A stretch of DNA of 64,000 bases, taken from NCBI RefSeq assembly GCF_036226525.1, contig NZ_CP108487.1:7254001-7318000 (forward strand), in the 5' to 3' direction. Source of the stretch: Kribbella sp. NBC_01245 (GTDB lineage Bacteria; Actinomycetota; Actinomycetes; Propionibacteriales; Kribbellaceae). Every line of letters begins with the position of its first letter. Position 1 is the stretch's first letter. Positions 1 to 64,000 of this stretch are shown here, one piece after another. Under the pieces are notes generated by a model that saw only the letters and a list, made by a program, of their open reading frames with translations, made no database searches and was not told the origin of the DNA. The translations under genes were made by a program, and so were the position numbers.

Positions 1-581
1 AGGTGGCCGCGCTCGGTCATACCGACGCGACGTACGAGCAGATGGTCGCGGGGGCCGACGCCGGCGCGACCGTGGCGACGCATCTCTTCAACGGGATGCG
101 GCCGTTCCACCATCGCGACCCGGGGCCGGTCGGTGCCGCGCTGAACGATCCGCGTCTGCTGCTCGAGGTGATCAACGACGGCTTCCACCTGGATCCGCAG
201 GTGGTCCGGGTGGCGGTGGCCGCGGCCGGGACCAGGCGGATCGCGCTCATCACCGATGCGATGGTCGCGACCGGGATGCCCGACGGCCGGTACAAGCTCG
301 GTGGGCTCGAGGTCGACGTCGCTGCCGGCGAGGCCCGCCTCACCACGGGCGAGAAGTCGATCGCCGGTAGCACGCTGACCATGGACGTCGCGTACGCCAA
401 CGCCGTACGGGCCGGGATCTCCCTGGTCGACGCCTCCCGGATGGCGTCGACCGCGCCCGCGGAGGCCTTCGGTTGGTACGAGGTAGGCGCGATCGAGGTC
501 GGCAAGCGTGCGGACTTCGTCGTGCTCGACAGCGAGTACGCCGTCCAGAAGGTGATGCGGGCCGGCGAATGGCTGGACTGA
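1..581 (+). CDS. nagA: N-acetylglucosamine/galactosamine-6-phosphate deacetylase, C-terminal part
   Basis: The gene enters from the left edge, so the start is missing; about 192 C-terminal residues remain. It belongs to the NagA/AgaA amidohydrolases, which remove the acetyl group from N-acetylhexosamine 6-phosphate in the cytoplasm. Visible family motifs are the metal-site GHTDAT segment at the very beginning, THLFNGMRP, the catalytic-region ITDAM, and the C-terminal GxxxVGKRADFVVLD segment typical of the composite beta domain. The stop overlaps the start of the PfkB kinase gene by 13 bases, indicating an operon. Because the next two genes are a PfkB kinase and a class II aldolase, the substrate could be N-acetylgalactosamine 6-phosphate (AgaA) rather than the glucosamine form; the sequence alone does not decide this. 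Confidence 0.9.
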   Translation, partial: VAALGHTDATYEQMVAGADAGATVATHLFNGMRPFHHRDPGPVGAALNDPRLLLEVINDGFHLDPQVVRVAVAAAGTRRIALITDAMVATGMPDGRYKLGGLEVDVAAGEARLTTGEKSIAGSTLTMDVAYANAVRAGISLVDASRMASTAPAEAFGWYEVGAIEVGKRADFVVLDSEYAVQKVMRAGEWLD

Positions 582-1489
582 TCGGCACGGTCACGCTCAA
601 CCTCGCACTGGACGTCACGTACGACGTACCCGAGCTGGTGCCGGGCGGCAGCCATCGCGTCGCCCGCGTCCGCCAGCGGGCCGGTGGTAAGGGCGTGAAC
701 GTCGCCCGGGTCGCCTTCGCTCTCGGCCATCGGGTGCTGACGCTCGGCCTGGTCGGCGGTGTGACCGGCGATCTCGCGTTGGACGAGCTCTACTCAGCGG
801 GTTTGACGGCGCTGCTCACGCCGATCGCGGGCGAGACTCGACGGACCGTCGCGGTAGTTGCTTCGGACAACGGTGATGCCACGATCTTCAACGAGGCCGG
901 GCCTTCGGTCGCTCCGGACGAATGGCGCGCCTTCCTCGATCGGTTGCCGTGGGCAAGCTTGTCGGTGCTCGTCTGTTCGGGGAGTCTGCCGCCGGGGATC
1001 CCTGATTTTGCGTACGCCGAGTTGGCCGCGCGCGCCCGGGAGCACGACGTACCGGCTGTGGTTGACGCCGGCGGTGCGGCTTTGGTCGCTGCGGCCAAGG
1101 CTGGTGCGGTCGTACGGGCTAACGCGGCTGAGCTGCGCGAGGCCCTTGGCGAGGACGTGGTTGTTGCCGATGGCACCCGTCAGTTGCTCGAACTTGGCGC
1201 TGCCGCTGCGGTGATCACTGATGGCGCTGCTGGGATGGTTGCCGTGAGCCCCCTTGGCGCCTGGCGTGCGTTGCCGGTTGAGCGCGTGGCCGGGAATCCT
1301 ACTGGCGCGGGTGATGCCTGCACGGCGGTGGTCGCTGCTGCTGTGGCTGATGGTTCTTTGGATTGGCCCGACGTGTTGCGTGCTGCTGTGGCGGCCTCGT
1401 CGGCGGCCGTGCTCACACCTGTTGCCGGGGACATCGATCTCGACGCGTACCAGCGCTGGTTGCCTGCTGTAACCGTGACTACGTTGTAA
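569..1489 (+). CDS. PfkB-family sugar-phosphate kinase (1-phosphofructokinase / tagatose-6-phosphate kinase type)
   Basis: A 306-residue ribokinase-fold kinase that phosphorylates a ketohexose phosphate with ATP. The N-terminus shows the hexose-phosphate kinase pattern TVTLNLALDVTY and the PfkB signature AGGKGVNVARV (about residues 32-42). The second signature, NPTGAGDACTA, carries the catalytic base Asp249. Length matches FruK/LacC proteins (about 310). The ATG at 569 fits the family N-terminus and overlaps the upstream deacetylase stop, so the genes are probably translationally coupled. With the deacetylase before it and a class II aldolase after it, phosphorylation of tagatose 6-phosphate or fructose 1-phosphate to a bisphosphate for aldol cleavage is the simplest reading. 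The exact sugar is inferred. Confidence 0.88.
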   Translation: MAGLIGTVTLNLALDVTYDVPELVPGGSHRVARVRQRAGGKGVNVARVAFALGHRVLTLGLVGGVTGDLALDELYSAGLTALLTPIAGETRRTVAVVASDNGDATIFNEAGPSVAPDEWRAFLDRLPWASLSVLVCSGSLPPGIPDFAYAELAARAREHDVPAVVDAGGAALVAAAKAGAVVRANAAELREALGEDVVVADGTRQLLELGAAAAVITDGAAGMVAVSPLGAWRALPVERVAGNPTGAGDACTAVVAAAVADGSLDWPDVLRAAVAASSAAVLTPVAGDIDLDAYQRWLPAVTVTTL

Positions 1490-1505
1490 ATAAGGGAGTT
1501 TCGTC

Positions 1506-2342
1506 ATGCCGTTGGTTTCCGGAGCCGAGGTCGTGCTGAGCGCGGCGAAGGCCGGTCGTGGTGTCGGTGCGTTCAACGTGATCCAGCTGGAGCACGCTGT
1601 CGCGCTGATCGCGGGCGCCGAGCAGGCCGGCGCGCCCGTCATCCTGCAGATCAGCGAGAACGCGGTGAAGTACCACGGCGCCCTCAAGCCGATCGGCGTC
1701 GCCACTCTCGCCGCGGCCGCCGCGTCGACCGTGCCAGTGGTCGTACACCTGGACCACGCGATGGACCGGGACCTCGTCACCGAGGCCGTCTCGCTCGGCT
1801 TCACGTCGGTGATGTTCGACGCGTCGAAACTGGAGTACGCCGAGAACGTGCGGGCCACTGCCGAGGTAACAGCGTTCTGCCACGAGAACGGCGTTTTCGT
1901 CGAAGCGGAGATCGGCGAAGTCGGCGGCAAGGACGGCGTCCACGCCCCCGGCGCGCGCACCCGGCCCGACGAGGCAGCCGCCTTCGTCGAGGCGACGGGG
2001 GTCGACGCTCTCGCTGTGGCGGTCGGCTCGTCGCACGCGATGACCGAGCGAACTGCCGAACTCGACTTCGAGCTCATCGGACTCCTGCGCGAGGCAGTCA
2101 GCGTTCCACTCGTTCTGCACGGCTCATCCGGTGTAGCCGACGCCGACCTCACCCGCGCGGTCGAGGCCGGTATGACCAAGGTCAACATCGCGACTCACCT
2201 CAACAACGTCTTCACCGACGTAGTCCGCCAAGTCCTCGCCAACAACCCCACTCTGGTAGACACCCGCAAATACCTAGGCCCCGCCCGCGACGCCGTAGCC
2301 ACCGAAGTCGCCCGCCTCCTAACCACCCTAAAAGCCACCTAA
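1506..2342 (+). CDS. Class II fructose/tagatose-bisphosphate aldolase
   Basis: A 278-residue zinc-dependent class II aldolase that cleaves a ketose 1,6-bisphosphate into two triose phosphates. Visible motifs include VVHLDHAMD near residue 80 (catalytic Asp and zinc His), VEAEIGEVGGKDG near residues 135-147 (second zinc-site signature), the His of VGSSHAM, VLHGSSGV near residue 205 and GMTKVNIATHLN. Length is close to GatY/KbaY enzymes. AAGGGAG lies just before the ATG, 16 bases after the kinase stop, so this is the third gene of the operon. The last third uses many A-ending and CTA codons compared with the first part. Fructose-bisphosphate aldolase is an alternative; the deacetylase-kinase context favours tagatose-bisphosphate from galactosamine breakdown. 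Confidence 0.88.
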   Translation: MPLVSGAEVVLSAAKAGRGVGAFNVIQLEHAVALIAGAEQAGAPVILQISENAVKYHGALKPIGVATLAAAAASTVPVVVHLDHAMDRDLVTEAVSLGFTSVMFDASKLEYAENVRATAEVTAFCHENGVFVEAEIGEVGGKDGVHAPGARTRPDEAAAFVEATGVDALAVAVGSSHAMTERTAELDFELIGLLREAVSVPLVLHGSSGVADADLTRAVEAGMTKVNIATHLNNVFTDVVRQVLANNPTLVDTRKYLGPARDAVATEVARLLTTLKAT

Positions 2343-2444
2343 CCCACCCCCACCACGCCGCCGCCTCCACCGTGCGGCGCCGTGCACGGATCGCGAGTCT
2401 GTCCTTGAGCACCACTGCCGAGTGGTCCCGCGCCCGGCTGGCAT

Positions 2445-2501
2445 CTTCCCGAGCGGACTGGACGTTTTCCGGCCGCGAGAACGTCCAGTCCGCTCGGGAA
2501 G
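2445..2501. repeat. Long perfect hairpin, 22-bp arms
   Basis: Left arm 2445-2466 (CTTCCCGAGCGGACTGGACG plus TT) is the exact reverse complement of 2480-2501, with a 13-base spacer. Pairing continues into the spacer with one mismatch. No T run follows on either strand, so it is not a canonical terminator; it lies about 100 bases after the aldolase stop and may still end or stabilise that transcript. Confidence 0.7.
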
Positions 2502-2675
2502 ACGCACCCGCAGCCATCGATAAGCGCTGAGTCGTCAGGTTCCGCCGCCGGTCCCCGTCCCGGCAAGTTTGGCGAGTCCACCCCCTTTTCCGCAGGTCGA
2601 CCCTCGGAATAGGGCGACGGTCGGTGGCATCGGCGGCCGCACTGCGTGTTTGGGAGTGGCTGGCCATTCGCGAGG

Positions 2676-2730
2676 TGGGTTACCACCCCGCCAATCCGAG
2701 GTGGTAACCCACCCGCACGGTGGTTACCCC
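2676..2730. repeat. Clustered inverted repeats of GGTGGTAACCC type
   Basis: TGGGTTACCACC (2676-2687) is the exact reverse complement of 2700-2711, and a third, nearly identical arm GGTGGTTACCCC lies at 2719-2730. The flanks (ATTCGCGAGG before, CTCGCAATTCG after) are also roughly complementary, so alternative stems can form. Function unknown. Confidence 0.55.
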
Positions 2731-2947
2731 CTCGCAATTCGTCGGCCTCGTGGCGATCGGGCTCTTGACCGCGGCAAGGCGGGCGCATTCTGCGACAACC
2801 CGCCAATTCGCAAGAACTCAGGGGGACGGGTGCCCACCAACACCACCCGGAATCGGGCGCGCAGGACGAGCCACCTCGCGCCGGATCGCGCGGGATCCGC
2901 GGGATCGCGGGATCCGGGGAGGCCGGTCGACGCTGGAGAGGATGGGG

Positions 2948-3295
2948 TTACATGGAGGCGGCGCCGCGGGTCCAGTGGGTGCGGAGGTTGTTGCGGGCGG
3001 TGGTTACCTGGGCGCGGATCGTCGGGTCGGGGACTTCGTAGTCTTCGATCATTCGGCTGAGGGCGTGTTCGATGGCGGCGATCACGGCGTCCTCGTCCGA
3101 GACGGGGAGCGGGCGGCCGGCGAGGCCCGTCGTCAGGGTGGACAGGCCCGCGGCCAGTGCCGCGAGTGCGGTCTCCTCGGCCGGGGTGAAGCCGAAGGCG
3201 CGCTCCGACCGCTCCGGCATCTTGGCGGCGCTCGGCTCGGAGGCGCTCGGCTCGGGGTCGCTCGACTTGGCTGGGGGTTCGTTGGTGGCGGCCAC
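2948..3295 (-). CDS. Small hypothetical protein divergent from a TetR gene
   Basis: A 115-residue protein of no family I can name. It starts with GTG at 3295, preceded by a strong AAGGAG eight bases upstream, which supports translation. The first 30 residues are rich in Pro, Ser, Glu and Ala and look disordered; residues from about 40 onwards are predicted helical, with FGFTPAEETALAALAAGLSTL and EDAVIAAIEHALSRMIEDYE-like stretches and no membrane segment or cysteine. It is divergent from the TetR gene at 3400, and a TetR-type palindrome (3331-3348) lies in the shared promoter, so the same repressor may control it. Confidence 0.65.
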   Translation of the reverse strand: MAATNEPPAKSSDPEPSASEPSAAKMPERSERAFGFTPAEETALAALAAGLSTLTTGLAGRPLPVSDEDAVIAAIEHALSRMIEDYEVPDPTIRAQVTTARNNLRTHWTRGAASM

Positions 3296-3330
3296 GCGCT
3301 TCTCCTTGGGTTGGTAGAGTCATGGTGCAA

Positions 3331-3348
3331 TGAAACGGGGATGTTTCA
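3331..3348. promoter_or_regulatory. Probable TetR operator, copy 1
   Basis: TGAAAC-GGGGAT-GTTTCA is a perfect 6-6-6 palindrome in the divergent promoter between the small reverse gene and the TetR gene. Two related palindromes (3973 and 3996) lie in front of the next gene, which points to one cognate regulator with autoregulation. Confidence 0.65.
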
Positions 3349-3399
3349 CAAGGGGCCTGCCGGTGCAGACGGTGGCCATGGCCGGAAGTGGCGACAGCG

Positions 3400-3957
3400 A
3401 TGACGGTGACGGTGGAGGAAACGCTGCGCGAGGCGACGGTGGCGGTGCTGGCCGAGCACGGTTGGGCCGGGGTCACGCTGGAGCGGGTCGCGGAGAAGGT
3501 CGGGCGTTCGCGGGTGACGCTCTGGCGGCAAGGGCTGACCGTCGAGGTGCTGCTGGATGCGCTGCTGGACGCGCTGGCCGAGGACTTCCGCAGCACGATG
3601 TGGCCGGTATTGACCAGCTCGGGGACCGGCCGGGACGGGCTGGTGCGATCGCTGGAAGCCCTTTTCGACTTGGTGGACAGGCATTTGCCGCTGCTGATGT
3701 CGTCGGACCTGGTCTTCCATCGCGAGCAGGAGCGCAACGGTTCGGTCGTCTTCATCGAGCCGTTCGAGCGGTTCCTGCGCGAGGGCGCGGAGGACGGTTC
3801 GCTGCATCCGCGCGGCCGGATCGACGACGTGGCGGAGATCGTGATGGTCGCAGCCGTGCAGACCTACGTGCACATGCGCGGACGGCACCACTGGTCACGT
3901 CGTCGCGTGCGTACCCTCACTCTCGACATCCTGCTCCGCGGCATCGTCGACCCCTGA
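3400..3957 (+). CDS. TetR/AcrR-family transcriptional regulator
   Basis: About 185 residues. The N-terminal helix-turn-helix covers roughly residues 8-50 (GWAGVTLERVAEKVGRSRVTLWRQG), with the rest a helical ligand-binding domain. The ATG at 3400 places the HTH at the usual distance; an in-frame GTG at 3388 would add four residues. GGAAG upstream is a weak ribosome site. Palindromes of one type flank the gene on both sides, suggesting that it represses itself, the divergent small gene and the HIT-like/APC genes downstream. The ligand is unknown. The usual YxxF motif is replaced by LWRQG, which is seen in a subfamily of actinobacterial TetR proteins. Confidence 0.88.
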   Translation: MTVTVEETLREATVAVLAEHGWAGVTLERVAEKVGRSRVTLWRQGLTVEVLLDALLDALAEDFRSTMWPVLTSSGTGRDGLVRSLEALFDLVDRHLPLLMSSDLVFHREQERNGSVVFIEPFERFLREGAEDGSLHPRGRIDDVAEIVMVAAVQTYVHMRGRHHWSRRRVRTLTLDILLRGIVDP

Positions 3958-3972
3958 GCAGACGGACCCGGA

Positions 3973-3990
3973 TGCAACATAGGTGTTGCA
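3973..3990. promoter_or_regulatory. Probable TetR operator, copy 2
   Basis: TGCAAC-ATAGGT-GTTGCA, perfect 6-6-6 palindrome 15 bases after the TetR stop. Same architecture as the site at 3331. Confidence 0.6.
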
Positions 3991-3995
3991 AAATC

Positions 3996-4013
3996 TGCAA
4001 CGCAGGTGTTTCA
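3996..4013. promoter_or_regulatory. Probable TetR operator, copy 3
   Basis: TGCAAC-GCAGGT-GTTTCA, 23 bases (about two helical turns) after the start of copy 2, so two dimers could bind the same DNA face. It mixes the half-sites of copies 1 and 2 and lies about 40 bases before the HIT-like gene. Confidence 0.6.
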
Positions 4014-4051
4014 TAAAGGAGTCAAGCCGAAGCATCGAGAGAGGCACCGCC

Positions 4052-4576
4052 ATGACCCTTCCGTACGCAGAACCGCTGATCCGCCGCGAGCTTGGGCCGC
4101 GAGTCATTCCCGAGCCGTTCCGCGTCGGCGAGCCGGGTGGCGATCCCTGCGGCCTGTGCGCGTGGTTCGCCGCCGGGGAAGCGTCCGAGCACCAGCCGCC
4201 GCTGTGGAGCAACGACGACTGGGTGCTGTGCCGCGCCACCGAGGTCACCATTCCCGGCGTGGTCTGGCTGACCACGCGGGAGCACCACGACTCGTTCGCC
4301 GATCTGCCCGATCACCTCGCCGCGTCGTACGGCCCGGTCGTCGCCAGGGTCGAGCGGGCCATCCTCGCGCTGGAGGACATCGCCCGCGTGCACGTCTACC
4401 GCTGGGGTGACGGCTCCGCGCACTTCCATGTCTGGTTCTTCCCGCGCCCGCTGGGCATGCTGGAGGCGCGACGCGAGATGCTGCCCCTGTGGGCGGACCT
4501 GCTGCCCGAGGCGCCCGCGGATGTGGTCGCCGATGCCGAGAAGAGGATCGCCGCCGCGATGGAAGCCAGTGACTGA
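4052..4576 (+). CDS. HIT-like protein
   Basis: A 174-residue cytoplasmic protein resembling the histidine-triad nucleotide hydrolase/transferase superfamily. It has a CGLC pair near residues 33-36, as in zinc-containing HIT proteins, and AHFHVWFFPRP near residues 123-133 in place of the catalytic HxHxHxx. The third histidine position is tryptophan, so catalysis may be altered. It starts with ATG after GAGAGAGG. The stop overlaps the GTG start of the APC transporter, so the two are coupled, and two TetR-type palindromes precede it. The substrate is unknown; a role in processing what the permease imports is only a guess from context. Confidence 0.7.
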   Translation: MTLPYAEPLIRRELGPRVIPEPFRVGEPGGDPCGLCAWFAAGEASEHQPPLWSNDDWVLCRATEVTIPGVVWLTTREHHDSFADLPDHLAASYGPVVARVERAILALEDIARVHVYRWGDGSAHFHVWFFPRPLGMLEARREMLPLWADLLPEAPADVVADAEKRIAAAMEASD

Positions 4577-5849
4577 ACACCAGCCAACCCCAGAGGACAA
4601 GGCGACGAAGCCGGCAGGTCTGGCGCGGCGGCTCGGGGTGACGGATGCCGCGATCATCGGGCTCGGTTCGATGGTCGGGGCCGGGGTCTTCGCGGTCTGG
4701 GCGCCGGCGGCTCGCGCGGCCGGCGCCGCCCTGCTGATCAGCCTCGTCCTCGCCGCGATCGTGGCCTACTGCAACGCCGCGTCATCGGCCCAGCTCGCCG
4801 CCGTCTACCCGGTCTCCGGCGGCACGTACGTCTACGGCCGCGAGCGCCTCGGCCCCGGCTGGGGATTCGCCGCCGGTTGGGCGTTCGTGATCGGCAAGAC
4901 CGCGTCGTGTGCCGCGATGGCGCTCACTTTCGCGACGTACGCCGTACCGGGGCCGGAGTGGTTGCGAAGGCTCGTCGCCCTGGCTGCCGTGGTGGCGTTG
5001 GCGGCGGTCAACTATCGCGGCATCACGCGTACGGCGCGGTTGACCCGGGTGCTGGTCGGCTGCACGCTCGTCGTACTCGCCACTGTTGTGGTGGTTCTCC
5101 TGGTCGCCCGGCCGGATCATGCCCTGACGCTCTGGTCGTACGGCACTTCGCCGTACGGCGTATTGCAGGCGGCCGGATTGCTCTTCTTCGCCTTCGCGGG
5201 ATACGCGCGGATCGCGACGATGGGGGAGGAGGTACGCGATCCGGCGCGGACGATTCCCCGGGCCATCACGATCGCGTTGGCCGTTGCCGTCGGCATCTAC
5301 CTGGTGATCGGGATCAGCCTGCTGACCAGCCTCGGCACGGCCGGGATCGCCGGGGCGACCGCGCCACTGGCCAGTGCGGTCAACGAGGTGGGTGCGGACG
5401 GCGTCGTACCGGTGGTGCGGATCGGCGCAGCGCTGGCGAGCCTTGGCGCGTTGCTGGCGTTGATCGCCGGCATCGGGCGGACGTCACTCGCGATGGCCCG
5501 CGGTGGCGATCTGCCGTCCTGGCTGGCGGCGGTGCATCCACGTTTCCAGGTGCCGCATCACGCCGAGGTGGCGCTGGCCGCGGTGGTCGGGGTGCTGGTG
5601 CTCGTCACGGACCTGCGTGGCGTGATCGGGTTCTCGTCGTTCGGCGTATTGCTGTACTACGCGATCGCCAACGCGGCGGCCATCACCCAGCCGCCGGAGC
5701 AGCGCCGGTTCCCGAAGGCGCTGAGCGTCCTCGGGCTGACCGGTTGTCTGGTGCTGGCCGTCACGTTGCCGATCGCCTCGGTACTCACCGGCGCGACCGT
5801 GCTCGCCATCGGTCTGGCGGGCAGATATCTGCTGAAGCTCAGGCGCTGA
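4569..5849 (+). CDS. APC-superfamily amino acid/polyamine permease
   Basis: A 426-residue integral membrane protein with about 12 hydrophobic segments. The first segment carries the APC pattern GLGSMVGAGVF near residues 30-40, followed by the conserved YPVSGGTYVYG and, about residue 210, FFAFAGYARIATMGEE. These are characteristic of amino-acid and polyamine transporters of the basic APC group. The GTG at 4569 overlaps the HIT-like stop and gives a normal cytoplasmic N-terminus; later ATGs fall inside the first membrane segment. The 3' end overlaps the convergent gene at 5839 by 11 bases. The transported compound cannot be told from sequence. Confidence 0.85.
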   Translation: MTEHQPTPEDKATKPAGLARRLGVTDAAIIGLGSMVGAGVFAVWAPAARAAGAALLISLVLAAIVAYCNAASSAQLAAVYPVSGGTYVYGRERLGPGWGFAAGWAFVIGKTASCAAMALTFATYAVPGPEWLRRLVALAAVVALAAVNYRGITRTARLTRVLVGCTLVVLATVVVVLLVARPDHALTLWSYGTSPYGVLQAAGLLFFAFAGYARIATMGEEVRDPARTIPRAITIALAVAVGIYLVIGISLLTSLGTAGIAGATAPLASAVNEVGADGVVPVVRIGAALASLGALLALIAGIGRTSLAMARGGDLPSWLAAVHPRFQVPHHAEVALAAVVGVLVLVTDLRGVIGFSSFGVLLYYAIANAAAITQPPEQRRFPKALSVLGLTGCLVLAVTLPIASVLTGATVLAIGLAGRYLLKLRR

Positions 5850-6306
5850 GCTGCTGGGCGGTGTCGCGCCAGGCGGCGATCGCGCGGGCGACCTCGGCGC
5901 GGTACTGCTCGTCATCGAAGATCAGCGTCGGCACCTGCAGGCGCTCGCCGGCGTCGGGCGGGATCTCGGCGATCGCCCGGGGCCCGTCGAAGACACCGGT
6001 GTAGCTGCGGAAGTCCATCCACCACAGCTGGCCGACGATCTTGCGCATCATCGGTGCGACCACGCCACAACCATCGGCCGGACAGGCGCAGTGGTAGATG
6101 GCGATCCGGTCACCTGGACGGCTGGGCAGGAACGGACTGTCGTCGGACAGGACCACGTCCGGCGACCACCCGACCTGTCCGGTGGCGGCACCGATCACGT
6201 CGACACCGTCGACGAGCACGGTCAGACGCGGGCCCGAAGGCGGGTGTCCGGTTGGTGCCTGGGCGGGAAAATCGACTCGAAGCGCGAACTCACTAGTGTG
6301 CTGCAT
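5839..6306 (-). CDS. Hypothetical protein (155 aa)
   Basis: A soluble protein I do not recognise beyond its resemblance to uncharacterised actinobacterial proteins. It has a cysteine cluster YHCACPADGCG near residues 70-80 that could bind a metal, and a mixed alpha/beta composition with no signal peptide or membrane segment. The frame keeps high GC at third codon positions and starts with ATG. Its stop overlaps the convergent permease gene by 11 bases. About 200 bases separate its start from the divergent ideR gene. Confidence 0.7.
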   Translation of the reverse strand: MQHTSEFALRVDFPAQAPTGHPPSGPRLTVLVDGVDVIGAATGQVGWSPDVVLSDDSPFLPSRPGDRIAIYHCACPADGCGVVAPMMRKIVGQLWWMDFRSYTGVFDGPRAIAEIPPDAGERLQVPTLIFDDEQYRAEVARAIAAWRDTAQQLSA

Positions 6307-6514
6307 GGCGTCTTGAGCCTATGCGGTATCTGTTAATCCGTCCCGCGTGTTGGACCAGCTGCGGCCATTCCGCAACCTTCCCGCCCTTGCGCCCGGCGAT
6401 TCGCCGCCTCCCGGTCGACCGCCGGGCACGCTCCCATGGGCGCACGGCCGTGCTGCGGGGGCGATGGCCGACCGGGATTCGTGAGGGTTGCCTCAGTAGT
6501 GGACAATAGAAAAC

Positions 6515-7216
6515 GTGAGCGAGCTGATCGATACCACCGAGATGTATCTGCGCACCGTCTACGAGCTCGAAGAAGAAGGCATTCTGCCGCTGCGTGCGCG
6601 GATCGCCGAGCGCCTGCACCAATCCGGCCCGACCGTCAGTCAGACCGTCGCCCGGATGGAGCGCGACGGCCTGGTCACGGTGGAGGGCGACCGCCATCTG
6701 GAGCTGACCGAGGTCGGCCGCATGCAGGCGATCCGGGTGATGCGCAAGCACCGCCTGGCCGAGCGCCTGCTGGTCGACGTCATCGGCCTCGAGTGGGAGG
6801 ACGTGCACGCCGAGGCCTGCCGCTGGGAGCACGTGATGAGCGACGCCGTTGAGCGCCGCCTGCTGGAGATCCTGAAGAACCCGACCGAGTCGCCGTACGG
6901 CAACCCGATCCCGGGTCTGGAGGAGCTGCAGAAGGACAACGAGGCCACCGCGATCACCGAGTTCCGGCTCGGCGTGGAGCCGCTCGACCAGGTCCTCGAC
7001 GCCGCCGGGGAGAAGGTCCGGGTGCTGGTCCGCCGGATCGCCGAGCCGGTGCAGACCGACGACGACGCGATGTCCGTGCTGCGCCGGGCGAACGCGCTGC
7101 CCGGCCGCGAGGTGGATTCCGCGCTGGACGCCGAGGGTGTGCTGGTCGGCAGCCGCGAGGCCGGGGGCGTGATCAGCGACGAGATCGCCGGTCACATCTT
7201 CGTCAGCCGGGTCTGA
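6515..7216 (+). CDS. ideR: Iron-dependent repressor IdeR/DtxR
   Basis: A 233-residue DtxR-family repressor that binds DNA when loaded with Fe(II). The N-terminal winged helix (residues 1-70) contains [20 protein letters not shown]; the dimerisation and metal domain keeps all known ligands in DtxR numbering: Met10, Cys102, Glu105 and His106 for one site and His79, Glu83 and His98 for the other. The C-terminal SH3-like domain (about 145-233) is present. The start is GTG with little upstream ribosome site. It probably controls the iron-siderophore importer in this window, which has a matching box at 28590. The strict conservation of metal ligands favours iron (IdeR) over manganese (MntR). Confidence 0.95.
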
Positions 7217-7303
7217 CTGACCGTTAGGTCACACCTCAAGGCTGAGTAAGGCCTTGGCGCCAATGCTGTACGCAGCGTGGCCGGGCGGTAACGTCTGTCC
7301 GCG

Positions 7304-8077
7304 ATGCCTGAGAACGATGTCGACTGGCCGGCCTACGTCCGTGAGTTTCACGAGACCAGGCCGGGCAGTACGGAAAGACTGCTGTCCCGCGCCGTCGCCG
7401 GCGACCACACCCCGTACCGCTGGCTGGTCCGGGCGGTGTCCGGCGAGGCCAAGCGGGTGCTCGACCTCGCCTGCGGTAACGGCCCGGTCGCCCGCGAGCT
7501 GCACGGCCGCTGGGTGGTCGGCGTCGACACCTCCGCGGCCGAGCTGGCGGGTGCGCCCGGGCCCAAGGTCCAGGCCGACGCGCTGCACCTGCCCTTCGCG
7601 AACGAGTCCTTCGACGTGGTCACCTGCTCGATGGGCCTGATGGTGATGCAGCCGCTGCCGGCCGTGCTCGCCGAGGCGGCCCGGGTGCTTCGCCGCGGCG
7701 GCGTACTGGCCGCGACCGTGCCCGCCATTCGGCCTTTGCGGCGGACGGATTTCCGCATCCTCACCACGCTCACCACCCGGCTCCGGTCGACGCCGCAGTT
7801 CCCGGCGGGCAGCGAGCTCACCGAGCTCCGGGACCAGCTCCGCGCCGCGGGTTTCGACGTACTCGAGAGCCAGCGCGAGCGCTACGCCTACCGGGTCAAC
7901 AACGTCGCCGACGCGAAAAACCTGGTCGAATCGCTCTACCTGCCCGGCACCAGCGACAGCCGCCGTACGTCTGCCGCGACCTGGTTGGGCGAACGCGCCG
8001 AGTCCCGCGACGGCCTCGAAATCGCCATCCCAGTCCGCCGCATCGTCGCCATGCGCGGCAAAGTCGCCCTCCACTAG
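7304..8077 (+). CDS. Class I SAM-dependent methyltransferase
   Basis: A 257-residue cytoplasmic methyltransferase. Motif I is VLDLACGNGPVARELHG (about residues 52-68), motif II VVGVDTS, followed by ADALHLPFANESFDVVTCS (acidic and motif IV region) and LAEAARVLRRGGVLAATVP (post-motif). This is the Methyltransf_11 layout used for small molecules such as quinones or natural products. The substrate cannot be read from sequence. The ATG at 7304 has no strong ribosome site. It follows ideR at 87 bases, probably as its own unit. Confidence 0.88.
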   Translation: MPENDVDWPAYVREFHETRPGSTERLLSRAVAGDHTPYRWLVRAVSGEAKRVLDLACGNGPVARELHGRWVVGVDTSAAELAGAPGPKVQADALHLPFANESFDVVTCSMGLMVMQPLPAVLAEAARVLRRGGVLAATVPAIRPLRRTDFRILTTLTTRLRSTPQFPAGSELTELRDQLRAAGFDVLESQRERYAYRVNNVADAKNLVESLYLPGTSDSRRTSAATWLGERAESRDGLEIAIPVRRIVAMRGKVALH

Positions 8078-8096
8078 GCTCCGTCTTCCCCTAATC

Positions 8097-8131
8097 CCGC
8101 GAGTGGTCGCGTCTTACCCGACCACTCGCGG
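8097..8131. terminator. Hairpin between methyltransferase and pabB
   Basis: Perfect 13-bp stem (8097-8109 with 8119-8131; core GCGAGTGGTCG) and a 9-base loop, 20 bases after the methyltransferase stop. There is no T run, but position and stability suit transcript termination. Confidence 0.5.
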
Positions 8132-8164
8132 CCGGGAGGACGCGGGAGGTATTACCGTTCGGGT

Positions 8165-9523
8165 GTGAGTACTCCGCTGCGTTGGTCCGTCGTTCGGGTC
8201 GATGAGGTGTACGACGGCGAGACGGTTTACCGCGAGCTGTTCGCCGCCGAGCCGACCGCGTTCTGGCTGGACGGCAGCCTGGTCCCGACCGGACGAGCGT
8301 CAGTGCTCGGTACGACGACGGGCCCCGGCGCGGAAGTCGTCGTACGGGATGTGGCCGACGGGGATGCGTTCGCCGAGATGCAAGCGCTGCTCGCGACCAG
8401 GCATGGCGACGTACCGGCTGAGTTGGCGGACATTTTCTGCGGCGGGTACGTCGGCTTCTTCGGGTATGAGCTCAAGGCCCTGACCGGTGGTGCCGTCGCG
8501 CACGAGGCGCCGACGCCGGACTCGCTGTGGATCTGGGCGAACCGGTTCGTCGTGATCGACCATGCGCGGGCGCGGACCTTCCTAGTGGCGGTTCATCCGG
8601 ATGAGGAGGCGGCGGCCGCCGAGGCGTGGTTGCGGAAGGCGGCGGCGTCGGCCTCGAACTGGTACATGGGATCGACGTCCAAACCCTTTGCCGGGCTCGA
8701 TATCGAGGCGCATCTCGAGCAGGACCGGGAGGCCTATCTCGCCGGGATCGACGCGTGCCGGGAGGCGCTGGAGGCCGGCCAGACGTACGAGGTCTGCCTG
8801 ACGAATCGCGTCCGCCTGCCCGCGGTGGTGGACCCGTTCGAGTTCTTCCTCTGGCAGCGCGAGGCCAACCCCGCGCCGTACGCCGCCTTCGTTCGGCATG
8901 GCGATCTCGCGCTCGCCAGTTCGTCGCCCGAGCGGTTTCTGGCGGTCGACGCGGACGGCTGGGCCGAATGCCGTCCGATCAAGGGCACGGCTCCCCGCCT
9001 CGATGATCCCGAGAAAAACCGGATCGCCGCGGCGGAGCTGGCCGCCGACGAGAAGACGCGCGCCGAGAACCTGATGATCGTTGACCTGATCCGCAACGAC
9101 CTCGGCCGGGTCAGCATGCCGGGCTCGGTGCAGGTGCCGCAGTTGATGGCGGTCGAGACGTACGAGACTGTGCACCAGCTCGTCACCTCGGTCCGCGGCC
9201 GGTTGCGCGACGACGTGGACGCGATCGACGCCGTACGCGCCTGCTTCCCGCCCGGCTCGATGACGGGCGCACCGAAGATCCGGACCATGCAGTTGATCGA
9301 CGAGCTGGAGTCCAGCGCGCGCGGGATCTACTCGGGCGCGCTCGGCTGGTTGTCCGTGGACGGTCGGGCCGACCTCAGCGTGGTCATCCGGACTGCCGTG
9401 CTCACGCCGTCCGAGACGGTCGTCGGCGCGGGTGGTGCCATCGTGCTCGACTCGGACCCTTTCGCCGAGTACGACGAGATGTTGCTCAAGGCAACCGCCA
9501 CCCTCCGCGGCAGCGCCACGTGA
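8165..9523 (+). CDS. pabB: Aminodeoxychorismate synthase component I
   Basis: A 452-residue chorismate-utilising enzyme that makes 4-amino-4-deoxychorismate for folate. The N-terminal anthranilate-synthase-I-like domain is followed by the chorismate-binding domain with PIKGTAPR, ENLMIVDLIRNDLGR, VETYETVHQLVT and PGSMTGAPK. The PIKGT lysine is the PabB nucleophile that separates it from anthranilate synthase TrpE. No glutamine amidotransferase domain is fused, so PabA is elsewhere. GTG start; a TATTAC element lies only about 8 bases upstream, so the transcript may be leaderless. The last four bases overlap the next gene (GTGA), matching a pabB-pabC pair. Confidence 0.9.
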   Translation: MSTPLRWSVVRVDEVYDGETVYRELFAAEPTAFWLDGSLVPTGRASVLGTTTGPGAEVVVRDVADGDAFAEMQALLATRHGDVPAELADIFCGGYVGFFGYELKALTGGAVAHEAPTPDSLWIWANRFVVIDHARARTFLVAVHPDEEAAAAEAWLRKAAASASNWYMGSTSKPFAGLDIEAHLEQDREAYLAGIDACREALEAGQTYEVCLTNRVRLPAVVDPFEFFLWQREANPAPYAAFVRHGDLALASSSPERFLAVDADGWAECRPIKGTAPRLDDPEKNRIAAAELAADEKTRAENLMIVDLIRNDLGRVSMPGSVQVPQLMAVETYETVHQLVTSVRGRLRDDVDAIDAVRACFPPGSMTGAPKIRTMQLIDELESSARGIYSGALGWLSVDGRADLSVVIRTAVLTPSETVVGAGGAIVLDSDPFAEYDEMLLKATATLRGSAT

Positions 9524-10215
9524 CCAAGTTGTTGGTGGCGGATTCGTTTTTGCTGGATGACGGCCGGGTGCGCGGGCTTGAGCTGCATCGTGAGCGGTTC
9601 GTTGGCTCTTGTACGGCGGCCGGGGTCGACGCGAACGCCTTCTGGGTCGACGTGATCGCCCGGTTGCCTCGCGGCGGCCGATGGTTCCCACGGGTCGAGC
9701 TATCCACCGATCGCGAGCTTTCCCTACGCCTTCGGCCCGCGCCGCCGTTGGGTGGGCAGGTCCGCGTCAGCCGGTACGGCGGCCCGGATCCGCGAGTGGC
9801 GCCGACCGTCAAAGGCCCGGACCTCGACGTACTCGGTGAGCTGAAAGTCCTTGCGTACAAGGAGAACCAGGCCGACGAGGTGCTACTAACCGGTCCGGGT
9901 GGTGTCGTCCTCGAGGCGGCGTACTCCGCGATCCTTTGGTGGGAGGACGAGACGCTATGCCTACCGCCTTCGGACCTCCCGATCCTGCCGTCGGTCACGG
10001 CCAGACTGCTGCGATCACTGGCCGCCGATCGCGGTACGCCGGTTGCCGAACGACGCCGCACGTTGGACCAGTTGGCTGGCCGTGAGGTCTGGCTGGTCAA
10101 CGCACTACACGGCATCCGCCCAGTAGCCGCCTGGATCGACGGACCACCGACCGGCCCGATCGAACGCGGCCCGGACTGGCAGCTGGCCCTCCGCCAATTA
10201 GCCGCGCCGCTTTAG
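9520..10215 (+). CDS. pabC: Class IV aminotransferase fold protein, probable 4-amino-4-deoxychorismate lyase
   Basis: A 231-residue PLP fold-type IV protein. It shows ADSFLLDDGRVRGLELHRERF at the N-terminus as in PabC and a lysine in LGELKVLAYKENQADEVLL (about residues 107-125) in the place of the PLP lysine; GVVLEAAYSAILW and the VTARLLRSLA segment follow the family order. The expected reaction releases pyruvate from aminodeoxychorismate to give p-aminobenzoate. It overlaps pabB by four bases (GTGA). It is somewhat shorter than typical PabC (about 265), and the classic ExxxxN stretch is weakly kept as EAAYSAI, so activity is likely but not certain. Confidence 0.8.
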   Translation: MTKLLVADSFLLDDGRVRGLELHRERFVGSCTAAGVDANAFWVDVIARLPRGGRWFPRVELSTDRELSLRLRPAPPLGGQVRVSRYGGPDPRVAPTVKGPDLDVLGELKVLAYKENQADEVLLTGPGGVVLEAAYSAILWWEDETLCLPPSDLPILPSVTARLLRSLAADRGTPVAERRRTLDQLAGREVWLVNALHGIRPVAAWIDGPPTGPIERGPDWQLALRQLAAPL

Positions 10216-10256
10216 CCATTTGTCCCGACGCCGCGACCTGGTCCCGGCGGTGCGAG

Positions 10257-10430
10257 CTACCTGTCTCGGCGCTGCGTTGCGGCGATGACGGCGAGGCTGT
10301 GCGCGATCGAGGTCAGCGCGAGGGCGTTCACCGCGTCGTACGTGCCGGGCTTCAGCTTGCTGGCCACCGCGGCGGCCTGTGCGGCGTACTCCTGGGCAAT
10401 GCCAACGGCCTGGTCATGTTCAGAGGTCAT
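10257..10430 (-). CDS. Small hypothetical protein, 57 aa
   Basis: A short reverse-strand frame, ATG at 10430 to TAG at 10257, reading MTSEHDQAVGIAQEYAAQAA and ending in AATQRRDR. The predicted protein is one or two amphipathic, alanine-rich helices with a conserved-looking KPGTYDAVNALALTSIAHSL core. Third codon positions are mostly G or C and it fills the gap between pabC and the family A hairpin. There is GGGG directly before the ATG but no good ribosome site. I know of no function. Confidence 0.5.
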   Translation of the reverse strand: MTSEHDQAVGIAQEYAAQAAAVASKLKPGTYDAVNALALTSIAHSLAVIAATQRRDR

Positions 10431-10455
10431 CCCCAAACGCTAGCGGCACCGCTGA

Positions 10456-10558
10456 CCTCTTTTGCGTTCATTCGTCGGAATCCGCCCTCTGCCGCCGCGG
10501 ACCGGTACATGTCCACTGGGCTGGAAGGGCGGATTCCGACGAATGAACGCAAAAGAGG
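10456..10558. repeat. Family A hairpin repeat, copy 1
   Basis: Arms 10456-10488 and 10526-10558 are perfect 33-base reverse complements (core GCGTTCATTCGTCGGAATCC), with a 37-base variable loop. The same arms recur at 27798, 28464, 37386 and, with compensating changes, 54643. The repeat lies between divergently oriented genes. Confidence 0.9.
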
Positions 10559-10591
10559 ACGTGCTTGGCAGCGGAGCGGGCCAGGTGCTAC

Positions 10592-10615
10592 GGTTCGTTA
10601 GTCAAGTAATGAACC
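10592..10615. promoter_or_regulatory. Probable operator of the YtrA-type GntR regulator
   Basis: A 24-base palindrome: GGTTCGTTA at 10592 and TAATGAACC at its other end around GTCAAG, with one mismatched pair. It lies 45 bases before the GntR gene, the usual place for autoregulation of YtrA-type operons. Confidence 0.6.
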
Positions 10616-10659
10616 TAGGAACCGAAGAACCATGAGACGAACCACGAGGAGGGCGGACG

Positions 10660-11037
10660 GTGTTCGACGATCGCAGCCCGATCTATCTGCAGATCGCGGA
10701 GCAGATCAAGACCGACATCGTCACGGGCGCCCTCGGTGAGGACGAGCAGGTGATGTCGACCAACCAGTACGCCGCGTTCTACCGGATCAATCCCGCCACG
10801 GCGGCGAAGGGCTTCGCCCAGCTGGTGGATGAGGGCGTGCTCTACAAGAAGCGCGGCATCGGCATGTTCGTCAGTCCGAAGGCCCGTGAGTTGCTCCGGT
10901 CCGGGCGGCGCGAGTCGTTCTTCGCCGAAGTGGTCGATCCGATGATCACCGAGGCGCAGGCGATCGGCGTACCGCTGACCGACGTCATCCAGCACATCGA
11001 GAAGGCCAATGCCGAAAAGGGGGAGGAGGCGAAATGA
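10660..11037 (+). CDS. GntR-family regulator, YtrA subfamily
   Basis: A 125-residue regulator: a GntR winged helix-turn-helix (about residues 8-72, PIYLQIAEQIKTDIVTGAL and YRINPATAAKGFAQLVDEG) plus only a short C-terminal helical tail of about 50 residues, as in YtrA proteins that control ABC transporter operons. GTG start after GAGGAGGG. It overlaps the ATP-binding gene by four bases (ATGA), and a 24-bp palindrome precedes it. It is expected to repress the ABC genes downstream until a cell-envelope or antibiotic signal appears; the signal is inferred from the family. Confidence 0.9.
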   Translation: MFDDRSPIYLQIAEQIKTDIVTGALGEDEQVMSTNQYAAFYRINPATAAKGFAQLVDEGVLYKKRGIGMFVSPKARELLRSGRRESFFAEVVDPMITEAQAIGVPLTDVIQHIEKANAEKGEEAK

Positions 11038-11993
11038 GTGGGCTGAGTGTGCGGACCGAGGACCTAACCGTCCGGTTCGGCGATGTGACCGCCGTGGACG
11101 GGCTCGACCTGAGGCTCGCGCCGGGCAAGATCCACGGTCTGCTCGGCCGCAACGGCTCGGGCAAGAGCACGCTGGCCGCGCTGCTGGCGGGCTTTCGCCG
11201 GCAGACCTTCGGCCGGATCCTGATCGAGGGTGCCGAGGTCGGCGAAGGCGGCGAGCCGTACGAGAACGCCGCCATCACCAGCACGGTCTGCCTGATCCGC
11301 GAGTCCGGCGACGTGGCCCAGCCGATCCCGGTGCGTTGTGCCGTGGAGTTCGCGCGGGACTTGCGCCCGTTCTGGAGCGACGAGGTGGCGGGCGAGCTGC
11401 TGGACAAGTTCGAGCTGTCGCCGAAGAAGCGCATCCAGAGTCTGTCGCGAGGGAAGAAGTCGGCGCTCGGTGTCGTGCTCGGGATCGCCAGCCGGGCGCC
11501 GCTGACGATCTTCGACGAGTCCTACCTCGGTATGGATGTGCCGTCGCGCAACCTCTTCTATGACGCGCTGCTGGCCGATTACGCCGAGGCGCCGCGGACG
11601 ATCGTGCTGTCGACGCACCTGGTCAGCGAGGTCAGCGCCTTGCTGGAAGAGGTCGTGATCCTGGACGAGGGCCGCCTCGTCACCCAGGCGCCGGTCGAGA
11701 CCCTGCGTGGACGCGGTGCCGCCCTGGTTGGCCCGGCCGCAACGGTCGACGAGCTCACCGGCGGTCTCACAGTCCTGTCCGAACAACGCCTGGGCGGCAC
11801 GAAGTCCACCACCGTCTTCGGCGATCTCGACGACGGTCTCCGGACCAGGGCGCGCTCGGCCGGCGTCGAACTCGGCCCGGTCGGCCTGCAGGAACTCTTC
11901 GTCCACCTGACCCAGAACAGCTCGGCCCAGAACAGCTCGACCCAGAACGGCAACGCGACGAACGGCAACGCGACGAAGGAGGCGCACCGATGA
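11034..11993 (+). CDS. ABC transporter ATP-binding protein (YtrB-like)
   Basis: A 319-residue ATPase subunit. Walker A is GRNGSGKST near residues 39-47, the signature is degenerate (LSRGKKS near residue 138), and Walker B is LTIFDE near residue 160, followed by the switch His in STHL. The C-terminal end is a low-complexity tail built from repeats of QNSSAQNSSTQ and NGNATNGNAT, encoded by short tandem nucleotide repeats around 11910-11980. It lies in a tightly overlapping operon (ATGA on both sides) with the GntR regulator and the membrane protein. Probable export or envelope stress response; substrate unknown. Confidence 0.88.
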   Translation: MSGLSVRTEDLTVRFGDVTAVDGLDLRLAPGKIHGLLGRNGSGKSTLAALLAGFRRQTFGRILIEGAEVGEGGEPYENAAITSTVCLIRESGDVAQPIPVRCAVEFARDLRPFWSDEVAGELLDKFELSPKKRIQSLSRGKKSALGVVLGIASRAPLTIFDESYLGMDVPSRNLFYDALLADYAEAPRTIVLSTHLVSEVSALLEEVVILDEGRLVTQAPVETLRGRGAALVGPAATVDELTGGLTVLSEQRLGGTKSTTVFGDLDDGLRTRARSAGVELGPVGLQELFVHLTQNSSAQNSSTQNGNATNGNATKEAHR

Positions 11994-12754
11994 GTGCCAC
12001 TACCAGTGTTACGACGGAGGTGCGGCCGGTTCAGCGGACCACGGACACGGCCGCCAACGTCTGGCGGATCGTCCGGTTCATCGCCTACTCGTTGCGCGCG
12101 ATGTTGCTCGGCTACTGGTTGATCATGGTGGTCGGGTTCACCCTGGTCGGCGTCGGCATCCACCTCGCGACCGGCACGCTGGACGAGAGTGTCTGGGACT
12201 ACGCCTCCCAGTCACCGAAATACTTCAGCTCGGCCATCGGGATCATGCTGATGCCGACGTTCTTCGCCCTGCTGGTCGCCCACGGCGTTACTCGCCGCAC
12301 GATCGCGCAGGCCGGTACGGCGGTGCTGTTGCTGAGCGCCACGGCAACGACGTGCCTGTGGATCGTGATGTACCAGCTCGAGTCTGCGGTCTACGCCTGG
12401 CAGGACTGGCCGCAGAAGTTCATGAACCCACACGTCTTCACGAGCAACTCGCAGGTCGGCCTGATCTTCCTCGAGTTCTTCCTGCTGATCATGTCGCACC
12501 AGGTGTCGGGCTGGATCATCGCGACCGGGTTCTTCCGGTTCGGCTTCTGGACCGGCCTGCTGGTGCTGCCGGTCGGCCTGATCCCGGCCGTGGTCACCGA
12601 GTTCCTCCTGATCGCCGGTTGGGTCGGGCAGGTGCTCGGCTGGGACCGCGCGCCGCTGGCCGTCTCCGTGCCGGTTGTGCTGGCGATCGTCGCCGCCGGG
12701 CTCTACGGCAACTACCTGATGATGCGGCCGATCGGGCTCAAACAAGTCAAGTAA
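11990..12754 (+). CDS. ABC transporter membrane protein
   Basis: A 254-residue integral membrane protein with about six hydrophobic segments; first segments around residues 30-60 (FIAYSLRAMLLGYWLIMVVG) and later ones to the C-terminus. It has no recognised catalytic motif. The start codon overlaps the ATPase gene stop (ATGA), so it is the permease partner of the 11034 gene. It is compact and lacks a large extracellular loop, as in YtrC/D-type or ABC-2-type permeases. Transport direction and substrate are inferred only from the family. Confidence 0.82.
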   Translation: MSATTSVTTEVRPVQRTTDTAANVWRIVRFIAYSLRAMLLGYWLIMVVGFTLVGVGIHLATGTLDESVWDYASQSPKYFSSAIGIMLMPTFFALLVAHGVTRRTIAQAGTAVLLLSATATTCLWIVMYQLESAVYAWQDWPQKFMNPHVFTSNSQVGLIFLEFFLLIMSHQVSGWIIATGFFRFGFWTGLLVLPVGLIPAVVTEFLLIAGWVGQVLGWDRAPLAVSVPVVLAIVAAGLYGNYLMMRPIGLKQVK

Positions 12755-12804
12755 GTCCCGCTAGACCCTCACAAATCCTCACTAGCAGAAAGGGCGGCTT
12801 CGCC

Positions 12805-13728
12805 ATGCCCGAAAACCTGGTCGTCGTTGATCACCTGCACAAGTCGTACGGCGCCACGGTGGCCGTCGACGATGTCTCCCTGACCGTCCGCCGAGGTGAG
12901 ATCTTCGGCATCCTCGGCCCGAACGGCGCGGGCAAGACCACCACGGTCGAGGCCATCGCCGGACTGCGGACGCCCGACCGTGGCACCGTACGCGTCGCCG
13001 GTCTCGACCCGCGGGCCGACCGCGCAAAGACCACGGCCGTCGTCGGCGTACAGCTCCAGGCGGCCGAACTGCCCGAGAAACTCCGGGTCGAAGAAGCGCT
13101 CAGCCTGTACGCCTCGTTCTACCCGTCACCCGCGGATCCCGAACAGTTGCTGGCGAAACTCGGTCTGACCAAGGTCCGGAAGAGTGCCTTCGGCAAGCTT
13201 TCCGGGGGCCAGAAGCAACGACTCTCGATCGCGCTCGCCCTGGTCGGCAATCCCGAACTGGCCATCCTCGACGAACTCACCACCGGCCTCGACCCGCAGG
13301 CCCGTCGCGACACCTGGGAGCTGATCCGCCAGGTCCGCGACTCCGGCGTCACGATCATCCTGGTCACCCACTTCATGGAAGAAGCCGAACACCTCTGCGA
13401 CCGCCTCGCCATCATCGACGCCGGCCGCGTAGTAGCCCTCGACACCCCCGCCGGCCTCATCGGCGCCGCCACAACCGCCCAACGCATCACCTTCCGCCTC
13501 GCAGAAGCCGCCGAGCTCGACGACGCCATCCTGACCCGCCTCCCCGAGGTCGCGTCAGTCACCCGCGACGGCGCCCGCATCGTTGTCACCGGCAACGACA
13601 ACCTCCTGGTCCCCCTGATCACCACCCTCGCCGCCCACGGCCACACCCCCCAAGACCTCCACACCGAACGCGCCACCCTCGACGACGCCTTCCTCTCCCT
13701 AGCCGGCCACACCTACGCCGCCGCCTAG
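12805..13728 (+). CDS. ABC-2 type transporter ATP-binding protein
   Basis: A 307-residue ATPase of the drug/lipid exporter group (DrrA/CcmA-like). Walker A GPNGAGKTT (residues about 39-47), Q-loop in VGVQLQAAELPEKL, signature LSGGQKQR, Walker B LAILDE followed by TTGLDPQARR, and switch His in VTHFMEEAE. The C-terminal 90 residues form the accessory domain typical of ABC-2 ATPases. ATG at 12805 follows AGAAAGGG and matches the family N-terminus. It lies 50 bases after the previous membrane gene and probably works with the permease at 13930, from which it is separated by tandem repeats. Confidence 0.92.
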   Translation: MPENLVVVDHLHKSYGATVAVDDVSLTVRRGEIFGILGPNGAGKTTTVEAIAGLRTPDRGTVRVAGLDPRADRAKTTAVVGVQLQAAELPEKLRVEEALSLYASFYPSPADPEQLLAKLGLTKVRKSAFGKLSGGQKQRLSIALALVGNPELAILDELTTGLDPQARRDTWELIRQVRDSGVTIILVTHFMEEAEHLCDRLAIIDAGRVVALDTPAGLIGAATTAQRITFRLAEAAELDDAILTRLPEVASVTRDGARIVVTGNDNLLVPLITTLAAHGHTPQDLHTERATLDDAFLSLAGHTYAAA

Positions 13729-13743
13729 CCCTCCCGCGCCGCC

Positions 13744-13832
13744 GTGCGCCCCGCCTCCGCCGTGCGCCCGCCTCCGCCGTGCGCCCCGCCTCCGCCGTGC
13801 GCCCCGCCTCCGCCGTGCGCCCCGCCTCCGCC
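13744..13832. repeat. Tandem repeat, 18-bp unit, five copies
   Basis: Five head-to-tail copies of GTGCGCCCCGCCTCCGCC from 13744 to 13832; the second copy has lost one C (17 bases). It lies between an ABC ATPase gene and its permease gene. The unit encodes nothing obvious, although all frames are open because of its composition. Copy-number slippage is likely. Confidence 0.9.
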
Positions 13833-13847
13833 GTGTCGCAATTCCAA

Positions 13848-13903
13848 TCATCGGACCCTCGTGACGCGGCGTGTCGCGGTTCATCGGGCCCTTCTGACCA
13901 CGC
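13848..13903. repeat. Family B repeat, about 1.7 units
   Basis: Matches the 33-base unit TCATCGGACCCTCGTGACGC plus GGCGTGTCGCGGT, followed by a partial second unit (TTCATCGGGCCCTTCTGACC). The same units occur at 22215, 37313 and 57200. Here there is no inverted partner. It ends about 25 bases before the permease start. Confidence 0.75.
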
Positions 13904-13929
13904 ATGTCCTCTCGATCGGAGCACCGACC

Positions 13930-14664
13930 ATGAGCCAGACGCTCACCTTGACCCGGACCGAGTCCAAGTTGTTCCTGCGCGAATGGACCGGCCTGTTCTT
14001 CGTCTTCGCGCTACCGCTCGGCCTGCTGGCGATCTTCTCGATGATCAGCAGCGGCGACACCTCCGACCCGGCGCAGAACATCCCGGCGAGTTTCCTGCCG
14101 ACGATGGCGATCGGGATCGGCGTCTCGATGCTCGGCATGGCGACGCTGCCGATGGTCCTCGCGACGTACCGGGAGAAGGGCATTCTCCGCCGCCTCTCGA
14201 CCACCCCGGCGCGCCCGCTCAAAGTGCTGCTCGCCCAGCTCGTCGTCCACCTGACGGCCGCCGCAATGGTCGTCGTGCTCATCGTCGGCGTCGGCGCCCT
14301 GGCCTTCGACGCGGCGCTGCCCGAGTCGGCGCTCAAGTTCACCGTCGCCGCCCTGCTGACCGCCGCCGGCCTGTTCTCGATCGGCCTGGTGATCGCGGCG
14401 CTGCTGCCGACGGCGAAGGGCGCGAGCATCGTCGGCAACGTGCTGTTCTTCCCGAGCATGTTCTTCGCCGGCGTCTGGACCCCCGGCGACGTGATGCCCG
14501 AGTCGCTCCGCTGGCTCCGCGACGTCACCCCGATGGGCGCGGGCATGAGCGCCCTCCAGGACGCCTGGGCCGGCACCTGGCCCGACCCCACCCACGTCAT
14601 CGCCCTTGTGACCGTCACTGCCGTCTGCCTGGTCGTCGCGTCGCGCTACTTCCGCTGGGAGTGA
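13930..14664 (+). CDS. ABC-2 type transporter permease
   Basis: A 244-residue permease with six hydrophobic segments. It shows the ABC-2 layout: an N-terminal cytoplasmic part, YREKGILRRLSTTPARP after the second segment (the conserved coupling-region motif RxxGxLRRLxxTP), and FFPSMFFAGVWTPGDVMPESLRW near the end. ATG at 13930 follows GGAGCACC. Together with the ATPase at 12805 it would form a two-gene exporter for a drug, lipid or natural product; the 200-base gap between them is filled by repeats, which is unusual for such pairs. Confidence 0.9.
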   Translation: MSQTLTLTRTESKLFLREWTGLFFVFALPLGLLAIFSMISSGDTSDPAQNIPASFLPTMAIGIGVSMLGMATLPMVLATYREKGILRRLSTTPARPLKVLLAQLVVHLTAAAMVVVLIVGVGALAFDAALPESALKFTVAALLTAAGLFSIGLVIAALLPTAKGASIVGNVLFFPSMFFAGVWTPGDVMPESLRWLRDVTPMGAGMSALQDAWAGTWPDPTHVIALVTVTAVCLVVASRYFRWE

Positions 14665-14672
14665 CCGGCGAG

Positions 14673-14697
14673 GTTATGCACAGGGCCTGTGCATAAC
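14673..14697. repeat. Palindrome with two inverted TTATGCACA boxes
   Basis: Perfect 12-bp arms around one central base, starting GTTATGCACAGG, 8 bases after the permease stop. Each arm contains TTATGCACA, which fits the DnaA-box pattern TTATNCACA. The position also suits a transcription-ending hairpin for the ABC operon, though no T run follows. Confidence 0.6.
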
Positions 14698-14982
14698 TTG
14701 GGGCGAAGGTGTGGATTAAGTCGCGTGGGGTGTGGATGACACGCCGATGGCGTCCGAATGTCGGATCTCCTTCTGTGCAAGGGGTTGTGCCCGGCCGGAT
14801 CGGGGAGGTACAACTTTCACACGTCGTTCGAATCCGGACGACGGGATCGGGCGGAAACCGAAGTTCTCACCGACGGGCCACTTCCATGCGCGGGAGCCGC
14901 CGGAGCAGACCGGTGACGAGGTCTGTGGTTCAGACGGGTCGTCCGTGAGGCTGGGGACGTCACTTTCCTCTGGCTGTCGATG

Positions 14983-15011
14983 GGCCCCTCCGACTCATAC
15001 GCGGAGGGGCC
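14983..15011. terminator. Bidirectional terminator hairpin
   Basis: GGCCCCTCCG (14983-14992) and CGGAGGGGCC (15002-15011) form a perfect 10-bp GC-rich stem with a 9-base loop, 19 bases past the stop of the reverse-strand glycosidase and in a convergent gap. Confidence 0.75.
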
Positions 15012-15029
15012 TATCCTTGTCCCCGACTC

Positions 15030-17627
15030 CTAACGCAACGTGATCCGCAGAGACGCGTGCGAGGTCTCGGTAATGACCCGGAGCTCGGTGCCGCGGGCCG
15101 TCTCCACCAATCGGTGCGGCACGGTTCGATCGTTCATCCGCACGGACGCGATCTCCGCACCAGCCGGCAGTACGGCACCGATGGTGAGAGCAGCCGGTAC
15201 GTCGTTGAGGCGTACGTCGGTGCTCAGCGTCTTGCCGACCTGACGCGCCGATACGTCGATGCTGCCGCGCCCCAACCGGATGTTGCTGGCGGCAACCTTG
15301 TTCTGGCCGGCCGGCAGTTGCGGTACGACGCTGAGCTGGTGCCGCCCGAGTGCGGGTGATACCCCGAGGTACTGGTGGACGACCGGCCACAGCACGCCGT
15401 ACGTTCCCCACGCCTGCAAGTTCATCGAACGGTCGTAGAAAGGCCGATCGATATTCGCGATGAAGTCCGGCGACGGCGCGATCTCCGGCATCGCGCCGGG
15501 CGTCTCCCAGACCTTCGGATCGAGTTGGATCCGCGCGTTGCCGGTCGTGTATCGCTGCTGCTGCAATGGCCCGAGTCGTCCGAAGTTGCCCTCGGCAACC
15601 GCCATGATCGAGGTGTTGAGCGAGAAGATGCTGCGCTCGCTCTTGACGGCCGAGACCACCGAATCGCAGGACGGCCCCGGGTTGCCGGCGGGATCACTCG
15701 TCGGACCGCTGCCGGTGTGGAACAGCCCGAATTCCCCTGTGTAGCAAGGAGTTTCGCGCTGCGCCAAAGCGGTCAGCCCATGAGCCCGTGACGCCAACGG
15801 GCCAACCCCGGCGGGCCGGGTCAGTTCGACCTCCATCGGGGTGACGCCGGTCCAGTGCCGCTGGAAGATGGGCTTGTTGTCGTTCGCCGGATCGGCCGGA
15901 TCGTCGACCGAGTCGGCATAACCCTTGGCCGCGTCCACCCACCACTGCGACTCGAAGCGTCGTTCGAGGTCTTCCGCCTTCGCCGTCGCCCAGGCCTCGA
16001 CCGCGCCATCCCGGCGGGATGCGGCCAGGTCCGCGAGATCGCGCAGACCCCGCGCGAGGTAGACCGTGCTGTCGAGCTTCTCCACGCCCATCCCGCTGCG
16101 TTCCACATTCGCCAGCCCCTCGGGCCAGCCGTCCTTGTCGTCGTCGAGTTCGCGATAGACGTAGCGCAGGTTCCGGACGCTGAAGTCGTACATCTCGTCG
16201 CGGAAGCGGTCATCCCCGGTCCATCGCCACAGCAGCGCCACGATGCTCGGGAACTTCACCGTCTCGTCGGTATTACCCGCGCTCTGGTTCGAACCGAAGT
16301 ACACGTCACCGGTCGGCATCACCTCGTGCACGACCTTGCCGCTGCCCTTGTTCACCTGGTCGCTGATGTCCCGCAGGGCGCGCAGGTGATCCCGCACGGT
16401 GTCGAACTGTCCGGCGGCCACCGCGGCGTACGCCGTGTACTCGCCGTCTGTCGCGAACAGCCAGGGGTAGTCCGGGAAGCCCGCGCCGTACCAACGGGCC
16501 TTGGGCAACGATCCGGTCGGAGCCGGATAATCCTTGCCTTCGTTGACGTCTCGCAGCTCGAGGTCGCGGGCTTCTTGGACCGAGTCGGCCAGGTTCTGCT
16601 TGCTCCAGGCAACACTTTGCTGCAGCAGCGGATCGCCCGGCAGGTCCACCACGGTCTGCGCGGCGACCTTTGCGCGAGAGGCGATCTTTGCCTTGAGCAA
16701 CGTCCCGGCATCGCGAAGCGCGGACCGGTGTTCGCGGTGCGCGGCGGCCAGGCCCTCGTCCGAGCCGGAGACCGCGAACCACACGGTCGTCGGACGGCCG
16801 GGCGCCACCGGCACGCGATACGTCAACCGGCCGCCCGTGCCCTTGCCGAAGGCCGAGTCATCGCAACGCGGCGGCGCCGTACCGTCGGCCGGGCAGACCA
16901 CCGCAGGCTCCTGCGGTCCGCGATGGCCGGACCCGAGTGCGTGGGCGACGGGTTTGAGGTTGGACCCGGCGACGGCCGCGTAGTCGTGCGCGGCCATGCC
17001 CGGCGGCGTGCCTTGGTCGCGGAAGACGAGCGCGCCATCGGCGTACGAGCCGGAGTCCGGGAGGTTCGCGGTCGCGGCGCTGGGAGTGGTCCAGCCCCAG
17101 GGGTACGACGGCAGCAGTTCGGAGTGCGCGTCGGTGTCGAGGTCGATTGTGCGGGCCGAATCCGACGCGGTGAAGGTCAGCCCGACCAGCACTGAGCGCA
17201 TGCCATCCGGTACGAAGTCCGTCCGGGTGAGGCCGACACCGTTGGTCGTGCCGTAGTCGATCCGCTGGTAGCCCTGCCCACTGGTGTACTTCCGGGCGGC
17301 GATCCCGTCCCCGAGCCAGTCACCGCCGACGGCGAACCACAGTCCGTCGAGCATCTTCATCGGCTGTGTCCAGAAGCCGCCCATCTCGCCCCGGATATGC
17401 CAGCCGGTGGCGGGATAGCGGCCGGTCTCGTCGCCCATCGCGTACGCGCGATCCCCGCTCACCAACGATCGCCGATCGGCCAGGCGGGTGGTCTCATAAA
17501 GCTCCGGCCCGACAGAGGCGCTGCCAGGGGGCACTTCGACGGGAGGAGACGCGGCGCTGGCCGGGACGGCGAGGGCGGTGGCGAGCAGGCCCACGATGAT
17601 GGATCGTCTGACGTGGCGGGGTGTCAT
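15030..17627 (-). CDS. Secreted (alpha/alpha)6-barrel glycosidase-like protein
   Basis: An 865-residue protein with a clear Sec signal peptide (residues 1-25, ending AVPASA). The N-terminal 320 residues look like a beta-sandwich; residues about 335-745 have the alternating helical repeats of six-hairpin glycosidases with motifs GFPDYPWLFATDGEYTAYAA, WRWTGDDRFRDEMYDF and DDDKDGWPEGLANVER, as in glycogen-debranching/GH63-like enzymes. A C-terminal beta-domain follows. ATG at 17627 is preceded by GGAGGAG. The gene is directly downstream of a LacI regulator in the same orientation, so a carbohydrate inducer is likely. The exact GH family and substrate are uncertain. Confidence 0.75.
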   Translation of the reverse strand: MTPRHVRRSIIVGLLATALAVPASAASPPVEVPPGSASVGPELYETTRLADRRSLVSGDRAYAMGDETGRYPATGWHIRGEMGGFWTQPMKMLDGLWFAVGGDWLGDGIAARKYTSGQGYQRIDYGTTNGVGLTRTDFVPDGMRSVLVGLTFTASDSARTIDLDTDAHSELLPSYPWGWTTPSAATANLPDSGSYADGALVFRDQGTPPGMAAHDYAAVAGSNLKPVAHALGSGHRGPQEPAVVCPADGTAPPRCDDSAFGKGTGGRLTYRVPVAPGRPTTVWFAVSGSDEGLAAAHREHRSALRDAGTLLKAKIASRAKVAAQTVVDLPGDPLLQQSVAWSKQNLADSVQEARDLELRDVNEGKDYPAPTGSLPKARWYGAGFPDYPWLFATDGEYTAYAAVAAGQFDTVRDHLRALRDISDQVNKGSGKVVHEVMPTGDVYFGSNQSAGNTDETVKFPSIVALLWRWTGDDRFRDEMYDFSVRNLRYVYRELDDDKDGWPEGLANVERSGMGVEKLDSTVYLARGLRDLADLAASRRDGAVEAWATAKAEDLERRFESQWWVDAAKGYADSVDDPADPANDNKPIFQRHWTGVTPMEVELTRPAGVGPLASRAHGLTALAQRETPCYTGEFGLFHTGSGPTSDPAGNPGPSCDSVVSAVKSERSIFSLNTSIMAVAEGNFGRLGPLQQQRYTTGNARIQLDPKVWETPGAMPEIAPSPDFIANIDRPFYDRSMNLQAWGTYGVLWPVVHQYLGVSPALGRHQLSVVPQLPAGQNKVAASNIRLGRGSIDVSARQVGKTLSTDVRLNDVPAALTIGAVLPAGAEIASVRMNDRTVPHRLVETARGTELRVITETSHASLRITLR

Positions 17628-17649
17628 GACGGGCTCCTCCTACATCGGA

Positions 17650-18654
17650 TTACCCGGGGCTCGAGCTGCCCCGGATCACGAGTTCAGGTAACAACAGCCG
17701 AGTGGTCGCGCGGTGGGATGGTTCGCTGAGCAGCTTCACCAGCTCGGCGGCGATCTCGTCGATCGGCTGCCGCAGACTGGTCAGCCCGGGCTCGACCACG
17801 GACGCCAGCGGCGAGTCATCGAAGCCGGTCAGCCCGACGTCCACACCCGCCCGCAGACCACGACGGTTGATCTCGCGCAAGGCGCCAAGGGCGAGTACGT
17901 CGCTGAGGGCCACGATCGCGTCGACCGGCCGGTCCGCGTCGAGCAGCTTCGCGGCACCGCGCGAGCCTTCGACGATGGTGTCCGAGCGGCAGGCGACGGA
18001 CAGGCCACCAACCTGCAGGCCGGCCTCTTTGCACGCGCCACGCCAGCCGGACCGCCGGTCTTCCGCAAGGCCCGAGGTCTTCGGCCAGCCGAGGAAGCCG
18101 ATCCGCGTCCGGCCGGCTTCGGCCAGATGCTGTACAGCCTGGGCGCAACCGGCCGCGCCGTCCACGTCGACCCACGAACCGGGCTGCGACTTCTCGCCCC
18201 AGACCCGGCCGAACGAGACGAACGGGATCTTCCGTTTGGCCAGCCAGGGATGACGCGGATCCTTGGTCTCGGTCTGCGACAGCACGAAGCCGTCCACGAG
18301 CCGACGCGCGTGCAGGTCGTCGTACACCCTCATGCCGTCAATGCCCGGCGGCGCGGTGAAAAGCAGGATGTGCCGGCCGCTGGACTCCGCGGCGGCGCAG
18401 AGCGCGTGCAGGAATTGGTCCATCACCAGATGTGCCTGGCCTTCGGGCCAGCTGGGGACGCAATAGCCGACCAGCTCAACCGCGCTCGTCCGCAGACTGC
18501 GGGCGTTACGGTTGGGGCGGTAGTTGAGCAACTCGATCGAGCGCGTGACTCGTTGCAAAGTGTCGGCGCGGAGCCGGTGCGGCGCGTTCAGCGCGTTCGA
18601 GACGGTCTGGACCGAGACCTCCGCATGCGCGGCGACCTCTTTCAGTGTGGCCAT
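17650..18654 (-). CDS. LacI-family transcriptional regulator
   Basis: A 334-residue repressor. The N-terminal LacI helix-turn-helix is TLKEVAAHAEVSVQTVSNAL (residues 3-22), followed by the hinge helix segment NYRPNRNARSLRT and a periplasmic-binding-protein-like sugar domain (SDVLALGALREINRRGL, LTGFDDSPLASVVEPGLTS). Start chosen at ATG 18654, which has GGAGGTG 7 bases upstream and puts the HTH at the very N-terminus; an upstream in-frame start would add 16 residues. It sits 22 bases before the glycosidase gene and likely controls it. A LacI-like palindrome lies at 18704. Confidence 0.92.
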   Translation of the reverse strand: MATLKEVAAHAEVSVQTVSNALNAPHRLRADTLQRVTRSIELLNYRPNRNARSLRTSAVELVGYCVPSWPEGQAHLVMDQFLHALCAAAESSGRHILLFTAPPGIDGMRVYDDLHARRLVDGFVLSQTETKDPRHPWLAKRKIPFVSFGRVWGEKSQPGSWVDVDGAAGCAQAVQHLAEAGRTRIGFLGWPKTSGLAEDRRSGWRGACKEAGLQVGGLSVACRSDTIVEGSRGAAKLLDADRPVDAIVALSDVLALGALREINRRGLRAGVDVGLTGFDDSPLASVVEPGLTSLRQPIDEIAAELVKLLSEPSHRATTRLLLPELVIRGSSSPG

Positions 18655-18703
18655 CGCGCACCTCCGGGTCGGGACTCGCGGCTTTTGACGCCCAGGTGAC
18701 AAC

Positions 18704-18717
18704 TTTGAACGTTAAAA
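18704..18717. promoter_or_regulatory. Probable LacI-type operator
   Basis: TTTGAACGTTAAAA, centred on AACGTT, resembles the LacI-family core with central CpG. It lies 50 bases upstream of the LacI gene start in an AT-richer patch, so it may serve autoregulation. Confidence 0.5.
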
Positions 18718-18780
18718 CCGCAGTCTCGATCGGACTGCCTGACCTGTCAACCCTATACGACCCTTTGTACGGCCGACGGG

Positions 18781-18816
18781 CCCCTTCGCGTTCGCCGGCC
18801 GCCGAACGCGAAGGGG
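18781..18816. terminator. Terminator hairpin downstream of the SDR gene
   Basis: CCCCTTCGCGTTCG (18781-18794) pairs perfectly with 18803-18816, leaving an 8-base loop. It is 7 bases past the stop of the reverse-strand SDR gene. Confidence 0.75.
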
Positions 18817-18823
18817 CGCCGAA

Positions 18824-19564
18824 TTACGCGCTGTGTCCGCCGTCGATGGTCAGCTCGGAGCCCGTCATGTACGCCGCACCCGGGCCGGCCAGGAACGCGA
18901 CGGCCTCGGCCACCTCGGCGGTCGAGCCGAACCGGTCGAACGCGAGCGCGGTCCGCTGCGCCTCGGCGTACGGGCCGTCGGCCGGGTTCATCGCGGTATC
19001 GGTCGGACCGGGGTTGACGATGTTCGACGTGATCCGGCGGTCGGCCAGATCCCGTGCGAGACCCTTGTTCATGCCGATCAGCGCCGACTTGCTCATCGCG
19101 TAGAGCGTCATCCCGGGACCGGTGTTCCGGGCGGTGATGCAGCTCCCGATGTGCACGATGCGGCCGCCATCGCGCAGGTGTCCGGCCGCCGCCTGCGAGG
19201 CGACGTACGCCGCTCGCACGTTCACCGCGAGCACCCGGTCGACCTCTTCGAGCGGTACATCGGCGAGCATTCCCGACGTACCGACGCCTGCGTTGTTGAC
19301 GAGGATGTCGAGCCCGCCGAGCTCCTCGGACGCCCGCGTCACCGCGGCCGCGACGGCTGCCGCGTCGGCGCCGTCGGCCTGGATCGCGACACCCCGGCCG
19401 CCGTACGCCTCGATCTTCTGCACCACCTCGGCGGCCTCGTCGGCGGACCGCAGGTACGTCACGGCGACACTCGCGCCACGCTCGGCCAGGGCCAGCGCGA
19501 CGGCCGCGCCGATACCGCGGCTTCCTCCGGTCACCAGGGCGGTCTTACCGTTCATTTCGGACAT
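18824..19564 (-). CDS. SDR-family oxidoreductase
   Basis: A 246-residue classical short-chain dehydrogenase. The cofactor motif is TGGSRGIGAA near residue 13 (NADPH preference suggested by the SRG arginine), NNAG near residue 90, catalytic Ser in IGSCITA and YxxxK in YAMSK, then NPGPTDTAMNP and a C-terminal TGSELTIDGGHSA. It resembles 3-oxoacyl-ACP reductase-type proteins but probably acts on a small carbonyl compound. ATG at 19564 is preceded by GAGAGGT. It is divergent from the Ada/AlkA operon, with an inverted repeat in the promoter gap. Confidence 0.9.
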   Translation of the reverse strand: MSEMNGKTALVTGGSRGIGAAVALALAERGASVAVTYLRSADEAAEVVQKIEAYGGRGVAIQADGADAAAVAAAVTRASEELGGLDILVNNAGVGTSGMLADVPLEEVDRVLAVNVRAAYVASQAAAGHLRDGGRIVHIGSCITARNTGPGMTLYAMSKSALIGMNKGLARDLADRRITSNIVNPGPTDTAMNPADGPYAEAQRTALAFDRFGSTAEVAEAVAFLAGPGAAYMTGSELTIDGGHSA

Positions 19565-19635
19565 CGTGACCTCTCGGGTAGTTCGTTTCGGTACCTCCAG
19601 CAAACGCGGCTGGGCGAGCCGTTGCTGGCGGAAAT

Positions 19636-19657
19636 ACGACACCCAACTTGATGTCGT
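19636..19657. promoter_or_regulatory. Inverted repeat in the SDR/AlkA divergent promoter
   Basis: ACGACA and TGTCGT separated by 10 bases, in the only AT-rich patch between the two divergent genes. A regulator site is plausible, but no regulator is adjacent. Confidence 0.35.
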
Positions 19658-19700
19658 TTTTTCGCTAGTGAACGGTTGACCGGCAGGGGATGCTGGGGGA

Positions 19701-21167
19701 GTGCATGAATGTGTCGAGAGGTGTGTGCGGGCGGTCCAGTCCAAGGACGCGCGGTTCGACGGCTGGTTCTTCACGGCCGTTCTGACCACGCGGATCTACT
19801 GCCGCCCGAGCTGTCCGGTGGTGCCGCCGAAGGTCGAGAACATGCGGTTCTACCCGAGCGCGGCGGCCGCTCAGCAGGCCGGATTCCGGGCCTGCAAGCG
19901 CTGCCGGCCGGACGCCAGCCCGGGCTCACCCGAGTGGAACGACCGGGCCGATCTGGTCGCCCGCGCGATGCGTCTGATCGCGGATGGCGTCGTCGACACC
20001 GACGGCGTGCCGGGATTGGCAGCGCACCTCGGCTACAGCGTGCGCCAGGTGCAACGCCAGGTGCTGGCCGAGCTCGGCGCGGGTCCACTCGCGATCGCCA
20101 GGGCGCAACGCGCGCAGACGGCCCGGCTGCTGATCGAGACGACCGCGATGCCGATGGCGGATATCGCGTTCGCGGCGGGTTTCACCAGTGTGCGCGCGTT
20201 CAACGACACCGTGCGCGAGGTCTTCGCGCTGTCGCCGACCGAGCTGCGAGTACGGCGCAAGGGGCAGGCGGTGCCGACGACCGGGATGATTTCCCTCCGG
20301 CTGCCGTTCCGCGAGCCGCTCAACCCGGACAACCTGTTCGGCCATCTCGTGGCCACCGGGGTGCCGGGGGTGGAGGAGTGGCGCGACGGCTGGTACCGCC
20401 GGACCCTGCGGCTGCCGCACGGGCATGGCGTGGTGGCGTTGCGCCCGATGCCCGATCACATCGCGTGCCAGCTCTCGCTCAGCGACCAGCGGGACCTCGC
20501 GATCGCGATCAGCCGTTGCCGCCGGATGCTCGACCTCGACGCCGATCCGACCGCAGTAGATGATCTGCTTCGGAACGACCCGGTGCTGAAGCCTTTGGTG
20601 GACAAGGCCCCCGGACGGCGCGTGCCGCATACGGTCGACGGCGCCGAGTTCGCCGTACGGGCCGTGCTCGGGCAGCAGGTCTCGACCGCCGCGGCCCGGA
20701 CGCATGCCTCCCGGTTGGTGCTCGCGCACGGTGAGCCGATCGCGGATCCGGCCGGTGGGCTCACGCATCTGTTCCCGACGATGCAGGCGTTGGCCGGGAC
20801 CGACCCGGAGACGCTCGCCTTTCCAAAGAGTCGCCGTACGACGTTCATGACGCTGGTCGAGACTCTCGCTGCTGGGGAGATCGACTTGGGCGCCGGGGCC
20901 GATTGGGACCAGGCGCGTGTGCAACTCGCCGCGCTGCCCGGCATTGGCCCGTGGACGGTCGAATCGATCGCGATGCGCGCACTCGGCGATCCGGACGCCT
21001 TCGTGGCGTCCGACCTCGGCATCCGGTACGCCGCTCGCGATCTAGGGTTGCCTGAGGCCCCTAAAGCGTTGACCGAGCACGCCCGGGCCTGGCGTCCTTG
21101 GCGGGCGTATGCCGTGCAGTACTTGTGGGCCACCGGCGACCACGCCATCAACCGGCTTCCCGAATAG
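19701..21167 (+). CDS. alkA: Ada-type regulator/DNA-3-methyladenine glycosylase fusion
   Basis: A 488-residue protein combining alkylation sensing and base excision. Residues 1-75 are the Ada metal-binding domain with cysteines in YCRPSCP and FRACKRCRP; about 85-185 hold an AraC-type helix-turn-helix pair (LAAHLGYSVRQVQRQVLAELG and MADIAFAAGFTSVRAFNDTV); the rest is AlkA: N-terminal domain then the helix-hairpin-helix GPD region with VLGQQVSTAAARTHA and LAALPGIGPWTVESIAMRAL plus the catalytic Asp in AFVASDLGI. The C-terminal methyltransferase of E. coli Ada is replaced by the glycosylase. GTG start after GGGGGAG. It leads an operon with a GNAT gene and ogt. Confidence 0.93.
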   Translation: MHECVERCVRAVQSKDARFDGWFFTAVLTTRIYCRPSCPVVPPKVENMRFYPSAAAAQQAGFRACKRCRPDASPGSPEWNDRADLVARAMRLIADGVVDTDGVPGLAAHLGYSVRQVQRQVLAELGAGPLAIARAQRAQTARLLIETTAMPMADIAFAAGFTSVRAFNDTVREVFALSPTELRVRRKGQAVPTTGMISLRLPFREPLNPDNLFGHLVATGVPGVEEWRDGWYRRTLRLPHGHGVVALRPMPDHIACQLSLSDQRDLAIAISRCRRMLDLDADPTAVDDLLRNDPVLKPLVDKAPGRRVPHTVDGAEFAVRAVLGQQVSTAAARTHASRLVLAHGEPIADPAGGLTHLFPTMQALAGTDPETLAFPKSRRTTFMTLVETLAAGEIDLGAGADWDQARVQLAALPGIGPWTVESIAMRALGDPDAFVASDLGIRYAARDLGLPEAPKALTEHARAWRPWRAYAVQYLWATGDHAINRLPE

Positions 21168-21177
21168 TTGGAGTGTG

Positions 21178-21741
21178 ATGACCGAACTGCGAACCGATCG
21201 CCTGCTGCTGCGCCAATGGACCGCGGCCGATCGTGAACCATTCGCCGCCATGAACGACGACCCCGCCGTGATGCGGCACTTCCCGAACCGAATGACGCGG
21301 GCCGAGAGTGACGCACTGGTCGATCGATCCGAGCAGGCGATCGTTGCCAACGGCTACGGTCTCTGGGCGCTGGAGGTGCTCGAGACCGGGAAGTTCATCG
21401 GTTTCACCGGGCTGGCGCCGATTCGTTTCGATGCGCACTTCACCCCGGCCGTCGAGATCGGCTGGCGGTTGGCGGAGCCGGCCTGGGGCAACGGTTATGC
21501 CACCGAGGCCGCCCGTGCCGCGCTCACCCATGCGTTCGGACCGGCCGGGCTGACCGAACTGGTCTCGATCACCGCCGTACCGAACCAGCCATCCCGCCGG
21601 GTGATGGAACGCATCGGCATGACGCACGATCCGGCCGACGATTTCGACCACCCGCGGATCGAGAAGGGTCATCCGCTCGAACGGCACGTGCTGTACCGGA
21701 TCGACCGAGCCACTTGGGAGCAGGCATGCCGCACACCGTGA
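21178..21741 (+). CDS. GNAT acetyltransferase, RimJ/RimL type
   Basis: A 187-residue N-acetyltransferase starting TELRTDRLLLRQWTAADREP, typical of the Acetyltransf_3 group that acetylates protein N-termini or small amines with acetyl-CoA. The acetyl-CoA-binding loop region is EPAWGNGYATEAARAAL (about residues 100-116) and the late NQPSRRVMERIGM motif is present. ATG at 21178 follows TTGGAG, 10 bases after the alkA stop; its 3' end overlaps the start of ogt. Its place inside a DNA-repair operon is unexplained; it may be co-transcribed by chance or modify a repair factor. Confidence 0.88.
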   Translation: MTELRTDRLLLRQWTAADREPFAAMNDDPAVMRHFPNRMTRAESDALVDRSEQAIVANGYGLWALEVLETGKFIGFTGLAPIRFDAHFTPAVEIGWRLAEPAWGNGYATEAARAALTHAFGPAGLTELVSITAVPNQPSRRVMERIGMTHDPADDFDHPRIEKGHPLERHVLYRIDRATWEQACRTP

Positions 21742-22214
21742 TCGACAGCCCGATCGGCGCGCTGACCGTGGTCGCGACCGACGACGGCCGGTTGTGCGGT
21801 CTCTACATGGAGCAGCAGCGCCACCTTCCCGACATCGAGACCTTCGGCGATCGCGTAGACGGCCTGCTACCCGACGTCGAGGCCCAACTCGAGGAGTACT
21901 TCGCCGGCCGCCGGACCACCTTCGACCTACCCCTAGCCTTCTCCGGCACCCCCTTCCAACAGGAAGTCTGGAACGGCCTACTGGACATCCCCTTCGGCGA
22001 AACCTGGACGTACGGCGGCCTAGCCGCCCACCTCGGCAAACCCCCAGGCGCCGCCCGCGCCGTCGGCCTCGCCAACGGCAAGAACCCCATCAGCATCATC
22101 GTCCCCTGCCACCGCGTCATCGGCTCTACCGGCGACCTAACCGGCTACGGCGGCGGCCTATCCCGCAAACGCACCCTCCTAGCCCTGGAATCCACCACCC
22201 CCGCTTTGTTCTAG
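21726..22214 (+). CDS. ogt: Methylated-DNA-[protein]-cysteine S-methyltransferase
   Basis: A 162-residue suicide enzyme that removes methyl groups from O6-methylguanine. The active site is IIVPCHRVI (acceptor Cys near residue 131) and the DNA-reading helix is seen in GTPFQQEVWNGLLDIPFGETWTYG and GAARAVGLANGKNP. Start ATG 21726 has GGGAGC just before it and overlaps the GNAT gene by 16 bases. The second half shows a clear drift to A- and CTA-ending codons relative to the first. The stop is directly followed by the large family B inverted repeat. Confidence 0.95.
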   Translation: MPHTVIDSPIGALTVVATDDGRLCGLYMEQQRHLPDIETFGDRVDGLLPDVEAQLEEYFAGRRTTFDLPLAFSGTPFQQEVWNGLLDIPFGETWTYGGLAAHLGKPPGAARAVGLANGKNPISIIVPCHRVIGSTGDLTGYGGGLSRKRTLLALESTTPALF

Positions 22215-22523
22215 CCGTTCATCGGACCCTTGTGACGCGGCGTGTCGCCCTTCATCGGACCCTTCTGACGCGGCGTGTCGCCGTTCATCGGTCCCTTCTG
22301 ACCACGCCCGGCGCAGCCGATCAGCCGAAGCCAACCGCCTTCCCCAACGTTCACCGATCCAAATGTCGCTTGTCTGCAGGCCGTATTCGGACCGATGAAC
22401 GCTGGAACTGTGCGGACAACCCGGCCCATCAGCTGGTCACAAGGGACCGATGAACGCCGACACGCCGCGTCACAAGGGTCCGATGAAGGGCGACTCGCCG
22501 CGTCACAAGAGCCCGATGAACGG
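22215..22523. repeat. Family B repeats as a large inverted pair
   Basis: Left arm 22215-22302 holds about 2.7 head-to-tail 33-base units (TTCATCGGACCCTTGTGACG plus CGGCGTGTCGCCC); right arm 22436-22523 carries the same in reverse. By hand alignment 82 of 88 positions pair across a 133-base spacer. The array begins at the base after the ogt stop codon. The unit is 11 codons long, so frames stay open through the array, but I see no ribosome site or other sign of coding. Confidence 0.85.
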
Positions 22524-22556
22524 CTACGGCGGCGGGGTGCAGGTTTCCGGCGCTGG

Positions 22557-22587
22557 GAGGGCGGGTTCCGACGAATGAACGCAAAAG
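22557..22587. repeat. Family A repeat, single arm only
   Basis: GAGGGCGGGTTCCGACGAAT followed by GAACGCAAAAG matches the right arm of family A with one change (A to G). No left arm is found nearby, so this is a half copy and cannot fold as the others do. It lies 38 bases before the nucleotidyltransferase start. Confidence 0.8.
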
Positions 22588-22625
22588 AAGGTGCCGAAGG
22601 TGGCGCGCCTCCGCAGAATGGCGGG

Positions 22626-23339
22626 ATGGATGCGGGCGTGGTGGCGAAGGGGTTGGTGGTGGAGCGGTTCGCGGATGCGCGGGCGGCTTGGCTTGGGGGG
22701 AGTGTTGCGCGCGGGACGGCGACGGCGACGTCGGATCTCGATATCACGGTGTTGCTGGTGGGGGCGCCGGCGCCTTATCGGGAGTCACTGGAGTACGGCG
22801 GTTGGCCGGTCGAGTTGTTCGTGCATACCGAGGTGTCGCTCAAGGAGTTCCGGGCGAAGGACAGCGCGCGCCGGAGGCCGACGATGATGCGGCTGGTCGG
22901 TGAGTCGATCGTGTTGCTCGACACCGACGGCTCTGGGCGCAAGCTCCAAGTGGACTGTTTGGAGGAGATCGCGGCTGGGCCGGCGCCCTTGTCCGAGACG
23001 GATTTGCTGCTGCGGCGCTATCACGTGACCGGGTTGCTCGACGACTTGCTGGGGGCCTCGGACAACGACGAGGTCGCCGCGATCGCCGCTGCCCTTTGGG
23101 GCGATGCCGCCGAGCTCCTGCTGCTTGGGAATACCCGTTGGACCGGTATCGGCAAAGGCTTGCGCCGCGAACTCCAGGCTTACGACGAGGCGCAAGGTAC
23201 GACGTACGCCTCGTCGCTGTTGGCGGGTCTGCGCAGCGCGATCAACGGCGATCCGCGGCCACTTGCCGAGGTGGTTGAGGTCGTGCTTGCTACGCAGGGA
23301 GGCCGGCTGTTCGAGGGCTTCCGCCTCGCCGCTACGTAG
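22626..23339 (+). CDS. Nucleotidyltransferase-domain protein
   Basis: A 237-residue protein with the polymerase-beta-like nucleotidyltransferase motif WLGGSVARGTATATSDLDIT near residues 20-40 (G-S...D-x-D), followed by helical sequence. The fold occurs in aminoglycoside adenylyltransferases, kanamycin-type enzymes and toxin-antitoxin MNT proteins. ATG at 22626 is favoured because upstream sequence is repeat DNA; the longer frame through the repeats is rejected. There is no strong ribosome site. It overlaps the convergent antiporter gene by 8 bases. A resistance role is possible but unproven. Confidence 0.8.
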   Translation: MDAGVVAKGLVVERFADARAAWLGGSVARGTATATSDLDITVLLVGAPAPYRESLEYGGWPVELFVHTEVSLKEFRAKDSARRRPTMMRLVGESIVLLDTDGSGRKLQVDCLEEIAAGPAPLSETDLLLRRYHVTGLLDDLLGASDNDEVAAIAAALWGDAAELLLLGNTRWTGIGKGLRRELQAYDEAQGTTYASSLLAGLRSAINGDPRPLAEVVEVVLATQGGRLFEGFRLAAT

Positions 23340-24603
23340 TCGCCTCCGAATTGGCTGCCTCCGCGGCCGCCACATCCGAGCTCGCCACGTCCGAGGTCCC
23401 CACGGTGGAGGGCGCTACCTCCGAGGTGGTTGGGGTGGTACGGAGGCGGGTGGCGTACGTGGTGAGGCGGGTGGCGAGGGGTTCGGTGTAGCGGGCGGCG
23501 ATCGGGCCGAGGATGACGAGGATGAGGACGTACGCCGTTGCCAGGGGGCCGAGGCGTGGTTCGACGCCGACGGCCAGGCCCGCGATGACGATCGAGAACT
23601 CGCCTCGGGCAACCAAGGTGCCGCCCGTGCGCCAACGGCCGGCCGGGCGAATACCCGCGCGCTTCGCGGCGAACCGCCCAGTCGCGATCTTCGTTGCCGT
23701 CGTCACCAAAGCGAGCAGCAACGCAATCCCCAGCACAGGCGGGATATCCGCCGGATTCGTACTCAGCCCGAAGAACACGAAGAACACCGCGGCGAAGAGA
23801 TCCCGCAACGGGCTCAGCAGATTCCGCGCACCCTTGGCGACTTCACCCGACAGCGCGATGCCGACGAGGAACGCGCCAACCGCGGCCGAGACCTGCAGCT
23901 GCTGAGCGATACCAGCGACGAGCAGAGTCAGCCCAAGCACCACGAGCAGCAACATCTCCGGGTTGTCCGACGAAACGGCCCGGCTGATCACCCGCCCGTA
24001 CCGCAGGGCCAGGAACAACACAATGCTCACCGTGCCAAGCGAGATCAGCAACGTAAGGCTTCCACCAGCCAAACCAACCCCGGCCAGCAGCGCCGTCAGA
24101 ATCGGCAAATAGACCGCCATCGCGAGATCCTCAAGCACCAGAATCCCAAGAATTACAGGGGTTTCACGATTACCCAGCCGGCCAAGATCCCCCAGCACCT
24201 TAGCGATGACCCCAGACGACGAGATCCAGGTCACGCCCCCGAGCGCCACCGCGGCGACCGGCCCCCAACCGAGCAGCAGCGCGACAGCCGCACCCGGCAA
24301 GGCGTTCAGGACGAAGTCGACGATGCCCGCGACGTACTGCGTCTTGAGCGTCCCGACCAGATCCGAAGCGGTGTACTCCAGCCCAAGCAAAAGCAGCAGC
24401 AGGATCACCCCAATCTCGGCACCGGTCGCCACAAACGCCTCACTCGCGCCAAGCGGCAACAAACCGCCATGCCCAAAGGCGAGACCCGCCAGCAGATACA
24501 ACGGAATAGGGGAGAAGCCGAGCCGGTTCGCGATCCGCCCGAGGATGCCGAGCGCCAGCAACAACGCGCCGAGCTCGATCAGCAGCGCCGTGAGGTCGTG
24601 CAC
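23332..24603 (-). CDS. khtU: CPA2-type cation/H+ antiporter, KhtU-like
   Basis: A 423-residue membrane antiporter with about 12 helices in the Na+/H+ exchanger fold. Characteristic parts are LLLLGLEYTASDL near residue 75, the broken-helix region SSSGVIAKVLGDLGRLGNRETPV near 130 and ARGEFSIVIAGLAVG near 340. A Ser/Thr/Ala-rich tail follows and there is no fused RCK domain. GTG start after GAGGGTAG. The preceding gene, three bases upstream, encodes a separate TrkA-C protein, which matches the KhtT-KhtU two-gene K+ efflux systems. K+ export coupled to proton uptake is expected. Confidence 0.88.
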   Translation of the reverse strand: MHDLTALLIELGALLLALGILGRIANRLGFSPIPLYLLAGLAFGHGGLLPLGASEAFVATGAEIGVILLLLLLGLEYTASDLVGTLKTQYVAGIVDFVLNALPGAAVALLLGWGPVAAVALGGVTWISSSGVIAKVLGDLGRLGNRETPVILGILVLEDLAMAVYLPILTALLAGVGLAGGSLTLLISLGTVSIVLFLALRYGRVISRAVSSDNPEMLLLVVLGLTLLVAGIAQQLQVSAAVGAFLVGIALSGEVAKGARNLLSPLRDLFAAVFFVFFGLSTNPADIPPVLGIALLLALVTTATKIATGRFAAKRAGIRPAGRWRTGGTLVARGEFSIVIAGLAVGVEPRLGPLATAYVLILVILGPIAARYTEPLATRLTTYATRLRTTPTTSEVAPSTVGTSDVASSDVAAAEAANSEATT

Positions 24604-24606
24604 GGT

Positions 24607-25089
24607 CTACCCTCCGGCGATCAGGTCGGCGACCGCGTCCACGCCCTCGCGCGTACCCACGACCACGAGGATGTCCCCGGTCGCGAAGCGGAAGTCCGGC
24701 GTCGGCGACGGCACTGCGTCCGTACGCCGAAGCACCGCCACGATCGAGGCGCCGGTCCGCGACCGCGCCTGCGTCTCGCCGAGCGTGCGTCCGCTGTACG
24801 GCGATCGGGCCGAGACGGGCAGTTGCTCGGTGATTAGGTCGATCTCGAGCTCGTGCAACGGCTGGATCGGCGCGGGCGTCAGCAGGTGGGCGAGCGCGGC
24901 GGCCTCGGCCTCGTCCAGCGGCACGCTGTCCTTGCAGTTGTCATCGTCATCCGGGTCGTGGAAACCGAGGAACCGCCGCCCGTCGATGTGGGCCACGATC
25001 GAGATGTGCATACCGCCTTCGGTGACCAGGTCGTACCGGGTGCCGATGCCCGGCAACGTGGTCCGGGTCGGGTGCGCCTTCGGTTCCAT
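24607..25089 (-). CDS. khtT: KhtT-like regulatory subunit with TrkA-C domain
   Basis: A 160-residue cytoplasmic protein. The N-terminal 75 residues include GIGTRYDLVTEGGMHISIV, as in KhtT proteins, and the C-terminal 85 residues are an RCK_C/TrkA-C domain (LGETQARSRTGASIVAVLRR, FRFATGDILVVVGTREGVDAVADLI) that binds a nucleotide to gate the partner antiporter. ATG at 25089 is preceded by GAGAGGT; longer upstream frames cross the divergent PadR promoter. It is separated from khtU by three bases, so the pair is one operon. Confidence 0.9.
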   Translation of the reverse strand: MEPKAHPTRTTLPGIGTRYDLVTEGGMHISIVAHIDGRRFLGFHDPDDDDNCKDSVPLDEAEAAALAHLLTPAPIQPLHELEIDLITEQLPVSARSPYSGRTLGETQARSRTGASIVAVLRRTDAVPSPTPDFRFATGDILVVVGTREGVDAVADLIAGG

Positions 25090-25169
25090 ACCTCTCCCTC
25101 GGTTTGCCGGGACATAGAAGTCAATCGTCCGCCGACGCCGCGCATTCCCGGCCGCTGGTGTGAGATGGG

Positions 25170-25200
25170 TTGCACCTGAGTGCAGTGCACCTAGTTGCAT
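25170..25200. promoter_or_regulatory. Probable PadR operator
   Basis: TTGCACCTGAGTGCA followed by GTGCACCTAGTTGCA forms overlapping inverted repeats with TGCA ends, 16 bases before the PadR start. It fits the gene-proximal autoregulatory sites of PadR proteins. Confidence 0.5.
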
Positions 25201-25202
25201 AG

Positions 25203-27785
<2,583 letters not shown>

Positions 27786-27797
27786 CCCGGGTGGGGT

Positions 27798-27893
27798 GGT
27801 TTTGCGTTCATTCGTCGGAATCCGCCCTCTCCCGCCGCATCCGGTGGCGATCCGTTTTCCTGAGGGCGGATTCCGACGAATGAACGCAAAACC
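27798..27893. repeat. Family A hairpin repeat, copy 2
   Basis: Arms 27798-27829 and 27862-27893 are perfect 32-base reverse complements; loop 32 bases. It starts 12 bases after the fadH stop. Confidence 0.9.
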
Positions 27894-27935
27894 AACGGGC
27901 GAAGCGGCGATGGAAACAGGCGTACTGTCCCTGGA

Positions 27936-28454
27936 ATGGAGTGGACGAACATCCGGACAGCAGGGCAGTCGGCCGAGTTCGTCCCGGCGGCCGTGCTGAA
28001 TCTGGTCAGCGACGACTTTCGAACCAGGGATGACGCCTACGCGAACCTCGAGAACGGTGTTGTCCAGCAGAGCCGGCTCTTCGAGGCCGCCTACTACACC
28101 GTGCCCCTCCTGATCGAGCTGCTCGAGCGATCGACAGAGGACACCGGCAAGGACCTCATCTACGACCTGCTCTACGAGATCGGCAACGGCTGGGCGGACG
28201 ACCGCATCACCCACAAAGACGGGACCTCTGAGCCACTACGCGAAGCCTGCCGCCGCGCGGTGCGCGATCACCTCAAGCTCTATCTCCGCGACGTGACCGC
28301 CGAAGACGAAACCGTCCGCCGCCGCGTCCTCGACGTCCTGGTTTCCATGGAAGACCCCGCGCGCCCCGGCGAGATCCAGCGCCTGCTCGGCGAAGTCCGC
28401 ACCACCGATTCCGAAGTCCTCGCCGACATCGCCCAAGCCAACAACGACCTCTAA
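27936..28454 (+). CDS. Hypothetical helical-repeat protein
   Basis: A 172-residue, highly charged, all-helical protein with no signal peptide. Segments such as YTVPLLIELLER, DLIYDLLYEIGNG and RRRVLDVLVSMEDPARPGEIQRLL resemble HEAT-like repeats, as found in uncharacterised actinobacterial proteins. ATG at 27936, no strong ribosome site. It is bracketed by two family A hairpins in the same relative arrangement (27798-27893 and 28464-28563), an unusual setting that suggests the gene and repeats could move as a unit. No function can be assigned. Confidence 0.75.
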   Translation: MEWTNIRTAGQSAEFVPAAVLNLVSDDFRTRDDAYANLENGVVQQSRLFEAAYYTVPLLIELLERSTEDTGKDLIYDLLYEIGNGWADDRITHKDGTSEPLREACRRAVRDHLKLYLRDVTAEDETVRRRVLDVLVSMEDPARPGEIQRLLGEVRTTDSEVLADIAQANNDL

Positions 28455-28463
28455 CCCGTTCCT

Positions 28464-28563
28464 TTCTTTGCGTTCATTCGTCGGAATCCGCCCTCTCCCG
28501 TGTGTAGACCTGTACCGGCAGGCGGTGGTCAGAGGGCGGATTCCGACGAATGAACGCAAAGAA
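28464..28563. repeat. Family A hairpin repeat, copy 3
   Basis: Arms 28464-28496 and 28531-28563 are perfect 33-base reverse complements. Starts 10 bases after the hypothetical gene stop. Confidence 0.9.
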
Positions 28564-28589
28564 GGGGGGCACCTGCCTGACAGGTCAGG

Positions 28590-28608
28590 TTAGGTGAGGC
28601 TATCCTTC
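28590..28608. promoter_or_regulatory. IdeR/DtxR box before the iron importer operon
   Basis: TTAGGTGAGGCTATCCTTC agrees at 15 of 19 positions with the classic DtxR/IdeR box TTAGGTTAGGCTAACCTAA. It ends 6 bases before the ATP-binding gene start, over the likely -10 region, so iron-loaded IdeR would block transcription. Confidence 0.75.
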
Positions 28609-28613
28609 ACGGC

Positions 28614-29423
28614 ATGCGTGTGGATGGTGGGTTGGCTGGGGAGGATCTGCACCTCGGGTACCACGGGAAACAGGTGGTCGAGGGGGCGTCGCTCCGGATC
28701 GAGGCGGGTGAGGTGACCGCGTTGATCGGGCCCAACGGCTCCGGCAAGTCGACGTTACTGCGTGCGTTGGCCCGGTTACACCACGCTGACAAAGGCCGGA
28801 TCTCCTTCCCTGACGGCACTTCCGCCTTCGACCTCTCCGCCAAGGACTTCGCCCGCCGGGTCACCCTGCTGACCCAGTCGCGGCCGACGCCGAGCGGGGT
28901 GAGCGTGCGCGATGTCGTCGGCTACGGCCGCCACCCGTATCGCAGCCGCTGGCGCGATGACGATCGCGACGGCCCGCGCGCGATCGAGCACGCGATGGAC
29001 GTGACCGGCGTGACCGCGATGGCCGAGCGGGCGGTTGACGAGTTGTCCGGTGGCGAGTTGCAACGCGTCTGGCTGGCGACGTGTATCGCCCAGGACACCG
29101 GCGTACTGCTGCTCGACGAGCCGACCACGTTCCTCGACCTGCGCTACCAGATCGAGATCCTCGACCTGATGCGCGACCTGGCCGATGACCATCACGTGGC
29201 CGTCGGCGTCGTCCTGCACGACCTCAACCAGGCGGCGGCCGTCGCCGATCGGGTCGCGCTGCTGGATCGCGGCAAGGTCCGGGCGACCGGCACCCCCGCC
29301 GAGGTGTTCGACGCGACCGCGCTGACCGAGACGTACGGCATCCAGATCGACGTACGTACGGACGCCCACACCGGCCGCCTGACCGCGGAACCCTTCGGCC
29401 GCCACCTCCAACGCCTCGCCTGA
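28614..29423 (+). CDS. Iron-siderophore ABC transporter ATP-binding protein
   Basis: A 269-residue FecE/FepC-type ATPase. Walker A GPNGSGKST near residue 41, Q-loop in LLTQSRPTPSGVSV, signature LSGGELQRVW, Walker B LLLDEPTTFLDL, switch His in VLHDLNQAAAVADRV. The pattern of the siderophore family (VRDVVGYGRHPYRSRW) is clear. ATG at 28614 has no ribosome site and lies just after the IdeR box, so the message may be leaderless. It heads an operon with the binding protein and fused permease. Confidence 0.92.
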   Translation: MRVDGGLAGEDLHLGYHGKQVVEGASLRIEAGEVTALIGPNGSGKSTLLRALARLHHADKGRISFPDGTSAFDLSAKDFARRVTLLTQSRPTPSGVSVRDVVGYGRHPYRSRWRDDDRDGPRAIEHAMDVTGVTAMAERAVDELSGGELQRVWLATCIAQDTGVLLLDEPTTFLDLRYQIEILDLMRDLADDHHVAVGVVLHDLNQAAAVADRVALLDRGKVRATGTPAEVFDATALTETYGIQIDVRTDAHTGRLTAEPFGRHLQRLA

Positions 29424-29468
29424 CCAACACCCCCCAAGCACCACCACCCCCGTAAATAAAGGAAGAAC

Positions 29469-30440
29469 ATGCGAATCACCGCCCTGGCCGTCGCCTCCCT
29501 GGCCCTGGTCCTGACTGCCTGTGGCAGTAGTGAGACCGTCACCCCCGAGCCGGAGGGCAGCGCTTCGGTCCAGCCGGTCTCGGTGACCGATGCCCGTAAC
29601 AAGAAGGTGGACCTGAAAGCGCCCGCCACCAAGGTCGTCGCACTGGAGTGGGGCGTCGTCGAGGGCCTCGTCACCCTCGGCGTGATGCCCGTAGGCATCG
29701 CGGACACCAAGGGGTACAACAACTGGGTGACCGCGGCCAAGCTCGACCCGTCGGTGAAGGACGTCGGAACTCGTGGCGAGTCCAGCGTGGACGCGATCGT
29801 TGCCTTGAACCCCGATCTGATCATCACCACCACCGACGAGGCGCCCAACACGATCGCCCAGTTGGAGAAGGCCGTGCCGGTGCTGGTGATTCGCGGTTCC
29901 GACGCGAAGAACGCCATTCCGCAGATGAAGACCAACCTCGACCTGGTCGCGCAGGCCGTCGGCAAGACCGACACCGCCAAGACCGTGCTCGCCGACTTCG
30001 ACAAGGCCCTTGCCGAGGGCAAGCAGAAGATCACCGCCGCCGGCAAGACCGGTGAGTTGTTCACCATGTCCGACGGCTACAAGCAGGGCAGCACGGTCTC
30101 ACTGCGGATGTACACGACCGGTTCACTGCTCGGCGCCGTCGCAACTGAGCTGGGCCTGAAGAACGGCTGGACCGGCGCGGGCGACAAGGACTACGGCCTG
30201 GCGCCGACCGACATCGAGGGCCTGACCAAGATCCCGAACGGCAACTTCCTCTACATCGCCAACAAGAACGACGGCGGTGACGTCTTCGGTGAGGACCTGT
30301 CGAAGAACGCCATCTGGAAGAACCTGCCCTTCGTGAAGAGCAACGACGTGCACCGGCTGCCGGACGGTATCTGGATGTTCGGCGGTCCGAAGTCGACCGA
30401 GCAGTTCATCGACGCGGCGGTCGAGGCAGTCACCTCTTGA
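29469..30440 (+). CDS. Iron-siderophore substrate-binding lipoprotein
   Basis: A 323-residue lipoprotein with a type II signal peptide (MRITALAVASLALVLTAC; lipobox LTAC, Cys18). The rest is a class III periplasmic-binding fold (FecB/FhuD-type) with KVVALEWGVVEGLVTLGVMP, VDAIVALNPDLIITT and a long central helix. AAAGGAAG precedes the ATG. The stop overlaps the TTG start of the permease gene. It captures the ferric siderophore on the outer face of the membrane and passes it to the transporter; which siderophore is unknown, and no siderophore biosynthesis gene is seen here. Confidence 0.92.
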   Translation: MRITALAVASLALVLTACGSSETVTPEPEGSASVQPVSVTDARNKKVDLKAPATKVVALEWGVVEGLVTLGVMPVGIADTKGYNNWVTAAKLDPSVKDVGTRGESSVDAIVALNPDLIITTTDEAPNTIAQLEKAVPVLVIRGSDAKNAIPQMKTNLDLVAQAVGKTDTAKTVLADFDKALAEGKQKITAAGKTGELFTMSDGYKQGSTVSLRMYTTGSLLGAVATELGLKNGWTGAGDKDYGLAPTDIEGLTKIPNGNFLYIANKNDGGDVFGEDLSKNAIWKNLPFVKSNDVHRLPDGIWMFGGPKSTEQFIDAAVEAVTS

Positions 30441-32530
30441 CCCTGCTCAAACCCGCAGCGGCGCAGACCGCCGTACCGGTCGCCCAGCCGGTACGGCGGA
30501 TCCGCGTCGCAGGCGTCTTCCTGCTCACGATCGCGGCCGTCGTCGTACTGGCCGGGGTGCATCTGACCCAGGGCACGTCGTCGATCGGAGCGGGCGATCT
30601 GCTCCGGCTGGCGATCGGCCAGGGTACGGATGACGCCGCCTCGGTCCTGGTCGCGTCGCGGCTGCCGAGGTTGCTCGCGGGCGCGCTCGTCGGCGTGGCG
30701 CTGGGAGTCGCCGGCGCTGGGCTGCAGTCGCTCGCGCGCAACCCGCTTGCCTCGCCCGACACGCTTGGCGTGAACGCCGGGGCCTACCTCGCGGTTGTCG
30801 TCTTCGCGGCCTTCGGCATCAGCCTGCCGACGTTGCCCGCGGGTGGCGTCGCCTTCCTCGGTGGATTGGCCGCCGCGGTGCTGGTGCTCGCGCTGTCCGC
30901 GGGTGGTACGAGCGGGCCGACCCGGTTGATCCTCGCGGGTTCGGCGATCGCGATGGCGTTGGCCGGTTTCACCACGTTGCTCCTGGTGCTCTACCAAGAG
31001 GAGACGGTCGGCACGTTCGCCTGGGGGAGCGGCTCGCTGGTCCAGACGGACCTGGACGCCGTTACCCAGATGGCGCCGATCGTTGCCCTCGGCATCATCG
31101 CGGCCATCCTTCTTGCCCCGAAGCTGGACATTCTCGCGCTCGGTGACGACACGGCCTCGGTGCTCGGTGTCAACGTACGGCGTACGCGCATGGTCATCAC
31201 CCTCGTCACGGTGATGTTGTCGGCCGCCGCGGTGACCGTGGCAGGCCCGGTCGGTTTCGTCGGCCTGGTCGCGCCCGTCATCGTCCGGCTGATCGCACCA
31301 CTGGTGCCCGGGTTGATGCGGCATCGCGTGCTGTTGCCGCTGTCGGGACTGGCCGGCGTCATCGTCGTACTCGGGGCGGATGTGGTGCTGCGCCTGGCCC
31401 TTGGTGGCAAGGCCGGTGTCGAGATTCCGACCGGCATCGTGACCATGCTGGTTGGCGCGATTGTGCTGGTCTGGCTGGCTCGGCGCTATCGCGATTCGGG
31501 CCCGAGCCGGACGGCCTCCGGGAGTACTCGCGGCCGGTTGCGCAGCCGTCGTACGTTCGTGATCGTCGCGGGCGTGCTCGTCGTACTGGTGATCGGTGCC
31601 GCGATCGTGGCCATGCTCGCGGGTGACGCCTGGCTCCGCACGGGCGATATCACGAACTGGGTCAGCGGACGCTCCGGTCGCGCGATCACGTTCGTGCTGG
31701 ATCAACGCTTCCCGCGAGTCGTTTCGGCCCTGCTCTGCGGTGCGGCTCTGGCCATCGCTGGCGCCACCGTGCAGGCCGTCTGCCGTAACCCGCTGGCCGA
31801 GCCGGGCATTCTCGGCATCACCGGTGGTGCCGGAGTTGGCGCGCTGCTGACGTTGATCCTCGCGCCCGCGGCCGGGGTTTGGCTGCTGTCCGGGTCTGCC
31901 GCCGTCGCCGCGCTTGCCACGTTCGCCTTGGTGTACGCGATCTCCTGGCGTGGCGGGTTGAGCTCTGACCGGCTGGTGCTGATCGGTGTCGGCGTCTCCG
32001 CGGCCGCGACGGCGGTCATCACGTTCCTGATTGTGTACTCGGATCCGTGGAACGTCGCGATGGCGATGACCTGGCTCTCCGGCAGCACGTACGGACGGAC
32101 GCTGCCGCAGGTGGTGCCGGTCGCGATCGCTCTGGTCGTGCTGACGCCGTTCCTCGTGCACGCTCGTCGCGAACTCGACTTGCTCTCCCTCGACGACGAC
32201 GTACCGCGCATTCTCGGCGTACGGCTCGAGCGGACCAGGCTGTTCGCCCTGCTCTGCTCGGCCCTGCTCACGGCGGCAGCCGTCTCGGCCATTGGCGTTC
32301 TCGGCTTTGTCGGTCTGGTCGCGCCGCACGCCGCGCGGGCGTTGGTCGGCGGGAAGCACGCGCGCGTACTGCCGGTCGCGGCCTTGCTCGGCGCGGCGCT
32401 GGTCAGCTTCGCGGACAGCATCGGCCGGACCGTGATCGCGCCCGCGCAGATCCCGGCCGGGCTGGTCACGTCGATGATCGGTGCGCCGTACTTCGTCTAC
32501 CTGCTCTGGCGCACCCGGCGCGCTTCATAG
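30437..32530 (+). CDS. Fused iron-siderophore permease (two FecCD domains)
   Basis: A 697-residue membrane protein in which two FecCD permeases are joined, as in E. coli FhuB. The first half (about 1-345) has LASRNPLASPDTLG-like AGLQSLARNPLASPDTLGVN and GFVGLVAPVIVRLI; the second half (about 365-697) repeats this as ATVQAVCRNPLAEPGILGIT and GFVGLVAPHAARALV. Around 20 transmembrane helices are expected. The start codon is TTG overlapping the binding-protein stop (TTGA), so translation is coupled. One polypeptide thus supplies the whole channel for the ATPase at 28614. Confidence 0.92.
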   Translation: MTLLKPAAAQTAVPVAQPVRRIRVAGVFLLTIAAVVVLAGVHLTQGTSSIGAGDLLRLAIGQGTDDAASVLVASRLPRLLAGALVGVALGVAGAGLQSLARNPLASPDTLGVNAGAYLAVVVFAAFGISLPTLPAGGVAFLGGLAAAVLVLALSAGGTSGPTRLILAGSAIAMALAGFTTLLLVLYQEETVGTFAWGSGSLVQTDLDAVTQMAPIVALGIIAAILLAPKLDILALGDDTASVLGVNVRRTRMVITLVTVMLSAAAVTVAGPVGFVGLVAPVIVRLIAPLVPGLMRHRVLLPLSGLAGVIVVLGADVVLRLALGGKAGVEIPTGIVTMLVGAIVLVWLARRYRDSGPSRTASGSTRGRLRSRRTFVIVAGVLVVLVIGAAIVAMLAGDAWLRTGDITNWVSGRSGRAITFVLDQRFPRVVSALLCGAALAIAGATVQAVCRNPLAEPGILGITGGAGVGALLTLILAPAAGVWLLSGSAAVAALATFALVYAISWRGGLSSDRLVLIGVGVSAAATAVITFLIVYSDPWNVAMAMTWLSGSTYGRTLPQVVPVAIALVVLTPFLVHARRELDLLSLDDDVPRILGVRLERTRLFALLCSALLTAAAVSAIGVLGFVGLVAPHAARALVGGKHARVLPVAALLGAALVSFADSIGRTVIAPAQIPAGLVTSMIGAPYFVYLLWRTRRAS

Positions 32531-32587
32531 AAGGAACGATCCGCGTATTGGCGGCCGGATAAGGCCTTCCGGAGCCGGTTAACCCGA

Positions 32588-32604
32588 TGTTCATTCACTG
32601 AACA
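32588..32604. terminator. Small hairpin after the iron importer operon
   Basis: TGTTCA-TTCAC-TGAACA, 58 bases after the permease stop, in an otherwise featureless 165-base gap. A weak terminator or a regulator site; undecided. Confidence 0.35.
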
Positions 32605-32695
32605 GCCGCGCAGCCCGAATGGGCCATTGCGCTGCGTGCTCAGGTGACTACTTTGCTGTTCACCGGAACTTGATCCCTACCGCCCGAGGTCGATC

Positions 32696-34003
32696 ATGAG
32701 TGAACTGAAGTTGCCGTCCCGTCGTTCGATCCTGATCGGGGTGACCGTCGGTGCCGTGCTGGCCGGCGCTGCCACCTCCGTCGCGACCGCGTCGAAGGAG
32801 GAACAGCCCCAGCAGGACAAGCCCATCGCGGTCAGCTCGACCGAAGGCGTGCCCGTGCCGGGGCAGCGGTTGCAGCTCAGCGAGAAGGGCGCCCGCGCGG
32901 GTACGTTCGCCGCGGCCGCGAAGTCCGCCGCCGGAGTGCAGCGCCTGTGCGCCCAGCAGGACGCCCGCTGGTTGCGCGTCCGGTTCGCCAAGCTCGACCT
33001 GGCCGGCAGCGACCGTGTCACGGTCGTCGGTGCGGCCGGCGGTAAAACGGTGCTAACGGCAACCAACTGGCGTGGTGAGGCCTTCTACACAAAGGCATTC
33101 CCGGGCCGCTGTGTGACGGTGACGCCGAGCTTTGCCAACCAGAGCAGCCAGTACGTCGTTGACGCCTACCAGGACGGCGCGATGCCATTGCCGGAGGCAA
33201 CGGTCGTCGTCGCGGCCGCGGGCGACATCTGCGGCTCGGCGTGCAACCAGACGCGCCCGGTGGTGACCAACATCAACCCGGCGGCCGTCATCACGGCGGG
33301 CGACAACGCCTACGACAGCGGGACGTTGTCGGAATACAACAACAAGTACCACCCGCAGTGGGGCGCCTTCAAAAGCAAGACGTACCCAAGCGCGGGCAAC
33401 CACGAGTACCAAACGTCTGGCGCCTCCGGATACTTCGACTACTTCAACGGCGTGGGCCAGGCGACCGGTCGTGCGGGCGCTCGTGGCAAGGGCTACTACA
33501 GCGTGGACATCGGCGACTGGCACTTCATCGCGCTGAACTCCAACATCTCCAAGAGCACCGGCAGCACCCAGGAGCAGTGGCTGCGCGCGGATCTCGCGGC
33601 GAACACCAAGCCCTGCGTCGCGGCGTACTGGCATCACCCCCGCTTCTCCGCCGGCAACTACAGCGATAACACGTCGATCAGGCCGTTCTTCCAGGCGCTG
33701 TACGACTACAAGGCCGACCTGATCATCAACGGGCATGACCACAACTACATCCGGTTCGCGCCTTCCCGTCCCGATGGCACCAAGGACACCGTGAACGGCG
33801 TCCGGCAGCTGCTCATCGGCACCGGCGGCAAGTCGCTGTACGGCTCGGGTGGTTCGACCGTGGCGACGATCGAGAAGAAGGAGTACAGCACCTTCGGCGT
33901 CGGCAAGCTCACGCTCACCGCGACCGGCTACACCGCCGACTTCGTGCCCGTGGCCGGCCGGACCTTCACCGACACGGTGACCGGCACCTGCCACAACGCC
34001 TGA
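32696..34003 (+). CDS. Secreted metallophosphoesterase
   Basis: A 435-residue calcineurin-like phosphoesterase. The N-terminus (SRRSILIGVTVGAVLAGAATSVATA) is a signal sequence with a twin-arginine-like start. Metal-binding motifs appear in order: AAAGDICG near residue 170, ITAGDNAYDSG near 200, AGNHEY near 235, AYWHHPRFS near 305 and NGHDHNY near 345, all as in purple-acid-phosphatase-like bacterial enzymes. A beta-rich C-terminal piece follows. ATG at 32696 after GAGGT. It probably hydrolyses phosphate esters outside the cell; the substrate is unknown. Confidence 0.88.
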   Translation: MSELKLPSRRSILIGVTVGAVLAGAATSVATASKEEQPQQDKPIAVSSTEGVPVPGQRLQLSEKGARAGTFAAAAKSAAGVQRLCAQQDARWLRVRFAKLDLAGSDRVTVVGAAGGKTVLTATNWRGEAFYTKAFPGRCVTVTPSFANQSSQYVVDAYQDGAMPLPEATVVVAAAGDICGSACNQTRPVVTNINPAAVITAGDNAYDSGTLSEYNNKYHPQWGAFKSKTYPSAGNHEYQTSGASGYFDYFNGVGQATGRAGARGKGYYSVDIGDWHFIALNSNISKSTGSTQEQWLRADLAANTKPCVAAYWHHPRFSAGNYSDNTSIRPFFQALYDYKADLIINGHDHNYIRFAPSRPDGTKDTVNGVRQLLIGTGGKSLYGSGGSTVATIEKKEYSTFGVGKLTLTATGYTADFVPVAGRTFTDTVTGTCHNA

Positions 34004-34007
34004 CGCG

Positions 34008-35249
34008 ATGTACCTGTCCACCGCGCGGGCGGCCGACTCGACCACCGCACCTCGCCCTGGCGGCACAGCCAGGGCGAGGGTGTCGGGTACGGTCGTCGCC
34101 CTCGGCCTGGTCAGCCTCGTCACCGACGCCTCGGCCGAGATGGTCACGGCGGTGCTGCCGCTGTACCTGATGTACGGGTTGAGCCTCGGCTACCTGCAAC
34201 TCGGCGCGCTCGACGCCCTCTACACCGGCGCGACGGCATTGCTCCGGCTCGCGGGCGGTCATCTCGCCGACCGTCTCGCCCGTCCGAAGGCTGTCGCGAT
34301 AGTCGGCTACAGCCTGTCGGCCTTGACCAAGCTCGGCCTGCCCGCGGTCGGTGGATCGCTCGGCGGGCTGAGCGCGGTCGTGGCCGTCGACCGGGCCGGC
34401 AAGGGCATTCGTACGGCGCCGCGCGATGCGTTGATCACGCAATCGACCCCGGCGCCGGAACTCGGCCGCGCGTTCGGCGTACATCGCGCTCTCGACACCG
34501 CGGGCGCCTTGCTTGGCCCGTTGCTGGCGTTCGGGCTGATCGCGGCGATCCCTGGTGGGTACGACGTGGTATTCAGTACGAGCTTCTGCCTGGCCGCGAT
34601 CGGCGTACTGATCCTGGTCTTCTTCGTCGCCCAACCGCATCGCGCGATCGCCCGCAAAGCCGTCAGCCTGCGCGCTGGTCTGTCGGTCATCACGGCTCCG
34701 GGTCTTCGCCGACTCGTGCTCGCGGCAGGTCTGCTCGGACTCGTCACGGTTGGGGACATGTTCTTGTACGTCTCGGTGCAGCGGACGGCCGATCTGCCGC
34801 CGGCGGTGCTGCCACTCCTGCCTTTGGGGACGGCGTTGACCTTCATGCTGGCGGCGATTCCCTTCGGGCGACTGGCCGATCGGATCGGGCGGTGGCGGTT
34901 GTTCCTTGGCGGTCACGGGTTGTTACTCGGGGCATACGTATTGGTTGCTTCGGGCACCGAGGGGCGGATCGTGGCGGGCGTCGTACTTCTGCTGCATGGG
35001 TTGTTCTATGCCGCGAGCGATGGCGTGCTGATGGCGTACGCGGCGCCGTTCATCCCTGACCACTTGCGTGGTACGGGGCTTGCGGTGGTTCAGACGGCGC
35101 AGGCTGTCGCGCGTGCAGTTGGGGCCGTGGGGTTCGGCGCGGTGGCTGCGCTGGCCGATCCTGGTCCGACGTTTGCGGTCTTCGGGATCGGGTTGGCGCT
35201 TGCGATCGTGGCGGGCGTTCGGTTGATGGCGCCGCGGGGTTTGGCGTGA
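34008..35249 (+). CDS. MFS transporter
   Basis: A 413-residue major facilitator protein with 12 predicted helices. The loop motif GGHLADRLARPKAVAIVG (about residues 85-102) is the MFS signature A, and VDRAGKGIRTAPRDALI is typical of a bacterial subgroup of unknown substrate. GRLADRIGRWRLFLGG is the second-half copy of signature A. It starts five bases after the phosphoesterase stop and overlaps the next gene by four bases (GTGA), so it may be co-expressed with both neighbours. Confidence 0.88.
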   Translation: MYLSTARAADSTTAPRPGGTARARVSGTVVALGLVSLVTDASAEMVTAVLPLYLMYGLSLGYLQLGALDALYTGATALLRLAGGHLADRLARPKAVAIVGYSLSALTKLGLPAVGGSLGGLSAVVAVDRAGKGIRTAPRDALITQSTPAPELGRAFGVHRALDTAGALLGPLLAFGLIAAIPGGYDVVFSTSFCLAAIGVLILVFFVAQPHRAIARKAVSLRAGLSVITAPGLRRLVLAAGLLGLVTVGDMFLYVSVQRTADLPPAVLPLLPLGTALTFMLAAIPFGRLADRIGRWRLFLGGHGLLLGAYVLVASGTEGRIVAGVVLLLHGLFYAASDGVLMAYAAPFIPDHLRGTGLAVVQTAQAVARAVGAVGFGAVAALADPGPTFAVFGIGLALAIVAGVRLMAPRGLA

Positions 35250-36190
35250 GCAGGCGCAGGGTTTTGTCGGGGCTGGCGTTGATCGGGTTGGTCGTTGCCT
35301 CGGGCACCGGTTATCTCGGTTGGCGGCTTGCCGCTGGTGAAGCGGTGCCTGCGGGTGCGTTGGAGCTGGGTCGTGCCGGCACCATGCTGTACGTCGAACC
35401 CGGGTCGGGGCGGGTTCGGCAAGCGCCTGCGGGTGGTGGCGAGGCCTTCGGCGCCGGTCCGACGTGCCATCGGGTCTACGCGGGTGGCGATACGTTGGCG
35501 TGTTTGCGTGCGACGGCCGTACCGATGGCGTCGGAACTCGACATCACCGAGGCCGGATCTACCTCACGTCGTACGTTGGAGTTGTGGGGGAATCCCAGCA
35601 GGGTAAGGGTTTCCGCGTCGGGTCGGTTGGTGGCCTGGACGGTATTTCGTACTGGTGACACCTATCTCGTGCCGGGGGCGTTTGCGACGACTGCGGGGAT
35701 TTTCGACCTGCGTCTTGGTACGCATTACGGCTCGCTGGAGGACTTCACCGCGTTGGTGGACGGGACGGCGTACAAGGCCGTCGATCGGAACTTCTGGGGG
35801 ATCACCTTCGCGGCCGATGACCGGACGTTCTACGCGACGATGGCGTCGAAGGGGCGGACCTGGTTGATGCGTGGAGACCTGGTCACGCGTCGGCTGGTTG
35901 CTATGCGGCAGAACGTGGAGTGTCCTTCGATCTCGCCGGATGGGTCGCGGTTGGCCTACAAGTTCCGGACAGGGAAGACGTGGCGGTTGCATGTGTTGCA
36001 GCTTCCGTCTGGCGCCGATTGGGCGTTGGCGGAGACGGCTCATGTGGACGATCAACCGGTCTGGCTCGACGATCAGACCGTTGCCTATAGCAAGAATGAC
36101 GGCGACCGGCCGGGCGTGTTCGCCGTACCGGCTGATGGATCGGGTGTGCCCCGGCGGATCGTGACCGGCTCGTCCCCGGCCGCCGGGTGA
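35246..36190 (+). CDS. Membrane-anchored beta-propeller (TolB-like) protein
   Basis: A 314-residue protein with an N-terminal membrane anchor (VLSGLALIGLVVASGTGYLGW) and WD40-like PD40 repeats outside the membrane: NVECPSISPDGSRLAYKF, DDQPVWLDDQTVAYSK and DRPGVFAVPADGSG are clear blades. GTG start overlaps the MFS stop and its own end overlaps the YibE/F gene (GTGA on both sides), so it is the middle gene of a coupled trio. A sensor or scaffold role at the cell surface is possible; no enzyme motif is visible. Confidence 0.78.
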   Translation: MSRRRVLSGLALIGLVVASGTGYLGWRLAAGEAVPAGALELGRAGTMLYVEPGSGRVRQAPAGGGEAFGAGPTCHRVYAGGDTLACLRATAVPMASELDITEAGSTSRRTLELWGNPSRVRVSASGRLVAWTVFRTGDTYLVPGAFATTAGIFDLRLGTHYGSLEDFTALVDGTAYKAVDRNFWGITFAADDRTFYATMASKGRTWLMRGDLVTRRLVAMRQNVECPSISPDGSRLAYKFRTGKTWRLHVLQLPSGADWALAETAHVDDQPVWLDDQTVAYSKNDGDRPGVFAVPADGSGVPRRIVTGSSPAAG

Positions 36191-37332
36191 CCCACGACCA
36201 CGGCCGGTCGTCGGCACCGCTTTCGCCCAGGGCCCGTCGGTTGCTGGTATGCGTTGTTGTTCCGTTGCTGCTGTTGACGGCGGTGCTCCTGGTCGTACTT
36301 CGGCCGCACGGCGACGTGAAGGTCGACGCGCTGCAGGCCGCGAAGGCGCGCGGTCAGGTCACCGCCGTCATCCCTTGCCCGCAAGCGCCGGACGAATGCG
36401 ATCGCGCGACAGTCCGTTTGACCGACGGCGCGATTGTGACTGCGCGCGTGGTCAAACACCCGCTGGTGCCGCCCGTGCGTACCGGCCAGCGAATCCTCTT
36501 GTCCGTGGCCGAGAACGCCGAACCGGCAGACCGCTACCTCTACGTAGACCAGGACCGAAGCCGTCCGCTCCTGGCTCTCGCGCTGGTCTTCGCGTTCGCC
36601 GTGGTGCTGCTCTCGCGATGGCGCGGGGTGGCCGCACTCGTCGCACTGGCCGTGACCGCGTTAGTGCTCACGCAATTCGTCCTGCCCGCCATCCTCGGCG
36701 GCGCCAATCCCGTGCTCGTCGCGGTCGTCGGTGGTACGGCGATCATGGTGCTGGCGCTCTACCTCACGCACGGATTCAACGCCCGTACGTCGGTCGCGCT
36801 GCTCGGCACCATCGGCGCCTTGCTGCTCACCGCCTTGCTCGCCGAGGCCTTCCTACGCCTCACCCGCATCACCGGCCTGAGCGCGGACGGCGCCTCCGAA
36901 GTCGCGTCGTACGTCCCCGGCCTCGACGTCCAGGGCCTCCTCATCGCAGGCGTGGTGATCGGCACCCTCGGCGTACTCGACGACGTCACCGTCACCCAAA
37001 CCGCCGTCGTCTGGGAACTCGCCGCCGCCGACCCGAACGCCAGCCGAGCCGACCTCTTCGGCGCCGGCCTGCGAGTAGGCCGAGCCCACGTCGCGTCAGT
37101 CGTCAACACCCTCGTACTCGCCTACGCCGGCGCCGCCCTCCCCATGCTGATGCTCTTCGCCATCAGCGGCATGCCCCAGCTCTACGCCCTCTCCACCGAA
37201 CAAGTAGCAGTCGAGATCGTCCGAGCCCTAGTCGGCAGCCTAGGCATAACCGCCGCCATGCCCCTAACCACCCTCCTAGCCGCCCTAACCCACCCCACGC
37301 CATCCCCAAACCCCGTCATCGGTCCCTTGTGA
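36187..37332 (+). CDS. YibE/F-family membrane protein
   Basis: A 381-residue protein with one N-terminal membrane anchor, an extracytoplasmic domain (about 45-120), and some seven further membrane helices with GVLDDVTVTQTAVVWEL and GRAHVASVVNTLVLAYAGAALP, hallmarks of the YibE/F family of unknown transport function. GTG start overlaps the propeller gene. The final codons (encoding PVIGPL and the stop) fall inside a family B repeat, so the repeat supplies the present C-terminus. From about 36850 on, synonymous codon choice shifts towards CTA and A-ending codons. Confidence 0.85.
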   Translation: MTHDHGRSSAPLSPRARRLLVCVVVPLLLLTAVLLVVLRPHGDVKVDALQAAKARGQVTAVIPCPQAPDECDRATVRLTDGAIVTARVVKHPLVPPVRTGQRILLSVAENAEPADRYLYVDQDRSRPLLALALVFAFAVVLLSRWRGVAALVALAVTALVLTQFVLPAILGGANPVLVAVVGGTAIMVLALYLTHGFNARTSVALLGTIGALLLTALLAEAFLRLTRITGLSADGASEVASYVPGLDVQGLLIAGVVIGTLGVLDDVTVTQTAVVWELAAADPNASRADLFGAGLRVGRAHVASVVNTLVLAYAGAALPMLMLFAISGMPQLYALSTEQVAVEIVRALVGSLGITAAMPLTTLLAALTHPTPSPNPVIGPL

Positions 37333-37563
37333 CCCGGCGTGTCGTGGTTCATCGGTCCCTCGTGGCCAAAGGCGCACGCCTAGCTCTTTGCATTCATTCG
37401 TCGGAATCCGCCCTCTCCCGTCCGCTGACCTGTACTGGAACGCGGTGGCTGAGGGCGGATTCCGACGAATGAATGCAAAGAAGGGAAGGGCCCGGTCTCC
37501 CACGCGTGGTCAGAAGGGGCCGATGAACCCCGACACGCCGCGTCACAAGGGCCCGATGATCGG
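37313..37563. repeat. Nested repeat: family A hairpin inside a family B inverted pair
   Basis: Outer arms 37313-37368 and 37507-37563 are family B sequence in opposite directions (about 1.7 units each). Between them sits a complete family A hairpin, arms 37386-37415 and 37451-37480, perfect over 30 bases. This A copy reads GCATTC where others read GCGTTC, with the complementary change in the other arm. The outer left arm contains the stop codon of the YibE/F gene. Confidence 0.88.
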
Positions 37564-37607
37564 TATACGACACGCCGGAGGGCCGGAGGGCTGGGGACGG
37601 GCGGGGG

Positions 37608-38537
37608 TTAGGTCCAGTCCCAGGCGATGCTGTAGATGCCGCTGGTGGGGTCTAGTTCGGCGAATTGGGCGGTGTGGCTGGCGCCTAGGGTGAGTTCGCT
37701 GGTGGTTCGGTCGTCGCTGACGGTTGTGCTGTAGGTGCGGTAGACGCGGGCCGGCAGCACTCCGGCGGGGAAGGCTAGCTGGATCGAGAAGTCGCGCACG
37801 GAACGCTGTACGCGCTGGGTGTGGACGGTGTCGGCGAGACCCGGCCTGGGTTGCAGCGTGTACTGCAGGACGGTCAATTCGCCGAGCCGGAGCGGCTGGT
37901 CCAGCAACAACTCGAAGGTCGTGAACCCGGTCGCCTCGTCGTCGCGCTGGCGGCCGGGGCGGCATCCCCTCGTGCCGGTGATGCGCAGCGGTTCGGCCCC
38001 GGCGGGATCGGTGCGGAAGGCAAAGACTTTGCGATCGACCTGGTCCCGTTCGGCTCGGGCGACCAAGTGGTAGGTGATGCTGTCGATCCGGCGATCGGCC
38101 CCGACGGTTAGCTGCAGGTGCATCCCGATCGACGTGAGGTTGTGCATCACCTCCGGGGTGGAGCCCATGCGTTGCAAGGCGCGCGCCAGACCATCCGGAC
38201 GGGCCCAGGCCTGGTCGGGCCGGAGGACGCCGGGTTTGTGGCTGAGCCAGCGGCCGCGGGGGCGGGGCGGTCCGAGCAGGGCGGAGAGGGCGCCGGGTTC
38301 GACCCCGGCCAGGCTCTCGATGATCGCCAGTGCGCGCAGCGATTCCGGCCGCTCGGGCTGGGTCCGGCCGTGCTGCCAATAACTCAGCGCGGTCTTACTG
38401 ACGGGAACGCCGTACTCCCGCAGCCGGACCTGCAGCCGGTCCAACGTGAGGCCGCTGGACCGGACCGCAAGCCGAAGCGCCAGGCTGAACGGTCCGGTGG
38501 CCAGTGCTTCGTCCAGTCGCTCGGTCTCGACAGGCAT
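37608..38537 (-). CDS. Helix-turn-helix domain protein
   Basis: A 309-residue protein with an N-terminal XRE-like helix-turn-helix (LRLAVRSSGLTLDRLQVRLR and VSKTALSYWQHGRTQPERPES, about residues 20-70) and a C-terminal domain of about 200 residues with beta-rich character and no recognised motif. ATG at 38537 follows GGAGG by 8 bases; an upstream GTG would add three residues. Related actinobacterial proteins exist with unknown roles. It is transcribed in the same direction as, and just downstream of, the large GH123-like gene, and may be in the same unit. Confidence 0.75.
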   Translation of the reverse strand: MPVETERLDEALATGPFSLALRLAVRSSGLTLDRLQVRLREYGVPVSKTALSYWQHGRTQPERPESLRALAIIESLAGVEPGALSALLGPPRPRGRWLSHKPGVLRPDQAWARPDGLARALQRMGSTPEVMHNLTSIGMHLQLTVGADRRIDSITYHLVARAERDQVDRKVFAFRTDPAGAEPLRITGTRGCRPGRQRDDEATGFTTFELLLDQPLRLGELTVLQYTLQPRPGLADTVHTQRVQRSVRDFSIQLAFPAGVLPARVYRTYSTTVSDDRTTSELTLGASHTAQFAELDPTSGIYSIAWDWT

Positions 38538-38561
38538 GGCACGCACCTCCGGCCCAACAGC

Positions 38562-41500
38562 CTAATGCGTGATGACCTCCGCGCCGAGTTCGTTGCTGTG
38601 CCAAGGGCCGATGGCCGGGGCGTCCTGCCAGCAATGCCGCAGCGTGCCGGCCGCCGTACGGGCGAAGAAGTGCAGGCGCCCGTCGGTGTCCTGCGTGACG
38701 GCGCCATCGCCCGCCACTTCGACCGGAATGAGCGTGGTGTCCCAAGGCCCACCCTCCGGCACGCGCTGCCAACTGTGGAAGACCCGGCCGTCGGTGGTGC
38801 GTGCGAAGTACGTGAGTTTGCCGGCCGCGTCGAGGTGTGCGGACGGATCGCCCGCGATGGTCGCCGTACCCTCGGCCGTCTCCCGCGGAAGCAGCGCCCA
38901 CCGCCACGGTCCTTCGCCCGGCGTGCTCTGCCAGCCGTGGATGATGCCGCCCGAGTTGTGCCGCGCGTGGAAGGTCAGACGGCCCGAGATCCCTTGTGCC
39001 ACAGCGATTCGGCCCGCGGTCGTGGCAGGCGCGCCGGTGCCGTTCTCGAACAGGCGATCGGAGTACCAGGTCTCGCTTCCCGGCGTCGCCTGCCAGCCGT
39101 GCAGGATGTCGCCGTTTGTGGTCTGGGCGAACCACGTCAACTTGCCCGACGGGTCCTGGATCGTGACGGGATCACCCGTGATGTGGACCGAGCCGACGTA
39201 CCCGCCGGACCAACCGTCGGTCGCGGGACGGTCCTGCCAGCCGCGGTAGAGGCGTCCACCACTCGTCCGGACGAAGAAGTTCAACCGCCCGGCGTCATCG
39301 AGGGCGACGGCCGGAACGCCCACGGCGGTGTCACCGGTCAAGAGAGGCGTGACTGTACGTCGTACCCAGGAGCCCTCGTCGCGCGTCCACTGGATCACGC
39401 CATCGCGCAGACTGACCAGGTTGAGCCGCCCGGCCGGGTCGATCGCGCTCACGGTCGGACTGCCCGCCACCGGTCCCGCGACGAGCTGCCAAGCGGCCGG
39501 GTCGGACCCGGTCTGCCGGCCGATCGCCAGATTGCCGTCCGTGCGTACGACGTGCACGAGCGGTTTGCCCGCGGCGTCCTGGCGGGCCCACGTGCCGGGA
39601 CTCGGCAGGCCCGTCCGGCTTCGCAGGAAGCGCAGATTGTCCAGATAGAGCGTGAGTGGAACGGCTCGGCGTTGGACGCGTAGGTGGATAGACGTGATCT
39701 TCGTCAAGTCGTTCACCAGGCCGGCGATCGGTACGACGACCCGTTGCTGCTTGCGCGGTGAAAGGTAGACGGGGTTCCCGGCGTCGAGGTGCACCGGGTC
39801 GTGGAAGTCGCAGTGCATCAGGATGAGGTCATCCGAGTCGTTGAAGACGTCGAACGCGACCGCGTCGAACGTGGACCAGTTGTTGCGCCCGATCGACTCC
39901 TGCGGCGCCTCGGCCGCGCCGGTATAGAAGTAGACCCCCGGATCGACCGGCGTATTCGCCTGAAACACCAGCTTCGCCGAGGACTTGCCACTCACCACAT
40001 GCTCGGTTGATCGCGTCGCCGTGACGTACGACGCGCGCGCCTTCCGCACCTCGACGTCGGTCTCGAAACTGTTGACGATGATCTCGTGCGGAGTCGCCGC
40101 GCGGCCCACCTCGATCGTCCGGACGAGCTCCTTCCCGGCGATGGAGATCGCGAGATCCCGCCTGCCCTGCAAGAGATCCGCGGTGATTTGGTGGACGTCC
40201 GCGCCGGCGGTGCTGGTGACCGACGAGATCTTGCCAAGAGCAACGGACACACTGGTGCCCTTGGCAACGATCACAGTCACGGGAACGTTGTGCGCCGTCG
40301 GTTTGCCAGCGCTGATCAGCGCAGGCGTGGCTCCGAACAGCTGCGCCACCTCGGCTCCGACTTGCGCCCGGATCCGGTGGAACGACACCGAGTCGTCCTG
40401 ATAGTGCAACCCGCCATGGAGTACGTCGTGCGCCGACCGCAAGGCCGACTTCACGTCGAACCGGCCGGTCGCACCCCATTGGGCGAGGAGCTCGGTGGCA
40501 CGTCGCTCGTACAAGGCGAGGTACTCGAGATCCTCCATGCCATCGCGTAGCGCCTGCAGCCGGACCGTACCGACCGGACCGTCGATGCCGACCTGCTTGC
40601 CCGGGTACATCAGATAGCCGTCGCCCGGATATTCGTTCAGCGCGTTCGGCTCGGTCCAGCGGTCGGACCACTGGTAATGGCCGTCGGGCTTGAAGTCGTA
40701 CTTGCCGAAGACGGTCGTCGACCAGTAGAGGAATCCCTCGATGCCCAGGTGGTGCTGGATCCACGGCAACAGCCGATGGCCGACCGCGCTGTCGGCGGTG
40801 AAGACACCCGGCAGCGGCCACTGGTGTCCGTAAGCGGCGTACCACCAGACCAGGTCGCCGCGAGCCTTGAGGGCCTCGACGATGCCGGGCAGTTCCGGTT
40901 TGGGCGCGGTGATGACGAAGCACCAGGCGCGGACGAAGTCGAGCAGCTTCTGCGGAGGCGGATCGGTCAGCGTCAGCACATGCGGGATATCGGGCGCGAC
41001 CGTATCGACCGTCGTGAACAGCTTGCGCACGTTCTCGTAGGCCGTGTCGTTCATCGGCTCGTCCGCGTAGTAGAAGTAGCCCCGGTCGATCAGGCCGCCG
41101 CCCAGCGAACGCAGACCGTCGACCACCGCGCGCAGCCGGCCCGTGTCAACGGTGAACCCGGAGTCGTTGCCGCCCGAGGTGTACAGCGGGATGCGGAACT
41201 TTCGCAGCCGTGGATCGCGCAGGTACGTCTCGGCGTGGGACAGCCAGACGTCGGGTTCGGGCTCGGGGCCCGGCCCAGGCTTGTACGGTCCAGGGCCGTG
41301 CTGGGCGCGCACGGGGAAGTCGTCCGAGGCGAGACGATGCCGCAGCTGGAACTCGTAGTACTTCTTCAGGAGATCGTCGTACCGGGTTGTTCCCCACTGG
41401 GCGTCGTGCGCCCACGAGACCTGCTGGTACCAGATGGCCGCGGCGGTGTCGGTACTCGGCTCGTCGGGCAGCTCGAAGTTCCACACCTCGAGGTCTAGCG

Positions 41501-42092
41501 GAACCGTCACGACGGTGGTGCCGCCGGAGATCGTGATGGTGCCCGAGTAGAGGCCGGCGGGCTGGCCCTTGGGAATCCGGACGGTGATCCAGACTCCCGT
41601 GTTGCGATCGGCGACGGCCTGGATTGTTGTCGAGGGCAACAAAGGCACGAGTGCGTCGGGAAAGAAGCCGGAGCCGTATGAGCTCTGCCCAGGTTTGATC
41701 TCCGAGTAGTGCTGCCGGAACAGCTCGACCTGAGCCGCCGGGATGGTGCCTGCCGGACCGGCGAGATCAGACGTGGTCAGTCGTACGTCGGCGGTGCCCG
41801 AGGTGGTGCGCAGGATGAGCTGGCCCGATTCCTCCTCGTTGCGCGCCGCCTTGAGGCTGATCCGGGTGCCAGGGGTGCCGGGAAAGGCCGAGTCGCGTTT
41901 GACCTTCAGGTTCGGCGAGGGCAGCCAGACAGTCACCGGGGCGACGGCCGCTCGCGTGCTGCCGGCACCACTGGTATTGGTCGCGTGGGCCTCGCCGATG
42001 AAAGCGGGCACGGTCGCGGTGGCAGCCATCCAGGCCATCACCTGGCGGCGACTCGGTACGTTGGACCCTGGTGGATTCGGCGCTGTGGACAT
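38562..42092 (-). CDS. Secreted GH123-like (DUF4091) glycosidase with C-terminal lectin-like propeller
   Basis: An 1176-residue exported protein. The N-terminus has a Tat-type signal (PSRRQVMAWMAATATVPAF). Residues about 50-210 form a beta-sandwich; about 215-560 a TIM-barrel of the DUF4091/GH123 type with YFYYADEPMND near 345, whose Asp-Glu pair matches the substrate-assisted catalytic pair of GH123 beta-N-acetylgalactosaminidases. A further sandwich follows (to about 850), then about 320 residues of repeats (LxFFARTxxGxLxHxWQ) like PLL/tectonin beta-propeller lectins. ATG at 42092 after GGAGG. It probably removes N-acetylgalactosamine from glycans; substrate inferred. Confidence 0.8.
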   Translation of the reverse strand: MSTAPNPPGSNVPSRRQVMAWMAATATVPAFIGEAHATNTSGAGSTRAAVAPVTVWLPSPNLKVKRDSAFPGTPGTRISLKAARNEEESGQLILRTTSGTADVRLTTSDLAGPAGTIPAAQVELFRQHYSEIKPGQSSYGSGFFPDALVPLLPSTTIQAVADRNTGVWITVRIPKGQPAGLYSGTITISGGTTVVTVPLDLEVWNFELPDEPSTDTAAAIWYQQVSWAHDAQWGTTRYDDLLKKYYEFQLRHRLASDDFPVRAQHGPGPYKPGPGPEPEPDVWLSHAETYLRDPRLRKFRIPLYTSGGNDSGFTVDTGRLRAVVDGLRSLGGGLIDRGYFYYADEPMNDTAYENVRKLFTTVDTVAPDIPHVLTLTDPPPQKLLDFVRAWCFVITAPKPELPGIVEALKARGDLVWWYAAYGHQWPLPGVFTADSAVGHRLLPWIQHHLGIEGFLYWSTTVFGKYDFKPDGHYQWSDRWTEPNALNEYPGDGYLMYPGKQVGIDGPVGTVRLQALRDGMEDLEYLALYERRATELLAQWGATGRFDVKSALRSAHDVLHGGLHYQDDSVSFHRIRAQVGAEVAQLFGATPALISAGKPTAHNVPVTVIVAKGTSVSVALGKISSVTSTAGADVHQITADLLQGRRDLAISIAGKELVRTIEVGRAATPHEIIVNSFETDVEVRKARASYVTATRSTEHVVSGKSSAKLVFQANTPVDPGVYFYTGAAEAPQESIGRNNWSTFDAVAFDVFNDSDDLILMHCDFHDPVHLDAGNPVYLSPRKQQRVVVPIAGLVNDLTKITSIHLRVQRRAVPLTLYLDNLRFLRSRTGLPSPGTWARQDAAGKPLVHVVRTDGNLAIGRQTGSDPAAWQLVAGPVAGSPTVSAIDPAGRLNLVSLRDGVIQWTRDEGSWVRRTVTPLLTGDTAVGVPAVALDDAGRLNFFVRTSGGRLYRGWQDRPATDGWSGGYVGSVHITGDPVTIQDPSGKLTWFAQTTNGDILHGWQATPGSETWYSDRLFENGTGAPATTAGRIAVAQGISGRLTFHARHNSGGIIHGWQSTPGEGPWRWALLPRETAEGTATIAGDPSAHLDAAGKLTYFARTTDGRVFHSWQRVPEGGPWDTTLIPVEVAGDGAVTQDTDGRLHFFARTAAGTLRHCWQDAPAIGPWHSNELGAEVITH

Positions 42093-42195
42093 TGGGCGGC
42101 CTCCGGCGGAATTATGTTGAGCTCCATCAATATTCGCTGAGGAGCCACAACGTCAACACCCTTCGATCAGGGTGGAATCCCTTTAATCACAAGGT

Positions 42196-43359
42196 CTAGA
42201 CCGCCGGACACTCCAGTCGTCCGAGTGGGCCGGAGCCGCTAGCCAGGAGTGCGGTCTCGACGTTCTCGGCGGCGAGGGTGACGGCGCCGAGCGCGGGGGA
42301 GTCGCCCGCGAGCGGCGAGACCCGAACCTCCGGGGGCTGCCGAATGTACCGCTCGAGCTCGGTGGCGAGCAGTGGCGCGAGCAACTCGCCGTGCTCGGCC
42401 AGGGATCCGCTCAGCACCAGCACTTCGGGATCGATGATCGCGCAGACCGTGCCGGCGGCCGCCGCCATGTCGTGCACGTAGCGCTGGACCGCGTCGACGC
42501 CTTGCCGCACGCCTTCGGCCGCGGCGTACAGCGTGTCGGCGACCGGGTCGTCCGTCGCGCCCGACGCGGGCACCGCGCCACTGTGCTGGAGGTGGCCGAT
42601 CGCGTCCTCCCAGCGGAGTGCGGGCAACAGGCTGAGATCACCGGCCATCGCGGCGAACCCCCGATGCGGGCGGCCGCCGATGATCAACCCGAGCCCGGTA
42701 CGGCGCCCGGCCTGCAACACCACGAGATCCTCGGCCCCTCGTCCAGCGCCGCGGCGGTGCTCGGCCAAGCCGCAGAGGCGGCTGTCGTTCTGCCCGGCGA
42801 GGACGCCTCGGGGTAACCGCTCGCGCAGGAATGCCACCAGGTCGACGCCGGCCCAGTCCGCGATGGCGTCGGACAGTACGACGCGGCCGTCCTCGTCGAC
42901 GGTGCCGGTGCTGCCGGCCACCGCGCCCCAGACGTCGGCCGGGGTCGTGCCAGTTTCCTGCAGGCATTGCCGAATCGCCTTGTCGACCACGGTGAGGCGA
43001 CGCCGCCGGGACAGCTCCGGCGTGGTCGGCCGCCGGGTCGATCCGAGCACGTGGCCGTCGAGGTCGGCGATCATCGCGCGAACGCTGTGCGCGCCGATGT
43101 CCAGCCCGAGCACCTTGCCCGCGTCGGCACGAAAGGTGTACCGATGGGCGGGGCGGCCGCGTCCGCTCACCACTGGCGGATGCTCGGCGAGCCAGCCGCG
43201 GCCGACCAGTTCGCGAACCACCTCGCCCACCGAGGCGCGCGCCAATCCGGTCCGCTCGACGACCTCGGCCAGCCGCAACTCGCCCGCCTGCCGCACGCTA
43301 TTGAGCACGGCAAGCTCGTTGATCCGCCGCAACTGATTGAGATCCGCGCCGCTACCCAT
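42196..43359 (-). CDS. ROK-family transcriptional regulator
   Basis: A 387-residue ROK repressor: N-terminal winged helix (RLAEVVERTGLARASVGEVVRELVGRGW, residues 27-55) plus a sugar-kinase-like domain with LGLDIGAHSVRA near 87. The usual zinc-site CxCGxxGCxE is absent; the corresponding stretch GFAAMAGDLSLLPALRWEDAI has no cysteine, so ligand sensing may differ. ATG at 43359 after GAGGGGG. It stands upstream of the GH123-like gene in the same orientation (gap 103 bases), so control of that enzyme by an amino sugar or sugar is likely. Confidence 0.88.
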   Translation of the reverse strand: MGSGADLNQLRRINELAVLNSVRQAGELRLAEVVERTGLARASVGEVVRELVGRGWLAEHPPVVSGRGRPAHRYTFRADAGKVLGLDIGAHSVRAMIADLDGHVLGSTRRPTTPELSRRRRLTVVDKAIRQCLQETGTTPADVWGAVAGSTGTVDEDGRVVLSDAIADWAGVDLVAFLRERLPRGVLAGQNDSRLCGLAEHRRGAGRGAEDLVVLQAGRRTGLGLIIGGRPHRGFAAMAGDLSLLPALRWEDAIGHLQHSGAVPASGATDDPVADTLYAAAEGVRQGVDAVQRYVHDMAAAAGTVCAIIDPEVLVLSGSLAEHGELLAPLLATELERYIRQPPEVRVSPLAGDSPALGAVTLAAENVETALLASGSGPLGRLECPAV

Positions 43360-43576
43360 CGTTCCCCCTCACCTGGCCATCCCTGTCCTCAGTATCGCTA
43401 CATCGGCAGGTCCATCAACGCGAGCCGGGCCGGATTGGTCACGGCCGCGATGCCGGCGATCCGGCCGTCGATCCGTTCTCCACTTCAATGTCGGTCGACG
43501 ACCTCGGCACTTCGGTCGTCGCCTCCCTGACGGAACTCGACGGCAAGAGGTAACAGACCTCCCTATGCTGCTCGGC

Positions 43577-44191
43577 ATGGATATTCGCGAGCTCGATCAG
43601 CAGGCCGGCGTGGTACTCGGGGAAGTTGTCGCCCAGGTGCGGGCCGACCAGCTGTGGCTGCCGACGCCGTGCCCGGACTGGACTCTTCGCGGTCTGCTTC
43701 GGCATCTCGTCAGCGAGAACGAGGGATTCGCCGCCGCGGCGCGGGACGGCTCGGCGCCTGTGCAGGTGTGGACCGGTGGACGGCTCGAGGATGACCACGT
43801 CGGCGCGTACCGGCGTTCCAGTGAGCGCTTCGCGGCGGCCTTCGTGGACGGCGACGCGCTCGACGAGCCGATGGCGGTGCGCGAGTTCGGCACGTTTCCG
43901 CGGCGGGTGGCGGTGAGCTTCCACCTGCTCGACAACGTGGTGCACGGCTGGGATGTCGCGCGCGCGATCGATGCGCCGTACGACCCGCCGGCCGAGCTGG
44001 TCGCCGTCGCCCTCAAGGTCGCTCGCCTAGTGCCGACCGCCGCCGAGACCCGCGGACCGGGCGCCGCCTTCGACCAGGTCGTGCCGGCCCCCGACGCCGC
44101 GTCCGACCTCGACACCCTGCTCACCCTCACCGGCCGTACCCCGTCCTGGACCTCTCCGGCGATTCAACGGATCGCGCGCGACGCCGGGTAG
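43577..44191 (+). CDS. TIGR03086-type metal-binding protein (DinB/mycothiol-dependent isomerase superfamily)
   Basis: About 204 residues. It begins MDIRELDQQAGVVLGEVVAQ and has TPCPDWTLRGLLRHLVSENEG (about residues 31-52) and FHLLDNVVHGWDVARAI (about 117-133): the WTxxxLxxHL...H...HxWD pattern of the DinB-like fold used by mycothiol-dependent enzymes of actinobacteria. His at about 45, 118 and 126 could hold a metal. An alternative ATG at 43565 would add four residues; neither has a good ribosome site. Convergent with the FAD monooxygenase gene, overlapping it by 28 bases. Confidence 0.82.
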   Translation: MDIRELDQQAGVVLGEVVAQVRADQLWLPTPCPDWTLRGLLRHLVSENEGFAAAARDGSAPVQVWTGGRLEDDHVGAYRRSSERFAAAFVDGDALDEPMAVREFGTFPRRVAVSFHLLDNVVHGWDVARAIDAPYDPPAELVAVALKVARLVPTAAETRGPGAAFDQVVPAPDAASDLDTLLTLTGRTPSWTSPAIQRIARDAG

Positions 44192-45357
44192 TCCTTCAAG
44201 GTGATGGCGTCCGGTTTGGCCATCTCCTTGGCCATCGCCGCGCGGAACGGCCAGGCCATCAGCAGCCGCGTCATCGTGTTGCGCAGGCGGATACCGGTTC
44301 GGCTCATCGGCATCGCCGCCTTCAACCCGCCGGGCGGCAGGGCGGTGCGCTGCTTGACGTACGGCGCGAGCTCACGCTGGTACGCCGCGAAGGCGTCGAC
44401 GTGGTCGTCGTGCGCGGCCAGCTCACCCGCGAGGACGTAGGCGCCGACCAGCGCGAGCGCCGTACCGTGTCCTGCCAAGGGGGAGCCGCAGTAGCCCGCA
44501 TCGCCCAGCAGCACCACGCGGCCGCGCGACCACTGCGGCACGGCGACCTGGCCGACCGAGTCGAAGTAGAGGTCGTCGGCCTCCGGGAGGGCGGCCAGGA
44601 TTTGCGGTGTCACCCAGCCGACGTCCTTGAACGTCTCCGCCAGGAGCTGTCGCTGATCCTGGCGACGGTCGTACGTCAATGAGGTGGAACGGAAGCCGAG
44701 TAACGCTCGCGCCTGCAGCGGGTCGTGGTCCGGCCGGAGCGCGACCCAGAGACCACCAGGCGCGCTGTGCACCGTCATCCAGCCATCGAGGTCGACCGGC
44801 GCCGGGATGGTGAAGTAGCCCATGTAACCGCCGAGCGGAGTGACGAACGAGGACTCCGGCCCGAAGGCCAGCGCGCGAACCCGCGAGTGCACGCCGTCGG
44901 CGCCGACGACCAGGTCGAACGTCCGGGCTGGCGCGTGCTTGAACGTGACCAGCACGCCGTCGGCCGTCTCGGTCAGCCCGGTGATGCTGTCGCCGTACAG
45001 GTATTCCACGTCGTCGCGGGTGGCCTCCAGCAGGATCTCGGCCAGATCGCCGCGCAGCAGTTCGATCTCGGCGACCGGTCCCGCGTCGCCGAGCGACTCG
45101 ACGTTCATCTCGGCCTGGCGGCGGCCGTCGGCATCGACGTAGGCGAACCCGCGTTCGTGCAGCTGCCGCTCGCGGATGGCGGGCAGCAGGCCCATCCGCT
45201 CCACCACGTCCTTGGCGATGCCGCGGATGTCGATGGTCTGGCCGCCGGGCCGCGGTTCGGCGGCCAGCTCGACGATGGTGGACCGGATGCCGCACCGGTG
45301 CAGCCAGTAGGCCAGGGCGGGACCGGCGATACCAGCGCCGGAGATCAGGACGTTCAT
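44164..45357 (-). CDS. FAD-dependent monooxygenase
   Basis: A 397-residue group A flavoprotein hydroxylase. The N-terminal dinucleotide motif is VLISGAGIAGPALAYWL (residues 3-19), the DG motif is DLVVGADGVHSRVR near residue 155, and the second FAD motif GRVVLLGDAGYCGSPLAGHGTALA is near 280. This is the pattern of phenol/tetracycline/rifampicin-type hydroxylases. ATG at 45357 is preceded by GAGGAG. It is divergent from a GntR-TetR fusion regulator, with a palindrome covering the shared promoter, so the regulator likely senses its substrate. An antibiotic-inactivating role is possible but unproven. Confidence 0.9.
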   Translation of the reverse strand: MNVLISGAGIAGPALAYWLHRCGIRSTIVELAAEPRPGGQTIDIRGIAKDVVERMGLLPAIRERQLHERGFAYVDADGRRQAEMNVESLGDAGPVAEIELLRGDLAEILLEATRDDVEYLYGDSITGLTETADGVLVTFKHAPARTFDLVVGADGVHSRVRALAFGPESSFVTPLGGYMGYFTIPAPVDLDGWMTVHSAPGGLWVALRPDHDPLQARALLGFRSTSLTYDRRQDQRQLLAETFKDVGWVTPQILAALPEADDLYFDSVGQVAVPQWSRGRVVLLGDAGYCGSPLAGHGTALALVGAYVLAGELAAHDDHVDAFAAYQRELAPYVKQRTALPPGGLKAAMPMSRTGIRLRNTMTRLLMAWPFRAAMAKEMAKPDAITLKDYPASRAIR

Positions 45358-45380
45358 GGTTTCTCCTCGGGGTAGTGCAC

Positions 45381-45411
45381 GTACGCTGTATACCTGATGT
45401 GTACACAGTAC
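45381..45411. promoter_or_regulatory. Operator-like palindrome in monooxygenase promoter
   Basis: CTGTATAC (45386-45393) and GTACACAG (45401-45408) form an inverted repeat with one mismatch, flanked by GTAC/TAC ends. It lies 24 bases before the monooxygenase start, in TetR-operator style. Confidence 0.55.
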
Positions 45412-45502
45412 GAATCGGCGCCGAGAAGTCCAGCCATTGGTGAAATGCCCTAGTACAGTGGGGCTTTTGCGGCACGAATTCGGTGGTACGGTCGTCGTCA
45501 AT

Positions 45503-45512
45503 GCACTAGTGC
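45503..45512. promoter_or_regulatory. Palindrome before the fusion regulator gene
   Basis: GCACTAGTGC, perfect 10-base palindrome ending two bases before the ribosome site GGGAGGAA. It could be a GntR-type autoregulatory site; short, hence tentative. Confidence 0.35.
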
Positions 45513-45522
45513 GGGAGGAATC

Positions 45523-46557
45523 ATGGATGACGCGCCCTACCTGCGGATCGCCGCGGAGATCCAGCGGCGGATCGAGGCCGGTGAGCTGCGAACGGGCGAC
45601 CGGGTGCCGTCGACCCGCGCGCTGACGGCGGAGTTCGGCGTCGCGATGGCCACGGCGACCAAGGCGTTGACCGCGCTACGACAACAGGGGTTGGTGCATG
45701 CCCGGCCAGGTGTCGGCACAGTGGTCGGCCCTGAGCCGAAAGCGCTGGGACGCGAGGTGCATCGCCGGAAGGCGGAAGGGCAACTCGACGGCGTGGGGCT
45801 GAACCAGGAGCAGGTGGTGCGCGCCGCGATGGCGATCGCCGATGCGGACGGTCTGTCCGCGTTGTCGATGCGCCGGGTCGCGACCGAGCTGGGCGTCTCG
45901 ACGATGGCGCTCTATCGCTACGTCGGCGGGAAGGAGTCGCTCGTCCTGCGCATGGTCGACACGGCCTTCGGTGATTTCCCGATCCCGGCAGCCGTCCGCC
46001 TGAACGCCGGTGTCCCCGCGCGCCGGTCCAAAGCGAAGACGAAGACGAAGACGAAGGCGAAATCGAAGACGGAGGTGGAGAGCTGGCGGCCGGCGATCGA
46101 GGTGGCCGCGCGGCAGCAGTGGGCGGCATACCGGCGTTATCCGTGGTTGCCGGGCGCGGTCACGCTCGGGCGGCCGCAGGTGCTGCGCAACCTGTTGACG
46201 CATACGGATGTGGTGCTGCGCGGGGTGGCCGGTTCGGGGCTGGACGCGACCAACGCGATGTACGCCTCGATCACGATCTTCGGTTATGTGCGGGGGATTG
46301 CCGCCAGTCTGGAGACCGAGGCGCAGGCCGAGCAGGACAGCGGGCTCAGCGCCGACGAGTGGGCCGATTCGCAGTACCAGCGCATGGCCGAGTTGATGGT
46401 GCTGGACGACCTGGCCGGATTCCGGGCGCTGGGCATGGCCGGCGGATTCGAGTTCGACTTCGACCTGGACCAGCTTTTCGAGTTCGGATTGGGACTCGTC
46501 CTTGATGGTCTGCAAACGCGCCTCGAACGCGCGAGCCCGCTAGTGTCCCGTGTCTAA
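45523..46557 (+). CDS. GntR-TetR fusion transcriptional regulator
   Basis: A 344-residue protein with two different DNA-binding domains. Residues 1-75 are a GntR winged helix (YLRIAAEIQRRIEAGEL, RVPSTRALTAEFGVAMATAT); residues about 95-145 are a TetR helix-turn-helix (ADGLSALSMRRVATELGVSTMALYRYVGGKESL) followed by a TetR-type C-terminal domain. A Lys/Thr/Ser-rich linker (KAKTKTKTKAKSKTE, about 170-184) encoded by short nucleotide repeats lies inside the ligand domain. ATG after GGGAGGAA. Divergent from the monooxygenase. Such fusions are known in actinobacteria, but how the two heads share DNA is not established. Confidence 0.9.
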   Translation: MDDAPYLRIAAEIQRRIEAGELRTGDRVPSTRALTAEFGVAMATATKALTALRQQGLVHARPGVGTVVGPEPKALGREVHRRKAEGQLDGVGLNQEQVVRAAMAIADADGLSALSMRRVATELGVSTMALYRYVGGKESLVLRMVDTAFGDFPIPAAVRLNAGVPARRSKAKTKTKTKAKSKTEVESWRPAIEVAARQQWAAYRRYPWLPGAVTLGRPQVLRNLLTHTDVVLRGVAGSGLDATNAMYASITIFGYVRGIAASLETEAQAEQDSGLSADEWADSQYQRMAELMVLDDLAGFRALGMAGGFEFDFDLDQLFEFGLGLVLDGLQTRLERASPLVSRV

Positions 46558-46566
46558 GGTTCCTCA

Positions 46567-46587
46567 ACGGTTGGGAGCGCCAACCGT
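46567..46587. terminator. Hairpin after fusion regulator
   Basis: ACGGTTGG-GAGCG-CCAACCGT, perfect 8-bp stem starting 9 bases after the regulator stop. No T run. Confidence 0.55.
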
Positions 46588-46941
46588 CGAACAACCTCAG
46601 ACACGGCACACTAGGCTGAACCAGCTGAGCATCATCCAAGGAAAAGAGGCCCTTGACGTCCTCCACCCGCCGAAGGCAGGGGATTCCAACCCACCACCCG
46701 GAGGTAGTGAGATGAGGTTCGCGGATCATTGCCGTGCCCAACTGCGCAAGAAGGCTCACCGCGCTGCCACGGCCCGCCCGGCCGCAGTCACTACAAGGTC
46801 TAACCGTGTTGCTGATGCTGGTCGCTTGGTTATCGCAGACCAGCACCACAAACCGTACCTGACGCCCCCGACAAACCCTAAAAATAGGAATCGGCGTTTT
46901 CACCCCGCCCCGAAGGACGACGTTTCCACGCCGGACAATCC
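46588..46941. other. Degenerate non-coding region, possible IS200/IS605-type remnant
   Basis: This stretch is less GC-rich and lacks the third-position bias of its neighbours. At 46651-46690 it reads CCTTGACGTCCTCC, an imperfect hairpin around GAA, then GGCAGGGGATTCC, which recalls the end hairpins (GTCCTCC...GAAGG...GGATTCC) of actinobacterial IS200/IS605-type elements with TnpB. A related string, CACCCCGCCCCGAAGG, recurs near 46900. A second stem TGCTGGTC/GACCAGCA spans 46816-46845. No transposase is left. The link to IS605 is from memory of such ends and is tentative. Confidence 0.35.
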
Positions 46942-46945
46942 ATGA
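46712..46945 (+). CDS. Possible small ORF, 77 aa
   Basis: ATG at 46712 has a strong GGAGGT 8 bases upstream, and its stop overlaps the start of the next gene (ATGA), which would couple the two. But codon use is poor in G/C-ending codons and the sequence (MRFADHCRAQLRKKAHRAAT...) is basic, Pro-rich and unlike any family I know. It sits in the degenerate region described above, so it may be chance or a remnant. Confidence 0.25.
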   Translation: MRFADHCRAQLRKKAHRAATARPAAVTTRSNRVADAGRLVIADQHHKPYLTPPTNPKNRNRRFHPAPKDDVSTPDNP

Positions 46946-47841
46946 CAGCGCAGCGTCCCGAACCGGAACCAGTCTTCGCCCCCGACGTGCCGGTCGCAGT
47001 TCGCCGCCTGTTCGGCCGGAAGCCCGAGCTATTGGTGGCCGCGAGTCATCCGCGCCCGGTTCGCCGGACGGCGTGGTCGGAGCCGATGGCCACGCTCGGC
47101 ACGTTGCTGGTCTGGATCACGGTTTGCGTGGGTGTGTGGATCCTGGGGCTGATCCTGTTCGCGGTGTTGTTCCCGCCGGACTTGGCCGCCTGGCTTGCGG
47201 TCGGTCTTGCCGCGATCGGCGTGTCCGCGACGGCGGTGATCGGCGTTGGTTCGGCGATCGAGCCGCGCGATCGGAAGAAGGCCCGGTCGTACCACGGCAA
47301 GTACCTGCTGGCGGCTGACTTCGACGACCCGGCGGCGCGCTTGCTGGTCAGGGCGCAACGCGCGGTCAAGATCGTGCTCGGTGCCGAGGTGACCACGCGT
47401 GGCCTGCTGGACGACATGCAGAACGAGCTGGTTCTGCCCGAACAGCTGTGGGATATCGGCCAGGTGCTGCGCGAGCAGACGGTCCTTCGCGCCCGGCAGC
47501 GTGAGGTCGCCGGCGGGATGGCCACGGCCGAGCTCGACGCCGTGCTCGGTCCGCAGCGGCGCGCGCTGATCCGCTCCGAGACGGCGATCCAGCGCAAGGT
47601 CGAGGTGCTGGAGCGGTACGCCGAGCGCGTTCGCGTCGCCGACGCCGCCCTGCGTGCCGAGGCGGCGCTGGAGGATGGCGACCGCTACATCGAACTGCTC
47701 GCCCGGACCGAACCGGCCGGCGATACCGGCACCGTGCAAGGCCTCTCCGACGAGGTCACGCGCCTCCACGACACCCTCGCTCGCAGTATCGAATCCGCCC
47801 GCGATGCGGGACGAACCTTGGCGTTACCAGCCGAGTCGTAG
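46942..47841 (+). CDS. Hypothetical membrane protein with cytoplasmic helical domain
   Basis: A 299-residue protein. Two adjacent transmembrane helices (about residues 52-75 and 80-102) are followed by a long soluble region (about 110-299) of charged, heptad-rich helices likely to be coiled coil (LIRSETAIQRKVEVLERYAERVRVAD). No enzymatic motif. The third-position GC bias resumes at this gene. It starts with ATG and is followed after 9 bases by an SDR gene. Similar proteins occur in actinobacteria without known function. Confidence 0.75.
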   Translation: MTAQRPEPEPVFAPDVPVAVRRLFGRKPELLVAASHPRPVRRTAWSEPMATLGTLLVWITVCVGVWILGLILFAVLFPPDLAAWLAVGLAAIGVSATAVIGVGSAIEPRDRKKARSYHGKYLLAADFDDPAARLLVRAQRAVKIVLGAEVTTRGLLDDMQNELVLPEQLWDIGQVLREQTVLRARQREVAGGMATAELDAVLGPQRRALIRSETAIQRKVEVLERYAERVRVADAALRAEAALEDGDRYIELLARTEPAGDTGTVQGLSDEVTRLHDTLARSIESARDAGRTLALPAES

Positions 47842-47850
47842 GGTGCACGT

Positions 47851-48525
47851 ATGACGCGGAGCGTGATTGTTGCCGGGGGCACCGGTGTGCTCGGATCGGC
47901 AGTAACGGCGGAGTTCCTGGCGGCGGGCTGGCGGGTCGTCGTACCGGGGCGGAGTGAGACGACCTTGGCCGCGTTGGGTTCGGGTGACACGTTGCACCCG
48001 GTCGTTGCCGATCTGGCCGATCCCGCGGACGCCGCGCGCGTTGCCGAGGTGGCAGTTGCCGATACGGAGGCGCCGTTGCGGGCCGTGGTGAACCTGGTCG
48101 GCGGCTTCGCGATGGGTGGGCGGTTGCACGAGACGCCGATCGAGGAGTTCGACCAGCAGTTGCGGACCAACCTGCGCGCGACGTACCTGATCACCCAAGC
48201 GGCATTGCCGCACCTGATCGAGGCGGGCGGCGGGGCGATCGTCTGCACTTCCAGCCGTACGGCGCTGAAGCCGTTGCGGGGCGCGAGTGGTTACGGCGTC
48301 TCGAAGGCGGCAGTGCTCTCGCTGGTCGACAACCTCGCCAACGAGTACGCCGCGGACGGTATTCGCGTCAACGCGATCGTGCCGAGCGTCATCGACACGC
48401 CCACCAACCGCAAGGCGATGCCGAACGCCGATCCCAACACCTGGACCCAGCCCGCCAAGATCGCCTCGGTCATCCGTTTCCTCTGCGAAAACGACACCGT
48501 CTCGGGCGCCCAAGTCCCGGTCTGA
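47851..48525 (+). CDS. SDR-family oxidoreductase
   Basis: A 224-residue short-chain dehydrogenase with VIVAGGTGVLGSAVTAEFL (cofactor motif, residues 5-23), NLVGGF in place of NNAG near 85, Ser in CTSSRTA and YxxxK in YGVSK near 150. The C-terminus is short and ends VSGAQVPV rather than the usual TGxxxxVDGG, so the last strand is trimmed. It starts 9 bases after the membrane protein stop. Substrate unknown. Confidence 0.87.
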   Translation: MTRSVIVAGGTGVLGSAVTAEFLAAGWRVVVPGRSETTLAALGSGDTLHPVVADLADPADAARVAEVAVADTEAPLRAVVNLVGGFAMGGRLHETPIEEFDQQLRTNLRATYLITQAALPHLIEAGGGAIVCTSSRTALKPLRGASGYGVSKAAVLSLVDNLANEYAADGIRVNAIVPSVIDTPTNRKAMPNADPNTWTQPAKIASVIRFLCENDTVSGAQVPV

Positions 48526-48606
48526 TCTTGTGCCGGAGCGCGAGATCGTCCGGACGGTCCGTAGCGGACTTGCGCTCCAATCGAACGTGTGTGCGATGCT
48601 GGATCC

Positions 48607-48873
48607 GTGGGCACGAACAGGCGCTATCCGAGGGACCCTTCGCCCGACGCCAAGCGCCGGCACTGCTGGGTGCTCGGTACGGCGTATGAGCGCGGACCGT
48701 GGCCCGGCCTGATCCTCGAATGGCGCCGGGCGAACGGTGGCGAGTGGATGGCGCGCGTCGTCTACGTGCCGAACCACCGGCAGACGCAGTCGGTCGAGGC
48801 GTGGTTCGCGGCCTCGCTGCTCCGTCCGCTCGAGCCGTCCCGCCTTCCGCAGGGCGAGGTCGACTTCCGCTGA
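48607..48873 (+). CDS. Small hypothetical protein
   Basis: An 88-residue soluble protein from GTG at 48607 (an in-frame GTG at 48589 would add six residues). It is rich in aromatic and charged residues (HCWVLGTAYERGPWPGLILEW, EWMARVVYVPNHR) and probably folds as a small beta-domain. Codon bias is that of a real gene. A weak -10-like GATGCT lies just upstream, so it may be leaderless. Function unknown. Confidence 0.6.
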   Translation: MGTNRRYPRDPSPDAKRRHCWVLGTAYERGPWPGLILEWRRANGGEWMARVVYVPNHRQTQSVEAWFAASLLRPLEPSRLPQGEVDFR

Positions 48874-48969
48874 GACCTCATCGGGAACCTATCGCGCGTT
48901 AATCGGACCTTTATCTCCACCTCACTAGCGTCGCTGACGTTCTGTACCGGATGAGGAACGGAGAGTGTT

Positions 48970-50628
48970 TTGAGGTCACGAGTGAGGCTCAAGGCCAGCC
49001 GTGCCATCGCCGCGCTGACCGGCCTGCTGTTGGTCGGGTCGCCGGCGGCAGCGGCGGTACCAACGGCCAAAATGTCGTATTACCAGCAGAAAGCGGTCTG
49101 GGCTATTTGCGATCCAGGCGAGCCACCGGAGGGGATGCCGGAAGACGTCTGGAAGATGATCTGGAAAGACCTCGAGTGCGCCGACGTCGTCGTACCGATG
49201 GACTATCGCAATCCCGGCGCCGGCAATCTCACCATCGCCATCAGCCGGTTGAAGGCGAGCGACCCCGCGCGTCGCCAAGGCGTGCTGCTGCTGAATCCGG
49301 GTGGTCCGGGCGGCAACGGCCTGCTGATGCCGAGCTTCTTCCGCAATGACGCCATCGCCAAGCCGTTCGACCTGATCGGGTTCGACCCACGCGGGGTGGG
49401 CCGGTCCACCGAGCTGAGCTGCGAGGAGCCGTCGAGCCCGCCGCTCGTCGAGACCCGGCCGACCGATGACCAGTTCGGCCGGTTCGCGGCGGACGCCCTC
49501 GCCCAGGAACGGGCCTGCGAACAGGCCGGCGGCGGGCTGCGGAAGTTCATCAGCACAGCCAACACCGCCCGCGACATGGACGTCATCCGCGCGGCGATCG
49601 GCGAGAAGAAGATCAACTACCTCGGCTTCTCGTACGGCACCTACCTGGGCGCGGCGTACGGCAGCCTCTTCCCGTCCAAGCTCAACCGCAGCGTGCTCGA
49701 CTCGTCGATGCACCCGGACTGGTTCTACTACGAGGCGAGCAAGCAGCAGGCCGTCGCAGCCCGGGAGAACGTCGACGCGTGGGCCGGGTGGCTCGCGCAA
49801 CGCGACAGCCGGTATCACTTCGGCAAGACCGCTGCCGAGGTACGGGCAACCCTGGACGCCGTACGCGCACGCCTCGCGAAGAAGCCGGTGCCGTGGCCGG
49901 ACGCGCCTCCCGGCTATCCGGACATCGACGGTTCGCTGTTCGACATGATCCTCGGTGGCGCCAGTCCCTCGCGGCCGATGTGGCACGAGTTGGCCCTGCT
50001 GATCGGCGCGGTTCGGGACGCGAGCCAGACCACGAAGAACGCGCTCACGACGTCCGAGGGCAAGGCCTTCCGGGCGCTCTACGGGGTCATCAAGGAGACG
50101 TACAACGGGGTCTTCCCGGCCGTCACCTGCGAGGCCGACTGGCCGAAGGATCTCAAGGTGTACGAGGCGCGGATGCGGATCTTCCGGAAGAAGTACCCGT
50201 ACGGTCCGGGCGCGATGGCGGCGGCTCCGACGAACTGCACATTCCGGTCGTTTACGCCGCCGGAGAAGCTGGTCGACCTCAAGCGTGCGGGTTATCCGAC
50301 CGGCCTGGTGGTGCAGGCGGAGTTCGACCCGGCCACGCAGTACGACGGTGGGCCGGCGATGGCCGCCAAGCTGAACAACAACCTCATCTCGATCAAGGAC
50401 GAGGGCAGTCACGGCATCTACGGCGGCAACGCCTGCGCGACCAAGAAGATCGACGACTACCTGATCAAGGGCATCCTGCCGGGATCGCGAACGGTCTGCC
50501 CCGGCGCTCCGCGTCCGGACGTGCCGGTCGACGGCGCGCGGTCCGGCAGAACGCTGACCGATACCGGGCCGATCGACCAGCGGGTGGCGAAGATCATCAA
50601 GGCCGGCAAACTCGGCCGCTTCCGCTGA
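48970..50628 (+). CDS. Secreted alpha/beta hydrolase, tripeptidyl aminopeptidase-like
   Basis: A 552-residue exported hydrolase of the SlpD/SlpE/TAP group common in actinobacteria. Signal peptide about residues 1-30 (RAIAALTGLLLVGSPAAAA). The oxyanion region is LLLNPGGPGGNG near 110, the nucleophile elbow GFSYGTYLG near 220, and the C-terminal TAP-like domain has the acid in QAEFDPATQY near 455 and the His in DEGSHGIYGG near 480. TTG at 48970 follows CGGAGAG; GTG at 48982 is an alternative start with GAGG upstream. It would release peptides or cleave esters outside the cell. Confidence 0.9.
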   Translation: MRSRVRLKASRAIAALTGLLLVGSPAAAAVPTAKMSYYQQKAVWAICDPGEPPEGMPEDVWKMIWKDLECADVVVPMDYRNPGAGNLTIAISRLKASDPARRQGVLLLNPGGPGGNGLLMPSFFRNDAIAKPFDLIGFDPRGVGRSTELSCEEPSSPPLVETRPTDDQFGRFAADALAQERACEQAGGGLRKFISTANTARDMDVIRAAIGEKKINYLGFSYGTYLGAAYGSLFPSKLNRSVLDSSMHPDWFYYEASKQQAVAARENVDAWAGWLAQRDSRYHFGKTAAEVRATLDAVRARLAKKPVPWPDAPPGYPDIDGSLFDMILGGASPSRPMWHELALLIGAVRDASQTTKNALTTSEGKAFRALYGVIKETYNGVFPAVTCEADWPKDLKVYEARMRIFRKKYPYGPGAMAAAPTNCTFRSFTPPEKLVDLKRAGYPTGLVVQAEFDPATQYDGGPAMAAKLNNNLISIKDEGSHGIYGGNACATKKIDDYLIKGILPGSRTVCPGAPRPDVPVDGARSGRTLTDTGPIDQRVAKIIKAGKLGRFR

Positions 50629-51204
50629 TCAAACAGGAATAGGTCTGCCGAAGAGGGCCTCGCCAACTGCCGCAAGGTGGGGGGCGAGGTCCTCGCTTGT
50701 TGCCTTCTGCAAGGCGGGCGTGCCGACCGCGGTGCGAAGTACGCCGATGCCGAGCAGCCAGGCCGCGAACAACTCGGTCCGCAAGGCCGGGTTGTTGCCC
50801 TGGGCAAGCTCTTGCAACACGTCGAGGTATTGCCCGCAGACCTGGTCGCGAACCCGGTCCCGCATGTCGTCATGCCCGGCCGATCGCAACAGCGCGATCA
50901 GCGGATGCTCCCCGGCGTACTCCTCCCACTCGGAGAAGACCAGTTGTTCGAGCAGCTTGGCCGGCAGCTCCTCGATCGGCCCGGCCGGCAGTTCGGCCGC
51001 GGCCCCGGGTGGGTTCATCGCCTCGGCGAATAGCTTGGACTTGGAGCCGAAATACCGGAAGAGCAGGGCCGGATCCACGCCGGCGTCACCGGCGACCTCT
51101 CGCACGCTGGCGCCGTCGTACCCCTCGCGGGCGAACCGGATCCGCGCGCACTCCAGCAGCCTCGCCCGGGTGGCCTCGCGATCGCGCTTGTGCGTCTCTG
51201 CCAT
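50629..51204 (-). CDS. TetR-family transcriptional regulator
   Basis: A 191-residue TetR protein. The N-terminal HTH is TRARLLECARIRFAREGYDG and [26 protein letters not shown] (about residues 12-58); the C-terminal domain is of the TetR_C_17-like type common in actinobacteria. The stop codon abuts the stop of the convergent peptidase gene. It is divergent from the frameshifted SDR gene. Two copies of an AAGTCATCGATCG palindrome lie between them and are very probably its operators. Confidence 0.92.
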   Translation of the reverse strand: MAETHKRDREATRARLLECARIRFAREGYDGASVREVAGDAGVDPALLFRYFGSKSKLFAEAMNPPGAAAELPAGPIEELPAKLLEQLVFSEWEEYAGEHPLIALLRSAGHDDMRDRVRDQVCGQYLDVLQELAQGNNPALRTELFAAWLLGIGVLRTAVGTPALQKATSEDLAPHLAAVGEALFGRPIPV

Positions 51205-51213
51205 GGCTCCAGC

Positions 51214-51235
51214 TTAAGTCATCGATCGTTGACAT
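51214..51235. promoter_or_regulatory. TetR operator, proximal copy
   Basis: TTAAGTCATCGATCGTTGAC followed by AT, an imperfect palindrome 10 bases before the TetR start; same core as the copy at 51261. Confidence 0.65.
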
Positions 51236-51260
51236 CGCCGCGGACCTGGTCGTACGGTGG

Positions 51261-51284
51261 CTAAGTCATCGATCGATGACTTAG
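51261..51284. promoter_or_regulatory. TetR operator, perfect 24-bp palindrome
   Basis: Perfect palindrome with half-site CTAAGTCATCGA, 15 bases before the SDR start. Together with the 51214 copy (spacing 47 bases) it strongly indicates dual control of both divergent genes by the TetR protein. Confidence 0.8.
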
Positions 51285-51298
51285 TTGAGGGAGAGCGT

Positions 51299-52116
51299 AT
51301 GAAGGACGTAGTGGTCGCCGGGGGAACCACCGGGCTGGGGCGCGCGATCGCGCTGCACTATCTGCGCGAGGGCGCTCGCGTCACCGTGATCGGCAGTACG
51401 CCGGCGCGCGGAGAGCAGTTCGTCAAAGATGGCGAGCAGTTCGTCAAAGACGGGGCGGCGTTCATCCAGGCGGATCTGCTGTCCGTGGCCGAGAACCGCC
51501 GGGTGGTCGAAGAAGTGCGGGCGCGGCACGACTCGCTCGACGCGTTGGTGCTGACCGCGATGACGCCGTTCCTCAAACGGGTCGAAACCGTCGACGGGTT
51601 CGAGGGACGTTCGTGCTCTACTACCTGAGCCGGTATCTGCTCAGCCATGGTCTGACCGACCTGCTGGAACGTGCCGACGAGCCGATCATCGTGAGTCTGG
51701 GCGCGACCGGTTTCACCAAAGGCGGGGTGAATTGGGATGACCCGCAGCTGACGCGGAAGTACAGCCCGATGAAGGCGATCCTGCAGGGCGGCCGGGCGAA
51801 CGATCTGCTCGGTGTGGCGTATCTGCAGGCGCATCCCGACGGCAAGACCCGGTTCATGCTCGACCATCCGGGTTATACGAACAGCGGTACCAACCGGATG
51901 CCGCAGCCGCTGCGGGCCGGGTTGAACTTGCTGGCGAGGTTGTTCGCGAAGACCCCCGAGGAGAACGCGAAGCGCATCATCGCGGTGATGGACGACCAGC
52001 CCGACCGTCGCTTCATCCCATGGGATCGCGACAAGCCGGTCGACCCGACGCTGTCCAGTTTCGACCCGGACAACGCGCGCCGGCTGTCTGCGTTGACCAA
52101 GGACCTGCTCCGCTAA
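51299..52116 (+). pseudogene. SDR-family gene interrupted by a one-base frameshift
   Basis: The first part (51299-51628) encodes MKDVVVAGGTTGLGRAIALH and continues to VETVDGFEG, then runs into a stop. The remainder (LYYLSRYLLSHGLTDLLER onwards, to 52116) continues in the next frame. Restoring one G in the GGGA at about 51606 would join them as EGTFVLYYLS, giving a single protein of about 271 residues. A 21-base tandem duplication (51413-51433 and 51434-51454, encoding EQFVKDG twice) lies upstream. Start ATG 51299 follows GAGGGAGAG. It may be a true pseudogene or a sequencing error; the promoter with its operator looks intact. Confidence 0.8.
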
Positions 52117-52155
52117 AAAGGTGGTGGACGGGCGCGACTCGTGTCAGCCTGCGGT

Positions 52156-52803
52156 ATGGATGTTGTCGCCTCGCTGCCCGCGTTCCTCCTGGCCGTCCTG
52201 CTCATCTCGGCCTCGCCCGGGCCGGCGATGGCCCTGATCTTCCGCCGAGCCGCCTTGCAGGGATTTCGTGCCGCCGTGCCGACCGTGCTGGGGCTGGAGT
52301 TCGGGCTCTATCTCTGGGCGTTGATGGCCGGTGCCGGTCTGGCCGCCCTGGTCGCGGCGTCCCAAACGGCGTACCTCGTGCTCCGGGTCGTTGGTGCCGT
52401 GGTTCTCGTCTACCTCGGCGTTCAGGCTTGGCGTGCGGCTTGGCGGGATAAGGGTTCGGAGGCGGTTGACGTTCCGGCCGAGAGCGCAGAGCAGGTACGG
52501 CGTACTTGGTGGCGGCCGTTCGGCGAAGGGGTGCTGGTGCAACTAGCCAACCCGAAGGCGGCCGTTTTCATGTTCGCGTTCTACCCGCAGTTCGTGCCGG
52601 CGGATCGGCCGTTGCTCTCGACCACGGCCATCCTCGCGGCGCTCCAGGTCGTACTCGAGACGGCCTTCTACCTCACCCTCGCGCTGATCGTCGGCCGTGC
52701 CCGCAACTGGTTCACCCGCCCGGCCATCCGGCGCCGCCTCAACGCGATCAGCGGCACGGTCCTCATCACCCTCGGCCTGCGAGTCGCCGCCACCTCACGC
52801 TGA
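52156..52803 (+). CDS. LysE-family exporter
   Basis: A 215-residue membrane protein with six hydrophobic segments, beginning MDVVASLPAFLLAVLLISAS and showing the LysE/RhtB motif SPGPAMALIFRRAALQGFRAA near residue 20, then WRPFGEGVLVQLANPKAAVFM near 125. ATG at 52156 fits the family; a GTG 15 bases upstream is in frame. Exports amino acids or similar. It follows the frameshifted SDR by 39 bases but is probably separate. Confidence 0.88.
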   Translation: MDVVASLPAFLLAVLLISASPGPAMALIFRRAALQGFRAAVPTVLGLEFGLYLWALMAGAGLAALVAASQTAYLVLRVVGAVVLVYLGVQAWRAAWRDKGSEAVDVPAESAEQVRRTWWRPFGEGVLVQLANPKAAVFMFAFYPQFVPADRPLLSTTAILAALQVVLETAFYLTLALIVGRARNWFTRPAIRRRLNAISGTVLITLGLRVAATSR

Positions 52804-52827
52804 GGCTCGGGAAAAATCTGACCGAAG

Positions 52828-52854
52828 TGTCGATCCAGGGTCCATCCCTTCGAC
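52828..52854 (+). promoter_or_regulatory. Probable ECF42-type sigma promoter before DGPF gene
   Basis: TGTCGA (52828-52833), 17 bases, CGAC (52851-52854). The same two boxes with the same spacing occur at 54801 and 55515, all in front of genes next to the ECF sigma gene. Confidence 0.7.
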
Positions 52855-52894
52855 GCAGTGGTGAAAGCTAGGGCAAAACCGAAGGAGAAGACCC

Positions 52895-53272
52895 ATGCGT
52901 TACATGATCATCAACAAGGCCGACGCCGACTCCGAGGCCGGTGTCCCGCCGACCAAGGAGGTCATCGAGGGCGTTGGTGCGCTGGTCGAAGACCTCGCCA
53001 AGGCGGGTGTGCTGCTGGTCGCCGAGGGCGTGCACAGCAGCGCGCGTGGCGCCCGGGTCAAGGTCGACGGGGGTAAGCGCACGGTCACGGACGGTCCGTT
53101 CGCCGAGACCAAGGAGCTGATCGGCGGCATCATGGTGATCGACGTCCGCAGCAAGGACGAGGCGATCGAGTGGGCAGCACGGCTGGCCGAGGCCCTTGAC
53201 CAGGAGGTCGAGCTGCGACTGGTCGTCGAGGCCGAGGACATCGAGGCCGCCGGCGAGGCCGCGGGCCTGTAA
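52895..53272 (+). CDS. YCII/DGPF-domain protein
   Basis: A 125-residue YCII-related protein that starts MRYMIINKADADSEAG and contains the DGPFAETKELIGGIMVIDV stretch (about residues 68-87) giving the family its DGPF name. These small proteins are genomic partners of ECF42-type sigma factors. ATG after GAAGGAGAAG. A sigma-type promoter TGTCGA-N17-CGAC precedes it. Enzymatic function is not established; the fold is ferredoxin-like with a conserved His/Asp in YCII relatives. Confidence 0.9.
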   Translation: MRYMIINKADADSEAGVPPTKEVIEGVGALVEDLAKAGVLLVAEGVHSSARGARVKVDGGKRTVTDGPFAETKELIGGIMVIDVRSKDEAIEWAARLAEALDQEVELRLVVEAEDIEAAGEAAGL

Positions 53273-53319
53273 AGAGGCTGCCGGTCTAAAGAGGCTGCCG
53301 GTCTAAGGAGCACGCCGGT
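53270..53319. repeat. Short tandem duplication
   Basis: TAAAGAGGCTGCCGGTC occurs twice head to tail (53270-53286, 53287-53303) with a degenerate third copy to 53319. The first copy starts at the stop codon of the DGPF gene. Confidence 0.85.
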
Positions 53320-53386
53320 ATCCGGGCCGGGTCTGGGCAGCCGAATGAGGTTGCCCTGACCCGGCCGGTGCGGTTCTATCGTTCGG

Positions 53387-54643
53387 GTGACGGTTACGGA
53401 TACCCACGGGGCGATCGACGCGGTCTGGCGAATCGAGTCGGCCCGGATCATCGCCGGCGTGGCGCGGCTGGTCCGCGATGTCGGCCTGGCCGAGGAGCTC
53501 GCGCAGGACGCGCTGGTCGCCGCGCTCGAGCAATGGCCCGAGTCGGGGGTGCCGAAGAACCCGGGCGCCTGGCTGATGGCGATCGCGAAACGCCGGGCGA
53601 TCGACCTGATCCGGCGCAAGGAGACGTACCAGCGCAAACTCGCCGAGATGGGCCATGAGCTCGAGATCGACGGCGAGAGTGTCGAGGACGACGTGGAGTC
53701 GATCCTGGCCGACACCATCGAGGACGACCTGCTCCGGCTCGTCTTCACCGCCTGCCACCCGGTGCTGTCGACCGAGGCCCGCGCGGCGCTCACGTTGCGG
53801 CTGATCGGCGGCCTCAAGACCGACGAGATCGCCCGGGCCTTCCTGGTGCCGGAGGCAACGATCTCCCAGCGCATCGTGCGCGCCAAGAAGAACCTGGCCA
53901 AGGCGAACGTTCCCTTCGAGCTGCCGCCCACCGCCGAGCTGAACGAACGCCTCGCCTCCGTGCTCGAGGTCATCTACCTGGTCTTCAACGAGGGCTATTC
54001 CGCCACCGCCGGCGACGACTGGATGCGCCCGGCACTGTGCGACGAGGCGATCCGGCTCGGCCGCATCCTCGCCGGGCTGATGCCCGCCGAGCCGGAGGTG
54101 CACGGCCTGACCGCGCTGATGGAGATCCAGGCCTCCCGTTCGGCCGCGCGAACCGGGCCCGACGGTGAGCCCGTGCTGTTGCTCGAGCAGGACCGCTCCC
54201 GCTGGGACCGCCTGCTCATCCGCCGAGGTCTGGCCGCCCTAGACACCGCCTGGGGCCTGGAGGGAACGCCCGGCCCGTACCTCCTGCAAGCCGCGATCGC
54301 CGCCTGCCACGCCCGCGCCACCACCGCCGAGGACACCGACTGGGCCCGCATCGCAGGCCTGTACGGCGTACTCGCGCAAGTCTCGCCGTCGCCGGTGATC
54401 GAGCTGAACCGGGCCGTCGCGGTCTCGATGGCCTTCAGCCCGGCCCACGGTCTGGAAGTCGTCGACGGTCTGCTGGACGAGCCATCCCTCAAGGACTACC
54501 ACCTACTGCCGAGCGTGCGCGGCGACTTCCTCTTCAAACTCGGCCGCCTCGACGAAGCCCGCGCCGAATTCGAACGAGCCGCCTCCCTCACCCGCAACGA
54601 ACGCGAACGCACCCTCCTCCTATCCCGCGCCGCCGCCTGCTGA
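53387..54643 (+). CDS. ECF-type sigma factor with TPR-like C-terminal extension (ECF42 group)
   Basis: A 418-residue sigma factor. Region 2 spans about residues 10-85 (ESARIIAGVARLVRDVGLAEELAQDALVAAL), region 4 about 125-180 (LTLRLIGGLKTDEIARAFLVPEATISQRIVRAKKNL), and a 230-residue C-terminal extension follows (DUF6596-like, including FNEGYSATAGD, a helical TPR-like part and the LYLLLPSVRG-like DYHLLPSVRGDFLFKLGR). This layout and a DGPF neighbour define ECF42. No anti-sigma gene is next to it, so the extension likely controls activity. GTG start; TTCTATCGT just upstream suggests a leaderless message. It is not itself preceded by the TGTCGA motif. Confidence 0.93.
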   Translation: MTVTDTHGAIDAVWRIESARIIAGVARLVRDVGLAEELAQDALVAALEQWPESGVPKNPGAWLMAIAKRRAIDLIRRKETYQRKLAEMGHELEIDGESVEDDVESILADTIEDDLLRLVFTACHPVLSTEARAALTLRLIGGLKTDEIARAFLVPEATISQRIVRAKKNLAKANVPFELPPTAELNERLASVLEVIYLVFNEGYSATAGDDWMRPALCDEAIRLGRILAGLMPAEPEVHGLTALMEIQASRSAARTGPDGEPVLLLEQDRSRWDRLLIRRGLAALDTAWGLEGTPGPYLLQAAIAACHARATTAEDTDWARIAGLYGVLAQVSPSPVIELNRAVAVSMAFSPAHGLEVVDGLLDEPSLKDYHLLPSVRGDFLFKLGRLDEARAEFERAASLTRNERERTLLLSRAAAC

Positions 54644-54748
54644 AGATTTTTCCGTTCATTCGTCGCAATCCGCCCTCTGCCGTCGGCTGCCCTGTGCTGG
54701 TCCGCTGAGCTGAGCGGGCGGATTGCGACGAATGAACGGAAAAATCTT
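54643..54748. repeat. Family A hairpin repeat, copy 5 (variant)
   Basis: Arms 54643-54675 and 54716-54748 are perfect 33-base reverse complements. The core reads CATTCGTCGCAATCCGCCC instead of CATTCGTCGGAATCCGCCC, and the other arm carries the matching change. The left arm begins on the last base of the sigma gene stop codon. The T run in the left arm and A run in the right make this copy the most terminator-like. Confidence 0.9.
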
Positions 54749-54800
54749 GGCGGTGTTGGGGCCTTGTGACCACGCCGGGTGAAGGAAGTTCACCCGAACC

Positions 54801-54827
54801 TGTCGAGGAATCCGCCTCAGCTCCGAC
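54801..54827 (+). promoter_or_regulatory. Probable ECF42-type sigma promoter before reductase gene
   Basis: TGTCGA (54801-54806), 17 bases, CGAC (54824-54827); 36 bases before the start of the DHFR-like gene. Confidence 0.7.
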
Positions 54828-54863
54828 GTACCCGCGAAACCACCGAGACCTAGGAGGAATGAG

Positions 54864-55463
54864 ATGGGCAAGGTCACCACCGGCGCCACGATGTCCCTGG
54901 ACGGCTTCATCGCCGGACCGGAGGAAAGTGGCTTCGACCTGCTGTTCCAGTGGTACGGCAACGGCGACGTGGAGATCCCGTCCGCCAGCCCGGACGTACC
55001 GGCGATCCGCCTCTCGGCGGCGAGCGCCGGGCTGATCAAGCCGGAGTGGGAGAACACCGGTGCGCTGCTGGTCGGCCGGTATCTCTACGACATGACGAAG
55101 GCCTGGGGCGGCCGGCACCCGATGGACGTCACCACAGTCGTGCTCACCCACCAGCGCCCCGAGGACCGTCCGGAGGACGACGACAACTTCGTCTTCGTCA
55201 CCGACGGCATCGAGGCCGCGGTGGCCAAGGCGAAGGAAATCGCCGGGGACAAGAACGTCGGCGTCAACGGCGGGCAGATGGCCCAGCAGTGTCTGGAAGC
55301 CGGGCTGCTCGACGAGGTCGGCGTGGAGCTGGTGCCGGTCCTGCTGGGAAGCGGGAAGCCCTTGTTCGCGGAACTCGGCGCTGTGCCGGTGCAGTTCGAG
55401 GGCCCGATCGCGGTCGTCGAGGGCACTGGTGTCACCCACCTGCGCTACCGCGTCAAGAAGTAG
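54864..55463 (+). CDS. Dihydrofolate reductase-family protein (RibD C-terminal domain)
   Basis: A 199-residue protein of the RibD_C/DHFR-like family, starting GKVTTGATMSLDGFIAGPE (typical TxSLDGxIA) and including GALLVGRYLYDM, VTTVVLTHQ, KNVGVNGGQMAQQCLEAGLLDEVGVELVPVLLGSGKPLF (NADPH and C-terminal motifs). It probably is an NADPH-dependent reductase of an unknown compound, not a folate enzyme. AGGAGGAATGAG precedes the ATG. A TGTCGA-N17-CGAC motif lies 36 bases upstream, placing it in the proposed sigma regulon. Confidence 0.9.
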   Translation: MGKVTTGATMSLDGFIAGPEESGFDLLFQWYGNGDVEIPSASPDVPAIRLSAASAGLIKPEWENTGALLVGRYLYDMTKAWGGRHPMDVTTVVLTHQRPEDRPEDDDNFVFVTDGIEAAVAKAKEIAGDKNVGVNGGQMAQQCLEAGLLDEVGVELVPVLLGSGKPLFAELGAVPVQFEGPIAVVEGTGVTHLRYRVKK

Positions 55464-55514
55464 CCCTAGCGCCGGGTCTCTCTAGCAGTCGGATTCCTTC
55501 TCACGGCCTAGAGG

Positions 55515-55541
55515 TGTCGAAAACCGGGTGCGGTGTTCGAC
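55515..55541 (+). promoter_or_regulatory. Probable ECF42-type sigma promoter before hydrolase genes
   Basis: TGTCGA (55515-55520), 17 bases, CGAC (55538-55541), followed by GCAG as at 52851; 48 bases before the hydrolase start. Confidence 0.7.
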
Positions 55542-55589
55542 GCAGGGGTGAGAGACGGGGTGAGCCCGTCGGGAGCAGGAGGAATACCG

Positions 55590-56378
55590 ATGATCAAGGT
55601 CAGGTCGAAGGACGGCACCAAGATCGCCGTGGACCGCTTGGGGGATGGGCCTGCCGTGATCCTGGTCGGCGGGGGATCGGTCGACCGGTCGGACAACGCG
55701 CCACTCGCGGCGCTACTCGCTGAGTACTTCACCGTCTACAACTACGACCGCCGCGGCCGGGGTGATAGCGACCTCAGCCCGGCCGGTACGCCGTACTCGC
55801 CGGAGCTGGAGTTCCAGGACCTGGAAGCGGTCTTCGCGGCCGCGGGCGGTTCCGCCGACCTGTACGGCATCTCGAGTGGTGCGGCCCTCGCGCTTCTCGC
55901 CGCCGCGGCGGGCTGCCCGGCCAAGAAGGTCGCGCTGTACGAGCCGCCGTACATCCTGGAGGAAAGCAGCAAACCCCGCCCGTCCAAGGACAACGCCTCG
56001 GTTTACCGGGAGCTGGTCGCCGCGGGGAAACGTGATGAGGCCTTCATCCGGTTTGTGGTGCATGGTGTCGGCCTGCCGGCGGAGTTGGTCGAGACCTGGC
56101 GGACCGAGCCGTGGTGGCCGAAGCAGTTGCAGCTTGCGCACACCCTCGAGTACGACGCGACGATCATGGGCGAGAGCCGGTTGCCGGTCGACGAGGTCCG
56201 CGACTACACCACGCCGACCCTGGTGATGAGTGGCGACTCCGGCTGGGAGTGGATCGAGGCGGCCGCGCCCGCGCTCGCCGGCATCCTCAAGAACGGCACG
56301 CATGAGGTCTTGAATGGGCAGACGCACGAGGTCGACCCGGCCGTGCTGGTGCCGAAGCTGCGCGCGTTCTTCGCATGA
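55590..56378 (+). CDS. Alpha/beta hydrolase
   Basis: A 262-residue alpha/beta-hydrolase-fold protein beginning MIKVRSKDGTKIAVDRLGDG. It has VYNYDRRGRGDSD near 50 and a nucleophile elbow YGISSGAAL near 95 (Ser in GxSSG). The C-terminal His is in NGQTHEVDP near 248 and the acid in MSGDSGWEW. RBS CAGGAGGAATACC. It is followed by a paralog at 56413 with the same start and motifs, so the pair arose by tandem duplication. A TGTCGA-N17-CGAC promoter precedes it. Confidence 0.9.
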   Translation: MIKVRSKDGTKIAVDRLGDGPAVILVGGGSVDRSDNAPLAALLAEYFTVYNYDRRGRGDSDLSPAGTPYSPELEFQDLEAVFAAAGGSADLYGISSGAALALLAAAAGCPAKKVALYEPPYILEESSKPRPSKDNASVYRELVAAGKRDEAFIRFVVHGVGLPAELVETWRTEPWWPKQLQLAHTLEYDATIMGESRLPVDEVRDYTTPTLVMSGDSGWEWIEAAAPALAGILKNGTHEVLNGQTHEVDPAVLVPKLRAFFA

Positions 56379-56412
56379 CCGGGCCTGACTTTTCACACGA
56401 AGGGGTACTCCG

Positions 56413-57198
56413 ATGAACACCACGACATCCGCCGACGGCACCACCATCGCGTACGACCGCATCGGCTCGGGCCCGGCGCTAGTCCTTGTCGACGGCGCGT
56501 TGTGCAGCCGTGCGCAAGGCCCGTTGCCCGAGGTGGCGGGGCAGTTGCAGGACGCCTTCACCGTCTACACGTACGACCGACGCGGCCGGGGCGACAGCGG
56601 TGACACCGAGCCGTATTCGCCCGAGCGGGAGATCGAGGACCTCGCGGCCGTTGTCGCCGAGGCGGGCGGTTCGGCGTACGCCTATGGCACGTCGTCTGGC
56701 GCCGCGCTGCTGCTTCGCGCTACCGCGGCGGGTGTGCCGATCACCCGGCTGGTCGCGTTCGAACCGCCCTTCGTGGTGGACGACAGCCGCAAGCCGATCC
56801 CGGCCGACTGGGTCGACCAACTGGCGGCGCGCGAGCCGGGTCAAGCGGTCAAGTACTTCATGACCAAGGGCATCGGCCTGCCCGGGTTCGTCGTGACGAT
56901 GATGCGGCTGATGCCGGCCTGGAAGGGCATGACGGCCGTTGCGCACACCCTGCCGTACGACGCGAAGGTTGTCGGCGGCAACTGCTTCGGCAAACCGCTC
57001 GACGCCTCGCAATGGGAGTCGATCAAGGCCCCGGCGCTGATCGTCAACGGCGGCAAGAGCCCCGCCTGGATGCGAACCAGCGTCGCCGCCCTGGCCCAAG
57101 CCGTCCCGAACGCCCGCCACGAAGTAGTCGCCGGCCAGAACCACATGATCAAGGCCACCGCCATCGCCCCGGTGATCCGCGCCTTCCTGACCACCTGA
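56413..57198 (+). CDS. Alpha/beta hydrolase, paralog of the preceding gene
   Basis: A 261-residue alpha/beta hydrolase closely related to the 55590 gene: TSADGTTIAYDRIGSGPALVL, VYTYDRRGRGDSG, elbow YGTSSGAALLL near 98 and late His in AGQNHMIKAT near 240. It starts 35 bases after its paralog with GAAGGGG before the ATG, so it is probably read from the same sigma promoter. The copies have diverged beyond simple gene conversion. Substrates unknown; such hydrolases often accompany ECF42-type loci, where the pattern suggests a stress or detoxification function. Confidence 0.9.
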   Translation: MNTTTSADGTTIAYDRIGSGPALVLVDGALCSRAQGPLPEVAGQLQDAFTVYTYDRRGRGDSGDTEPYSPEREIEDLAAVVAEAGGSAYAYGTSSGAALLLRATAAGVPITRLVAFEPPFVVDDSRKPIPADWVDQLAAREPGQAVKYFMTKGIGLPGFVVTMMRLMPAWKGMTAVAHTLPYDAKVVGGNCFGKPLDASQWESIKAPALIVNGGKSPAWMRTSVAALAQAVPNARHEVVAGQNHMIKATAIAPVIRAFLTT

Positions 57199-57199
57199 G

Positions 57200-57259
57200 C
57201 GGCGTGTCACAAGGGACCGATGATGGGCGACACGCCGCGTCAGAAGGGCCCGATGACGG
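57200..57259. repeat. Family B repeat, about 1.7 units, reverse orientation
   Basis: CGGCGTGTCACAAGGGACCG and CGACACGCCGCGTCAGAAGG mark two partial 33-base units in the orientation opposite to the 13848 copy. Starts directly after the hydrolase stop; no inverted partner. Confidence 0.8.
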
Positions 57260-57264
57260 TGTTG

Positions 57265-57636
57265 TTACTGCTGCGGGAGCATTTGCTGGAGGGCCCAGCC
57301 GTTGCCGTCGGGGTCGCTGAAGAAGACGAAGCGGCCCCACGGGAACTCCTGGACCTCGCTGACCTCGACGCCACGCTCCAGTAGTTCCTTGCGGGCGGCG
57401 TCGGCGTCGTCGATCACGACCTGCAGGCCTTGTGCGGTGCCGGGCTCCTGCGTGCTGAGGCCCGTACCGATCGCGATCGAACAGGCCGAGCCGCGCGGCG
57501 TCAGCTGCACGAACCGGACCTCGTCGCTGATCCGGTGATCGTGGTCCTCGACGAACCCGACCTGCTCGGTATAAAACGCCTTGGCCCGATCCACATCCGT
57601 CACCGGCACAGCGACCAACTCGAGCTTCCAGTCCAT
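57265..57636 (-). CDS. VOC-superfamily (glyoxalase-like) protein
   Basis: A 123-residue vicinal-oxygen-chelate protein: MDWKLELVAVPVTDVDRAKA with PVTDVDRAKAFYTEQVGF as the classic N-terminal beta-alpha, then a C-terminal half ending VFFSDPDGNGWALQQM, which carries the DPDGN motif of this fold. The metal-site His of true glyoxalases is not conserved, so it may be a binding or resistance-type member. ATG at 57636 after GGAGGGG; the TTG three bases upstream is less likely. Confidence 0.88.
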   Translation of the reverse strand: MDWKLELVAVPVTDVDRAKAFYTEQVGFVEDHDHRISDEVRFVQLTPRGSACSIAIGTGLSTQEPGTAQGLQVVIDDADAARKELLERGVEVSEVQEFPWGRFVFFSDPDGNGWALQQMLPQQ

Positions 57637-57684
57637 CAAAACCCCTCCTTCGCCGAAATCTTTGGCCGTTCGAACAGTAAGGCT

Positions 57685-60648
57685 TCAGCGGTCCAATCGG
57701 GCAGTGATGCGATTGAGGTCGAAGCGTTCGCCCGCTGGCAGGGGAGTGCCGACGGAGGCGCGGAGGGTGGCGGCTTTGGTCAGGAGGCGGCGGGCTTCGG
57801 TGGGGTTGGCGGTCAGGGCCTCGACGCCGGCCAGGCCTTCGCAGGCGAGGGCGATCGCTCGCGGGTCGCCGACGGCTTCCGCGGTCGCGAGGCCTTCCTC
57901 ATGGAGGGCGCGGGCCTGTACGGCGTCACCTCGTTGCTCGGCGGCGAAACCGAGTTCCGCCAGGATCAGCGCCACACCGGGCCCGCCGCCGTACTCGCGA
58001 CACCAGTCGAGCCACGCCCGGAGGTGGAGCTCCGCCTGCTCGAGCTCACCGCGGCGCCGGGCGGTCATACCCAGACCCACCTCGGCGAACTGCACTCCGC
58101 GTTGATGCGACTGCGACCGGGCGAGCTCCATTCCGCGCCGGTGGTACTCGTCCGCGGCAGTGAAATCCCCGGCCAGCAGGGCCAATCGCCCGAGGCCGGA
58201 GAGCTTGTACGACGCTTCCGTCCACAGGCCGAGGTCTTGCGCGTAGCAGAGGCCTTCCTCGTGCAAGCGGGTTGCCTCGGCGTACTCACCAGAAACCTCG
58301 GCAAGGAACGCCAGAACATCCGTGGCACGCAGACGCCCCCAGCGATCGCCGAGGTCGCGGAAGGTGGTCGCACTGCGCACAGCGAGTTCGCGCGCTCTCG
58401 CCAGGTCACCGGCCGCCAGAGCGCTGGACGCCTGCAAGGACTCGACCGTGGCCGTACCCCAACGGTCATTGGTCCCCCGAGCCCTCCACCGCTCGCTCGG
58501 GCCCGGAGTTCCGAAGCCCACTTGGGCAGAGGCCAGCACGAGGGTTACGACACCTGGATCGCGCGCAGCGTCGTACAGGTCGTCTAGCTCGGCTTCAACC
58601 GGATCTACGCCATCACGAACCAGCAAGGTGAAGGCGGCTCGCCACAGTCCTGCAAGTGCCAGGGCGTCCGCAGGACCGGGCATGGCCAGTACACGATCTA
58701 GTGACCGCCGCGCCTCGCCCAACCGGCCTCGGACGAACCAGTACCACCCAAGGGCTGTGGTCAGTTCCAACGCCACGGAGGCGTCTCCGGCGTCAATGGC
58801 AGAGTCGAGCGCGGTACGGAGGTTCGCGGTCTCCGTGTCGAGTCGGGACAACCAGAGCTGCTGGTCATGCCCTCTGAGGTTGGAGTCGGCCTCAACCGCC
58901 AGCGCCAGGTAGTACTGCCGGTGGAGGCTCTCGACGGCTAGACGTTCCTGAAGTCGTTCAAGGCAGTACGCCGTCACAGACTCGAGTAGTCGGTAGCGGG
59001 TGCCGTCAGGTGTTGGGACGGCTACGACCAGCGAGCGATCTACCAGTCGTGACACGAGGTCCAGTACGTCGCCGGGCTTGATGCCGTCTCCCGCGCAGAC
59101 AACCTCCGCGGCGGCCAACGTGCAGCCTTCGGCGTGTACGGCGAGCCGGCGCAGGACTATCCGCTCGGACTCTGTCAGGAGGTCCCAACTCCAGTCGATC
59201 ATCGCCCGCAAGGTCTGTTGCCTAGCGGGCGCTCCACGCCTCCCGGCGACCAGTAGGCCGAACCGGTCGTCCAAACGCTCGGCAAGTTCGCGTACGCCGA
59301 GTGCGCGCACACGGGTGGCCGCGAGTTCGAGAGCGAGTGGGATGCCGTCAAGCCGCTGGCAGATGGCTGCAACGGCTGCAGGGTCGTCCGGCACGAAACT
59401 CGGTACGGCGGCACTAGCGCGAGCGGTGAACAGTTCAACGGCCGACGCCAGTTCAAGCGGTGGCACGGGCCAGAGGCGTTCACCGTCGACCGCCAACGAC
59501 TCCTGGCTTGTCGCGAGGATGCGCAGCCCGGGCGCTCTCGCGAGCAGTACGCGGGCCAGTTCCGCTACCGGTTCGATCAAGTGCTCACAGTTGTCCAAGA
59601 CCAGCAGAAGCCGTTTGTCCTGCAGCCCTTGGGCCAACCGATCCTGCAGCGGTTCCTCGGCGGAATCCCGCACGGACAATACGGCCGCGACGGCCTCGGC
59701 GGGGGACGTTGTACCGGCAAGCTCGACCAGCCAAACCCCATCCGGATAGACGGCCTGGCGAGCGGCCTCAAGCGCCAACCGGGTCTTACCCACACCACCC
59801 GAGCCTGTGAGCGTCACAAGTCGGCTTGCGGCGAGCAAGCCCTTCACAGTCGCTACAGCCTCACCACGGCCGATCAACTCGGTAAGCGGCTCCGGCAGGT
59901 TGTTCCGCCCCAGAGCCGTGCTGCCAGGCACAGTCGCCTCTTGCCGCAGTACAGCCTGGTAGACCGCAGAGAGCTCAGGGCTCGGATCAACCCCCAGCTC
60001 GTCCGCCAACCGCCGCCGCAACGCGTCGTACCGCTCAAGCGCCTCTGCCTGCCTCCCGGCTCCATAGAGGGCCCGAAGATGTACGGCGTGCAGTCGTTCC
60101 CGCAGCGGGTGGAGCGTCACCAGCTCGCCTAACTCGCTCACGAGCTCTCGGTGCTGCCCAAGTTCGAGACGTGCCTCGGCCAGGTCCTCCAGCGCGACGA
60201 GCCGTTCCTCTTCCAGCCGGGCCCGTACCGCCTCAGCAAAGTCGTACCCGTCATAGGCGGTTCCCCGCCACAGCGCGAGCGCCTCGGTCAACAGCGCCGG
60301 GTCCCGGTTCAACCTGGCCTTGGCGACTAGTGCCCGGAACTCCTCGCTATCGACGGCCGTAGCGGCCAGCGCGTATCCCGCCGGGCTAGAGACGACCAGT
60401 GCTTTGCCGCCCGGCTCGATCTCCTCCAGGGCTTTCCGCAACTGCCAGACCCGGGTCTGCAAGGTACTCCCCGGATTGGCCGGCAGACTGCCGCTCCAGA
60501 GATCATCGATCAACCTGTCCGCCGGAACGGGCCTTCCGCCGTACGAGAGCAGGTCGGCCAACAGCGCCCGGACCTTCTTCTCGCGGATCGTGCCCGGCTT
60601 ACCGTCTGAGGACCAGACCTGCAGCGGACCAAGCACCCCGAAACGCAC
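57685..60648 (-). CDS. SARP-family regulator with NB-ARC and TPR domains (AfsR-like)
   Basis: A 987-residue AfsR-type activator. The N-terminal OmpR-like winged helix (VRFGVLGPLQVW, KKVRALLADLLSYGGRPV) and BTAD domain cover about residues 1-245. The NB-ARC/AP-ATPase part starts with Walker A LTGSGGVGKTRLALEAAR near 280 and ends near 560; about 620-987 are tetratricopeptide repeats (ARSLDRVLAMPG, LHEEGLCYAQDLG, LHEEGLATAEAVGDP). GTG at 60648 gives the family start; longer frames would run over the MFS gene. The MFS gene is immediately upstream on the same strand. It probably activates a nearby efflux or natural-product function. Confidence 0.9.
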   Translation of the reverse strand: MRFGVLGPLQVWSSDGKPGTIREKKVRALLADLLSYGGRPVPADRLIDDLWSGSLPANPGSTLQTRVWQLRKALEEIEPGGKALVVSSPAGYALAATAVDSEEFRALVAKARLNRDPALLTEALALWRGTAYDGYDFAEAVRARLEEERLVALEDLAEARLELGQHRELVSELGELVTLHPLRERLHAVHLRALYGAGRQAEALERYDALRRRLADELGVDPSPELSAVYQAVLRQEATVPGSTALGRNNLPEPLTELIGRGEAVATVKGLLAASRLVTLTGSGGVGKTRLALEAARQAVYPDGVWLVELAGTTSPAEAVAAVLSVRDSAEEPLQDRLAQGLQDKRLLLVLDNCEHLIEPVAELARVLLARAPGLRILATSQESLAVDGERLWPVPPLELASAVELFTARASAAVPSFVPDDPAAVAAICQRLDGIPLALELAATRVRALGVRELAERLDDRFGLLVAGRRGAPARQQTLRAMIDWSWDLLTESERIVLRRLAVHAEGCTLAAAEVVCAGDGIKPGDVLDLVSRLVDRSLVVAVPTPDGTRYRLLESVTAYCLERLQERLAVESLHRQYYLALAVEADSNLRGHDQQLWLSRLDTETANLRTALDSAIDAGDASVALELTTALGWYWFVRGRLGEARRSLDRVLAMPGPADALALAGLWRAAFTLLVRDGVDPVEAELDDLYDAARDPGVVTLVLASAQVGFGTPGPSERWRARGTNDRWGTATVESLQASSALAAGDLARARELAVRSATTFRDLGDRWGRLRATDVLAFLAEVSGEYAEATRLHEEGLCYAQDLGLWTEASYKLSGLGRLALLAGDFTAADEYHRRGMELARSQSHQRGVQFAEVGLGMTARRRGELEQAELHLRAWLDWCREYGGGPGVALILAELGFAAEQRGDAVQARALHEEGLATAEAVGDPRAIALACEGLAGVEALTANPTEARRLLTKAATLRASVGTPLPAGERFDLNRITARLDR

Positions 60649-60658
60649 ACCGTCAACC

Positions 60659-61912
60659 CTACCCAGGAGCCAACACAGGCTCGCTGGCCCGGTTGTCGGA
60701 GGCAGCACGCTCGCGGCGCGCCAGCAGGATGAACGGCAGGACCAGGAGCTGGATACCTGCACCGATGACGTAGGAAGGGCCGTAGCTCCAGACGTCGGCA
60801 GACCGGCCGAGGACCGGCTGGATGACCACGCCACCAGTGGAGCCGAGCAGGCTGTCCGACGACAGTACTGTCGCCCGCTGTGCCGACGGGATCAGTCCAT
60901 TCAGGTAGGCCTGCCTGATCGGCATAGCGGCTGCGAACATCACTGACCACACCGCCAGTAGCGCGAACACCACCCAGAAGTTCTGCACCAGACCCATCAG
61001 CGCCAGCACTACCGCGGTGACGCCGGCAGTGATGAGGAGCGCCGACGTACGCCGCCGGAACGCCCTGGCCACCAGCGACACCGAGGCGCCGCCAGCGATC
61101 TGCGCTCCGGCGACCAGCCCGGCCGTCAGCCCGGCGATCGCGTAGGAATCTGCGCTGCCGTACAGCTCGAGCAGGTACGGCTGGGCCGCGTAGAAGCCGT
61201 ACACGCTGACGCCCGAGGCGAAGGGTGCGGCGAGCATCAACCAACGCACTGGCGGGTTGAGCAGACCGTGCTCCAGCGATGCGCGCAGAATGCCGGCCAT
61301 CTCCGACCTGACCGAGACACGCGGTTTCGGTGCGAAGCCGACGTCGTACATCGACCGCCAGGCCACCAAGAAGGTGAGTCCGAGCAGCACCGCCCGGACG
61401 AGGTACGGCACGCCGAGGTTGGTCGCCTGGGCCAGCAGGCCGCCGCCGATCGTGCCGCCCATCATCGCGATACCGCTCGCCATCTGCCCCTTACCGAAGG
61501 CCGTGTCCAGCGAGCCGTCGTACCCGCTGGCGGTCAGGCCGTCCACCAGCCACGCCTCGGTGGCGCCGCTGAAGAACGTGAACCCCAGTCCGAGCAGGGC
61601 CGACGCCGCCGCCCAGGCCGCGAACGGCGCACTGGTGTGCCACAGCAGCAGATAGAGCAGCGTGGATCCGAACAAGGTGGCCGCGCCGAGCAGGTACGAC
61701 GTACGCCGGCCGACCGTATCGGCGACCACACCTGTCGGGACCTCGAACAGCACCATGCCCGCGGTGAAGAACGCGTTCGCGGCAAACGCCTCGCCGATAC
61801 TCAGGCCGGCGTCGAGCAGGAACAGCGTGTTGATGCCCCAGATCATCGACGAAGCACTTGTCGACACGACGACAAGCGTTAGGTAGGTCCGCAGAAGCTG
61901 ATCCGAAGCCAT
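60659..61912 (-). CDS. MFS transporter
   Basis: A 417-residue major facilitator with 12 predicted helices. GVVADTVGRRTSYLLG (about 62-77) is signature A; FEVPTGVVADTVG and GATEAWLVDGL are typical of a multidrug/unknown-function MFS subgroup. ATG at 61912 after GAGGTG. It ends 10 bases before the SARP gene start and is divergent from the imine-reductase-like gene. An efflux role under SARP control is likely; the substrate is unknown. Confidence 0.88.
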   Translation of the reverse strand: MASDQLLRTYLTLVVVSTSASSMIWGINTLFLLDAGLSIGEAFAANAFFTAGMVLFEVPTGVVADTVGRRTSYLLGAATLFGSTLLYLLLWHTSAPFAAWAAASALLGLGFTFFSGATEAWLVDGLTASGYDGSLDTAFGKGQMASGIAMMGGTIGGGLLAQATNLGVPYLVRAVLLGLTFLVAWRSMYDVGFAPKPRVSVRSEMAGILRASLEHGLLNPPVRWLMLAAPFASGVSVYGFYAAQPYLLELYGSADSYAIAGLTAGLVAGAQIAGGASVSLVARAFRRRTSALLITAGVTAVVLALMGLVQNFWVVFALLAVWSVMFAAAMPIRQAYLNGLIPSAQRATVLSSDSLLGSTGGVVIQPVLGRSADVWSYGPSYVIGAGIQLLVLPFILLARRERAASDNRASEPVLAPG

Positions 61913-61976
61913 CAGGCACCTCTTCCGTCGTTGCTGTCACCTGCTACGTCGGAGCGGTCTAAAGCCCATCGACATT

Positions 61977-61997
61977 GGAGCTAGAGAAAACCTAGAG
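61977..61997. promoter_or_regulatory. SARP-like direct repeat in divergent promoter
   Basis: CTAGAG occurs at 61981 and again at 61992, an 11-base spacing that is the classic arrangement of SARP-binding heptamers. It lies between the MFS gene (61912) and the imine-reductase-like gene (62045). Confidence 0.5.
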
Positions 61998-62044
61998 CGG
62001 TCGATCGCAGGGTTAGGGCCTGACAAGAACAGGAAGGACCTTCT

Positions 62045-62863
62045 GTGAGTAAGACCGATGTGACGGTATTGGGGCTTGGTTCGATGGGGCACGCGCTTGC
62101 TGCCGCGTTCCTGGCCAACGGACACCGGGTGACCGTGTGGAACCGCACCCCCGGCAAGGGCGACGACCTGGTCGCCCAAGGGGCCATCCGCGCGCAAGGC
62201 CCGAAGGAAGCAGTACAGGCGTCGCCGGTGGTTGTTGCCTGCGTACTGGACTACCCGACGCTGCACGGCGTGCTGGATGGTTCCTGGGACGCCCTGGCCG
62301 GGCGGACGCTGATCAACCTCACGAACGGGACGCCCGCACAGGCGCGGGAGACGGCCAAGCTGCATGACGGGGAGTACGTCGACGGCGGCATCATGGCCGT
62401 TCCGCCGATGATCGGTGGGCCGAGCGCGTTTGTGCTCTACAGCGGTTCGCGGGCCGCGTTCGAGCGGTACGAGGACATCCTCGGCGAGCTCGGCGCCACA
62501 CACTTTCTGGGCGAGGACGCGGGCATGGCAGCGCTGATCGACCTGGCGCTGCTGAGCGGGATGTACGGCATGTTCGGCGGCGTCGCGCACTCGGTCGCGC
62601 TGGCCGCGTCGGGCGGTCTCGACCCGGCCGAGTTCACCACCTCGCTGCTCGCGCCCTGGCTGGTCGCGATGACCGGGGTGCTCAATTCGATCACCGATGA
62701 CTCGCCTGCCGACATGCAGGTCATCGCGTTCGGGAACATCGTTGCTGCCAGCAACGACCAGGGCGTTGATCCGGAGTTGCTGAGCCACCTGACCACACCA
62801 TTTCGCCAGATGATCGGCCCGGACGCGGCCGGTCTCACCCTCGAGGAGATGTTGAACCGATGA
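62045..62863 (+). CDS. NAD(P)-binding imine-reductase-like oxidoreductase
   Basis: A 272-residue 6-phosphogluconate-dehydrogenase-type protein. The N-terminal Rossmann motif [22 protein letters not shown] and the VWNRTPGKG segment that follows match imine reductases and beta-hydroxyacid dehydrogenases. [14 protein letters not shown] and [13 protein letters not shown] follow the IRED pattern. The catalytic Lys of beta-hydroxyacid dehydrogenases is not seen, as in IREDs where Asp or Tyr takes that place; here [15 protein letters not shown] fills the region. GTG start after ACAGGAAGGA. It overlaps the next SDR gene (ATGA). Confidence 0.85.
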
Positions 62864-63609
62864 CCCGAAAAGCTGTAGTCACAGGCGGTACGCACGGGAT
62901 CGGGCTCGCCACCGTCAAGGCGTTGCTCGACGGCGGTGCCGAGGTGCTGCTGACCGGACGCGACGAGCGCAACCTGGAGAAGGCGCGCGGCGAGCTGACC
63001 GGGCGGTCCGCCCACGTGCTGCGGTCCGACGCGGCCAGCCTCGCCGATATCGATGCCCTCGGCAACGAGGTGGGCCAGCGGCTGGGGCAGATCGACCTGC
63101 TCTTCGTGAACGTCGGCATCTCGATGCTGGAGCCGTTCGACCAGGTCACCGAGGCGTCGTACGACCGGAGTTTCGCGGTCAACACCAAGGGCGCGTTCTT
63201 CACCGCCCAGCGCCTCGCGCCGCTGGTCCGCGACGGTGGTGCGATCGTCTTCACCTCGTCGATCGCGGACGAGGGCGGCGAGTCCACGATGACGGTGTAC
63301 GGCGGTACCAAGGCGGCGCTGGTGTCGATGGCCAAGGGCATGGCGGGCGCGCTGCTGGCTCGCGATATCCGGGTCAACGTGGTCAGCCCAGGGTTCATCG
63401 ACACCCCGACGATGGGCGCCGCCGATCTGTCCGAGGCCGACCGGCAGGCCTTCCGCGTGATCGGGGATGAGATGACGCCGATGAAGCGGCACGGTACGGC
63501 GGAGGAGGTGGCGGCCGCGGTCCTCTACCTGGCCTTCGACGCCACCTACACCACCGGATCCCGCCTAGTCGTCGACGGCGGCCTCGGCACCGGCATCACA
63601 CGCGCCTGA
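62860..63609 (+). CDS. SDR-family oxidoreductase
   Basis: A 249-residue classical SDR with [20 protein letters not shown] (residues 7-26), [11 protein letters not shown] in place of [14 protein letters not shown] with the catalytic Ser, [16 protein letters not shown] as YxxxK, and a C-terminal [14 protein letters not shown]. It overlaps the imine-reductase-like gene by four bases (ATGA), so the two form an operon and may act in sequence on one metabolite. Confidence 0.9.
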
Positions 63610-63629
63610 GGAAGGTTTAAGGTCGAGGG

Positions 63630-64000
63630 ATGGCGCGGGAGTTGGTGGTGCTGGGGACGGGGAGTCAGGTGCCGTCGCGGAGCCGCGGCCAGAACGGGTA
63701 TTTCCTGCGCTGGGATGACGAGGGTTTCCTCTTCGACCCGGGCGAAGGTACCCAACGGCAGATGCTCTTCGCGGGTGTCGCCGTCGGCGCGATCACGCGA
63801 ATCTGCATCACCCATTTCCACGGCGACCACTGCCTGGGATTGCCAGGCGTCGTCCAACGGCTCTCCCTCGACCGTGTCCCGCACACCGTGCAAGCGCACT
63901 ACCCAGCGTCCGGCCGGGAGTACTTCGCCAGATTGCGCCACGCCAGCTCCTTCTACGAAGTGGCCAAGGTCGCGGAGGAGCCGGCGTACGACGACGGCCC
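63630..64000 (+). CDS. rnz: Ribonuclease Z (tRNase Z), N-terminal part
   Basis: The gene starts at ATG 63630 and leaves the window at the right edge; about 123 residues are present. It reads [20 protein letters not shown], then [13 protein letters not shown] and the metallo-beta-lactamase metal motif [16 protein letters not shown], all hallmarks of tRNase Z, which removes the 3' trailer from tRNA precursors. Start is 20 bases after the SDR stop. Related arylsulfatase-type MBL proteins are less likely given the GEGTQRQ and HCLGLPG strings. Confidence 0.9.

Follow-up and report, generated by a model that had tools for sequence, protein, structure and literature searches.

An ECF42 sigma factor of Kribbella with predicted YCII and hydrolase promoters and a dispersed set of related sites

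ECF42 sigma factors are widespread, and TGTCGA / CG[A/T]C was reportedly described by Liu, Pinto and Mascher in 2018 as the target promoter of the ECF42 group of Streptomyces venezuelae. To our knowledge, the signal, the targets and the role of the associated YCII protein are largely unknown in the field. The S. venezuelae factors Sven_0747, Sven_4377 and Sven_7131, as described partly in PMC8999054, combine sigma2 and sigma4 regions with a TPR-like C-terminal extension and have a YCII/DGPF neighbour. In Sinorhizobium meliloti, the promoters of the ECF42 factor RpoE10 are given as TGTCGG-N17-CGTC in the available part of PMC6180224. According to the same text, overexpression of RpoE10 did not raise expression of the YCII gene SMc01151 despite its similar motif, so carrying the motif does not by itself make a YCII neighbour a target.

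The window analysed here is a stretch of 64,000 nucleotides from Kribbella sp. NBC_01245 (contig NZ_CP108487.1, positions 7,254,001 to 7,318,000), and these are among the known systems closest to its sigma factor gene at 53387. The S. venezuelae factors are matched in domain order (with an extension of about 240 residues), in the YCII/DGPF neighbour and in the promoter motif; they differ in that here a hydrolase unit is kept beside the sigma gene across the genus and that 16 ECF42-like genes with group-specific promoters are found in one genome. RpoE10, as described in PMC6180224, is similar in having a YCII gene upstream, a spacer of N17, a few scattered targets that include glyoxalase-like genes and apparently no autoregulation, but its promoter is TGTCGG-N17-CGTC as opposed to TGTCGA-N17-CGAC here. 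A further parallel comes from the SigI paralogues of cellulolytic clostridia, for which the available part of PMC6056542 describes many sigma factors of the same family, separate but related promoters and little crosstalk, although that sigma family is unrelated and its promoter elements are different.

By its domain content, the protein encoded at 53387 is an ordinary ECF42 factor, as the preliminary description had proposed, and the DGPF gene assigned to it as a neighbour does adjoin it. PF04542, PF08281 and TIGR02937 all scored above the cut-off, the C-terminal extension matched DUF6596 (E=6.5e-38) and TPR_2 was seen below the cut-off only. The structure model is helical nearly throughout (mean pLDDT 86.9), and its top-ranked Foldseek matches were mostly TPR proteins, although only one match has E<=0.001 and TM-scores are low. 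No anti-sigma gene was detected among the eight neighbouring proteins scanned, all of which belong to other families. Searches of 37 further genomes of the genus found an orthologue in each, at 80-84% identity.

Features of the ECF42 locus and related sites in the window
Feature	Position	Strand	Details
Promoter TGTCGA-N17-CGAC, ECF42-type, of YCII/DGPF gene (predicted)	52828..52854	+	exact match; tail GCAGTGGTGAAAG
YCII/DGPF protein, 125 aa	52895..53272	+	PF03795 E=2.4e-19
ECF42 sigma factor of 418 aa with sigma2 and sigma4 regions, then DUF6596 and TPR-like helices at the C-terminus	53387..54643	+	
Sigma codons 155-173: PEATISQR start and sigma4 recognition helix	53849..53905	+	
Dispersed long palindrome copy, 36-nt arms, 97% complementary	54643..54748	.	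outside regulon
TGTCGA-N17-CGAC before RibD_C gene, class-B flanks (GCTC-CGAC-GTACC)	54801..54827	+	exact match; reading sigma uncertain
RibD_C / dihydrofolate-reductase-like protein, 199 aa	54864..55463	+	PF01872 E=7.2e-09
TGTCGA-N17-CGAC promoter of hydrolase unit (predicted)	55515..55541	+	exact match; tail GCAGGGGTGAGAG
Alpha/beta hydrolase 1, 262 aa	55590..56378	+	PF12697 E=5.4e-12
Alpha/beta hydrolase 2, 261 aa	56413..57198	+	41% identical to hydrolase 1
Fourth TGTCGA-N17-CGAC site, class-B flanks by eye	61948..61974	-	35 bases before MFS permease ORF
MFS permease, 417 aa, downstream of fourth site	60659..61912	-	MFS_1, PF07690 E=1.3e-19

The three sites initially reported 36-48 bases before the YCII, reductase and hydrolase genes are exact matches, at 40, 36 and 48 bases from ATG 52895, ATG 54864 and ATG 55590, respectively; the last of these starts is preceded by AGGAGG, and the automatic ORF list has GTG 55533 instead. 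Their description as three promoters of identical spacing holds for core and spacer but not for the flanks, which differ at the reductase site. The site before the permease was absent from that list, and another N17 site, at 3928-3902 (-), lies inside an opposite-strand ORF with a weak TetR_N match slightly below the cut-off. Allowing spacers of 15 to 19 bases, the window contains eight matches to the motif versus 2.16 expected, a number reached in none of 100 shuffles, and the N17 spacer accounts for five matches as compared to 0-2 for every other spacer from 8 to 29. In agreement with the earlier view of the sigma gene, no exact TGTCGA-N17-CGAC faces it, either in this window or at any of the 35 orthologous loci. 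A search of Rfam over 50000-64000 gave no match at the gathering score.

Conservation across the genus separates the members of this locus. An equivalent of the YCII promoter was found in 34 of the 34 orthologous loci that have the gene within the stretch, and the hydrolase promoter element in all 35 (20 exact, 14 with one change and one with two changes). Both sites are kept despite diverged spacers, and the YCII gene has been moved or inverted in many of the 35 loci. The spacer peak is sharp in this set, with 56 matches for N17 and 0-13 for the other spacers from 10 to 25. The RibD_C reductase, in contrast, was found at the sigma locus in none of the 35 other genomes (E<=0.01), and a conserved place for it beside the sigma gene is therefore rejected.

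Beyond the locus, the combination of promoter, ribosome site and ATG occurs 12 times in the Kribbella sp. NBC_01245 genome, as opposed to once in the reversed control, and 485 times in 38 genomes, as opposed to 12. The outcome that would have refuted the preliminary description, a lack of upstream enrichment, was thus not seen, but the regulon that it called compact is ruled out by the scatter of these matches. Further YCII, RibD_C and membrane-protein genes lie behind the dispersed sites. Chance occurrence in so GC-rich a genome, as an account of the sites, draws on the 516 occurrences of the loose motif (N15-19; 123 in the reversed control), which make the core alone weak evidence, and on the judgement that two of the 11 distinct sites behind the 12 matches are inside other genes. 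However, the counts exceed those of the shuffles and controls, and the same genes are preceded by a site in 35 loci though gene order changes, so we regard chance as a highly improbable explanation.

A wider set is made up of the best 80 loci that a search of bacterial genomes gave, a single one belonging to this genus, and includes titles from Actinomycetota, Pseudomonadota, Bacillota and Acidobacteriota. Among these best 80, TGTCGA-N17/18-CG[A/T] precedes the YCII gene in 55 of the 72 loci that bear one, no promoter element was found in 16 of the 72, and the N17 peak is weaker than in the genus (70 matches vs up to 38 for another spacer). A hydrolase within 4 kb was seen in only three of the 79 loci outside the genus, one of them without the motif. 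In two Paenibacillus loci, TGTCGA-N17-CGTC precedes a hydrolase that shares 50% identity with hydrolase 2.

The reading we favour, and consider probable on these sequence comparisons, is that the 53387 sigma factor directs the YCII gene, the hydrolase unit and probably scattered genes with the same type of flanks (class A), and that sites with class-B flanks more likely belong to another ECF42 factor. By analogy with published ECF42 work, its activity would be set via the TPR-like extension, and the active factor would bring RNA polymerase to TGTCGA-N17-T-CGAC promoters. Transcription of the neighbouring YCII gene and hydrolase unit would follow, as the conservation of their sites suggests, and RibD_C reductases, a DUF998 membrane protein and, in other species, transporters with the same core and class-A flanks would probably be served as well. 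The sigma gene itself appears to have no such promoter. The reductase at 54864, which had been counted in the regulon and shares the core, may answer to another ECF42 factor, more weakly indicated than the dispersal; for it and the permease at 60659, the 5478k type, or both factors, would be the more likely readers. A detoxification role for the regulon, also proposed earlier, is a guess.

Alternatively, the 53387 factor could read every TGTCGA-N17-CGAC site, also those before the reductase and permease genes, with the A and B flanks setting promoter strength only. We find this rather unlikely. The core and spacer are indeed common to all sites, YCII, RibD_C and hydrolase genes lie behind both flank types, and one genome without a close 5478k orthologue by identity (G020) retains a B-like site (one of six, by eye), whereas a genome with that orthologue (G004) has none among four, a mixed outcome. 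The 53387 and 5478k groups also have identical cores, so crosstalk is possible and the flanks may not decide. Against this, class-B flanks look like those seen at YCII promoters in the 5478k group (tail GTACCGGGTGA). The base 5' of CGAC is T in all 53 listed sites of the 53387 group and C at 54801. Two observations count against the favoured reading: the 5478k locus of this genome has GGTCGA as its hexamer, and G004, which is not among the 35 loci, carries A in place of T 5' of CGAC at a site with a YCII-type tail. On a flank weight matrix the reductase site has a log-likelihood ratio of -15.8, as compared to +35.4 and +38.1 for the other two, scores that are inflated because the matrix was trained on sites orthologous to one another. 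No sigma gene was found beside the dispersed class-B YCII sites within flanks of 1.5-2.5 kb in 62 loci; the sigma matches in 11 of these 62 are at none of the class-B YCII loci.

The 16 ECF42-like genes of this genome place the question in a broader frame. None of the other 15 loci has an exact TGTCGA-N17-CGAC before its YCII gene; related elements were called at 10 of them, and five gave none. An exact copy does occur immediately after the 1578k sigma gene, with a 236-aa ORF starting 52 bases further on; more than one sigma factor thus has the exact core in its surroundings. In the five groups traced through the genus, each group's YCII promoters show a conserved variant of their own, for example TGTCCG/CGAC in 29 of 30 (1578k), TGTCGA/CGTC in 30 of 30 (8364k), TGTCCC/CGAC in 4 of 4 (7474k) and TGTC[CT]G/CGTC in 20 of 30 (2041k, with 8 of 30 not called). 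Residue Q161, in the sigma4 recognition helix, follows bases 5-6 of the -35 element: among the 11 paralogues of this genome with a called promoter, GA accompanies Q or A in five of five and K or R in none of six (Fisher p=0.0022; 4/4 vs 0/6 when the Q/A paralogue 1531k, which has an internal stop, is left out), and three of 418 columns separate the GA set from the other. By our reading of the alignment, residue 161 corresponds to T171 of SigW, described as a -35 contact in the available part of PMC6713349.

These patterns suggest, somewhat short of an even chance in our estimate, that some 16 ECF42 factors per genome (as counted in one genome) are kept apart by a promoter code, in which residue 161 (Q/A, R or K) would set -35 bases 5-6 and group-specific -10/start-region sequences would split the factors that share them, so that many one-component switches would run in parallel, each having a YCII protein of its own and dispersed enzymes. 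Free crosstalk of all 16, whose cognate sites would then form one broad ECF42 stimulon, gains from the likeness of the family motifs (TGTCNN-N17-CG[A/T]N) and from the sharing of TGTCGA by several groups, but we hold it improbable, given that the elements of the 1578k, 8364k, 7474k and 2041k groups are conserved across the genus and that -35 bases 5-6 follow the recognition helix. Our literature searches yielded no account of a promoter code that distinguishes ECF42 paralogues, which carries little weight as the main papers on ECF42 and ECF specificity lay outside the literature covered. With many ECF42 groups and a conserved cognate promoter for each, the genus offers a natural matrix for identifying promoter-choice residues, and the candidate targets (YCII proteins, RibD_C proteins, FAD oxidoreductases, hydrolases, glyoxalases and transporters) make the function of these sigma factors testable.

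The ECF sigma factor encoded from position 53387 (the 53387 sigma), in this 8.68-Mb single-contig genome, fits the ECF42 group as outlined in PMC8999054 and PMC6180224. Besides its sigma domains and TPR-like structural matches, this assignment reflects the adjoining YCII (DGPF) gene, already recognized in the preliminary description, and the lack of an anti-sigma gene among the eight neighbouring proteins scanned. Its structure model is helical almost end to end (mean pLDDT 86.9), and the best-ranked matches in a structural search were mostly TPR proteins, although only one match reached E≤0.001. The two alpha/beta hydrolases encoded downstream are 41% identical to each other.

Genes (profile matches), promoter-like elements and repeats of the 53387 sigma region and related sites in the window
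Feature	Position	Strand	Remarks
YCII/DGPF protein	52895–53272		
ECF sigma factor	53387–54643		DUF6596 in C-terminal part
RibD_C reductase	54864–55463		
Alpha/beta hydrolase 1	55590–56378		
Alpha/beta hydrolase 2	56413–57198		
MFS_1 permease ORF	61912–60659	minus	behind fourth site
TGTCGA-N17-CGAC, YCII	52828–52854	plus	40 bases to ATG 52895
TGTCGA-N17-CGAC, reductase	54801–54827	plus	36 bases to ATG 54864
TGTCGA-N17-CGAC, hydrolase	55515–55541	plus	48 bases to ATG 55590
TGTCGA-N17-CGAC, fourth	61974–61948	minus	35 bases to permease ATG; class-B flanks by eye
TGTCGA-N17-CGAC, fifth	3928–3902	minus	inside opposite-strand ORF with weak TetR_N match
Tandem repeat	53270–53303		17 bases twice, from YCII stop codon, between YCII and sigma genes
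Long palindrome	54643–54748		shares last base of sigma stop codon

The three elements described earlier upstream of the YCII, reductase and hydrolase genes are all exact matches, but a fourth, in front of the permease ORF, had been overlooked; the fifth is taken as a chance occurrence. With spacers of 15 to 19 bases, the window contains 8 matches against 2.16 expected, a number reached by none of 100 shuffles. Five of these have N17, and each other spacer from 8 to 29 gives 0–2.

Within the genus, each of the 37 further genomes searched encodes an orthologue of the 53387 sigma (80–84% identity), and its surroundings were compared in 35 of them. The exact motif precedes the YCII gene at all 34 loci that have this gene within the stretch, and it is kept at the many loci where the gene is inverted or several kb away. 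At the hydrolase unit, the exact motif is found in 20 of 35 loci, and the remaining 15 sites represent the same element with one hexamer base changed (10), a 16-base spacer (4) or both (1). The spacer sequences of orthologous sites diverge; both ends and CGAC are retained. At the hydrolase sites, CGAC is immediately followed by GCA (55542–55544 and equivalents) in every one of the 35 loci, including the 10 with an altered first −35 base. The sigma gene had been said to lack a motif of its own, and indeed no exact site faces it in any of the 35 loci. The proposed regulon membership is supported for the YCII and hydrolase genes, whose sites are conserved, but probably does not extend to the RibD_C reductase, which is encoded at none of the 35 loci. 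This genus-wide promoter footprint is worth keeping.

We consider it quite probable from these comparisons that the 53387 sigma is an ECF42 factor serving the conserved YCII and hydrolase promoters; the observation stands and belongs to a known kind. Judged by the flanks of their sites, the reductase and permease genes would more likely be served by a different ECF42 factor. The base before CGAC is T at all 53 listed sites of the 53387 group (the orthologues across the genus), and the reductase site has C there, with a GTACC tail. In a weight-matrix comparison trained on 52 distinct 53387-group sites and 25 sites of the group of another ECF42-like gene, 5478k (own genome excluded), leave-one-out assigned every training site to the right group; the YCII, hydrolase and reductase sites scored +35.4, +38.1 and −15.8, values that overstate certainty because the training sites are orthologues. 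The −35/−10 core elements are identical between the groups, and two further genomes gave a mixed picture, with one B-like site (resembling 5478k-group YCII promoters) among six in G020, which has no close 5478k sigma, and none among four in G004, which has one. Nor does the exact core occur around a single sigma gene only, since a TGTCGA-N17-CGAC site lies directly behind the 1578k sigma gene, 52 bases before a 236-aa ORF (L051:5197–5983). The assignment of the YCII and hydrolase promoters to the 53387 sigma is weakened slightly on two counts: the hydrolase is rare at loci of other genera, and in Sinorhizobium meliloti, according to PMC6180224, RpoE10 overexpression left its YCII gene unraised.

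In a scan of bacterial genomes, at least 416 had a relative, and the best 80 loci (one of them from this genus) were compared; 72 of these had a YCII gene in reach, preceded by TGTCGA-N17 or N18-CG[A/T] in 55 cases, by another hexamer in 1 and by none in 16. A hydrolase lies within 4 kb at 4 of these 80 loci (Kribbella 1, Paenibacillus 2, acidobacterial 1); the pairing with a hydrolase is therefore characteristic of the genus and has few counterparts beyond it. Both Paenibacillus loci have TGTCGA-N17-CGTC upstream of the hydrolase; the motif was not found upstream of the acidobacterial one, nor at the single locus of the 80 with a RibD_C reductase.

The palindrome 3′ of the sigma gene has 39 other copies, 83–90% identical, among 40 scored of 220 candidates, and 7 of 20 lie between convergent genes by a crude gene call. 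In an alignment of 20 copies, 99.3% of cells are paired and 7 of 29 stem pairs have changes on both sides; neither value was attained by any of 500 shuffles. A search of Rfam gave no match, and the palindrome perhaps represents a REP-like or mobile family retained for its structure.

The genome encodes 16 ECF42-like genes, from 17 matches (the two at 2972k being fragments of a single gene). YCII promoters differ among these paralogues, and in the groups followed the differences are kept across the genus: TGTCCG/CGAC for 1578k (29/30 loci), TGTCGA/CGTC for 8364k (30/30), TGTCCC/CGAC for 7474k (4/4), TGTC[CT]G/CGTC for 2041k (20/30; other hexamers 2, uncalled 8) and TGTCGA/CGAC with spacer 17 or 18 for 5478k (25/26), the loci being the best-scoring ones per search and part of the genus. 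A promoter was called for 11 paralogues of this genome; in these, GA at −35 bases 5–6 accompanies Q or A at the equivalent of Q161 in 5 of 5 and K or R in 0 of 6 (p=0.0022, Fisher test). The two sets are split in this way by 3 of 418 columns (79, 161, 315). Column 161 sits in the sigma4 recognition helix and, by our alignment, would correspond to SigW T171, which contacts the −35 element in a crystal structure (PMC6713349). The two relatives from the scan of bacterial genomes that carry H or R at the Q161 position (L429, L438) are among the loci without a TGTCGA element before YCII. The apparent link of residue 161 to these bases is a strong lead rather than proof, because the elements were initially chosen by eye, five paralogues gave none and the paralogues are non-independent. 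Tentatively, the 16 paralogues may be kept apart by a readable promoter code in which residue 161 sets −35 bases 5–6, a reading weakened slightly by the internal stop in 1531k. The promoter code among paralogues is worth keeping.

If a ribosome-binding site and ATG are required behind the motif, a pattern that overlooks some sites (e.g., 61974), the genome yields 12 matches and the reversed pattern 1, in agreement with the expected enrichment upstream of genes; in 38 genomes the totals are 485 and 12. The 12 matches represent 11 distinct sites, only three of them in the window, so the sites are scattered round the genome and the regulon is not compact as had been suggested. The other eight precede genes for YCII (2), RibD_C (3) and DUF998 membrane (1) proteins or were judged intragenic (2). 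Behind 67 sites (11 of this genome and 56 of four others, counting chance sites), the proteins belong to YCII (14), RibD_C (12), FAD_binding_4 (7), Abhydrolase_1 (6), Glyoxalase (6), MFS (3), DUF998 (3) and DUF4287 (3), among others. This dispersed target list is worth keeping; a detoxification pathway, as proposed earlier, is a conjecture, and the families suggest a role in small-molecule redox reactions, hydrolysis and export.
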